From Zygnema cylindricum (Eukaryota > Streptophyta > Zygnematophyceae > Zygnematales > Zygnemataceae), in NCBI GenBank assembly GCA_037447655.1, contig JBBHKE010003437.1, forward strand, positions 1-47,838: a DNA stretch of 47,838 nt, read 5' to 3'. The notes below the pieces were generated by a model. The model searched no databases and had not been told where the DNA came from. It saw only the letters and a program-made list of their open reading frames with translations. The stretch's first letter is position 1, and every line of letters starts with the position of its first letter. Positions 1 to 47,838 of this stretch are shown one piece after another. The translations under genes and the position numbers were made by a program.

Positions 1-436
1 CCAAGCTACCACTAAGTAAATATCATTACTCACAATCTATACTAGTCATATTATTCGCAGCTGCGTCAGCTGCTTTGTCCGTGCGGATCGTATCAGGGTA
101 ACCGCAGCTGCGTTGACTCGTCTGCGTTGCAGGTGCTCCGTACCGGCGGCGCATATTCATCCCAAAATAACCGCAGTTGCGTTGTCCTCTATGCGTCGCA
201 ACGGCGCCGTACCGACGGTGCTTGTTTCAACATTTCGTTTATTCCACATCGGATCGCTTCGCGATCCGCCGTCCATTTGTCAATGCTTGTACCCGCCACT
301 CAGTGAGTCTTTTTCATCACTTAAATTATATTCGTTCGTTCGCTCCCCCACTCCATGAATCCATTCGAACCTCCACATTAAATTCCATAGCGCACGAACT
401 GTCGCGTACGCACGAAACAAACTTTTCAAAACAACA
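1..436. repeat. Left arm of a 436-bp inverted repeat spanning the window
   Basis: The reverse complement matches 46905-47340 without gaps, with about 20 mismatches counted by eye (roughly 95% identity). The inner boundary is sharp: both arms share CAAAACAACA and then diverge. The arm is GC-richer than its surroundings. It contains two diverged subrepeats starting ACCGCAGYTGCGTTG (about 101 and 171) and a perfect 7-bp stem GGATCGC-TTC-GCGATCC near 251. The window begins inside or at the edge of this repeat, so its true outer end and any target duplication cannot be seen. Confidence 0.85.
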
Positions 437-904
437 GTTAACACATTCGATACGCCACACCGTCTAAGTTGGGCCCATATTAGAGTAACCAACGCAAGAA
501 CCTTGGTTAACGTAACAAAAAATTAGAGTTATCATTTCTATTTTAGGTTCGAAGGTTAAAAATTTGGGGGAGTCGAATAAGCGTTGTTATTGCTAATAGT
601 AATTCAAGGTGCACTCATTTATGTACAGTAGTACGGAATAGATTGAGAAAATAAGATAAAAAGGCGCCCCTCCCCCCCATCGATATGTCGGCGATTTTTT
701 TTTGTTGGTCCTAGAGTGATATACCGGCCCCTCTCCGTTCGTTAACGAATAGTATTGATATCGGGTCTATCACCGATACAAATCAACACCGCCCATCATA
801 TTGGTGTTAAGGATTCATTAATGTTAATGTGAAATTATAATTTACAATACTAATTTAGTGCGGGGGGACGTGGTAGATTGTAATCCACGTCTTTAAAAAG
901 TGTT
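437..904. other. AT-rich spacer, no gene seen
   Basis: No coding region, RNA gene or clear repeat boundary is recognised. Short pieces with the vocabulary of the hAT-like elements (for example ATCGATATGTCGGCGA near 680 and ATCGGGTCTATCACCGATAC near 760) suggest decayed transposon ends. Confidence 0.4.
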
Positions 905-1750
905 GTTAAGGGTATGTGCCCGTGTTAAAGTATTGTATTTTCTCTATCACTTTCCTCCAAAATTCAGTCCCTAACAAAATCATTTTGCGTTTGGAAAAGT
1001 TGCTTCTACCAAAGTACAACGAACGCCATCTTGATACTTTGTATGTACTCCATTTTTGTCGTCTTATGTACTCATTTTGACGTTTTCCACTTTTAGACCC
1101 ACGGGCCCTCGAATCAAACTCGTCAAAAAACTTTGTTGAAAATCACCTCGTGAGGTAATTTTAGTTAAAGTATCACTCGAACAACAAAAGGAAAAACTTT
1201 CATGCGCTCGTCACACAAGTGCGACATTTTTAGCACGGGGGAGAGTACTCGCTATTTTTTTCTCTACCCGTCACTCGCATGTACGGAAAAAAAAATTGCA
1301 GGAGTCTCGGACCTCCAATTCATCCACAAGTCCTTTGCAAATGTTTACGTTGCCTTCGCCTCTCCTTTTCCCTTTCACATGATCAACTGTATCTTACACA
1401 TTTTTGAATGGAGCACGTCACTACTAATATGAAATGAAATATGATCGAAAAATGATTTTTTTGAACAATTTAAGGCGTATTTTTATGGCAATTTGAGTGG
1501 GAAAAGTCGAAAAATGAAATTGGGAAGCCATAGCGGAAAGTCATTGAAGCACTGACTTAGATGTTGTCACAAGTAAGCATGACATGACAATGTCACAAAA
1601 CCTTAAACCTCTACGATGTCACAAAAAACTTAAGTAGACGTTTACAACCGTCATTGTTTACGTAGACGTCGTTGATTGTCGTAAGTTTCGTAGCGTTTTC
1701 AATCATCACATGTTGTAACGACATCTACAACCGTCACATATTAAAGTCTG
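905..1750 (+). repeat. Dispersed repeat R1, copy 1
   Basis: The landmarks are shared in the same order with about 2055-3440 and 45420-46300: a CTTTCCTCCAAAA start, a palindrome-like TCACCTCGTGAGGT core, the phrase TTTTTATGGCAATTTGAGTG, and a tail of TACAACCGTC motifs. It is the most diverged of the three copies. No transposase or other protein is recognisable. The repeat class is unknown. Confidence 0.6.
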
Positions 1751-2054
1751 TATTGCATTTTCAAACATTGGAACTCTTCGAAAAGTATGTGTATCGCTAT
1801 GATGGTTAATGTTTTTTTGCCGCTGAAATCATCTTTTCTCTGTACAAGCCTGTCGAATCATAGATTTGACAATTGCGATTGAAAGCCAATATTCTCACCT
1901 TACCATTGGCGGTCTCCATGTGAAAAACGGAAAATTGTGGAAAGAGAAAAGATGTTTTAAGTGGCGGAAAAATTATTAACACTAATAGCGGTACAACGTG
2001 TAGTACATAGAATCTTCACTAAAACCCACGATAAATCTTTAAAGTAACGATAAC
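1751..2054. repeat. Fragment related to the TA-flanked MITE family
   Basis: Bases about 1892-2010 match about 19197-19320 in direct orientation. Shared phrases are TTGGCGGTCTCCATGT, GATGTTTTAA and CTAATAGCG. That places the piece in the CACCGC-end family, but its left end is not intact here. The rest of the interval shows nothing recognisable. Confidence 0.5.
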
Positions 2055-2852
2055 CTAGGCACACACCTTAGGGCACTTTCCCATGTGATAAAGTTTGGGT
2101 TTTTTTCTGTCGTTTTCCTCCAAAACTTAGCCCTCGACGAGAAAATTCGCAACCATACCAAAAAAATGAAATAACCGCAATACAATTTGCGTCACTTGAA
2201 AAATTAAATGTACTACGGTTTGTCATGTAACGCGTTTCGACCCACTTTCACATTCCTTCAAGCTCATCTTCAAACTTCTAATAAAATCACCTCGCGAGGT
2301 GATTAACTAAAGTTCCACGATGTCAGCGAATAGGCAGCTGCTGTCGCACGCGTCAGAGGTTTTTGACGATTTTGTGCGCGGAGTACAAAAAAAAAACCAA
2401 CTGCATGTTTCCAACTCGTGCGTGACTTTTTTCTGTGCACTTTTTCCCGTACAGGGGCTGTGGAGGGGTCTCGACTAACGGAGGCCATTTTGCAAAAGGT
2501 CCGTGAAAGCGCCTCTCTCTCTCTCCCCCTCCCACTACCGCGTCTATCTCACAATTCTTGCAATGAAAAACGTCAATAATGGTATCAAATGAAAGATCTC
2601 TAAAAACAATTTCTTTTGACTATCTTTGGGCATATTTTGATGGCAAGTAGAGTGAGAAAAAAGTAAAAAACAAAATTGGGAAACCATGGCGGAAAGTTTT
2701 AGAATTTGTGACGTCGACGCTGTCATAATTTGAGCGTGACGTCAAAATGTCACAAACCCTAAACATCTACAATGTCACAAGTAAATTGTTAGCGCTAAAA
2801 GAAATTGTTACCTAACTTACAGAAACTGTCAGCGCTAACAGGCGTCTACAAC

Positions 2853-3307
2853 CTAGTTCAAAAGTAGGCGTTTCTATTGTAGGTCTTTTGTCGGCGCCTT
2901 CATCGTAAGTTGTGTTATAGGCTTTTCATGTGATCGTCTTAAGTCGCTACTTTGATCAGCGATCGTCCGATCATCCAAATCTGACGATAGTCCAATCGTA
3001 AGTTGTGTTATAGGCTTTTCATGTGATCTTCTTAGATCGTTGCTTTGATGAGCGACTGTTTGATCGTCTGAATCTGACGGTTTAAATAAAAAGTCACTCA
3101 AAACTCACAGAAAAATATTTTTTTGTCCATTTTTTTTTCAAATTTAGACATGACGTTTAATTCTCTATCTATCCATGTGCAACTCAACCCTGTTACTATT
3201 TTATTTCATTTTGCGGCCAATACAATATGGGTCTTAAGGGTATATTGTATTTTTTGCGTACAATAGGCATATTGTATTTGTGTACTTTCACCTACTTTTA
3301 AACTATG
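2853..3307. mobile_element. MULE-like miniature element A with 9-bp target duplication
   Basis: The ends are inverted: the left reads CTAGTTCAAAAGTAGG and the right, reverse complemented, reads CATAGTTTAAAAGTAGG. The flanks repeat GTCTACAAC directly (2844-2852 and 3308-3316), the 9-bp duplication typical of Mutator-like elements. Inside is a 93-bp tandem duplication (about 2904-3090) that keeps one reading frame open on the minus strand. No transposase is present, so the element is non-autonomous. The superfamily rests on duplication length alone and is an inference. Confidence 0.7.
2874..3101 (-). other. Repeated short reading frame inside MULE-like element A
   Basis: The minus strand is open for about 75 codons and contains the peptide SDLRRSHEKPITQLT twice, 31 residues apart. 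The same frame is open in element B (4447-4722) and, inverted, in the fragment at 20.4-20.6 kb. I do not recognise the peptide. It may be a remnant of a transposon exon or simply repeat sequence without stops. It is not called as a gene. Confidence 0.3.
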
Positions 3308-3440
3308 GTCTACAACCGTCGGTATTTTGTAAACGTCATCAAATGTTGCGAGTTTTGTAGTCGTCTACAATCGTCACAAATTACACCCACAACTGCATTC
3401 GTCGTAATCTAAAGTAACGATTTCATTTCTTTACACAAGA

Positions 3441-4446
3441 TTGCACTTTAAGTTAAACGGAGAATCTTCCCTAAAAACAAAGTTACTAGACTAAAGTTTC
3501 GGCTACATGTTAAATTACCCTTAAAAGAGTGGCCCCAGATTTCAAGTGTTTGTGTGTTTATTCGAAATTGTCACTTAACTTTGTGACGATTGTATAAGTC
3601 GACAAAGCCCGTGACGGCTCTCAACATGTACAATCTGTCTTGCAACACCGTATTTTTCGAAACATTTTGAAGCGTCATAAGACACATCGTAATTTTTGAA
3701 ACGATTTGGCATGTCGCATGTCCTTGCGTGACATCGTAGATGTACAACCTTGCATCCGTGGTTGTGCAACATGCGTTTGCGTAAACCTTACATGTCCGGC
3801 CGCCATGACTTCGCATATTTTTCACCTTCGCAAATTTTACACTTTTACGTGAAATGACACTACACCATCGAGACCCTTTCAAGAAAAAACCATACAAGGT
3901 GCATGCCTTGTACTTTTTTTCAGTCGTCAAAAACTTTTGAAAAATTTTCACAGCGATAATACATTTTCTTATTTGTGAAAACGGTTCTACTTTATTTAAA
4001 ACACATCGCCGATGTGTTTCATGATAAGTTTGAAGATGGCGTGATAGTGGGTTGAAAAAACCATAGATGTCTCATGCGCATACAACGCACGCAAGAAACG
4101 CCCGAAAAATAAGGAATATGAGCACGTAACAAAATTCAAAAGTTTTTAGAATGCGTTGACCGACTTTGACTTTATACTAGCAATTTTTAGGGTACATTTT
4201 CGTCATTATGTGGATTTCAGCACAATTGCCTTACGTTTTACGTACATCTACGTAGTGTCCATATTTTTCTGTACTTTTTACGGCTATTTATTTTGGGGTT
4301 TTCTGGTACAGTTTCATACATTCCCTTATAGTTCAGTACAGCTGGGTTACATTGATCGTATATTTACGTAGAATGGTCGTACATTTTTGTCCTTTTTAGG
4401 GTTGTTTAAGGGGGGTTTTAGGGCTTTTACTTTTTAGGGTACATTT
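3441..4446. other. Unassigned AT-rich stretch with one 126-codon frame
   Basis: The longest open stretch runs on the minus strand at about 3951-3571. It is Cys- and Thr-rich with no family I recognise, and similar phrasing recurs in nearby repeats, so it is probably not a gene. About 4392-4440 holds degenerate telomere-like words (TTTTTAGGG, GGTTTTAGGG). Confidence 0.3.
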
Positions 4447-4722
4447 CATAGTTCAAAAGTAGACGTTTTTATGGTAGGCCTTTGGTCGGCGCCTTTATCG
4501 TAAGTTGTGTTATGGGCTTTTCATGTGATCTTCTTACATCCTTACTTTGATCAGCGACCGCCCGATCGTCCGAATTTGACGGTGTAAATAAAATTTTTTG
4601 GTCTGAATGTTTTAATTGGTTCGAATAGGTCCAAATACAATATGGGTCTTAAGGTCATATTGTATGTTTTGCATACTATAGGCATATTGTATGGGCCTAC
4701 TTTCACCTTCTTTTGAACTATG
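4447..4722. mobile_element. MULE-like miniature element B
   Basis: The ends CATAGTTCAAAAGTAG and, at the right, CTTTTGAACTATG are inverted and match element A. The flanks read GTACATTT and GTACATTC (4439-4446 and 4723-4730), a nearly intact target duplication. One copy of the 93-bp internal unit is present, against two in element A, with the same frame open on the minus strand. No transposase is present. Confidence 0.65.
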
Positions 4723-4730
4723 GTACATTC

Positions 4731-5147
4731 CCTTACGTTCCCCTCATATTTCAGTACAATCGCCTTAAATTTTACGCACTTTTAAGATTTTTAGGGTACA
4801 CTTCCAAATAATGTCGTACATTTGCGTTTATTCTCCGTTCTCTTTCAGATTTTTTGAGGACTTTTTTGTCAGAACACGTATGTAAAAAATAATTTACAGA
4901 CGATACGCGATGTAACCGAGGCCTTTGTAATATATAAATTTTGTTGTCCGTACTATTACAGAGACCTCCTGAGGTAACCATACCCTAAATAAGTAATTAT
5001 TTGAATTACGAAATTAGTACTTTTTTGTCGGTTATATTTTTGCGGCCTCTACCTTTAAGTCACAAAACGAAAATCACGTTGTACGTGGCGTATCACACAA
5101 TTTGTCTTTTTCGCTAAAATAACATATTATAGAAAAATGTAAAATAT
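4731..5147. other. Unassigned spacer
   Basis: No gene or bounded repeat is recognised. Composition is AT-rich. Confidence 0.3.
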
Positions 5148-5295
5148 TAAATTTAAAAATACTATATATCGTGATATATATCACGATGATTTATGTTGGT
5201 TCCGGTACGATATATTGAGGATTTCGCTTGATCGATACTTGATATATTGAATATTGAAATTATCGCAATATGAAATTACCCAATACCCAACACTA
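5148..5295 (-). mobile_element. Solo end of a hAT-like element
   Basis: The right end reads CCCAACACTA and is preceded by dense CGATATAT words, including a perfect 20-bp palindrome at 5168-5187. It matches the end of the fragment at 17353-17549. No partner end is visible, so this is a truncated copy. Confidence 0.5.
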
Positions 5296-5299
5296 CTAA

Positions 5300-5830
5300 T
5301 TTGGATGTAGACGCGATAGTGTATGTTCACATATTTGACGCTTTAACATGTGAGAATAGGTTCTATTGATTTTCCTTTCGTCTTTATGACTTGTAATCAA
5401 ATCTGAGTACGAATTTCCATGGCGACGCACTCAATTTCCCCTGTCGACGCCTTTTATCTGACAATTATTTTGTAAGACCTTATAAAGTAAGGAGCGGTTT
5501 TAGTACGGACTAACACATTTCGTACATTGCACTTTAAAAAATAATTGTAATCAGTGTAACTAACGCTAATTTAAGAGTGCCTATAGTCTATGTTCACATA
5601 TTCGATGCTTGAACATGTGTGAACAAGGTCTCGCGATTTTCCTTTGTCTTTATAACTTGAATCAAATCCGAGTACGCTAAACCGTGGGGACGCACTCAAT
5701 TTACCCTGTCGAAACCTATATTTGACACTTATTTTGTACGTCTGTACAAAAATAAGAGCAGTATTAGTACGAAATAACAATATTTCGTACATTGCACTTT
5801 TTAAAAACAATTGAAATTATGGTAACTAAC
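5300..5830. repeat. Tandem pair of repeat R2 (about 266-bp unit)
   Basis: Two head-to-tail copies are present, about 5305-5560 and 5571-5825. Shared landmarks are TATGTTCACATATT, AACATGTG, CGACGCACTCAATTT and CGTACATTGCACTTT. A third copy lies at about 17555-17756 and continues after 18651, where a hAT-like element splits it at the base equivalent to 5525-5532 and 5791-5798. No coding content is recognised. Confidence 0.65.
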
Positions 5831-6229
5831 TGAAATTAAACAGTGCGTGTATTAACGTGAGAAAATATCAAGTTTGATTAAGTTGTAGTAGTATTTTTGA
5901 TTTAATCTTTTCTGTTTTTTCTTTTATTATAAAGTCAAAGTAAGTCAACGCATTCTAAAAACTCTTGAATTTTGTTTCATGCGCATATTCGTTATTTTCT
6001 AGGTGTTTCATGCGTGCGTTTTATGCGCATGAGACATCTATTAAATTTAGTACATTCTAAGTTTGAGGATGACGCAAATTGTACTCTACAAATTTGTTAT
6101 TTCTTCGTAAGGTTGCAACTTTAGGAGTACGACGCTAAAATTTAAAAAAAAACGACAGAAAAAAAACCAGTACTTAGCCAGTTAAAAAACAAAGTTACAA
6201 GACTAAGTTTCGGTTACATGGGAAATTAT
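5831..6229. other. Unassigned spacer
   Basis: AT-rich. No gene or bounded repeat is recognised. Confidence 0.3.
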
Positions 6230-6839
6230 TAGTGTTGTGTATCGGTAAGGATTTACCGATAACCGATATGGACCTTTTTTTGAGTTCATGATAATCGATA
6301 CATTGGTACGATATATCGACATCGGTGTTATCGCCGATAAGTAACCGATAATATCGGGTACTTATCGGCGATAACACCGATAACGATAACTATCGGCGAT
6401 AACTGTACGGTCCGTACAGATAAGTGTACGGCCTGTACACTCAAGCGTAGGTCTTATTCCGCGGACGCGCAGCGGACCCCCTTCCTCCCAATTTCAGTAA
6501 AAAATCGCGATTTTTCCTTCATTATTCCTAATTTAAGGGGTTTTTACTTGGGTTCCACGCTCCCATACCCTTCCTGAATGTCCTTTTGACTGTTGCTTTC
6601 AACTTTAAAGCATTTCATACCATTTTACAAGCGATCTGAGATTATGCCGGACAAAATAAATGCATAAGTTGAAATTTGGACGATTATGAGGTATTCTCGC
6701 AGATTCCGTATACATTAGTTCGATACATGGCGTTATTTAGGACATATTTCATATTTCTTAGTCCTATTTCCAGTCCATCTTAGAGCATTAACATACAAGT
6801 CTCCGATGCCTCAATTCACTAACATACATAATCAATTAA

Positions 6840-7375
6840 ATGTCATAATGTTAAAAATTGAATTCCCAAATTCTCAATACTTCACATCTTGCCAAATCAC
6901 CAATTACTCATTCTGAAAATTGTAAAATTCCTAGCTTACCAATTCTATATCTCCAAAATCTTCAATGTCAAAACCCTCAAGATTCAATTCTCAAATTTTG
7001 AATGCTTCGTATCTTGCCAAATCACCGATTTCACATTCTGCAAATTCTAAGATTCTTAACTAACCAATTCTCAATCTCTAATAATTTGCAATGTCAAAAT
7101 TTTCAAAATCCATTTTTAAATTATCAATGTTTCAAATTTCCAAAGCCATTCTATTCAAAATGTGAAAATTATGCAAGTCCTACCTTTTAACATCTCAATC
7201 TTCAAAAATCTGCAAAGTTAAAATTTTCAAAATCCATTTCTAAATCATCAATGTTTCAAATTTCCAAAACCACTCTATTCAAAATCTGAAAATTCCGCAA
7301 GTCCTACCTTTTAACATCTCAATCTCCAAAAATCTGCAATGTCAAAATTCTCAAAATCTATTTTTTAAATCATCA
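6840..7375. repeat. Minisatellite, about 124-bp unit, roughly four copies
   Basis: The phrase CAATGTCAAAAYYYTCAA recurs near 6963, 7089, 7213 (diverged) and 7336, giving spacings of about 126, 124 and 123 bp. The last two to three units are most alike. The array is strongly AT-rich with C on the plus strand. It lies inside element H1. Confidence 0.7.
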
Positions 7376-7916
7376 ATTTTTCCCGGCTGCGAAGAGTTTT
7401 TTGTGCTTACGTTTTAGGTGTGACACTAAATTTGAAGGGCTCAGCGACTTCCCTCTAGCGACAGGCATGTGAACATGTCACAGTGATTACAAAATGCCTT
7501 ATCTGAATGCCTGCCATCGTGCAACACTTCGAAATGCTGCCATACTTTTGATATTGCTCCTTTCGGAATGATTTTTTTAGAATGTTTGCATTCCTCTTAA
7601 TTTTTTGTAAGTTTTATAATTCTTTGACATTTTGAATGTCTTCTACCTCCTCATCAAAAATCTGTCTCCCATCCTCCTCTCCTCCTACAATTTCCTCATA
7701 ATCCATAGAATGAATAAATATATAGTTTTAGTATTTTAGTATTTCATAAAATACTAGTATTGCCTGAAATAAGTGCTGCCAGAATTTTCAAAATATGGCG
7801 TCTGGAAATGGCGGCAGTAACGTGTGTTCGTCTGCTTCGTTCAGTCTGTTCGTCTTTTTTTGGAAAAAGTTTGATTCACAAATTTTACAATGTATTTTAT
7901 TTTTTTCGTTTCGGTA

Positions 7917-8462
7917 CACCGCCAATCGTTATTAGCGTGTAAGTTTTTTTAGCGTATAAAAATAATTACAGTGGTGTACGCTATTTAAGAATTTGAAAAT
8001 TTTGGGTTTTTTTAGTTTCTAAATTTCTAATTGTTTGGTTATGGTAATTTGGATCTTTGAAAAAAAAAATGTCGGTCGCAAACATGCTTACACTAATATA
8101 GGTATCCGTACAAAATCTGACAAATTGTACAGAAATCATACATTCACACGGTCGAAACGCGGCTGTCGGACGAATATGTGCGAGCGGGATTTTTTACGTC
8201 CTGGTTTTATTTCCTTTTTAGAACGCACATTCTCATGCGTCTGCGGTTACTGAAACTAATTTATTGTACTTTTTAACTTAAAAAGGTACATTTATGTACG
8301 GTCTGACACTGACTGTACACCACTCTATTTAAGAGAAAACGCACTGAAAATAACCCTAAATAGAATAAAAAAAAAAATAGAATGAACTACACTAATGGAG
8401 AATAAAAAAAAAAAAAAGCGAGACGGAATTACCGTACACAACGCTAATAACGATTGGCGGTG
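7917..8462. mobile_element. TA-flanked MITE nested in H1
   Basis: The left end CACCGCCAATCGTTATTAG and right end CTAATAACGATTGGCGGTG form a perfect inverted repeat, each flanked by TA (7915-7916 and 8463-8464). The same ends occur at 19050-19304 and 43495-43692; in the last case an empty site proves the TA duplication. No transposase is present. TA duplication suggests a Tc1/mariner or Stowaway type (inference). Confidence 0.75.
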
Positions 8463-9166
8463 TAGTATAGTTTTATAACTATAAAGTATTAATTTATATT
8501 TGTCTACGTTTATGTGCAGCGCTGTCCGTAAAAAAATTCAGTTAAATAGATACGGAACAGATTATTATACGTGCAACTCCATGCTATATAATGAAAATAA
8601 TATAATACAGTACTATATTTTTTTGAAGTTGTCACCGATATGGAATTTGTTGGTCTCAGATCGATATATCGGGACCTCTGACCGTTCGATAATCGATAAC
8701 TATCGATATCGGTGATATCGCGATAAGTTTTTTACCGATACACAACACTAGAAACTGCCCTTAACAATATTTTTTGATTTTTCGCCAAAAAAAGTCGCGT
8801 CGCTGTTACAACGATGGGCGGTGTCGCCGATGCACACCATTCGGTTTCACCGGCGGCAATTTTGCTGCGATTAGGTTCGTTTTCAACGCTTGAAATCTCA
8901 TTACCGTACACACCATATTTGCCCGCTACACGGTGTGCACCTAACGGACGCTGACTTCTTCTTGACATTTTTGTGTCGTACGGACGCTTCGAAGACGCCC
9001 AGTCGAGGATCTTGTTCACACGTCATCCTCGTACGGCGACTCCCCCGAGATATATTGACGCCGTCATTTTACAATGTCCACATCTCCACGGGAAATGCCA
9101 TTTCCCTAGAGAAGGTTTTTAAGAACCTTTCCCTACGCCTCTCTCCCTCTCCCTTCCCACCTTCCC

Positions 9167-11469
9167 ATGGCCGTCTTGCCAGTTTCCTCCATGTCAATCT
9201 CGCATGGCTCGCCACGTCAGCTTACACGTCGTTCTGCCACGTCATCCTCCAATCATCTCTCACCATTCTCTGGTAGAGTGATGTCACCCTCTTCCTCAGA
9301 AGAAGAACAATGGTGGGACTCTAAAATTTTTTCGAACCCTTTAGTGCTTCAAACTCCAAAAGAATATTCCATCGACGGAAAGTACACGTGGCGAATGTAC
9401 TATTACGGTAGGGACAAGGACACGTGGCGTCAAGGAATCGCCCTTCCTTTCCCCAACACGCCACTTGGCAGGATCGGAATGGCAGTCAGCGAGGACGGCT
9501 TGGTCTGGGAGAGGTTCCGCGGGCCTCTAGAAGGTGGAGCAATCTTTGACACGTGTGAAGAAGCGCATGCATTCGATTGCGCTCAGGTGGCACTCGGAGA
9601 AGTCTTGCTCCCACGTGCGGGAGAAGGAAACGGGCAGTGGCAAATGTTTTACTCCGGAGGCGGGCAGGAAGGGATAAAAATCCCGGGAAAACCGGACCGG
9701 ATTTTGCGGGGAGTAAAGTCGCGCGTAGGTCGGGCTGTTTCCGGCGACGGAATCACGTTCCATAGAACGGGGGATTCCGTACTAGATCCTGGTTGGCCGG
9801 GCCAGTTTGACGAAAATAGTGTGGGTTTCCCGAGAATCCTGCCGCCAGTTAAGGAATACGGTACATGTGTTCTCCCGTTACTGATTTCCGTTCTGAGTCC
9901 GCCATTGTTTTCTTCCTTTTTGCATGCTTTTATTCTAATGCTTTTGTCATTTTCCTCGGTTACCCAATCCCCGCAGTTTTCGGAAGAAGGGAAAACCCTA
10001 AAAAAACCCCTAATAACCCTTAAAAACCCTTAAAAACCCTAAAAAACCCCCCTAAACACTGAAAAACCCTAAAAAACCTTTTGAGACAGCTGTCCGATTC
10101 ACCGCAAGTTTTGATTCCCACAGATTCTCAGTTTTGGCTGATGACCTATCATACTTTGAGCTTCGCGGAGGGTTTCTCGGTGGGCATCGCGACATCTTTG
10201 GATGGTGACACGTGGCAAAAAAAGGGACAAGTGTTGGGCAAAGGAGCTCCGGGAGCCTGGGATAGCAATGGAGTGGCGACACGTTGCGTTCTCCGATTGG
10301 GCGGGAAGTTCCTCATGTTTTACGAGGGAGTCAAGGAAGCTAGTGAGTTGGGTTTCCCCTTTTTTGACAATTGTATGATGTTAGGATAATAAAAATGAAA
10401 TCACATGTTTGTATTTAGTGTGGATACTCTAAAAAGGTCCAAAAAGGTTTAGACGAGATATTTCCGTCCCAAGAGAATAAAGAGGACAATGGTTATTGTT
10501 GAGTGGACTTAAAAAATAAAAGAAACGGATTGAGGGAATAGAGTCACTTAAACATTTGACCCGAAGTTGGGAAAGTCGTCAGTATTCAAGCCACCACTAT
10601 AAAGTGTGGGTCGTGTTTGCATGTTTACAGTGGTGTAGCTAAGGGGATAATTCACACAAAGTGATAGTCCACACATGTTTTAGTTAAATTCAGCTAGATA
10701 GCTCAAGCTGAAAAAAGAAAAAGAAAAAGAAGAAAAGCAACGCACATGGAAAGATTTTGATGCATAGCTCGCGATGGGTAAACCATCAGAATGCAAAGCA
10801 CGGCTGAATGGAAATATTTTTGACAGCCATTAAAGGCTAGTGGTGAACAATTTTACGGGCTATAAACATGTCGTAAAGGAAACAAAAAAAACGAAAACAC
10901 TGCCAAAAAAACTGAAGCAATAGACCTGAACTAGTTCTAAAAGAGTACCCTAAAACCTAAACATTTTGGAATATTTGGGATAATGGTTGTTTTTTTCACA
11001 TCGTCAAATTAACTAATTAGCCAAAATATAAAACCATTACATGGAATTCCGCTGATTTCACACTAGTCCACACCCTGACTATAGTTTGTTCGTCGATCGT
11101 ACGCCATTCCTCCCCCCCGTGCTTGAAAAAAAGTCATGGAAATCCACATTATTTGAGATTGATGAAGGGACAAATGTCACAGGCCGATATTCCATCGGAA
11201 TTGCAATTTCTGAAGATGGAGTGGTTTGGGAGAAAGATACCGAGGCTGGACCCGAGCCTGGAGGTCCGGTATTCTCTCCCAGAACCGGGGAGGATGCATG
11301 GGACAATTTGTCGGTGGGCACGCCAAATGTGGTTGCAATGCCAGGTGGCGGCTTTCGGCTGTATTACACGGGGCAAGGACAGCTGGCGTCAGGAGAAACG
11401 ACAAGAGGATTTGGTTTGGCAGTTAGTGATGGTAATGATTACAGGAACTGGCACCGGTTTGAACGATAA
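9167..11469 (+). CDS. Five-bladed beta-propeller, glycosidase-like protein (3 exons, 399 aa)
   Basis: Exons are 9167-9860, 10124-10342 and 11183-11469, joined by phase-1 GT-AG introns; the splice at Y231/D232 restores a continuous frame. The repeating blade motif G-x-A-x-S-x-D-G-x-x-W is seen near residues 101-114, 187-197, 248-260 and 306-322, and as a variant near the C terminus (GLAVSDGNDYRNWHRFE). That gives five blades, as in the arabinanase/levansucrase/invertase (GH43/32/68-like) fold found in uncharacterised plant proteins. Catalytic acids cannot be assigned by eye, so enzymatic activity is not claimed. The first 45 residues are rich in Ser, Arg and His and could be an organelle transit peptide. 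The ATG has G at +4. An alternative third-exon acceptor at 11167 is also in phase and would add five residues net. Antisense frames through exon 1 are shadows. Confidence 0.8.
9990..10080 (-). repeat. Telomere-like (CCCTAAA-type) tract in intron 1
   Basis: About nine degenerate AAACCCTAA / AAAACCCTT words follow one another in the first intron of the beta-propeller gene. On the minus strand they read TTTAGGG/TTTTAGGG, the plant-type telomere word. Such telo-boxes are known promoter and first-intron motifs in plants. Whether this one is functional or a degenerate interstitial repeat is unknown. Confidence 0.55.
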
Positions 11470-13062
11470 TATATATTAGGGTTCGAGGAGGATTTTGGAA
11501 AATTCCCAATTGTAAGAGTTTAAGCTGAGCTGTAGAATATGTAACCTTAAGGATTCTACATTGTTGTTCTTGATTGTATGTAGTTTGGCTGTTTGAATTT
11601 TTATGGATGACATGTCTTTAAAAGATTTGAGTGTTTCGTACGTGTGTGTTAAATGTGCTATTGGAACTCTATTGAAGCTTATGTCTAGATTTATTTTAGA
11701 TATCTTAGATGTTTTAAGTCCTAAACGCTTCAAAAAAAATTTGAACTTCTTAATAATGTTATGTACTTATTAGTGGTTTGTACATACCTTTGGTAGTGTA
11801 GAGGATTTTTATTGGAATCTCTTTCTTTATTGATTCCTTTTACCGTAACTAGGTCTACCTACATTAGTTACATTTAGGATAAGTTCCACTTACGCCTTTT
11901 CGATTCTTTAGTTTTTCTATAAAGACTGCTCGTCTTTTATGTAAAAATACATTTTAGCAAAAGACAAATTCCATCAACAAACCTCTCCCTTTGGTTTCTT
12001 TGTTTTTCGCACCTTTTTCTTGTGCTTTGCTTCCTTTTTGGCCTTTTTCTATCTTTTGTTTTTCCCTTGTTTCGGCCTTTCATGGCCTTGTATCAATCCA
12101 TGTAATGTGTCTGTGTGAAAGATTTACATTGTCAAATTAGGATTATTTTTCATTTAGTTAATAATTTTTTTTTTCTTTTTTTTTAGCGTTTGCTTCCCTT
12201 GTAAATTAACTATAGCACATTAATACAAGTCTGTCTTCTACCTGTTGTCTTCTGTCTGTTGCTAAAGCAGTAAAAAAAAAAAAAGGAAAAAAAGAGAAAC
12301 AAAAGTTTGGACTATTTAAAATAGAATCATGAAGTTCTTAAAATAGAAAATATTGTTAGTCCATTGGTATTTGAATCAAATTTGGTAGGATCTTTGGAAA
12401 ATCTCATTTGTTTCTCTTTCCTCAGTTTTACTGAGGAATAACCAATTTAATTTATATTTTTTTCTACATACTTCTTCATAGTTTTGAAACAAAATTCTGT
12501 TAAGGCAAGTAGAGACGAAATTCATTTTCCCGTTTCAGTTTTACCATTATTTTTAAAGCTTGAAAAAAAAAAATCCGGTAGTAATTTTTTATTTTTTTTA
12601 GCTATTTTACTTGCCACTCTCAACTTTGTAACACCCTAAGAGAACTTGGAAACCCATAGTTTTAATTTATTTATTTATTATTACTATTTTTTTTGTTATA
12701 AGTATTTTTTGTAGAGAAAGAATTATACTGGAGATTAAACTTGGGGCTTTTATTGTCCTATTTTGAACTTTTTTGGGAAATATTCCTCCCCCAACTTTTT
12801 TTTCCTCGAAAATATGAAATATGACATGGTTTTTCCCGTTGAGACACGTTCAATGATTTAGTACTTTGCTATTTGGGTACCATTTCTTTATACTAGTGTT
12901 AAATACACGATGTTTTAATAATAATACAAAAAAAACAATCCATATGCATACATCAATGTTTATTAATCTAAACATTGATGAGGTCAAGATGGTGATTTTT
13001 GCAATTTATTTGAGAGCTACATGAGTTTTGAAAAAAAACTTCAGGTGACTTTATATCAGCGA
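11470..13062. other. AT-rich intergenic region, no gene seen
   Basis: Homopolymer runs of A and T are frequent, and no coding region or bounded repeat is recognised. The 3' untranslated region of the beta-propeller gene must begin here, but no clear AATAAA follows closely. Bases near 12904-12990 contain an imperfect repeat around AACATTGATG / CATCAATGTT, a potential small hairpin. Confidence 0.4.
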
Positions 13063-13068
13063 TCACTG

Positions 13069-13410
<342 letters not shown>

Positions 13411-13825
13411 AATCAATTTCCACCACATCTTCCGCTTCGGGTAGAGTTGTCACTGGAATTTCCACGGCCGAGTCCTTCTCAGTCTGATTTGTACCTGTAA
13501 GAATGTCATCTTCTCTGAAACCAAGATAGTTAGGAAGCTCAAAGTCATCAGATTTTTCTGACTCAAATCTGATTTTTACTGACTTTGTATGCTTTAAGGG
13601 ATCCACAGACTTTCCTTCATTCATAACTACTAGATGTTTTACTAAGATTTTATCTTCCCTTTTTAGATCATAAACTCTGTATCCTTTTACATCCTCCTCA
13701 TATCCTAATATGTACCCCGGTTTTCCTTTAGGATCTAGCTTCCAATTAGACTGATCTGTATCTAGACTGAACACTTGACTACCAAAAGTGGGATATGTCT
13801 GGTTTTCGGCCGGTCCATCTCTCAT
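13411..13825 (-). pseudogene. Copia integrase C-terminal region and linker (element 1)
   Basis: An open stretch carries the features of the integrase-RT linker: GYRVYDLKREDKILV resembles the copia integrase C-terminal beta-barrel, and acidic, Ser/Thr-rich sequence follows. It aligns with 39978-40420 of the complete element. The frame then runs on through the TRIM-like remnant to 13265, which is accidental fusion sequence. It is separated from the integrase core upstream by a stop and frame changes. Confidence 0.65.
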
Positions 13826-13967
13826 AAGGTGTTTGGCCTTTTACCGCTGAAGTAAGAACTCCATTTTTGAGGTAATTAGCACAGTTCATTGCTTCGGCCC
13901 AAAACCTTTTTCCTATCTTCTTATGCGACAACATACTTCTAGCACTATCACTGAGTGTTCTATTTAA

Positions 13968-14474
13968 TCATTCAACTACCCCATTCTGTTCCGCGTTTTC
14001 TGGAACTATCTTTTGGTGTTGAACTCCATCTTCCCTCAGGAAATCCTCAAACTGGTTAGAGGTATACTCTCCACCATTGTCACTCCTAACACTCTTGATT
14101 GGGGTTTCATGGAGTTTTTCACTCCATGCTTTATATTGTCTAAAACAATCCCAAGCCTCTGACTTATTTTTCAAAAAATACACCATGGAATACCGAGCCG
14201 AATCATCTGTGATAGTCATCATAAATCTCTTCCCCCCGGGTAAAGGCACTTTGGCCGGTCCCCAAATATCTGTGTGTACTAAATCTAGAATCTTTTCTCC
14301 ATGATAGGTGGCTATTTTTGGGAAGGGTAACCTGTGTGCTTTACCTTGAGCACATCCACTACAATCACTTAGATTCTCAATCTCACCAAACTGAATCCCT
14401 TCCACTACTCCCATCTTTTTCATCTCTCTTAACTTATCTAGATTCACATGCCCAAGCCTCTTATGCCACAACAT
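13968..14474 (-). pseudogene. Copia integrase core (element 1)
   Basis: Starts with the GAG-pre-integrase zinc finger, LWHKRLGHVN followed by CSGCAQGK (HHCC type). The integrase core follows: first catalytic Asp in LVHTDIWGP, second in RSDNGGEY, and Glu in QNGVVE. A TGA codon directly follows that Glu, so the protein would end there. Element 2 has a Leu-Asn continuation at this place. A 52-bp tandem duplication just upstream (about 14536-14640) is a further defect. Substrate would be the element's own cDNA. Confidence 0.75.
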
Positions 14475-14689
14475 TATATCATGAACACTAGCATAATAAA
14501 GTTTCTTTTTTCATTGCTTAAAATCAGCCTAAACATCCCTTGGCTACCTTTTTGAGCAGTGAAATAAACTTCCTCCTCAATCCCTTGGCTACCTTTTTCA
14601 GCAGTGAAATAAACTTCCTCTTCAAAACTAGCTGTGAAGACTCTTTTCCTAATGCTAGTATCAAAACCCTTACCATCTAATAAAGATAA

Positions 14690-15217
14690 GTCTTATGTCC
14701 ATGTGTTTGGCTTTAAAATGATGTTTAGGATTGGCAAAAATTGCGATTGCTGCTTGATTATCACAAAAAACTTTCTGCACACCACTCTTAAGGTGACCAA
14801 GCTCACCAAACAAAGACTTGACCCACATCAATTCTTAAACAGTATATCAAGAGGCCATATACTCAGCCTCCATGGTGGACTGAGCAATAACCTTTTGCTG
14901 TTTGCTACTCCAACAACAAGCTCCATCACCCACATACAATACATATCCAGAAGTACATCTCATCGGAGCATCACCATGACTAGCATCACTCCAAGTAGTG
15001 ATGTTAGTATTCCCTCCACCCTAATGCGACCATAGATCCCTAGTTCCTATCAAATATCTAAAGACTCTCTTAGCTGCCTCCCAATCTCTCTTAGTGGGAG
15101 CATTTAGACTTCTACTCTGCACTCCTACTGCTGCAGCCAAATCCGGTCGGGTACAATTCATAAACATATTAGGCTTCCCACTACTTGCCTGTAATGAATA
15201 GTCTACATAAACTTATG
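14690..15217 (-). pseudogene. Copia RNase H remnant (element 1)
   Basis: Broken minus-strand frames align with the RNase H of the complete element (38440-38990). Recognisable pieces are SRPDLAAA-like, DASHGDAPMRCTSGYVL-like and FCDNQAAI-like segments. Stops and small indels interrupt the frame. At its downstream end it is fused to protease/integrase spacer sequence rather than continuing to a 3' LTR. Confidence 0.6.
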
Positions 15218-15910
15218 TTATTCCGGAACTAATTCCTCATCTAAGATTATGACTCTTTCTTCCACACTCCCCTCACTTCCCTTCTTCAACTCCATTAGAG
15301 TGGTATAACTATTAGCCTTATCCATCTGAAACTTTTCCAACATGTTACCTATTGCTTCTTTTTGAGTTAGTCTTATAATCTTTCTTTCTTGGTCTCTTTC
15401 TACTTGAATTCCCAACATATATCTTGCCTCCCCCATATCCTTTATCTCAAATCTCCCCTTAAGATCGGTTTTCAGTTTATTTATTTTGTCCATTGATTTA
15501 CTTAGAACAAGCAAATCATCAACATAAATTGCAATAAATATAATACCTTCCTCGTCTTCAAAAACATAGATTGAGTGATATGAGCTGATCTCAATATATT
15601 CCACACCTATAAGAAACTCATCAAGCTTCTTATTCCACTGTCGGGGCGCCTGTTTCAAACCATTAAGATATTTAATCAACCGGCATGCCTTACTCTCCTC
15701 TCCTTGCTCCAGAAATCCTTCGTGTTATCGCATGAAGATCTCCTCTTCCAATTCTCCATGCAAAAAGGTTGTCTTGATGTCCATCTGGTGCACCTCCACG
15801 TCTTCCGCTGTTGCCAAACTGAGAAGTATGCGGACGGAGGGAAATCTGACGACCGGGGCAAAGGTTTCCTCATAGTCGATTCCCTCTTTCTGTGTGAATC
15901 CTTTAGCCAC
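15218..15910 (-). pseudogene. Copia reverse transcriptase (element 1)
   Basis: Two frames together cover the domain. 15910-15725 holds the N-terminal part (KGFTQKEGIDYEETFAPVVR, then EVHQMDIKTTFLHG). 15679-15218 holds GLKQAPRQWNK, the catalytic YVDD motif in AIYVDDLLVLSK, and the thumb (DMGEARYMLGIQVERD). A frameshift lies between them near 15680-15725. YVDD is the usual copia form. The copy is dead as written. Confidence 0.8.
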
Positions 15911-16335
15911 TAATCATGCCTTGTAGCACTGAATGGTGTTATCTGGGTTGAGTTAAAAATTAAACACCTACTTACAACCAATTGGTTTTCGGTTAGGTGG
16001 ATAATCCACCAGCTCCCAAGTATCGGCTGCCATAATTGAGGCCACCTCCTCATTGATGGTTGTCTTCCACCGTTCTTTTCTAGACAATTCATCGCCTCTC
16101 CATAAGATTGAGGTTCATCCGGATGAGATAGTTTTGTCGTCCACCGGTTCTTTTCAAGACAATTCATCGCCTCTCCATAAGATTGAGGTTCATCCGGATG
16201 AGATAGTTTTGTTACCTTGTTATAAACCTGTTTTTCTTACATCCTTTTGCTACTTCTCCTTCCTCCTTCAAAATATGTGGCCGAAATAGATGGTTCCCTT
16301 GGGTCCTTTCGAACACCACTTTCTCCTCTCTGTCT
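15911..16335 (-). pseudogene. Copia INT-RT linker with 74-bp tandem duplication (element 1)
   Basis: Aligns with about 39700-40043 of the complete element. A 74-bp segment occurs twice in tandem (16061-16134 and 16135-16208), which the complete element has once. Similarity ends near 16335, at the same linker position where the fragment's other end begins. Confidence 0.65.
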
Positions 16336-16540
16336 CCTTGCTTTGTCGGACGCCCACCGGACACGTAACCTGCCTTATTACTGACACATGTCCTCTCGAT
16401 TGGCTCACCAACTATTAATTATATAATTCATGAGAACGTATTAATTAGGACTCATGGTTCATAAAGAGCAAGCCTGTGCATAATATTTTACTCATAAGAA
16501 TATAGTTCAATGCATAATATTTTACATCAATAAGACCAAT
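16336..16540. other. Unassigned spacer
   Basis: No gene or bounded repeat is seen between the copia fragment and the following T-run and (AT)n array. Confidence 0.3.
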
Positions 16541-16554
16541 TTTTTTTTTTTTTT

Positions 16555-16643
<89 letters not shown>

Positions 16644-16651
16644 TGAAATAG

Positions 16652-16699
<48 letters not shown>

Positions 16700-16860
16700 T
16701 GGGAGAGTATGGGACATAGAGGGGATAATATATATATACAGTGGGATATATTATAGGAACCACATATATATATATACATTAATATTGTCCTGATATATAT
16801 ATTTATATGTGTAGCTACATTATATATACATTATATATACTACATTATATATATAAAAGA
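16541..16860. repeat. T-run and compound (AT)n microsatellites
   Basis: A run of about 19 T precedes (AT)n at 16560-16640. A second (AT)n block lies at about 16653-16696, and further short TATA words run to 16855. Long Tyr-Ile frames here are artefacts of the dinucleotide. Confidence 0.9.
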
Positions 16861-16899
16861 AAAATAATGTAAAAGATTGCATGTAGAAATTTGTGTGTC

Positions 16900-17340
16900 G
16901 GTATTGGCTCCTTTTACTACTATCCCTCTTCCCAACTCATTTAATATTGTCGTCGCAGATTCCATCCCTTCTCCCTTCTCAGTTCTCTCTCCCCCTTTCC
17001 TAACTATCCTCCTTTCCCACTCCCTTCCCCAATTTCTTCCTTCTTCCCTTTTCCCTCTCTCCATCATCACTTGTCACTTCCAGCTGACGTGATTGATTTG
17101 ATTTGATGTTTGATTTCGCAAAGATGCGGATCCGTTTATCTCCCTCTCCCTCTTCCCTCCCAGAGGGATGAAAGGAGGGATCAAGGAGGGTCTAGCTGAG
17201 GGAGGGAGAGAGGGAGAGAGGGAGAGAAAAATAGAGGAGAAGGAGGGAAGACAAGACAAAGAAAAATGTAGAGAGGGAGAGAGGGAGAGAAAAATAGAGG
17301 AGAAGGAGAGGGAAGGGAGAGTGAGAGCCAGAGAGATTTT
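16900..17340. repeat. Pyrimidine block followed by purine block
   Basis: 16920-17070 is almost all C/T with CCCTTCTC-like words. 17165-17335 is almost all G/A with two copies of a 68-bp segment that starts GAGAGGGAGAGAGGGAGAG. The two blocks are complementary in composition and could pair. No gene is recognised. Confidence 0.6.
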
Positions 17341-17352
17341 TTTTTTTTTTAA

Positions 17353-17549
17353 TGCCTCGATATATCGGCGATACGATATATCGGCGATACGATATTTCGA
17401 CAATACGATATATTGGCGATATATCACCGATTTATCGCAATAATTTGGTTTTCGATATATCGAAGCGATATATCGATTATCGGGTACCTGAAATTCGATA
17501 TATATATATATATCGAATATCGGCAAAAGGTCCTCGATACCCAACACTA
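17353..17549 (-). mobile_element. Solo end of a hAT-like element
   Basis: The right end reads GATACCCAACACTA, as at 5283-5295, and is preceded by tandem CGATATATCGG words typical of this family's subterminal region. The other end is replaced by the purine/poly-T tract. Confidence 0.5.
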
Positions 17550-17554
17550 GATAT

Positions 17555-17756
17555 AACCCTTTTTCACATAGTCGACGTTTGAACATGTGCGAAAAGGTTC
17601 GCTTGATTTTCCCCTTCCTTTATAAATGGGAATCGAATCTGAGTGCGCTTTTTCGTGTCGACGCGTTTATCCGACACACTTTCTTTCTACGACTATACGA
17701 AATAACGAGCAATTTTATTTTTTTAGTAAGGATTGACGCGTTTGGTACATTATACT
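17555..17756. repeat. Repeat R2, copy 3 (interrupted by H2)
   Basis: Matches the tandem copies at 5300-5830 in the same order (GAACATGTG, GTCGACGCG, GTACATT). It breaks at the H2 insertion and resumes at 18652-18680 with TTTAAAACTGTAATGCTAATT, the equivalent of the 5533-5560 region. Confidence 0.6.
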
Positions 17757-18651
17757 TAGTGTTGTGTATCGGTAAAAAACTTATCGCGATAACACCGATA
17801 CTGATAGTTATCGGTTATCGAACGGTCAGAGATTCCTATATATCGGTCTGGGACCAACAAATTCCATATCGGCGATAACTTAAAAAATTTATAGTATGCA
17901 TACAATAGTACTTTATAACATACTGTATTATTTTATGGACTTTATATAGCGTGGCATGCCACGTATGAAAATCTGTTACGTTGCCGTTTAACTGCAATTT
18001 ATTACGGACAGTGCAACACATAAACGTTGGCCGGTTAACTGAACAAATATTTTACGGCGACGCACGGAATTTTACTAAAAAACTGGAGAACATGGAACTG
18101 GAAAAGGACGGCGGACACAAAAGTACAACAGACGCAAAATAACATTCTGCACGCCGCCGAAATCGAACGGACGACTTGGAATGAGAAAACACGAGCGGAC
18201 GGGCCAGCGTGAGCGCCGGCATCCCGGAATGGCTCTTTTGGCAGCTTTTGCCAAAAAAGCTGATAGATTGACACGTGGCAGGTCCCCAGTGGATCTCAAT
18301 GAATAAAGGGACAAAGCCATGTTGTCGGATGTGAAAGGTACATAATTTTTACAGGATCGTTATCAAAACCGTACAGATCTGATGGCGGCTACTGTACTTT
18401 CTGTGCTTGTACACGTCCGGGGAATTAGTCGTACAGCTGAGTGTACAGGCCGTACATTTATTTGTACGGTCCGTACAGATATCGCCGATAGTTATCGTTA
18501 TCGACATTATCGCCGATAAGTAACCGATATTATCGGTTTCCTATGGGCGATAAGACCGATGTCGATATATCGTACAAATATATCGATTATCGGATACCTG
18601 AAAAAAGGCCTATATCAGTTATCGGCAAATCCTTATCGATACACAACACTA
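17757..18651. mobile_element. hAT-like non-autonomous element H2 (895 bp)
   Basis: Ends TAGTGTTGTGTATCGGTAA and its reverse complement, as in H1 but in opposite orientation: H2's left subterminal region matches H1's right and vice versa. The 8-bp flanks ATTATACT and ATTACACT differ at one base. The uninterrupted R2 copies show ATTGCACT once at this place, which confirms an 8-bp target duplication, the hAT hallmark. The interior has no readable transposase. GTACGG palindromes near 18440-18482 mirror those of H1. Confidence 0.8.
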
Positions 18652-18683
18652 ATTACACTATTTAAAACTGTAATGCTAATTAA

Positions 18684-18922
18684 TAGTGTTGTGTATCGGA
18701 ATTCCCGACGGCGTACTATTTCTAATATTTTGTACGAATACATATATTAGTGTATATAATCGTACGGCGAATATTCCATTTTTTCTGTTCCCAAATTAGC
18801 ATTAACGCCGAAATTAGAATACACCTTTTTTTGAAAATTTTCAAATTCTTAATTAGCATCAAGTTCGGTAAATTTTCTTCAACACTATTTAAACTTTGAC
18901 ACTAATATCGATTCGCGGTGTA
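18684..18922. mobile_element. Solo hAT-like end next to a TA-MITE right end
   Basis: TAGTGTTGTGTATCGG begins at 18684 without a partner. CGATTCGCGGTG at 18909-18920, followed by TA, is a right end of the CACCGC family, also without a clear partner. The stretch is therefore a mosaic of truncated elements. Confidence 0.4.
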
Positions 18923-19049
18923 CTAATTAAACGGTACTTTACTGTACCTATATTAATATAGAAAAACAATTTTAGTTATTAATTGTATTTTAGGTTCGAG
19001 GGTCAAAATTTAAGGGCGCCGAATTAGCGCCATTTACGCTAGTACTGTA

Positions 19050-19304
19050 CACCGCCAATCGCTATTACACCGCCAATCGCTATTAGCGTGTAGGTTTGAT
19101 TAGCGTATACTATTATTTAGCGTGGTGTACGCTAATTGGGAATTTGGAAATTTTGGAAGAAATCGATTACTCTAATTAGAAATTAGGGCTCAGATTCTCA
19201 CCTTACGATTGGCGGTCTCCATGTAAGAATCGGACAAATGTGTACGGAGAAATGATGTTTTAATTGACCAAAAATTTATTAAACCCTAATAGCGATACAC
19301 GGTG
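19050..19304. mobile_element. TA-flanked MITE with doubled left end
   Basis: The left end CACCGCCAATCGCTATTA occurs twice in succession (19050 and 19068). The right end, reverse complemented, reads CACCGTGTATCGCTATTAGG and is followed by TA (19305-19306). Length is 237-255 bp. The doubled end could be a small duplication, or an outer element whose right end lies at 20713 (CGATTCGCGGTG + TA). Confidence 0.6.
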
Positions 19305-19378
19305 TAGCTGCAGATATATTCGCAAACGACAAGGATGTTGTGTGTAGGACGGTCACGATTCAATCTATGAACTCGGGG

Positions 19379-20186
19379 CAGAGGTCGCAAAAGTCAAAAA
19401 AATCATACCCGAAACCGACCGTTTTTTTTTTTTCAAAATCTGAGTAACCGACGCCCGACCGAGTTTTGTCACGCTCCAAAATTGTTAACTGTTAACCGAC
19501 CGTCGTTTACGAAAAAAAAAATTAACCGAATCTTGATTTTTCGTGACTAACCGTGCCCGCCCGTAACCGAAAAAGTACAAAATTAATCAATATACGACGG
19601 AATAAGCCAATAATTACGATTTGTCGCGTTCCTTAAGATTTGCGAAATGAATAGTGTTACTACCGTGTCAGATTTGCGACGCTTTGTCGCGTTCCCTAAG
19701 ATTTGCGAAATGAATAGTGTACTACTGTGTCAGATTTGCGACGCTTTGTCGCGTTGCCTAAGATTTGCGAAATGAATATTGTACTACCGTCTCAGATTTG
19801 AGACGCTTTGTCGCTTTCCCTAAGATTTTCGAAATGAATAGTGTTCTATCGTGTCAGATTTGCGACGCTTTGTCGCGTTCCCTTTGATTTGCGAAATAAA
19901 TAGCTTACTACAGTACCGTGTCAGATTTGCGACGCCAATCATGATGCCACGTACTTCCACGATACCAAAAGTACAAAGAACAATAATGTTGGAAAAAAAA
20001 AGTACAAAATTTTCATTTTTTTTGGTTTTTTGTTTGACCGTAACTGACCGTTTTTTCTTTTCCTGTTGAGTCAACCGACCGTAACCGCCCGACCCCCAAA
20101 ATTTGGCAACCGAATCCGTTCCGGATTTGGCGCGGGCGGTCGGTTAACGGTCGGTCACGGTTTCGGTTGACCGTTTGCGACCTCTG
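19379..20186. mobile_element. hAT-type MITE with perfect 8-bp duplication
   Basis: The left end CAGAGGTCGCAAA and right end TTTGCGACCTCTG are inverted repeats of the common hAT form. The flanks are identical: ACTCGGGG at 19371-19378 and 20187-20194. Subterminal regions are rich in CCGACCG / CGGTCGG words. The interior is mostly a minisatellite and has no transposase. A second, truncated copy ends at 34313. Confidence 0.9.
19615..19935. repeat. Minisatellite of about 61 bp inside the hAT MITE
   Basis: About five units, each with TTTGTCGCGTT, GATTTGCGAAATGAATA and GTGTCAGATTTGCGACGC. Unit lengths vary by one to three bases. There are no unique spacers, so this is not a CRISPR array. A single related unit is present in the truncated copy near 34000-34060. 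Confidence 0.8.
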
Positions 20187-20402
20187 ACTCGGGGAGAATC
20201 TTAACAATTTTACCCTAAATTGTGGAAGTTTGCTTCAGAAAGTGATGAAACCGTACATAATCCAGTAAACAACCCTAATTTTATTCGCCCTTAATTGGTG
20301 TGGTAGAGGCATTAGGAAAATGAACTTCTTGTACGGACAGGAAGATTCGACGGTTAAATCATTCAATGCATGCAAAAAACGACAAAAAATGGGAAATATG
20401 CA

Positions 20403-20593
20403 TAGTTCAGAAGTAGGTGAATGTTGTATGTATTCGGACCAATTAAAACATTCGGACCAAAAATTGGACCAATTAAAACATTCGGAGCAAAAAAAATTAT
20501 TTACACCGTCAGATTCGAACAATCGGACGGTCTCCGATCAAAGTAGCGATCTAAGAAGATCACATGAAAAGCCCATAACACAACTTACGCTAA
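20403..20593. mobile_element. MULE-like element C, inverted and truncated
   Basis: The left end ATAGTTCAGAAGTAGGTG matches the termini of elements A and B. The 93-bp unit lies in the opposite orientation, so its frame (with SSDLRRSHEKPITQLT) is open on the plus strand. A small tandem of GGACCAATTAAAACATTC occurs near 20437-20485. The other terminus is missing. Confidence 0.55.
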
Positions 20594-21270
20594 TTAAACT
20601 CACCTAAATTAGAATAATGAAAAAATTAGAATCATTTACTCTATTTGATGTCATAGAGTCGAAATTTCGAGCGACCGAATTAGAGTAATTTACTCTAATT
20701 ACGATTCGCGGTGTACAGTAGAGATGCGCATCACCTGTTGTAACGCCTCCCATTCGTCCGTACAAATTGCCCGAGTCCAGGTTCACTGCATGTATTCGCG
20801 CGCATAGTTTTGCGACGCCAAGCATAGTTTTGTACTTTTGTCGGTGCCTCGCCGCCGAAAACTCGGGTGACTGTCCATGAATGACATGAGGTCATGCTAG
20901 GTTTGAAAACCAAATCCAAAATGAAGTACAGTACTAGAACTTTGTACGAACCGTACAGGTTTGATTTCTGTACACTCTAGTTTAGTACCTCTTTCTGGAA
21001 TAAAGTACATGTAGACCTAAAAAGTTACAAACACCTAGGAGTATAAAATACCGCAGATAACCGCGCTGGCGTCCGCCAATTGGCTGTTTGTGAAAGTCAA
21101 TGCTGAGGACAGAAACATTCATAGTGTCCGGTCCGAAAATTGTCACTTTTTGGCATCGGGGTGCAAAGAATGTGGACACCTTCGTCTCTACTTTGTGAAC
21201 GCCACGCTTACAAAGGCAGCTCCCTGATTGGCTACATTTGAAAAGGTCAAACCGAGCCCACATGGACGGC

Positions 21271-21277
21271 TATAAAT
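21271..21277 (+). promoter_or_regulatory. Candidate TATA box of the SHMT gene
   Basis: TATAAAT in the context GGCTATAAATCG is the best TATA match upstream of the SHMT start. It would place transcription start near 21300 and leave an untranslated leader of about 690 bp, part of which may be an unrecognised 5' intron. Confidence 0.45.
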
Positions 21278-21458
21278 CGAGTTTCATCCTTCCGGAAGCT
21301 CTCACGACCGTCAGATCTGCGGCTAAAAATCTAGATTAAAAAGCGTACAGGTTCATCAAGAATCAAGTATGTCTGCTCTGTGCCACATGGAACCTCAGTT
21401 CCGCCGCCTCCATCCAGGTGCAGATGCACTTGGCTCCCTGCACAACACTACAGTACAC

Positions 21459-21490
21459 TACAGTACAGTACAGTACTGTACTGTACTGTA
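21459..21490. repeat. Perfect 32-bp palindrome in the SHMT leader
   Basis: Eight CAGTA/TACTG-type units form an uninterrupted perfect palindrome centred between 21474 and 21475. It could extrude as a hairpin in DNA or RNA. The same GTAC-rich wording occurs in the hAT-like elements. Confidence 0.85.
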
Positions 21491-21639
21491 ATTTAATAAT
21501 TTCCCTCCAGTCGCGTGTGCGATCGCCGTGCGAAAAGCGACGAGTTGCCAGTCGCAGAGATTTAGGCGAGCCGCTCCTGCAGCCGATGTGGTACGCGAAA
21601 AGGTAAAGGGAAGGATGCAAGCAAATTAGGGTTAGACTC

Positions 21640-21715
21640 TGCAGACAAAGAGAGAGACAAAGAGAGAGACAGAGAGAGAGACAGAGAGAGAGACAGAGAG
21701 AGAGACAGCAACAGA
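21640..21715. repeat. GAGAGACA-type short tandem repeat in the SHMT leader
   Basis: An array of GAGAGAGACA(A)A units, part of a long purine-rich leader that runs to about 21960. GA-rich leaders are common in plant genes. No function is claimed. Confidence 0.6.
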
Positions 21716-21991
21716 GAGCACGGAAAGGCACTCAAAGTAAGGCGAGTAAACCAATAAGTAAGCTTAGGACAAGACGAAGAAGACCGTACAGTTGCAAAGG
21801 AGGAAAGGAAAGAAACAACCAAAGCTAGTAAAGGACAAAATCGCAGAGACAGAGGTAGAGATAGACAAAGGAAAGGAAAGAAGGCAAGCAAAAATTTAGG
21901 CAAAGAAAGCTAGGACAAGACGGAGAATAATACGAAGACAGTGCCACAGAGGCAGAGGGGGAAGAAGAGAGACAGGGCAGCAGCAGCAACT

Positions 21992-22788
21992 ATGGCTCCC
22001 TTAGTCGGTCCTCCTCCGACCAAACCGGCTCCTCCACCTCCAGAGGCCGAGTGCCAGCTGGCGTCCTCCAGCGCCTTCCAGGTCCCGGAAAGACCGCCGC
22101 AAATGGAGGCTGTAAAGGTTTGGGGCAACCGCCCTCTCTCCGAGGTGGATCCAGACGTGTGGAATCTCATCAAGAAGGAGGAAAGGAGGCAGTGGAAAGG
22201 CTTGGAGCTCATAGCTTCGGAAAATTTCACTTCTCAGGCAGTAATGGAGGCACTAGGGAGTGCACTTATCAATAAATACTCCGAGGGTTTACCCGGAGCT
22301 CGGTACTACGGCGGAAACCAGGTCATTGATCAGATAGAGAATTTATGTAGGGAGAGAGCTCTGCAGGCTTTCCATTTGGATGCAGAGCAGTGGGGAGTCA
22401 ATGTGCAGCCGTACTCTTGTACTTCCGCAAATTTTGCAGTTTTTACGGCGCTTTTAGGGCCAAAGGATCGGATAATGGGGCTGGATTTGCCTTCAGGGGG
22501 GCATCTGAGTCACGGGTATTACACGGGAGGAGGGAAGAAGGTGTCAGGAGCATCCATTTTTTTTGAGACTCTTCCGTACAAGGTGGACCCGCAGACCGGG
22601 TACATCGACTACGGGAAGGTGGAGGAGAAGGCACTGGATTATCGGCCGCGGCTGCTTATTTGTGGAGGCAGCGCCTATCCGAGAGAGTGGGATTATGCGC
22701 GCTTCCGTAAGATTGCCGACCGCTGCGGCGCCATTCTCATGTGCGATATGGCGCACATCAGTGGCCTCGTGGCAGCGCAGGTGCCCAA

Positions 22789-22853
<65 letters not shown>

Positions 22854-25218
22854 CTCTCGCTCTCTCTTCCCCGGTGTGGAAGCTGTTTGAAGGAGTGTGC
22901 AAGCATTCCCTGATGATGATGATGATGATGTTTGAGTCAACCTCATCTACACCTGAGGTAAGTTGTTATCGGAGGTCATTCCCGGAGGCTGCATGGAAGG
23001 AAGGCATTGGAGATGCATGGCTGTACATGGCCGTACATCACTCTCTTTCTTTGATCAGGATCCATGGATTTAGGTCTATGACAGGCGCACTTGCAGAGTT
23101 ACATTTTCCACTTTCCCTTCGTTTCTCCCCAACCGTGCCCCTCTCCCTGACCAATCCTCAATCTCTCCATGTGCCTAGTTCCCATTCTCTCTTAGATATG
23201 GAAACTGTAGATATGCTATTTCCCTTCCTGTTTTGCATCATCTTCCAGAGCCAGGGTGCGAGTATCACGAGGCATGTTTGAAGCTGACCGTGGCCTCACT
23301 CGCTCGTCTTTCTGCCTGCCACGTGTTTCTCAGGAGTGCCACAGTCCTTTCAACTATGCGGATGTGGTCACAAGCACTACGCATAAAAGCTTGCGAGGCC
23401 CTCGTGCAGGAATGATCTTCTTCCGACGAGGTCTTAAACCTTTGCGAAGAGTTTCCACTCCCAACGGTTCTGATGAAGGCGCGTACTACGACTTGGAAGA
23501 CAAAATCAACTTCGCGGTGTTTCCCTCCCTCCAGGGCGGCCCTCACAACCACCACATCGCGGCTCTGGCCGTGGCTTTGAAGCAGGTCTGTTCGCCAGCA
23601 TACCGAGCCTACATGCAGCAGGTTCGGCGAAATGCCGCAGCTCTCGCCACGTGTCTCATGCAGAGAGGCTGTCGGCTTGTCACCAACGGCACCGACAACC
23701 ATTTGTTGCTTTGGGACTTGCGGCCCCTGGGGCTCACAGGTGGGCACCTCAAGTGGCTCCTCTCCTCCTTATTTTTTATGTTGTATTGTTCTTCTTTTTT
23801 AGTTTTTTTCATGGTTGTTTTTTTTTAGGTGGTTAAGGGTTCTAGTGCAGGGATTTGGAATGGTTATTAAGTCTTATTCTAGGGTTTTTTACGCAGTATT
23901 TCATGCCTGTGTTATTAGTTCTTTAGTTGATTGTTTGCACGTATCTGGCTAGGGCTACGGAGGTGTTTTTGTTCTCTCGGTTCTGGAATTTTTGACCAGA
24001 AGCTTTAAGTTTTATTAGGGTTTTTTTTGGCTGCACAGGTGCCTTATTGTTTGAGTGTTCTTTTTGTTTTGCAGGAAACCGGTTTGAAAAAGTATGCGAG
24101 TTGTGTTCGATGACTCTAAACAAGAATGCAGTTTTCGGCGATTCCAGTGCTTGTGCTCCTGGAGGTGTGAGGTTAGGTGAGGAACTGATGTCATAATTAG
24201 TCCTTACTCTTCTCCTCCTCCTCTCTTTCTTTTTCTCCCTCTCCATCTCTCTCTCCCTCTCCCTTCCCCTCTCCCTCTCCCTTCCCCTCTCCCTCTCCCT
24301 CTCTCTCTTCTTCTTCCTCTCCCTGTCTTCTCCTCTCCCTCCCTCTCCCTCCCTCTTCCTATCCTCTCCCCCTGCCTCTCCTTCTCTTTCTTCCTCTCCC
24401 TCTCCTCCCTCTCTCTCTCCCTCTCCTCCCTCTCTCTCCCTCTCTCCCTCTGCAGCAGTTGCCAGGCGCCATGTCCTCAGGCGGGGGCCTCTCTCTCCCC
24501 CTCTCTCCCACTCTCCCTCTCTCCCTCTGCCGCAGTTGCCCGGCTCATGTCCAGGCGGCCTCTCCCCTCTCGTTCCTGTCCGGCTCTCCCTCCCTCACTG
24601 CTTTCCATGTCCTCAGGCGGGGGCCCCTCTCTCTCCCTCTCTCCCTCTCTCCCTCTGCCGCAGTTTCCCGGCTCATGTCCTTAGGCGGGGGCTCCTCTCT
24701 CTCTCCCCCTCTCCCTCTGCAGCAGTTGCCCGGCTTCTGCCCTCAGGCGGGGGCCTCTCTCTTTCTCCCTCTCTCCCTCTGCAGCAGTTGCCAGGTTTAT
24801 GTCCTTAGGCGGGGGCCTCTCTCTCTCCCTCTGCAGCAGTTGCCTGGCTTCTGTCCTCAGGCGGGGGCCTCTCTCTCTCCCCCCCTCTCTCCCTCTGCTG
24901 CAATGCCCGGTTTATGTCCTAATGCGTGGTCCATCTGTCTGTTCCTCTGCAGGCACTCCGGCGATGACTTCCCGCGGCTGCAAGGAGGCGGACATGGAAA
25001 GAATCGCTGATTTTTTGGTGAAGGCGGCCCAAATCTGTCAGAAGATAGCGAGAGAGAAGCTGAAAGTGCAGCGCGAGCTCATCAAGCGTTTAGAATTTTC
25101 TCCCGAAATGGTTGATCTTAGGAACGAGGTTGAAAATTTTTCCTCAAGTTTTGACATGCCTGGTTTTGACGTGGAGCCCTTGAGAGGGAAGAGATGGCTT
25201 CAAAATGGACAGACTTGA
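21992..25218 (+). CDS. Serine hydroxymethyltransferase, plant SHM6/SHM7 type (4 exons, 520 aa)
   Basis: This PLP enzyme interconverts serine and glycine while charging tetrahydrofolate with a one-carbon unit. Exons are 21992-22780, 23334-23739, 24075-24176 and 24953-25218; all introns are GT-AG and the frame is continuous. Seen motifs: [11 protein letters not shown] (about 72-81), the YSCTSANF form that marks the plant SHM6/7 branch (141-148), [11 protein letters not shown] with the PLP-stacking His (168-178), CDMAHISGL with the PLP-pairing Asp (251-259), [15 protein letters not shown] with Schiff-base Lys281, and GGVRLG with the carboxylate-binding Arg431. The N terminus has about 40 extra Pro/Ala-rich residues, also usual for that branch; location cannot be decided. 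The start is the first ATG in frame and has A at -3 and G at +4; the frame is open further upstream but has no ATG. The gene appears intact. Confidence 0.93.
22787..22866. repeat. (TC)n(AC)n(TC)n compound microsatellite in SHMT intron 1
   Basis: Begins seven bases after the exon-1 donor: CT repeats, then about 19 AC units, then CT again. A (GAT)n run of about six units follows at 22912-22932. Pyrimidine richness next to a donor site is unusual and could affect splicing. Confidence 0.9.
24200..24950 (+). repeat. Pyrimidine tract and acceptor-like minisatellite in SHMT intron 3
   Basis: 24217-24450 is almost entirely C/T. From 24449 a unit of about 50-75 bp repeats seven times. Each unit has a CTCTCCCTCTGC tract, mostly followed by AGCAGTTGCC, and then usually GGCGGGGGCC. 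Several units therefore look like strong 3' splice sites. The true acceptor (CCTCTGCAG, ending 24952) is the last of the series. The frame of exon 4 is open backwards through the later units. Confidence 0.8.
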
Positions 25219-25294
25219 CTTTTTTTTGTTTTCCCTTATTTTTCTTTTCCATTGAAAAAATGGTATGATTATTGTTATACTACCGGGAATGTCT

Positions 25295-25304
25295 TGTAAA
25301 TAAA
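25295..25304 (+). terminator. Poly(A) signal of the SHMT gene
   Basis: TGTAAATAAA lies 77 bp after the stop codon and combines the TGTAA element with AATAAA. Position and sequence fit a plant or green-algal polyadenylation signal. Confidence 0.65.
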
Positions 25305-25439
25305 AATTTCCGATGTCAAAAATAAAAAAATAAGCGCGATGAAAGCCCATGAGAATGACGAGTATACGCCATGAGAAAATCCATGTCAGAAAAAAAAAAC
25401 TCCAATGATATTACTTGTGGAAGAATTGTAATTGAATCG

Positions 25440-26035
25440 ATTTCTTAAATGTTTATTTTTAGTGAAAGAAATTGAAAGAAATTTGAATGAATTTGAGAGG
25501 AAATTGAATTAAGTTGAAAGGAATTGAGAGAAATTGAAAAAAATTGAGTGGAAAATGGAAGGAATGGAAAGGAAGTTGGAAGAAATTGAATGGGAATTCA
25601 AAGAAGCTGTAAGGATATGTAAAAGAAATTGAAAGAAATAAAAAAAATGAAAGTTATTAAGTTAAAAGAAACTGAATTGAAATTCAAAGAAGATTGAAAG
25701 ACATTGAATGGGAATTGAGAGAATTTGAGTTGAATTTGATCAAAAGAAATGGAAGAAACTGAATGAGAAACGAATAAATATGAAAGGCAATTAAAGAAAG
25801 AAATGGAGAAAATTGAAAAAAATTGTATGGAAATTGTGCGCTGAAATTATTGTGAAAATTACGTTATTTTTGAGACGGGTGTAATTGAAAAATTGTTCAA
25901 AGAAAATTGAAAGAAAAATGAGGATAAATCGAAAGAATTATTGAAGGAAAATTGAAAGAAATGAGAGAAATGGAAGAATTTGATGAAGTTGTAGGAATTT
26001 GAAAGAAAATAGATACAAATGGGTTAAAATTGTAA
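25440..26035 (+). repeat. Degenerate GAAATTGAA-type purine-rich repeat
   Basis: About 600 bp made of AATTGAAAGAAAT-like words at irregular spacing, purine-rich on the plus strand, directly downstream of SHMT. No frame has gene-like content. Confidence 0.65.
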
Positions 26036-27080
26036 ATATCCCAGTATTTTGCCATGCATTTATTACACGAGGGATGGAGGTTTTTTTTATTTATTTTTAT
26101 CCGTGAACAACATTACAAAGAATCTTGCCAATATTCTCCAAAGGTCTTGGAGGTAACAATGACTGTTGGATATTCATTCACGAAGCATTCGCTTCATTTT
26201 TTTTTGTAAAGGTGGGCTGAAAATTATAGAGAAATTTGAGCCGCGACACGTTGGATGATGACCGTACATGTCACGATGGATAACCAATGGAATTCAAAAA
26301 ACACATGATATTTACTTGCACATGATATTTACCTTTCAAAATCCAACCGAAAACACAAAAGTGATCAAGTAACGCTCTTTCGTCATGCTATTTCTGTCAA
26401 TGCTCATGTGTCTATACTCTTTCGTCACACTATTTTTGGCAACGCTCATTCGTCACGCGGAAATGTAGGAAGCCTGAAAAAAATGAGAAAGGTGCTTGAC
26501 AAGGCGTCTGCAAAGAGTACAAACGCTGTATAGTACAATGACCTGGTCCGCAAGTACGTGGTACGCAAATGAGAATTTCAAGTTAAAGTTGGTCGGTGTC
26601 AAAAATATTTGACCAATTTCAATATCTTAGCTTACATGGTACCATCCAATTTAAGACACGTGGTTTACAAGCTACATCGTTCAAAATATAGCATCCTGTA
26701 ATGTTGGCCGTACAATTACATAAATTCTTGATGGAACATAGGCCTAATTCGGTCGCGACTTGTTTTGGCCGAAAATCATAAAATAGTGTTAGCAACACTA
26801 TTTGAAAGAGTGGACTACAACCTACCGCATATCCTTGCACAATTAGTATTATAGACTCTAATTTTGCATAAACACTAAAAAAATGATAACGTTAATAACT
26901 ATGGGCAGTGTAGTTTTTTTTTGTACCATGCGAGTTTCATATACTTACGGTATGAAGTACACATTATGTAAAGTACAGAGTTAAATACCAAAATTGCTGA
27001 TTTTAGGGCCACAAAGTTGTCGAATCTAAAGCTTGACAGGATTCTTGTGGTGTGATTAGTTTGATTATTGATATGTAATC
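26036..27080. other. Intergenic region, no gene seen
   Basis: Two short direct repeats stand out: CACATGATATTTAC twice near 26300-26330, and CTCTTTCGTCA / CTCATTCGTCACGC words at 26370-26460. Nothing else is recognised. Confidence 0.35.
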
Positions 27081-27093
27081 AGAATTCAAATGT

Positions 27094-27540
27094 GTGAAAA
27101 GAGGGAGGGAGAGGGAAAGGGAGGGATACCCGGGAGGGAGGGGGGAGGAGAGAGAGGGGGAGAGTGCGAGAGCGGGTGAGAGGGAGGGTGAGAGGAGAGG
27201 GAGAGGGAGAGGGAGAGGGAGAGGGAGAGGGAGAGGGAGAGGGAGAGGGAGAGGGAGAGGAGAGGGAGAGGGAGAGGAGAGGGAGAGGGAGAGGGAGAGG
27301 GAGAGGGAGAGGGAGAGGGAGAGGGAGAGGGAGAGGGAGAGGGAGAGGGAGAGGGAGAGGGAGAAGGAGAGGGAGAGGGAGAGGAAGAGGGAGAGGGAGA
27401 GGGAGAGGGTGCGGGAGCAGGTGAGAGGGAGGGTGAGAGGAGAGGGAGAGGTAGAGGGAGAGGGAGAGGGAGAGGGAGAGGGAGAGGGAGAGGGAGAGGG
27501 AGAGGGAGAGGGAGAGGGAGAGGGAGAGAGAAAAACATAG
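27094..27540 (+). repeat. (GGGAGA)n polypurine array
   Basis: About 450 bp of nearly uninterrupted purine, mostly perfect GGGAGA hexamers. A longer block (GTGCGRGAGCRGGTGAGAGGGAGGGTGAG) occurs at about 27166 and 27410. Every four hexamers fit the G3-N3 quadruplex pattern, and the tract is also a mirror repeat able to form triplex DNA. Long Gly-Glu/Gly-Arg or Pro-Leu frames on either strand are artefacts. Confidence 0.9.
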
Positions 27541-27719
27541 TAATCGACCGAGGGGAGAGGGAAAGAGAAAGTAAAGGGAGAGGTAAAGAGAAAGTAAAGG
27601 AGGTGTTATGCGATAGCTTTTTAATGAGCCGTCTCAGGATATGAAACCATACAGACGATGGCGAACCATTTTGACCGATTAAATATCTTCTTCTGTGATT
27701 GTTTGTTTTTCTGGGAACA

Positions 27720-29090
27720 GGTGATGAAGGAGAGAGAGGAGAGAGGGAGAGGGAGAGAGAAAGAAGGAGAGAGAGGGGAAGAATCAAACCCTTCAAAAGA
27801 CCAACTGCAAGTTTGGGAAGTTTCACGGCATGTCCTCACTCGCCAATATTGGTGTCTCTAGGTTGTTTCTCGTCCACTTGCGGTATTTGTCACAAGACAT
27901 TGGAAAAAAAAAAGAGAAAAGAAAAGAAAAGGGTGAGAAGAATGGAGCGAGGACCATTTAGAAAAAGCAAAGGTAAAAATAAAAAAATAGAGGAAAACAA
28001 AAATACACATATAGATATATGTATATAAGGGAGGGGAGGGAGGGAAGGAAAAGGAGGGGAGGGAGGGGGAGAAAGGGGAGGGAGGGAAGGGAGAAGAGGA
28101 AGGGAGAAGAGGGAGGGGAGGGGAGGGGAGGGGAGGGAAGCCAAGGGAGGGACGGGAGGGAGGGGAGGAGGAGGAGGGAGGGGAGACCAGAGCTTAGGAA
28201 AGAACGGACGAGGAGGCCCGGGAAGAGCAAGGAGCACGGAAGAGCAAGACAAGGGTTGAAGAGGGAAAGGGAAGCAAGAGGGGATGGGGAATGGGTAAGG
28301 GAAAAGAGGGAGGGATAAGGGGTAGGAGAGAGAGAGGGGAGGGGTGTCCTTATCATAGGGGAGAGAGTGAGAAGAGAGGCAATCTGAGGGGGAAATTCAG
28401 GGGAGGAGGGAGTCGGGAGGGAGTGGAGTCTGGAAGAAGGAACTGAGGGGAGGGGAGTAAAGAAAGCCGAAGTGAGCACACTGACTGATATCTCTCTCCC
28501 TTTCCCCCTCCTCTCCCTCTCTCCCACTCTCACTCAGGCTCTTTCCCTCTCCCCCCTCCTCCCTCTCCCTCTCTTTCTCCTCTCTCTCTCTCCCCTGCTC
28601 TCTCTCCCCCTCTTCTCTCTCCCCTTCTCTCTCTCTCTCTCACCCCCCCTCCCTCCTCTCCCTCCCTCCCTCCCTCCCTCCCTCCCCCCCCCTCCCACCC
28701 TCCTTCCTCCCTCCCTCCCTCCCTCCTCTCTCTCCCTCCCCCCCCCACCTTGAATGCTCCGAAGCCCTCCCTCATGTCACAGTGTAAGTGCGTTGACTCC
28801 TCCCACTCCCCCCCCGCCATCCTAATCCTCTCTTCCCCTCACTCTCCCTCTCTCTCCCTCCCCCCCAACCTTGAAGCCCCCCAGCCCCTCCCTCCTGGCC
28901 ACTTATGGTAGTTGCCGCAGTTCACCCCAGTCGTCAGCCGTGCCTCTTTCGGGGGGGGGGGGAGGGAGAGGGAGGCAGAGGAGTGAGGGAGAGAGAGAGA
29001 ATAGTGCGGGAGAGAGGAGTGAGGGAGAGAGAGGGAGAGAGGAGTGAGGGAGAGAGGGAGAAGAAGGAGGGAGAGAGAGGTATTTTCATT
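27720..29090. repeat. Alternating purine and pyrimidine low-complexity blocks
   Basis: Purine on the plus strand at about 27724-27780 and 28020-28470, pyrimidine at 28485-28880, purine again at 28945-29085. A segment with AACCTTGAAKSCYCC and CCTCCCTC is repeated near 28748 and 28868. No credible gene is present. Confidence 0.75.
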
Positions 29091-29224
29091 TTTATGGCTG
29101 ATGATTTTTTTTTTGTGGTCTACTTGTTTTTGGAGGAAAAAAAAAATAACCTTTACTTTATCGAATGGGATTATGCCCTTAGAAATCGAACATGACGTCA
29201 CTGACAGTCCCGGGATGTCCACCC

Positions 29225-29365
29225 CTGTCACGCCTTTTTAGGGTTTTTAAGGGTTTTCTTAGGGTTTTTCAGTGTATTTTTAGGGTTTTTCATGGTTTTT
29301 TAGGGTTTTTCACGGTATATCAGGGTTTTTCAGGATTTTTTCAGGGTTTTTTTGGGAAGAAGGAA
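29225..29365 (+). repeat. Degenerate telomere-like TTTTTAGGG tract
   Basis: About ten words of the form TTTTTAGGG, TTTTCAGGG and TTTTAAGGG occur in tandem at 10-20 bp spacing. This is related to the plant-type telomere word but degenerate and inside the sequence. It mirrors the tract in intron 1 of the beta-propeller gene, on the opposite strand. Confidence 0.65.
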
Positions 29366-30500
29366 AAATTAACAAAGGAACGACAAGAATGTATTTTTTA
29401 AAAAAAACGTAGAAGAGTCCATCAAAATCTTCTAGGCATTCTAATTGTTGTTCATTGTTAAAGGAGCAACCATCGTGGTTCTAAGAGCGAGGGAGAGTAC
29501 AAAAAAGAATCCCACGACGAGGGTAAATCTTACTCCCAAACTTGTTCGGATTTTGGTAATGTGTGCCGTGCGATGGCGATGAGCTACACTATTTCTTGTG
29601 CGGAGGCGGCACGTTGTTTCTGAGAGAGGACGGACCACGGAAAAATGGCGAACCGCTTGTTTGCTAAAACTTTGATGACAGTCTCTTCCACTTCCTTCCC
29701 TCTCTGCGATTTTTTTCTTTCCCCGGATAATAATACTATCCCAAGCATCAGGTAGGATCGAATACCCAACTCAATTTCTCCAAAAAAATAAAATAAAAAA
29801 AATGGGTGTGTTTGCCTTTTGCAACTTATGAAAAATAGGATTTTTTGGATGGAATTGAATGTTAAGTGTACAGAGTTTGATTTTGTCAGCTGGGGGTAGG
29901 AAGGAGAGGCTAGAGGAAGAGAGAGTGATGAGCGAGAAGGTAGGGAGTGCAGAGGGAGAGGACGGAGGAAGTACGGAGTGAGAGAGGGCGCAAGGGAACA
30001 AGGGATGGAGAGAGGTAGGGATAGGTAGGTACGGAAGCAGTCAGATAGGCTGCAGATAAAAGGGGAATGGGGAAAGGCGATGGGAGGGTGAAAAGAGAGG
30101 GAATGAGGGTAAAAGAGCGTGGAGGAGGAGAAAGGGGAGAGAAGGGGGAGAAGGAATGAGATTTGTGGAAAGAAGATGTAAGTGGAGGGGAGTGAGGGAG
30201 ATGATAGAGGCGAGATTGTGGGTACAATACTTTTTCCGACCTTCTCTTTTGCTCCCCAGTTTCCCTCGCCCCAATCTCCCTTTGTCTTCTCCTCGGTTTT
30301 TTCTCACTTTCCTTCTTTCTCTGCCTCGTTTATTCTCCTTTTTCAACATCTAACTTTTCCTTGCTATTGCTAAGCCCTTTTTAGTTTCCGGCCTAAGTTG
30401 AAAGTTTTCAAATTTCGCAGTGAAATGTTGCTTTCTAATTGCTTGTGAAATCCGTATTACAAGCGCGATTATATTTTTTTTTGCGTTCTGTAATCTGTAA
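29366..30500. other. Intergenic region, no gene seen
   Basis: Contains a purine-rich block (about 29895-30215) followed by a pyrimidine-rich block (30236-30360). No coding region is supported. Confidence 0.35.
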
Positions 30501-30652
30501 CTAACCTATTTTCAAAGGATAAAATTATTACTCGGGCACTATTTGGAACTTACTTGAAACAAAATAATCGAAAATACTAACCTATTTTCAAAGGATAAAA
30601 TTATTCTTCGAACACTATTTGGAACTTACTTGAAACAAAATAATCGAAAACA
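30501..30652. repeat. 76-bp tandem duplication
   Basis: Two adjacent units start CTAACCTATTTTCAAAGG (30501 and 30577) and differ at only a few bases, so the duplication is recent. No function is evident. Confidence 0.9.
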
Positions 30653-31330
30653 TGGCAAAAAAAGCTGTTCATTCTTTTACAGTAGTAACCTTGAAGCTTC
30701 ATAAGTTTCTTACAAATTTTTGTTTCGTTGACTTTTTATTCTTGTTGGTTCAATTTTTTTTCTAATTTGCGCCTGCTACATTCCGGGATTTTACTCAATC
30801 CCGTTTTCTACTGTAAACCAGAGTGTTCAATTGCTTTCAATCATTTTGTGATGTATCTTTTAAAGGCTATATCCTCTAGTTTTGGGGGGAAATTTTTTAG
30901 TTCTGATCTACAAGTACTTTGGCGTGTCGTCTACTTTGGCACACATTTTGTTATTTCCCTTGGGTATCAAAGATTTATTTCAAGACTCAATCGGTTTGTA
31001 TGTTGAACCATAATGTTCGATTCAAAACGCCCAACACAGTTTTTTACCTTTCCTTGATCAATCGATCCAAATCCTTATACGGTCGCACTGTAGAAGTATT
31101 AATCATGGACTTTACACCAATCCTTAATCAACTTTGTCATTGTCCATATGCACATTTGGATTTTCTAAACTTTTAGGAAATCGACGATCCCAACGATAGA
31201 GCAAAAAATTGAAGTTTGAGACGAAGTGCAAAAAACACGATTTCGATTCTACTTGAAAATAAAATGCATTATGTTTTAACATTTACGAAAATCGATCTAT
31301 TTGATTCGTGTGTTTCATACGTGAATTCAT
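30653..31330. other. AT-rich region upstream of the hydroxyproline-rich gene
   Basis: Upstream exon(s), including the start and any signal peptide of the following gene, should lie here or further left, but none can be identified with confidence. Confidence 0.35.
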
Positions 31331-31377
31331 TTGAGAATCACAGATAAAACTAACATAAAAGTTGTGGTCCATTTCAG

Positions 31378-32737
31378 TTTGGACAGATCCACTCACACGC
31401 GAGTAGGGCCATACGTTATGGACTCTGCGAGTGGAGAGATTATTGAGGTCGATAGTTCTGGAGAGGCCACCTTCATCTGCTTGGATATTGTGGGAACGAG
31501 CACTGGTAACCAGTTTTATGTGAACGGACAACAAGCTCAGATGAAGTTTCGAACCTTTAATTCGGTAAGTTTCAGAACAGAAACCTCTCCCCTCATTGGC
31601 ACATGATGATGTTTCACGGATCGATCTCTACTTTTTGAACGGTTACAAGTCCATGTGCTTAAACTAGTTTAATGTTAGAAATGGAAACAATTTTTGTACG
31701 GACATACAATGTACAGAAGGTTAGAGTTGCATAGCCATAACAACTTCACAAGTATTATTAATTGAGGCTTACGGAATACTTCGCATGTATGGTAAGCACC
31801 TAAGAGCTACTACGAGAATTCTTGCTCTGTGATTACCCTTACCGCGGTACAAATCCCAAGTGGCAATAGCGTAATAAACCTTAACTTGAACGACGCAAAC
31901 CAACAAATTTATCCCGATGAGCACCGATGCCTTGTGTTTGCAACGGGCCCCTTAACGGCATCGTGCACCTGTTCACCTTCCTTTAATAAAATTGTTCTCA
32001 CACCACCTCCACCTCCTCCGCCATCTCCATCACCACCTCCATCTTCTCCTCCTCCTCCCTCACCTTCTCCCCCTCCACCACCACCCCCACCTCCACCATC
32101 TCCTCCCCCTCCTTCACCTTCACCGCGCCCACCTCCACCATCCCCTCCTCCTCCTTCACCTTCACCTCCTCCTCCTTCAACTTCGCCTCCTCCACCATCT
32201 CCTCCTCCACCTTCTCCTCCTCCTCCCTCACCTTCTCCCCCACCTCCATCACCTCCCCCACCTCCACCATCCCCTCCTCCTCCTTCACCTTCACCTCCTC
32301 CTTCTTCACCTTCACCTCCTCCTCCTTCACCCTTGCCTCCTCCACCATCTCCTCCTCCAACTTCTCCTCCTACTCCCTCACCTTCTCCCCCACCTCGATC
32401 AACACCCCCACCTCCACCATCTCCTCCCCCTCCTTCGCCTTCACCTCCTCCTCCATGTTATCCTCCACCTACTCCTCCTCCTCCTTCACCTTCTCCCCCA
32501 CCTCCGTCACCACCCCCACCTACACCATCCCCTCCTCCTCCTTCACTTTCACCTCCTCCTCCTTCACCTTCGCCTCCTCCACCATCTCCTCCTCCACCTT
32601 CTCCTCCTCCTCCCTCACCTTTTCCCCCACCTCCATCACCCCCCCAACCTCCACCATCCCCTCCTCCTTCTTCACCTTCGCCACCTCCACCATCTCCTCC
32701 TCCACCTTCTCCTCCTCCTCCCTCACCTTCTCCGCCA
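31378..32737 (+). CDS. Hydroxyproline-rich wall protein with (Ser-Pro)n domain, partial
   Basis: Seen: an exon ending at 31564 with the strong donor GTAAGT, and a second from 31805 (or 31817; both acceptors are in phase 0) into the assembly gap. The first reads RVGPYVMDSASGEI...SGEATFICLDIVG, and the second starts with a Cys-containing globular part (HRCLVFATGPLTASCTCS). About 240 residues of SPPPPSP-type repeats then follow to the gap. Ser-Pro-n repeats after a Cys-containing globular domain are typical of extracellular, O-glycosylated wall proteins of green algae and plants (pherophorin or extensin class). The first exon is set here from the TTTCAG acceptor ending at 31377, but its frame is open further upstream. 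The start codon and C terminus are not seen. All three frames of the repeat are open, a by-product of its simple composition. Confidence 0.65.
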
Positions 32738-32747
32738 NNNNNNNNNN
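32738..32747. other. Assembly gap of 10 N inside the Pro-rich repeat
   Basis: Ten N follow the (Ser-Pro)n tract. The number is probably nominal. Sequence after the gap lacks the repeat, so neither repeat length nor the reading frame beyond can be trusted. Confidence 0.95.
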
Positions 32748-33964
32748 CTTTTAGTGACGCAACAACACTAGCTGTCACCGAGATTGTACACACGTCAGCT
32801 TCCAGATGGCTCATACAAATGAATCAATGGAACCCGCTTGGTATTTTAACTATGTTAACACTGTTGCTAAAATTTGTTATTGCTTTGAAGGTTTTTTATG
32901 TTTATACTACAACTTCAAGAACTTAACAAACTAGATTAACTGGAATCATTTAGTGACCAGTGCAAAAAGTCTGTCTCATTAATGTTTTAGAAAACTTTTT
33001 ATGAAATATAATTTATTTTTTGCCTGAGTGATCCTATCTTGTTGAATGCATCGTAAATACTCTTAAGCATTCGGAGCAAATAATTCCACCGCGTTGCGTT
33101 TTATTGTTATAAAGTATTTTTCAAAAGATTTTGTAATTACTCTGTCTGAAAAACGTGACCAGTGATTTACTAAGGTCAATTAGATCAAACAATTCAAGAA
33201 CTTCAACATCATATTTGTATTTTTTGGAAGTTTCGTTATTGTTTAAAATCGTTGTCACAATTGTATCAATTTTATGGTTCGCCCAAGGTAACTAAGTAAA
33301 CATACTCGGTAGACCTTCGACTGCACACATGTTAGAGCCACTGTCGATCACAACAACGCAGTGATTTTCTTAAATATCAAAATTGGACATTTCAAAATTG
33401 GTCAAACAATTTTTTTGTGGCGTAAAAACATTTTCCGCGGTATGTTTTTCCTCCATAAAACGATTGGCTTGAAGCGTCTATACATGAAGTTTAAGTTATT
33501 TCTCAATAAATTGAGCAGTTTTTCTCTAAGTTTTAAGATGATCAAGCTACGAATATCTTTGGCAGAAAATATAATCTAGTTTTAATTTTAAGGGAAGCAA
33601 GGATATTTTTCTCCATTTTAGTGTACAACTAGGTTTTGTTTGAATTGTGGTCAAATTTCTCTAACTTAAAATACTAATGAAAGATATCCATTAATTGTCT
33701 GAAACATGTGAGTAGCCAATAATTAGGATTTGTCTAGGGAAAATTGACGTAATAATTTAATTTCCACTTATTTGTTTATGAATAATTATTAATGTCGCAT
33801 GAAATTAACATAATAATATGATATGTTTGTGGAAACACGATATAAAATGCATAATTAGCACTTTGCAATAATGTACAACGTATGAGTAAGCCTATCATTA
33901 CGATCTGCCGCGTAATATTGACAAATAATTTGGCATATTTATAAAAACACCGTATAAAACGCAA
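32748..33964. other. AT-rich region after the gap, no gene seen
   Basis: The frame that happens to continue from the Pro-rich repeat ends at 32926 and looks non-coding. The rest holds no recognisable gene. Two diverged units (about 33796-33873 and 33911-33985) share the phrase TATAAAAYGC-AATTA and lead into the hAT MITE fragment. Confidence 0.35.
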
Positions 33965-34313
33965 TTAACACTTTACAAACGAGTATGATTTGCGACCCTT
34001 ATCTTACAGTAACATTTGCAAAATGAATAGTTTTAGCACCGTGTTACATTTGTGATGCTATTAATGATGTCACATTCCACGATACCAAGAGTACAAAATA
34101 CAATAATGTTGGATACCTCGATAGTATAGACAATACTTAAATTTTATTTTTTTCGTTTTTTGCTAACCCGACCGTAACTCATTTGTTTTTCTGTGAATCA
34201 ACTGCGCGAATCCGCCCAGCCCCCCAAATTTGGCAACCAAATCCGTTCCTGATCCGACGCGGGTGGTCGGTTAACGGTCGGTTACGGTTTCAGTTAACCG
34301 TTTGCGACCTCTG
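33965..34313. mobile_element. Truncated hAT-type MITE, second copy
   Basis: Matches 19895-20186: one minisatellite-like unit, CACGATACCAA, CAATAATGTTGGA, CCCCCAAATTTGGCAACC, and the end TTTGCGACCTCTG at 34301-34313. The left terminus CAGAGGTCGC is absent, so the copy is truncated. Confidence 0.75.
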
Positions 34314-34619
34314 GGGGCGGGTTAAGAATGCGTATCGTATGCTATCGGTCTACGATTTGTTGCTAATTTGAGAAGGGCACCCATACGTACGAGCTCGTAC
34401 CCGATGCGATGTAACGCTACAGTATTCTTCCATTCTCTTGACGCTATATGATACTATAGACACGGTATGTCGATATCAGGGCAATGAGCCGCTACGACAA
34501 CTCGGTATGGCACTTCGATAAAAAAACACGACATTTGTAGATATACATCGGGACATCATCCTGATGCGTATGGACAACAATGTCTTTACGCTACTTCAAG
34601 CTTGAAAACCTAAAAAAGA

Positions 34620-35340
34620 AAGGAGTGAAAGGGAGAGGGGGAGTGAGAGGGAAAGGGAGAGGGAGAGGGAGAGGGAGAGGGAAAGCGAAAGGGAGAGGCG
34701 ATGAGGAGGGAAACGGGGAAAGAGTGACCATCTGTTATTTTCCCCTCCCTCCGTCACTATCACTCCCTTCCTCCCTCCCTCCTCCTACCTTCCTCTCTTC
34801 CTCCTTTTCCCCTCCCTTATTTTTCCCTCTTACCTTTTTTTCTTTCCTCCCTCCCTCCTCCCTCTTTGCTCCCTTGGGTTTGTGTTTAGGTTTAGGGAGA
34901 GCAATGGAGAGAGGGGGAAGGAGGGAAAGGGAGGGAAAAGGGGAGAAAGAGGAAAAAAGAGTGAGGGGGAAAGCAGCCAGCTCTTTAACTCTCCCTATTC
35001 CTCCATTCCTCCCTATCTCTTTCTCACTCAGTATCGTATCCTCCCTATTTCTCACCATTTTTTTCCCTTCCCCCTTATCTCCCTCATTTCCTCTCTCCCT
35101 CCCGCTTTTTCTCCCAACACTCAAAAAAATCACATGGCAAATAAAATGCATAGGTTCGGATGGAGAAAGCGACCACCACTCTATCTCTCCCAATCCCAAC
35201 CTCTCTCCCTCCCACCCTAATCCCTCTTTTCTTCTGTTCTCTCTTTGTCCCCCTTTGCCCTCCGTCTCTCCCATTTCTCCCTCCCTCCTTTCTTTTATTT
35301 TCTCACTCTCTCCCTCCCTCCCTCGTTTTTCCTCAACCCC
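34620..35340. repeat. Alternating purine and pyrimidine blocks
   Basis: Purine (GGGAGA-type) at 34620-34730, pyrimidine at 34735-34870, purine at 34895-34965, pyrimidine at 34985-35335. The organisation is the same as at 27.7-29.1 kb. Long open frames here are compositional. Confidence 0.7.
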
Positions 35341-37218
35341 AAAAATAAAGTAGCATAAGTAATGTACAGAAAGAGGAGAGGAGGGAGAGAACTACTAGCT
35401 TTGCCTTCTCCTTATCCGTTTTTCTCCAACTCGCCAAAACATGACCACCAAATGCTTCATTTTTTCTTTCTCTCACAAAATTTGACCATAAAATTACAAA
35501 TGTGTCCCACCATATTAATCAATATGGATTTTTTTATTGATCGGAAAGCTACTACCAACAAACAAACCTACTTATTGCAAATGACGGCTTATGATTCATC
35601 ATCGTGGCCAGAAAGCCTTAGAAGCATGTTTGGTTCTCCTGGTTAGAATACCTCGCTGCATACGTTAATAGTTAGGCTTTGGTGGCACCTATCATCATGT
35701 ATTTTTTAATTACGACTGACGTTTCCACTCTAGCTCAAGTCGTCTCTAAAGTGAAGAAAACTTAATTGGTTTCTCCGAGGCTCTTTTTGAGGCTCTGTTC
35801 TTAGCTCGTGTAATGCAACCATCTGATGTGCGTAACGAAATTAACATTTTCCATCCATTATTACAAGGAACTACTTTCATGTGCAACGAAGCATGTAAAA
35901 TCATTTCACAACAGTTGAATCACGTAATATTGTATATTTGTTAGTTTTCACACAATCACGTGATCGCTACGTTCACTTTATAGGCCGAAGGTTAGTGCGT
36001 ATTTGCAAGCCACAACATTTTTTTTGACACTTCATCTGGTGTCTTACGAGCATACAAATTATTTACGGTAACGTTTAAATTTTCCTCTTCCTCCTCTTTT
36101 GGGACTCCCATTTTTGCAACAATCTTATTTATTTAGAAATGTAATACAATTTTGTAACTCTCATAAAATTCCAGTACAATTATACCTCTCATCCACTTAT
36201 CGCATCAATACGAAAACACATTTCACATAGAGAGCACCCACACTTGAAGATCAACTTTTTTTTCTAAGGGCTTTTGTTCCACATAATATTAGCTTAGTTT
36301 CTTGTCCTCTCAACGTTACCGTATTTTTTTAAGTCTCTCTCCCTTTCACTTTTTCCTAAGGTAATTCCCACTCTGAACTACGAAAACAATGATAGTTCGT
36401 AAAATATTTCAAATGGGAAAATGCCATTGCTCGATCTTAAATCAATATGTTTAAGGCTTAGCTCGATCATAAATGAATACGTTTGGGGCTTAGCTTTTCG
36501 TTAATAAATGTTTCAGATTTTTTTTGTGTTTTTTATGTGAATTTGTGCTTTACTGTTGATAGGATGAGTGAATGAAGGTGAATCCCCTAATGAGATTTTA
36601 TGACAGTTAGCAAATCTTGTTATGAGAAAAGATTCATTTCCTCCATTGCTCACATAGTGAGCAACGTACATTTACATATGATTTGGTTCGCAATGTCACG
36701 AATGCGGATAGTGTTGAAGCGGGGTACATAATCAACGAGAGGTTTCCAAAATGCTCCCTCCTCTCCCCCAATTGAAGGGTATTCGGAATCCTCGAATTGA
36801 ATTGATCTTCCTCCACGAGTTTTGGAGGAGCCTAGGTGATGTGGTTCTCACATATTCGACTACCGCACCACGCGTTGAGAACCCTTGGTGAGAAGGTCTC
36901 CGCGGATCCGACTATTGTGGACAACTTTTTCTTTTGTAGTGTTATATGTTGGCGTGGTGGCTCATGAGGTGACGACTTTCGAAAAAAAAGATAATGTTGA
37001 ACGATGCAGATCAATTTTTCCCATTTGCGGCAAAAAAAATTGGGACATTGGATAATTTGATGATTTTCTACATAATTGTGTCCAAAAAGCATTTGAATGT
37101 AAAGGTCTACAAAATCCTCCCTTAAGCATTCCCATTGTTATTTACTGTCAATATTTCTCAATTGCTTCTTGATGATGATAAGCTGCAACCCTTCTTTTAC
37201 CAAAAAATATAGTTGATG
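35341..37218. other. Intergenic region, no gene seen
   Basis: No coding region, tRNA or bounded repeat is recognised in this stretch. Confidence 0.35.
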
Positions 37219-37223
37219 ATAGG

Positions 37224-38294
37224 TGCAACTGTGAGACCTCCATAGGACCTCAGAGTAGGCAGCTCACACGAAGCCTTTAGGATAACCCTGACCCTTTTGT
37301 CTTTCAGCACGAATAACTGCTTCATTGGCGAACAAAAACTCTGACCACCTTCACCCTTGTGAAGGGAAGACTCTCCTCAATCGATAGCAAAAAGAATCTC
37401 TGAATTTGCTCCCCTGAGTAGTAAGTTATGGAGGGTCAAAGTTTACCTTTTGTACAGAAGCTCTCCGGGAGAGAGGGTCCTATCTACCAAATTTTTCTAA
37501 GTCCTATCTCTCTCTAAAACTCTATCTACTGACGTACGGCACCAATTATATTACTGTACCGTACAAAAAGGTACAGCTGCTGGTGTACATAATGTACGAA
37601 CATTGTACGACATAACCAAAATGTCAACACGTGTCTTTTTTGGATTCGTTTTTGTAACCCTTGGAGATGCCGAAATCCAATGTCCTAGTGCCACGTGTCA
37701 TCCGATGTGGCGGCGACAATAAACCGCCGAATTCTTCCTCCGCGATCTCGGCATTCTTTCCGGCCGTCCGATTGAATGTCGATTTCAATCGTAGCCGTCA
37801 TAAATATTTGCGATGTATTAATTTGCTATCGAAACAAATGCGCGGTACATATTTATTCTTCGTACTCGTAATCCGTACTTTTTATAACTGTCTCTATGTT
37901 TCCCGTATATAGTTGCCGTTAATTGAATTAGCCTTTATGTTAACGTTTACATATTTATTAAACTTTATATCATCTACCGCTAATCCTAGACTAAATAGAT
38001 GAGGCTACCGGCTACTGGCTACCGGCTAGTGGCTACCGGCGGCATTACCTATCCGTAGGTACCACGATAAAATCCTCTAAGCGACAGCTTTGTTTTTAGT
38101 AAATCAACTACTTTACTACCCCGTAAATCTGTGGATAGCATATGCAGCCATGGCACAAGCTTCCTCTCCAACTTCTCAGTTACTGCAGCAAGTGTGAGAG
38201 TTAGAGAGAGAAGTTAGCGACAGACTGCCTTGGCTTTTTTTTTTGCTCTTTATTTTAGACCTAGAAAATACTGAAAAAACCATCATTTTCTACA
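37224..38294 (-). repeat. 3' LTR of copia element 2 (1071 bp)
   Basis: Matches 42628-43878 throughout except for the MITE in the other copy. It contains a GGCTACCGGCTACTGG-type short tandem (37999-38045) with more units than the 5' LTR has at 43408-43430. Its inner end abuts the purine tract. It holds the uninterrupted CAACTACTTTAC site where the MITE sits in the 5' LTR. Confidence 0.9.
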
Positions 38295-38409
38295 CTCCCC
38301 TTATTTTCTAGTCATTCTTTAATTTCAGACCACACTTCTCCTTGCAGAAAATTAGCTTAGGGGAAGGCACAGGTTTGGTCATCATATCTGCTACCATCTC
38401 GTTTTTTGG

Positions 38410-39146
38410 TCAATACTCTAAACTGATTATTTTGTTTTCTACTTTCTCTCTAACAAAGCTGTGTCTAATGTCCATGTGTTTGGCTTTAAAATGATGTTTA
38501 GGATTGGCAGAAATAGGGATCGCTGCCTGATTATCACAAAAACATTTATGCACACCACTCTTAAGGTGACCAAGCTCACCAAGGAAAGACTTGACCCACA
38601 TCAGTTCTTTTTCAGCAGAGCAAGATGCCATATACTCAACCTCCATGGTGGCCTAAGCAATAACCTTTTGTTGTTTGCTACTCCAACAGCAAGCCCATCA
38701 CCCACATATAATACATATCCAGAAGTACATCTCATCATTGGAGCATCACCATAACTGGCATCACTCCTAGTAGTGATGTCAATATTCTCCCCACCCAAAT
38801 GCAACCATAAATCTATAGTTCCTATCAAATATCTAAGGACTCTCTTAGCTGCCTCCATATCCTTATTAGTGGGAGCATTTAGACTTCTACTCAACACTCC
38901 TACAGCTGCAGCTAAATCCGGCCGGGAACAATTTATAAAATAGATTAGGCTTCCCAGTACTTGCGTGTAAGGAATAGTCTGCATGAACTTCTGTTCTTTA
39001 GGACTTAATTCCTCGTCTAAGACTATGACTCCTTCTTCCTCACTCCCTTCACTTCCCTTCTTTAACTCCATTGGAGTTGTACAACTATTAGCTTTATCGA
39101 CCTCAAATTTTTCCAGCATGTTCCCTATTGCTTCTTTTTGAGTCAA
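38410..39146 (-). pseudogene. Copia RNase H (element 2)
   Basis: Two minus-strand frames, 39146-38601 and 38646-38410, overlap at a frameshift. The first has VLGSLIYFINCSRPDLAAAV, and the first catalytic Asp in TRSDASYGDAP. The second has the Glu in EVEYMA and the Asp in CFCDNQAAI, then the usual copia C terminus. All catalytic positions are present, but the frame is broken, and the start is joined to RT by another disrupted segment. Confidence 0.8.
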
Positions 39147-39234
39147 TCTTATAATCTTTTGTTCTCAGTCTCTTTCTACTTAAATTCCCAAAATATATTT
39201 TGCTTCCTCCATATCCTTCATTTCAAATCTCCCC

Positions 39235-39700
39235 TTAAGATCGGTTTTTCAGTTTGTTAATTTTTTCCATTGATTTACTTAAAACAAGAAAATCATCAAC
39301 ATAAATTGCAATAAATATAACACCTTCCTCATCTTCAAAAACATAGATTGAGTGATCTGAGCTGATCCGAATATATCCCAGACCAATAAGAAACTCATCA
39401 AGCATCTTATTCCAGTGTCGAGGCGCCTGTTTCAAACCATAAAGAGATTTAATCAGCCAGCATACCTTACTCTCCTCTCTTTCCTCCACAAACCATTCGG
39501 GTTGTCGCATGAAGATCTCCTCTTCCAATTCTCTGTGCAAAATGGTTGTGTTGATGTCCATCTGGTGCACTTCCATGTCTTCCGCTGCAGCCAGGCCAAG
39601 AAGTATGCGGACGGAGGGAAATCTAACCACCGGGGCAAAGGTTTCCTCGTTTCAATTCCCTTCTTTTGTGTAAATCCCTATGCCACTAATCGGGCCTTGT
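39235..39700 (-). pseudogene. Copia reverse transcriptase (element 2)
   Basis: The main frame 39630-39235 has EVHQMDINTT, LYGLKQAPRHWNK and the catalytic YVDD (AIYVDDFLVLSK). Its N-terminal continuation (fingers) lies upstream in another frame. A frame change near 39240 separates the thumb and connection region, which continues in degenerate form towards 39147. The family is the same as element 1, with small differences. Confidence 0.8.
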
Positions 39701-39977
39701 AGCGCTCGATTGTGTTATCTGGGTTCATTTTTAATTTGAAAACCCACTAACAATCGATTGGTTTTCGGTTAGGTGGTCAATCCACCAGCTCCCAAGTATC
39801 GGCTGCCATAATTGAGACCATCTCCTCATTGATGGCTGTCTTCCACCGGTTTCTTTCTGGACAAGTCATCGCCTCTCTATAAGTTTGAGATTCATCATGA
39901 TGAGATAGTTTAGTTACCTTGTTATTAACCTGTTTTTCTTGTAGTCTTTTGCTACTTCTCCTTCCCCCCTCAAAATC

Positions 39978-40420
39978 TCAGGCCGGAATAGATGGTTCTC
40001 GTGGATTCTTTCGAACAAACTCGACTTCTCCCCTATCCCTTGATTCCGAATCAATTTCCACCACGTCTTCCGCTTCGGGTACAATTGTCACAGAAGTTTC
40101 CGAAGCCGAGTTCTTTTCAATCTGATTTGTACCTGCAAGAATGTCATCTTCTCTAAAACCAAGATCGTTAGTAAGTTCAAAGTCATCAGAATTTTCTAAC
40201 TCAAATCTGATTTTTATAGACTTTGTATACTTGAAGGGATCCACGGACTTTCCTTCATCCGTAACTACTAGATGATTTACTAAGATTATATCTTCCTTTT
40301 TTAGATCATAAACTCTATATCCTTTAACATCCTTATCATATCCTAATAAATATCCCGGTTTTCCTTTACGATCTAGCTTCCAATTAGACTGATCTGTATT
40401 TAGACTGAATACTTGACTGC
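39978..40420 (-). pseudogene. Copia INT-RT linker (element 2)
   Basis: The acidic, Ser/Thr-rich linker reads GFREDDILAGTNQIEKNSA and then EAEDVVEIDSESRDRGE. The latter is the point at which both ends of the permuted element 1 break. It ends in a stop before RT. Confidence 0.6.
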
Positions 40421-40564
40421 CGAAAACCTTTAAGTGAGATATGTATGGTTTCCGGCCTGTCCATCTCTCATAAGGTGTTTGATCTTTTATAGCTGAAGTA
40501 AAACTCTATTTTTGAGGAAATTAGCACAGTTCATTGGTTCGGCCCAAAACCTTTTTCGTATCTT

Positions 40565-40894
40565 CTAGTCCGACAACATACTTTTAGCACAATCACTTAG
40601 TGCCATATTTAATCTTTCAGCTACCCCATTCTTTTCTAGGTTTTTTGGAACTGTCTTTTGGTGTTCGACTCCATCTTCCCTCAGAAAATCCTCAAACTGG
40701 TTAAAAGTATACTCTTCACTATCGTCACTCTTTACTCTCTTGATTGGAGTTTCATGGAGCTTTTCAGTCCATGCTTTATATTGTCTAAAACAATCATGAG
40801 CTTCAGACTTGTTTTTCAAAAAATATACACCCTGGAATACCGAGACCAATAAATCTCTTCCCCCCCCGGTGAGGGCACTTTGGCCGGTTCCCAA
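40565..40894 (-). pseudogene. Copia integrase, C-terminal half of the core (element 2)
   Basis: Contains the second catalytic Asp in KSDDSEEY (canonical SDNGGEY, so both Gly are changed) and the Glu in KNGVAERLN. The segment between first and second Asp is partly missing: compared with element 1, the substrate-loop part near 40850 is shortened and out of frame. Confidence 0.7.
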
Positions 40895-41586
40895 ATATCC
40901 GTGTGTACTAAATCTAGAATTTTTTCTCCCCTATAGGTGGCTGTTTTGGGAAAGGGCAATCTGGGTGCTTTACCTTTAGCACATCCACTACAATCACTTA
41001 GATTCTCACTCTCACTGAACTGAATTCCTTCCACCACTCCCATTTTTTTCATCTCTCTTAGCTTATCTAGATTCACATGCCCATGCCTCTTATGCCACAT
41101 GATTATATCATGAACACCAGCATAATAAAGTTTCTTCTTTTGATTGCTTAAAATCAGCCTAAACATCCCTTGGCTACCTTTTTCAGCGGTGAAATAAACC
41201 TCCTCCTCAAAACTAGCAGTAAAGACTCCTTTCCTAGTGCTAGTATCAAAACCCTTATCATCTAATACATACGTATAGATGAGGTTTTTGATCAGCTCCG
41301 GGATAAACAATACATCGGAGAATGTAACTATGGATGTTTTTCCTTCTACCAACACTTTCAGATCTACCGATCCTACAAGAGTAGTAGTGACTATCCTCTC
41401 ATCCCCGTACTCTATCTCTACGGTGGGAATCTTTCTTATCTTAGTGAACAGGTGTTTATCCTTACATATGTGCATGGAGGCACCTGAATCTAGAATCCAG
41501 CCTGCTTCACCTTTTAATCCACCGAAAGCACATTTCTGCTTTCGTGGAATTTCTACCTCGTTTGTCGCTTCCAACTCCTCCTCCAA
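40816..41586 (-). pseudogene. Copia protease and integrase N-terminal half (element 2)
   Basis: The protease active site WILDSGASMHIC is followed by the usual beta-strand pattern (VLFIPELIKNLI). Then come the spacer, the HHCC zinc finger (MWHKRHGHVN...CSGCAKGK) and the first integrase Asp (LVHTDIWEP). The frame is lost shortly after. This is the best-preserved part of the element. Confidence 0.8.
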
Positions 41587-41613
41587 TAGGATCTCATCGT
41601 CATCGTCTTCAGA

Positions 41614-42647
41614 TTACACCTTATGTACCTGTGTCACAAGGGCCTTTTTCTTTCCTCTCGGGGTTCCACCGGGCTGCCCCTCCTTTAACCGAAGCTCGGT
41701 TAGCTTAGTGCACTCCGCCATATAGTGCCTTGGTTTCTTACGGAAATGATATAAGCCCTTCGGAGCCCTTCGTCCAAACTCGTCGGTCTGATTTTTCTGC
41801 TCCCCCCCTCCGTAATTTTTGACTGGTCTCCGAGAATCCTTGTTCCTCCAATCGGTCCCAGCTGCCAAGGCTTGCCCACTCTTTCCTCCCCTTCGGATCT
41901 CAATTGTATTCTCCCGAACGAGAATCATTCCTACCACTGAGTTCTATATCCACCTTGAGTCCGGCAAGTCTTGCACACGGTTGACTATGTTCTCGAACTC
42001 ATCGGGTAACTTCATCAGTAGACAGTTAACCTTTTCTTTTTCACTAAAATCTTTCAAGCACTCTCAAGCTCCATGAAAAATGTAGCAAGCTCATTGCAAA
42101 AATCCAACATCTTCCCCCCTTTATATACATACTCCTTAACTTTCTGATCAGCCAACTGTTGTTGCTGAATCGTACCACTTCGGTACATCTCTATTAGAGC
42201 CATCGAAAGATCAAATGCCCTTTCTCCTTGCAAATGAGGACATGCAAGTCCTTGAGTACGATGGCGGAGGATGAAGTGCTTTGCCGCCATATTGATGAAG
42301 TCCTACGTATCAGTATCATTCTCCGCGTTCCTCGGAATAAGTGACATGAATGCCGAACCAGTAGCTATTGGTGTGGTTGTCTCTTTCTCCTTTCTTTTGT
42401 CCACCACATCTCCTTCATTTGTCTCCTCTGTTGAAGATGGATCTGCATCTCTAGTGAATCTGCCTTCTGTAAACCCTAGAGGTGTCCCAAGACTCGATGG
42501 ACACCTCACCCGTCCACTCACTATTCCCCAAAACCGTTTCTCACATAGAGCTCCTGTCATCATACTTTCCCAGTATATGAAGCCAGCTCCATTCAATATG
42601 GGCACCCTAGATGGTGGGCTTATAACAAACAACTCAAAGACCTCCAT
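41614..42647 (-). pseudogene. Copia gag with degenerate zinc knuckle (element 2)
   Basis: Three minus-strand frames: 42647-42303 (with VPILNGAGFIYWESMMTGAL, the N-terminal gag motif), 42290-42054 (gag core, ending in KMLDFCNELATFFMELE), and 41937-41614 with the nucleic-acid-binding knuckle. In the knuckle YHFRKKPRHYMAEC the first two Cys of CCHC are replaced, while His and the last Cys remain. Gag would be non-functional. Confidence 0.7.
42613..42627 (-). promoter_or_regulatory. Primer-binding site of copia element 2
   Basis: Read on the minus strand, TGTTATAAGCCCACC directly follows the 5' LTR. It agrees with the initiator-Met primer site TGGTATCAGAGC at about 8 of 12 positions, so the assignment relies partly on position. 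Confidence 0.5.
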
Positions 42648-43878
42648 AGGACCTCAGAGTAGGCAGCTCACACAAAGCCTCTAGGATAACCCTGACCCCT
42701 TTGTCTTTCAGCACGAATATTTGCCATCTTGGCAAACAAAAACTCTGACCACCTTCACCCTTGTGAAGGCAAGACTCCCCTAAGTCGATAGCAAAAAGAA
42801 TCTTTGAATTTGCTCCCCTGAGTAGTAAGTTATGGAGGGTCAAAGCTTACCTTTTGTACAGAAGCTCTCCGGGAGAGAGCGTCCTATCTACCAAATTTTT
42901 CTAAGTCTTATCTCTCTCTAAAACTCCATCTACTGACATTCGGCACCAATTATATTACTGTATCGTACAGATAGGTACAACTGCCGGTGTACTTTATGTA
43001 CGAATATTTTACGACATGACCAAAATGTCGACACCTGTCTTTTTTTGATTCGTTTCCGTAGTCCATAGAGATGCCAAAATCCAATGTCGTGGTGCCACGT
43101 GTCATCCGATGTGGCGGCGACCATAAACCTCCGAAATCTTCTTCCGCGATCGCGACATTCTTTGCGGCCGTCCGATTGAAAGCCGATTTCAATCGTAGCC
43201 GTCATAAATATTTGCGATGTATTTGTTTCGCTATCGAAACAAATGCGCGGTTCGTATTTATTTTTCATACTCATAATCCGTACTTTTCATAACTTTCTCT
43301 ATGTATCCTGTATATAGTTGTCGTTTAATGTATTAGCCTTTATGTTAACGTTTAAATATTTATTAAACGCTATATCGTCTACCACTAATCCTAGACTAAA
43401 TGGATGAGGCTACCGGCTACCGGCGGCATTACCTGTCCGTAGATAGCAGGATCAAATCCTCTAGGCAACAACTTTCCTTTTAGTAAATCAACTACACCGC
43501 TTATCGCTATTAGAGTATATAACGCTAATACAGTGCCCCTAAATTTTGACCCCAAAACGTGAAATATAATTAATAACGCTATTGAAGGGCGTGGACCATA
43601 ATCTGCCACGTTTCAGACACTTAATAAGAATCAATAACGCTAATTATTTTTTGACGCTATTTAATCCTTGACTCTTATAGGGATTGGCAATGTACTTTAC
43701 TACCTCGTAATTCTTTGGATAGCATAGGCAGCCATAGCACTAGCTTTCTCTCCAACTTCTCAGTGACTGCAACAAGTGTGAGAGTTAGAGAGAGAAGTTA
43801 GAGACAAACTGCCTTGGCTTCTTTTTGTGCACTTTATTTTAGACCTAGAAAATACTAAAAGAACCATCAATTTGTACA
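42628..43878 (-). repeat. 5' LTR of copia element 2 (1251 bp including a MITE)
   Basis: The partner of 37224-38294. After subtracting the MITE and its TA it is about 1051 bp. The outer end TTTGTACA is followed by the ATAGG duplication. Confidence 0.9.
43495..43692. mobile_element. 198-bp TA-flanked MITE in the 5' LTR
   Basis: Ends CACCGCTTATCGCTATTAGAG and the complement of CATTGCCAATCCCTATAAGAG are imperfect inverted repeats, flanked by TA (43493-43494, 43693-43694). The 3' LTR reads CAACTACTTTACTA at this point with a single TA, so the element inserted after the retrotransposon did. Same family as 7917-8462. Confidence 0.92.
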
Positions 43879-43883
43879 ATAGG

Positions 43884-44567
43884 CGCGGCCTCCAAAATCT
43901 TCCAGTAAAGCTTCAAAATCATATCCATTCTTTGGCGAAACACATGGGCCGTTGTAGGTGGAGATCTTCCACTAAAGGATCTAATCCACATATACGATCT
44001 TTGAGGGTGTGGACATTAATTTTTTAGGGGTTAGGTAAGCATGTTGTGTAGGTTTTTCGTATGTTGGTAGTTATTTTTGGTAGATTTGTTCAAGTGTTGG
44101 TGGTTTACTACTTTGGTGAACTTTGATTTTTTTGTTTTTTATTTTGAGCTAGTCTCTTTTCACTTTCGTAGAACGTAAATGCTATTTTTTTTACCCCTTC
44201 GTACTTTAAAGTTTTGTCCATCGTATGTTTTGCAATAAGGCCTTATGGGGATCGGATTATGTGACAAACATAGGTTGTATTATTTAGGATTGGGGCCTTT
44301 TGGTTGTAATTGTTAAGCCTCGAGGCCTTTAAGTACGTTAACAAGCTTTCACATAACTGTTTCCCTGGTACCTCGTAGGCAAAGATTATATATTGAAAAT
44401 CGTCAAAGTTTTTTAAAATCGTGCAATTTCATTGTAGAATTTGTATTTCCGAACTATATCATTGTACAATTTTTTTGACAATGTCAATCATAGTTGCCTA
44501 ATTTATACGGATTTCTACTTTAATGAAAAACCATGTAGTATTCCTAGCTTTTATCCTTTTCGTAAAT
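43884..44567. other. Intergenic region, no gene seen
   Basis: AT-rich. The only oddity is a short inverted repeat GTGGAGATCTTCCAC near 43958. Confidence 0.35.
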
Positions 44568-44792
44568 TGTTAGATTGGCACATGAATGTTGGTTCAATAC
44601 GAGGTAGAATGTGATATGTCACACTCGAAGCCGACTAAAATAAATAGGTACGAACCTCCTAGGCTCTGCATCGAGCTGGTGGTATAGTGGTTAGTGCGCG
44701 ACATTCAAGTCAACAGTCCCGGGTTCGAGCCCTGGCTGACTCAATTTTTCCTAGTATGGGATATAAATCCTAGGATTCAAAGAAATCTAACA
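44568..44792 (+). repeat. LTR1 of the tRNA-bearing TRIM-like element
   Basis: TG...CA ends with the 9-bp inverted terminus. The tRNA-like unit lies 105 bp inside and is followed by TTTTT. Confidence 0.85.
44673..44743 (+). tRNA. tRNA-Glu-like sequence in LTR1 (anticodon position TTC)
   Basis: The acceptor arm GAGCTGG pairs mostly with CTGACTC. Box A (TGGTATAGTGGTTAG) and box B (GGTTCGAGCCC) are intact, the T-arm CCGGG-TTCGAGC-CCTGG pairs fully, and a T5 Pol III terminator follows at 44745. The anticodon arm is two bases short, so it is unlikely to give a translating tRNA, but Pol III signals are complete. It is similar to tRNA-Glu in the D-arm. Confidence 0.7.
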
Positions 44793-44805
44793 TGGTATCG
44801 GAGCC
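44793..44805 (+). promoter_or_regulatory. Primer-binding site of the TRIM-like element
   Basis: TGGTATCGGAGCC, one base from TGGTATCAGAGCC, begins at the first base after LTR1. This is the initiator-Met tRNA 3'-end complement used by many plant copia elements. Confidence 0.85.
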
Positions 44806-44849
44806 AGCGGAGTTGCGAATGGTTTGACCGGCCATTCCGCGAGAGGGGG

Positions 44850-45079
44850 TGCTAGATTCGCACGTGAATGTCAGTTCAATACGGGGAACAATGTGATACG
44901 TCTCACTCGAAGCCGCCTAAAATAAATAGGTATGGACCTGCCAAACTCTAAATCGAGCTGGTGGCACAATGGTTAGTGCGCTGACAACTCAAGTCAAAGG
45001 TCCTAGGTTCAAGCTCTGGCCGGCTCAATTTTCTCTAATATCGGACATGCTGAATCACGAATTTCTAAGAAATCTAATA
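44850..45079 (+). repeat. LTR2 of the tRNA-bearing TRIM-like element
   Basis: Starts TGCTAGATT after the purine tract and ends near AATCTAATA, where the CA end has mutated. It aligns with LTR1 over its full length, with substitutions and small indels. Confidence 0.8.
44954..45027 (+). tRNA. tRNA-Glu-like sequence in LTR2 (anticodon position CTC)
   Basis: The acceptor GAGCTGG/CCGGCTC pairs at all seven positions (one G-T). The anticodon arm TGAC-AACTCAA-GTCA has a 7-base loop with CTC in the anticodon place but A instead of T at position 33. The variable loop has 5 bases and the T-arm pairs with wobbles. TTTT follows. It folds better than the LTR1 copy overall. The odd position 33 argues against a translating tRNA. 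Confidence 0.65.
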
Positions 45080-45184
45080 TTTTAACATTGTTTCTTGTAC
45101 ACAATGTACGGGAATGTATGTTAAGTGTGGCCTTAAAATATCATCCAAGTGTCGCAATTCTACACGTTATGTTATTGACTAGGC

Positions 45185-45369
45185 GATTCTCAGAGGTGGG
45201 TAGCCTAAAGATAGAGAGGGATGGAGAGATCGTTTCGGATGAGGACTTAAATAGGATTGAACAGTTGATGTTTGCACCCAAACACTTGGAGAGTCACGGT
45301 CGGATCTTTTTGTTTTGCAGTTTTTTAAAAATCCTAAAAAACTATAGGACATGGTATGGAAAAGTATGA
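45185..45369 (+). other. Unrecognised open stretch, possible exon
   Basis: The frame after CTCAG at about 45193 reads GSLKIERDGEIVSDEDLNRI and then EQLMFAPKHLES, with more coding-like composition than the surroundings. The family is not recognised. It could be a captured gene fragment or chance. Confidence 0.25.
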
Positions 45370-45419
45370 AGTTTTGTAAATAGCCTCACTTTTCGTCTGA
45401 TGGACACTCACTCTAAAGT

Positions 45420-46300
45420 TAACATTAAGTGCACTTTCCTATGTGATAAAGTAAGGGTTTTTTTTGTAGGTTTCCTCCAAAACTTAGCCAGCAACGAGAA
45501 AGTCCGCAATTGTACCAAATGAAATTACCATATTACAACTTGTGTAAGTTTAAAACTTTGAATGTATTGCGGTTTGTCGTCTAGCGCGTTTTGACCCACT
45601 TTCTCGTTCTTCCATCTCATCTTCAAACTTCTACTTAAATCACCTCGTGAGGTGATTTTAACTAAAGTTTCATGATATGAACGAATAGATATGAATACAC
45701 AAATGTTGTTGCACGCACCGGAGGTTTTTGAAAACATTTATGAGTGGAGTACAAACAAAAAAACCCAATGCACGTTTCCAACTTGTGCTTACTTAACTCC
45801 GTGTTTTTTTTTTACGTATAGGGGCCGTGGAGGGGTCTCGACCAACGAACGCCATTTCTTCAAAAGCGAAGTACGTGAAGGCGCCGCTTTCTCTCTCCCT
45901 CTCCCATTACCGTGTCTATCTCATAATTCTTATAATGAAAAACGACAACTATGCTATCAAATGAAAGATCTTTAAAAAATATCAATCTTAACTGTTTTTT
46001 GGGGTATTTTGATGGCAAGTAGAGTGAGAAAGGACAAAAAAAAACAGAATATAGAAACCATGGCGTAAAGTTTTGGAATAAGTGACGTCGACGCTATCAT
46101 AAGTGAGCGTGACGTCAAAATGTCACAAACCCGAAACATCTGCAATGTCACAAAGTACTAGACGCCCTCAACCGTCGCTAGTTTGTAAACGTCATCAATT
46201 GTCGCAAGTTTTGTAATCGTCTACAACCGTCACAAATTACACCCACGCCCACATCCGTCACAATTTAAAGTAACGATTTCATTACATTACAACGAAACCA
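45420..46300 (+). repeat. Dispersed repeat R1, copy 3 (uninterrupted)
   Basis: Same order of landmarks as 2055-3440 without the MULE-like insertion: CTTTCCTATGTGATAAAGT, TCACCTCGTGAGGTGA, GGGGCCGTGGAGGGGTCTCGA, TATTTTGATGGCAAGTAGAG, then TACAACCGTC. A short additional piece of the family lies at about 46680-46750. Confidence 0.7.
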
Positions 46301-46904
46301 TAGTTGTTCAAATCGCATATTATGCACGAAACGAATGCGCGAATACTACATACGATACGCGCGAATACTACATACGATTCGCATATAACGATTCTAAAAA
46401 ATTGATAAAATGCGTAACTTACTATATACCCGTACATTTTCATACACTTATGTACTGTGTCATTATATTTTAGTATAGTTGCCGTCTATTTTCCGTACGT
46501 ATTCCTACAGTGTCCGTATATGTCCGTACTTTTAACAAAATTTACGAAAAGTATGAAAATAACAAATACTATGTAAAATCGTAAAAAAGTAAAAACCCGT
46601 CCGAATTGAAAATCTATGAGTTGAGCGCTTTGAAAGTAGTACGTAAAATATTCGCTAGAAAATAAAGTAGCAAGACTAATGGTGCGTCTCCATGTGCCAA
46701 AGTAAAGGTTTTTTTCTGTCGTTTTCTTGTAAAACTTAGAGCCGTACCGCGTAAGTTTTAACAATACAAAAAAATAGAAAAAATGAGAAGTACATTTTGC
46801 GTCATCATCGAATTTAGCATATAAACAAACTTTTCTTTAAAACACAGGGAAGATGTGTTTTAAAACAAAGTATTTTCGAAAAAACAAATAGGAACACGTA
46901 TTAG
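46301..46904. other. AT-rich spacer, no gene seen
   Basis: Contains the tandem GCGCGAATACTACATACGA (46335-46380) and a short R1-like piece (46680-46750). No gene is recognised. Confidence 0.35.
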
Positions 46905-47340
46905 TGTTGTTTTGAAAAGTTTGTTTCGTGCGTACGCGATAGTTCGTGCGCTATAGAATTTAATGTGGAGGTTCGAATGGATTCATAGAGTGGGGGAGCG
47001 AACGAACGAATATAATTTAAGTGATGAAAAAGACTCACTGAGTGGCGGGTACAAGCATTGTCAAATGGACGGCGGATCGCGAAGCGATCCGATGTGGAAT
47101 AAACAAATTGTTGAAACAGGCACCGCCGGTACGGCGCAGTTGCGACGCAAACAGGACAACGCAACTGCGGTTATTTTGGGATGAATATGCGCCGCCGGTA
47201 CGGAGCAGCTGCGACGCAGAAGAGTCAACGCAGCTGCGGTTACCCTGATACGATTCGCACAAACAAAGCAGGTGACGCAGCTGCGAATAATATGACTAGT
47301 ATATATCGTGAGTAATGATATTTACTTAGTGGTAGCTTGG
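46905..47340. repeat. Right arm of the 436-bp inverted repeat
   Basis: The reverse complement of 1-436 without gaps. On the minus strand an 80-odd-codon frame is open in both arms; about six of ten codon differences are silent, but it has no ATG start in either arm. Confidence 0.85.
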
Positions 47341-47838
47341 TTTTTGACGTACGAATATTGTGGAGATGTCGGTGTAAATATTATTTACAACATAATTTTG
47401 TCTTTTTGCTAATTAATTATTAGTGTAGATTTGTTCGGTCTGACATACCTCGAACTATTCGGGTATACTTACAATAGTTTAAGTTGATGGTAGATACCGT
47501 ACGGATGGTATGCCTCCGTACATTCAGTAGTGAACTCTCTGAGTATAACTTGTAGGACTTAGAATATTTTGAGTATCGCAGTCAAGTTTATCAAAGCAAT
47601 GGCAAACTGTTTTCTACATCTTTGACCTGTTGGTGCGATCACTCTGTTTGGTGCTTTTATGTGAAACTTTGTGGAGTTATTATATTATATAGAATATATA
47701 TGTGTGTAAAGTTTCATTGTATTCGAGTACCTCTGTAAGATTCTTTGAGCAGTCTAAGTGGTTAGTTTGTGAAGCTGTCAGCTGTTTTTGTGAAACTCTG
47801 GAGCTTATATCTTCTAGATGCCTTGGGGGATTTGGCTG
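47341..47838. other. Unassigned sequence outside the inverted repeat
   Basis: No gene or repeat boundary is recognised in the last 498 bp. Confidence 0.35.

Follow-up and report, generated by a model that had tools for sequence, protein, structure and literature searches.

Positions 44568 to 45079 of the window, by which we mean the whole stretch of 47,838 nucleotides analysed here, raise the question of what kind of element is formed by two repeats that each carry a tRNA-like sequence, and of what the tRNA does in it. The direct repeats at 44568-44792 and 44850-45079 are the LTR pair of one TRIM, the whole copy of which measures 512 bp, with all features on the plus strand. LTR1 is 225 bp long with the termini TGTTAGATT and AATCTAACA, which form perfect 9-bp ends, LTR2 is 230 bp long with the termini TGCTAGATT and AATCTAATA, and the internal part (44793-44849) comes to 57 bp in total. 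The repeat comparison bore out what the initial annotation had described from the letters alone, namely paired LTRs, a 9-bp terminal inverted repeat in LTR1 and an internal part of this length. The primer-binding site TGGTATCGGAGCC (44793-44805), which is of the Met type with one A-to-G change, begins at the first base past LTR1, and the final base of the polypurine tract GAGAGGGGG (44841-44849) adjoins LTR2, both as had been proposed.

In LTR1 a decayed tRNA-like unit occupies 44673-44743; the TATA-like word AATAAAT (44639-44645) starts 34 bp 5' of it, and a T5 run (44745-44749), a possible Pol III terminator, stands directly 3' of it. The same arrangement is found in LTR2, where AATAAAT (44921-44927) again starts 34 bp 5' of the tRNA-like unit (44955-45027) and a T4 run (45029-45032) directly follows, confirming the T-runs that had been read behind the tRNA. 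When scored with permissive filters against Rfam RF00005, the LTR2 unit reached 42.8 bits (E 1.6e-7), above the gathering score of 29, and the LTR1 unit reached 26.0 bits, below it. With a lowered threshold, ARAGORN reported Glu(CTC) in LTR2 and was undecided between Glu and SeC in LTR1, and neither unit was called by default ARAGORN or by the fast Rfam scan of the whole window.

The window copy is an old, decayed TRIM copy, with an LTR identity of 82.1% over aligned bases (79% by BLAST) and no target-site duplication (flanks TAAAT/TTTTA). It does not overlap any listed reading frame of 130 aa or more. The flanks of the copy are repetitive as well, so that it apparently travelled as part of a larger block of at least 2.7 kb: the block at 43878-46586 is 88% identical to contig C510 near 18.4 kb over 2734 bp, and a segment of 915 bp compared near 22.1 kb of the same contig matches the block at 85% over its full length. 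An imperfect inverted repeat of 33 bp (79%) was also observed at 44536-44568 and 46539-46571, the left arm of which stops at the TRIM start; it is perhaps an older DNA element into which the TRIM inserted.

The TRIM belongs to a large dispersed family, denoted family A, in a genome of 353 Mb of which the window is contig C2574. When used as a genome query, the window element gave, besides itself, at least 41 near-full and two partial matches with 74-86% identity, the count being a lower bound because the best 40 of 778 first-look candidates were scored, and some of the matches overlapping one another within tandem arrays. With so many matches in the same genome, a chance origin of the window element is ruled out, and the genome search found further copies which share the LTR-PBS-PPT-LTR structure, in agreement with the earlier expectation. 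The measurements for family A were made on 40 copies (39 further loci and the window), among which L031 and L043 were kept although flank duplication makes them repeats of L030 and L042, and from which the second internal part of L026 was excluded. Exact 5-bp target duplications were found in 19 of the 40 copies (window included), and 4 of the 5 bases agreed in two more, in comparison to a random exact agreement of about 1 in 1000 per copy. The LTR identity ranged from 77.8% to 100%, and the three copies with 100% (L012, L015 and L020) each carry an exact duplication, so that the copies with 5-bp duplications and identical LTRs which the initial annotation had proposed to look for do exist. 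The young copies are 515 to 517 bp long (n = 6). The primer site and the purine tract stand at the junctions of the family-A copies displayed, the purine end of L041 lying outside the display, and the primer-site pattern with up to two mismatches was found at 153 places in the genome in comparison to 4 for the reversed pattern.

Solo LTRs and tandem arrays are also part of the family. Ten of the 13 single-LTR places (L048-L060) have no adjoining internal part, and four of those ten (L048, L049, L057 and L059) are solo LTRs with exact duplications. Tandem arrays of the form LTR-internal-LTR-internal, with a period of about 286 bp, were observed at L032, L034, L044, L066 and L067. The second tRNA unit of the L044 array is of a different subtype from the first, and the third scores like the first; given these mixed subtypes, the arrays seem to recombine.

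A search with L064 as the query revealed a sister family, family B, with at least 73 matches when the best 40 of 864 candidates were scored. The measurements for family B covered 42 loci (39 fetched and L062-L064), and the duplications were read after each LTR end had been adjusted, within 6 bases, to the closest TG/CA-type terminus. Exact duplications were found in 25 of the 42 loci and 4 of 5 bases in two more, in a set where L063 is incomplete, L130/L131 and L127/L134 resemble duplicated pairs and the duplication of L119 is GGGGG. Identical LTRs were observed in L098, which has a duplication, and in L099, which has none. Family B shares the plan of family A, and L012 (A) and L063 (B) are homologous end to end, with an identity of 85% in the tRNA, 77% in the internal part, 73% in U3 and 62% in U5, these figures being based on one copy of each family. 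In the family-B LTRs of L062, L064, L100 and L119, a piece of the tRNA module is duplicated, shifted or stretched in a way that resembles copying slips.

The tRNA is a regular component of the family-A LTR. It was found by ARAGORN in 75 of 83 LTRs, and in 73 of these 75 it starts at LTR offset 105-108, so that a tRNA which is absent from the LTR or sits at different places among the copies, named beforehand as the result that would speak against such a family, is not what the copies show. Rfam gave 44 tRNA matches above the gathering score, with a top score of 54.6 bits, in 26 of the 39 loci scanned, and none above the cut-off in the other 13. A pattern made from the 5' half of the tRNA (up to one mismatch) was found at 181 places in the genome in comparison to 1 for the reversed pattern, and prokaryote genomes and viral contigs gave no matches to the tRNA pattern. 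Within family A, the conservation of the tRNA columns was 0.956, in comparison to 0.936 for U3, 0.946 for the part after the tRNA and 0.900 for the 3' end, a slight gap that would be as expected under neutral decay after insertion.

Although a tRNA unit in each LTR was supported by the scores of 26.0 and 42.8 bits, the Glu identity originally given to it was not, the CTC slot being the only feature in its favor. The anticodon slot reads CTC, CTG, CTT or CTA depending on the lineage, and position 33 is G in 168 and T in 3 of 191 modules. Functional tRNA genes nearly always carry U33 in the anticodon loop, and 188 of the 191 modules lack it; the host Lys, Gln and Arg tRNAs read here have T at this position (by eye). 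A true tRNA-Glu identity was thus rejected, position 33 being non-standard and the anticodon slot variable, and decoding is not what is retained in the LTR tRNA. Boxes A (TGGCA..TGG) and B (GGTTC) are both present in young copies of the two families. No parent tRNA gene could be named, the nearest host tRNA being a tRNA-Trp at 70% among the tRNAs read from 30 loci, for which the best 63 of 24,620 first-look candidates were scored. The LTR tRNA was also rejected as the element's own primer, as the PBS mismatches its 3' end (by eye).

The element is of a kind already described, of which it is a further member. The initial annotation knew of no TRIM with a tRNA in its LTR, a statement superseded by Kojima 2024 (PMC10886601), who named tRNA-bearing TRIMs Helenus (TRIMp3), a name which also appears in a meeting report (PMC12859917). 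According to the accessible part of the former paper, the hosts of Helenus are fungi, animals and a single plant species, Selaginella moellendorffii. The plant and fungal elements make 5-bp duplications, solo LTRs occur, and zebrafish has tandem arrays; most Helenus elements have box A TRGCY..YGG and box B GGTTC, and the Pol III promoter itself is putative. The likeness, which is one of description and not of sequence, consists of a length of less than 1000 bp without coding capacity, the LTR-PBS-PPT-LTR structure, a tRNA-derived sequence with both boxes inside the LTR, target duplications of 5 bp like those of the fungal and plant elements, and solo LTRs, and box A of the young copies fits the Helenus form except at the fifth base, which is A and not Y. 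The dimensions differ, as Helenus-1_SMo has an LTR of 120 bp and an internal part of 85 bp, whereas the LTRs here are about 222-230 bp and the internal parts 57-65 bp; the host here is apparently a zygnematophyte alga, whereas Selaginella is the only plant in that part of the paper. The fixed spacing between TATA-like word and tRNA, the contrast between families A and B in T4, and the paired stem changes go beyond the description of Helenus given there. No paper on tRNA-bearing TRIMs in streptophyte algae was found in the open-access literature.

The parallel drawn earlier with Cassandra holds, this being a TRIM family in which both LTRs of a copy contain a unit of tRNA type. In the sections of the Cassandra papers at hand, the points in common are a small-RNA gene promoter in each LTR, a putative one here, together with a Met primer site (PMC10853983, PMC7215508), and tandem LTR-internal arrays (PMC7215508). 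Cassandra carries 5S rRNA whereas a tRNA is found here, and 5S rRNA was absent from the Rfam scans of the window and of the family-A loci. Ajax, the nemertean TRIMs with part of a 5S rRNA, is alike in general plan but has 5S in place of tRNA and occurs in animals, as far as it is described in PMC10886601. The tRNA-derived SINEs (SINE2) share a tRNA Pol III promoter, but the duplications here are constantly of 5 bp and the tRNA stood inside LTRs at all 20 places sampled.

To describe the signals which flank the tRNA, 202 tRNA modules were collected from the fetched loci, 201 of them with sufficient flank for counting. A TATA-like word was found at -34 in 77 of 98 A modules, as AATAAAT or as AAGAAAT, the latter being a weak likeness, and in 13 of 15 modules of the array subtype A2, and at -32 in 77 of 88 B modules, mostly as TATATAA. 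The percentage of flowering-plant tRNA genes with an upstream TATA is 22% to 32%, and with CAA 78% to 82%, within 50 bases, and poly(T) lies downstream of part of them, as stated in the consulted part of PMC11700998. Here CAA within the last 10 bases 5' of the tRNA was observed in 0 of 98 A, 14 of 15 A2 and 4 of 88 B modules, and a T run of four or longer within 20 bases 3' of the tRNA in 90 of 98 A, 14 of 15 A2 and 5 of 88 B modules. In the young copy L012 (515 bp), the only T runs of at least four are those behind both tRNAs, at 180 and 466. For comparison, about 65% of the transcripts from a B2 SINE ended at TTTT in HeLa cells and few at TTT, and about 95% termination at TTTT is quoted for a model tRNA gene, both in the portion of PMC8466645 that was available.

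The stems of the cloverleaf covary. In 25 modules, which were hand-picked from the 202 to span four lineage types, 97.5% of the pair cells were standard in comparison to 94.1% after shuffling, with none of 500 shuffles reaching that value, and 18 cells were changed on both sides in comparison to 5.9 in shuffles (0 of 500), the kinship among the module sequences inflating these tests; the number of pairs with a double change (4) was not above shuffles (168 of 500). All 21 pairs are intact in one representative of each type (L012, L066, L098 and L103). The six stem differences between A and A2 form three compensated pairs (27-43, 29-41 and 30-40), the A2 representative having G-C at 30-40 where other A2 units have G-U, and the six between A and B2 also form three (11-24, 27-43 and 29-41). 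Random stem changes in equal number spared every pair in 0.03% of the trials for both of these comparisons, in 0.1% for A and B1, 1.1% for B1 and B2, and 17% for A2 and B1. Among the 191 modules of regular length, 76 have all pairs, 48 have 20 pairs and 37 have 19. The independent paired changes are few, about three or four with several within one arm, and an exchange of the anticodon arm between sister lineages could create several of them at once. By energy folding of single sequences, the cloverleaf was not the best structure for a young A copy and was favored for one B copy, with a lowest z-score of -1.61, and the internal part, in which a notable hairpin was expected, folded no better than shuffles.

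The anticodon stem lies outside the Pol III promoter, so its paired changes point to a role of the folded RNA. The suggestion in the initial annotation that the tRNA shape might help packaging or priming thus finds some support in the compensatory stem changes, and its priming part gains none, given the mismatch between PBS and LTR tRNA. A more tentative reading, which we consider less likely than not, is that selection maintains the entire cloverleaf, anticodon stem included, as a structure of the R-region ends of the element RNA, where it would be a tRNA mimic that has lost decoding and may serve retrotransposition through end protection, export, packaging or strand transfer.

Taking the sequence evidence together, we consider it fairly probable that the element is a Helenus-type TRIM transcribed by Pol III from the LTR tRNA, and that an autonomous partner, probably a Copia element, copies and integrates it in trans. 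TFIIIC and TFIIIB would bind box A, box B and the TATA-like word near -34, and Pol III would initiate near the first tRNA base in LTR1. In part of the rounds it would read past the T4 of LTR1, through U5, the primer site, the purine tract and U3, and the transcript would end at the T4 of LTR2, giving about 364 nt in a young copy (L012, with a start at position 106) with the tRNA at both transcript ends as terminal repeat R. The autonomous element would package this RNA, prime it with initiator tRNA-Met, copy it into DNA and integrate it with 5-bp duplications, the latter being of a kind that may fit Copia mobilisation. Pol III transcription, the read-through, the tRNA as R and the Copia partner are all four what we infer. 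The primer site TGGTATC was not seen behind the LTR of the Copia element in the window (37.2-43.9 kb), which was rejected as the autonomous partner for want of a matching PBS. As T4 lies behind the LTR1 tRNA in 90 of 98 A modules, many Pol III transcripts should stop before the primer site, which would make Pol III transcription less simple than first assumed. It also counts against the model that the tRNA is only slightly better kept than the rest of the family-A LTR, that 13 of 39 loci lack a tRNA match above the Rfam cut-off, that RNase P and RNase Z could cut an intact cloverleaf in the RNA, and that the window copy lacks a target duplication.

Three other explanations were weighed against this reading. 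That tRNA genes or a tRNA-derived SINE lie scattered here and owe their LTR look to chance insertion might be thought from the tRNA scores of up to 54.6 bits in young copies, but it is contradicted by a sample of 20 further tRNA-pattern places, drawn from the 100 listed and none of them among the loci fetched earlier: the family-A U3 stood upstream in all 20 and the U5 followed in 19, and none was a free-standing SINE or tRNA gene of the window type. A free SINE or tRNA gene was rejected on this sample, and since the 5-bp duplications in both families and the non-T position 33, where the host tRNAs read here have T, also stand against it, this explanation is extremely improbable. Transcription by Pol II from a TATA box in U3, with the tRNA as an old passenger or as R/leader RNA only, has more in its favor. 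The TATA at -32 in most B modules and the absence of T4 within 20 bases past the tRNA in 83 of 88 agree with it, and the family-B TATATAAAA box with the missing T4 would fit Pol II as well; in the parts of the literature consulted, TTTT can stop about 95% of tRNA-gene transcripts (PMC8466645), which argues against Pol III read-through in family A, and Asteraceae have Cassandra-like TRIMs with a TATA box and without the 5S promoter (PMC10853983). The TATA distance, however, also fits plant Pol III genes as given in the same part of PMC11700998, the tRNA has stayed more alike between the families than U3 and U5, with boxes A and B still readable, and a passenger tRNA is not expected to keep its stems through paired changes, so we regard Pol II transcription as rather unlikely.

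The remaining explanation is that the cloverleaf is kept mainly as RNA, either as the R region or as a released tRNA-like RNA with a part in stability, export, packaging or strand transfer, and that the promoter is secondary. The intact 21 pairs in the four lineage representatives, the three compensated pairs between A and A2 that chance would spare in 0.03% of trials, and the excess of standard and doubly changed cells over the shuffles all speak for it. They are offset by the small number of independent paired changes, several of which arm exchange could yield, by a count of double-change pairs not above shuffles, by the choice of an A2 row with G-C at 30-40 where other A2 units have G-U, by the presence of every pair in 76 of 191 modules, and by the energy folding, which did not favor the cloverleaf in the young A copy, though it did in one B copy. 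We consider a mainly RNA role to be quite improbable, and retain Pol III transcription from the LTR tRNA as the preferred reading.

The two many-copy families and their tandem arrays probably extend the tRNA-bearing TRIMs to a zygnematophyte alga, and the identical LTRs are signs of recent activity. Zygnematophytes are the algal group closest to land plants. The families offer natural variants in which T4 is kept or lost, the TATA strength differs and the stems have changed in pairs, and these bear on how a full-length RNA passes the terminator in its own first LTR and on whether the small-RNA part acts as a promoter only or also as RNA. They are also a warning that tRNA gene finders may report false tRNA genes in such genomes, as they did in rust fungi through such elements, according to the accessible part of PMC10886601.

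Several other features were observed in the window. The decayed Copia element at 37226-43878 lies on the minus strand and has an LTR pair (37226-38294 and 42630-43878) of about 88-90% identity, with GAG-pre-integrase, Pol_BBD and RVT_2 pieces between the LTRs, and further Copia-type pieces (integrase core, SH3-like and RVT_2), in an apparently unusual order, lie on the minus strand at 13265-15679. An SHMT gene in exons occupies 21941-23825, and its nearest relatives in a one-gene tree are zygnematophyte algae: it is placed together with Mesotaenium, Spirogloea and Closterium among eight grouped rows, on which the probable zygnematophyte host is based, with a support of 93/86, which is below the 95/80 mark, and 38% of the columns filled, the Mesotaenium and Spirogloea labels being presumed from the record prefixes. 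The reading frame at 9167-10033 has three protein matches (two from moss and one from a conifer) with 38-43% identity, one of which is named glycosyl hydrolase family 32-like, and no Pfam family. A long proline- and serine-rich reading frame with CCN repeats, interrupted by N letters, lies at 31829-32926.
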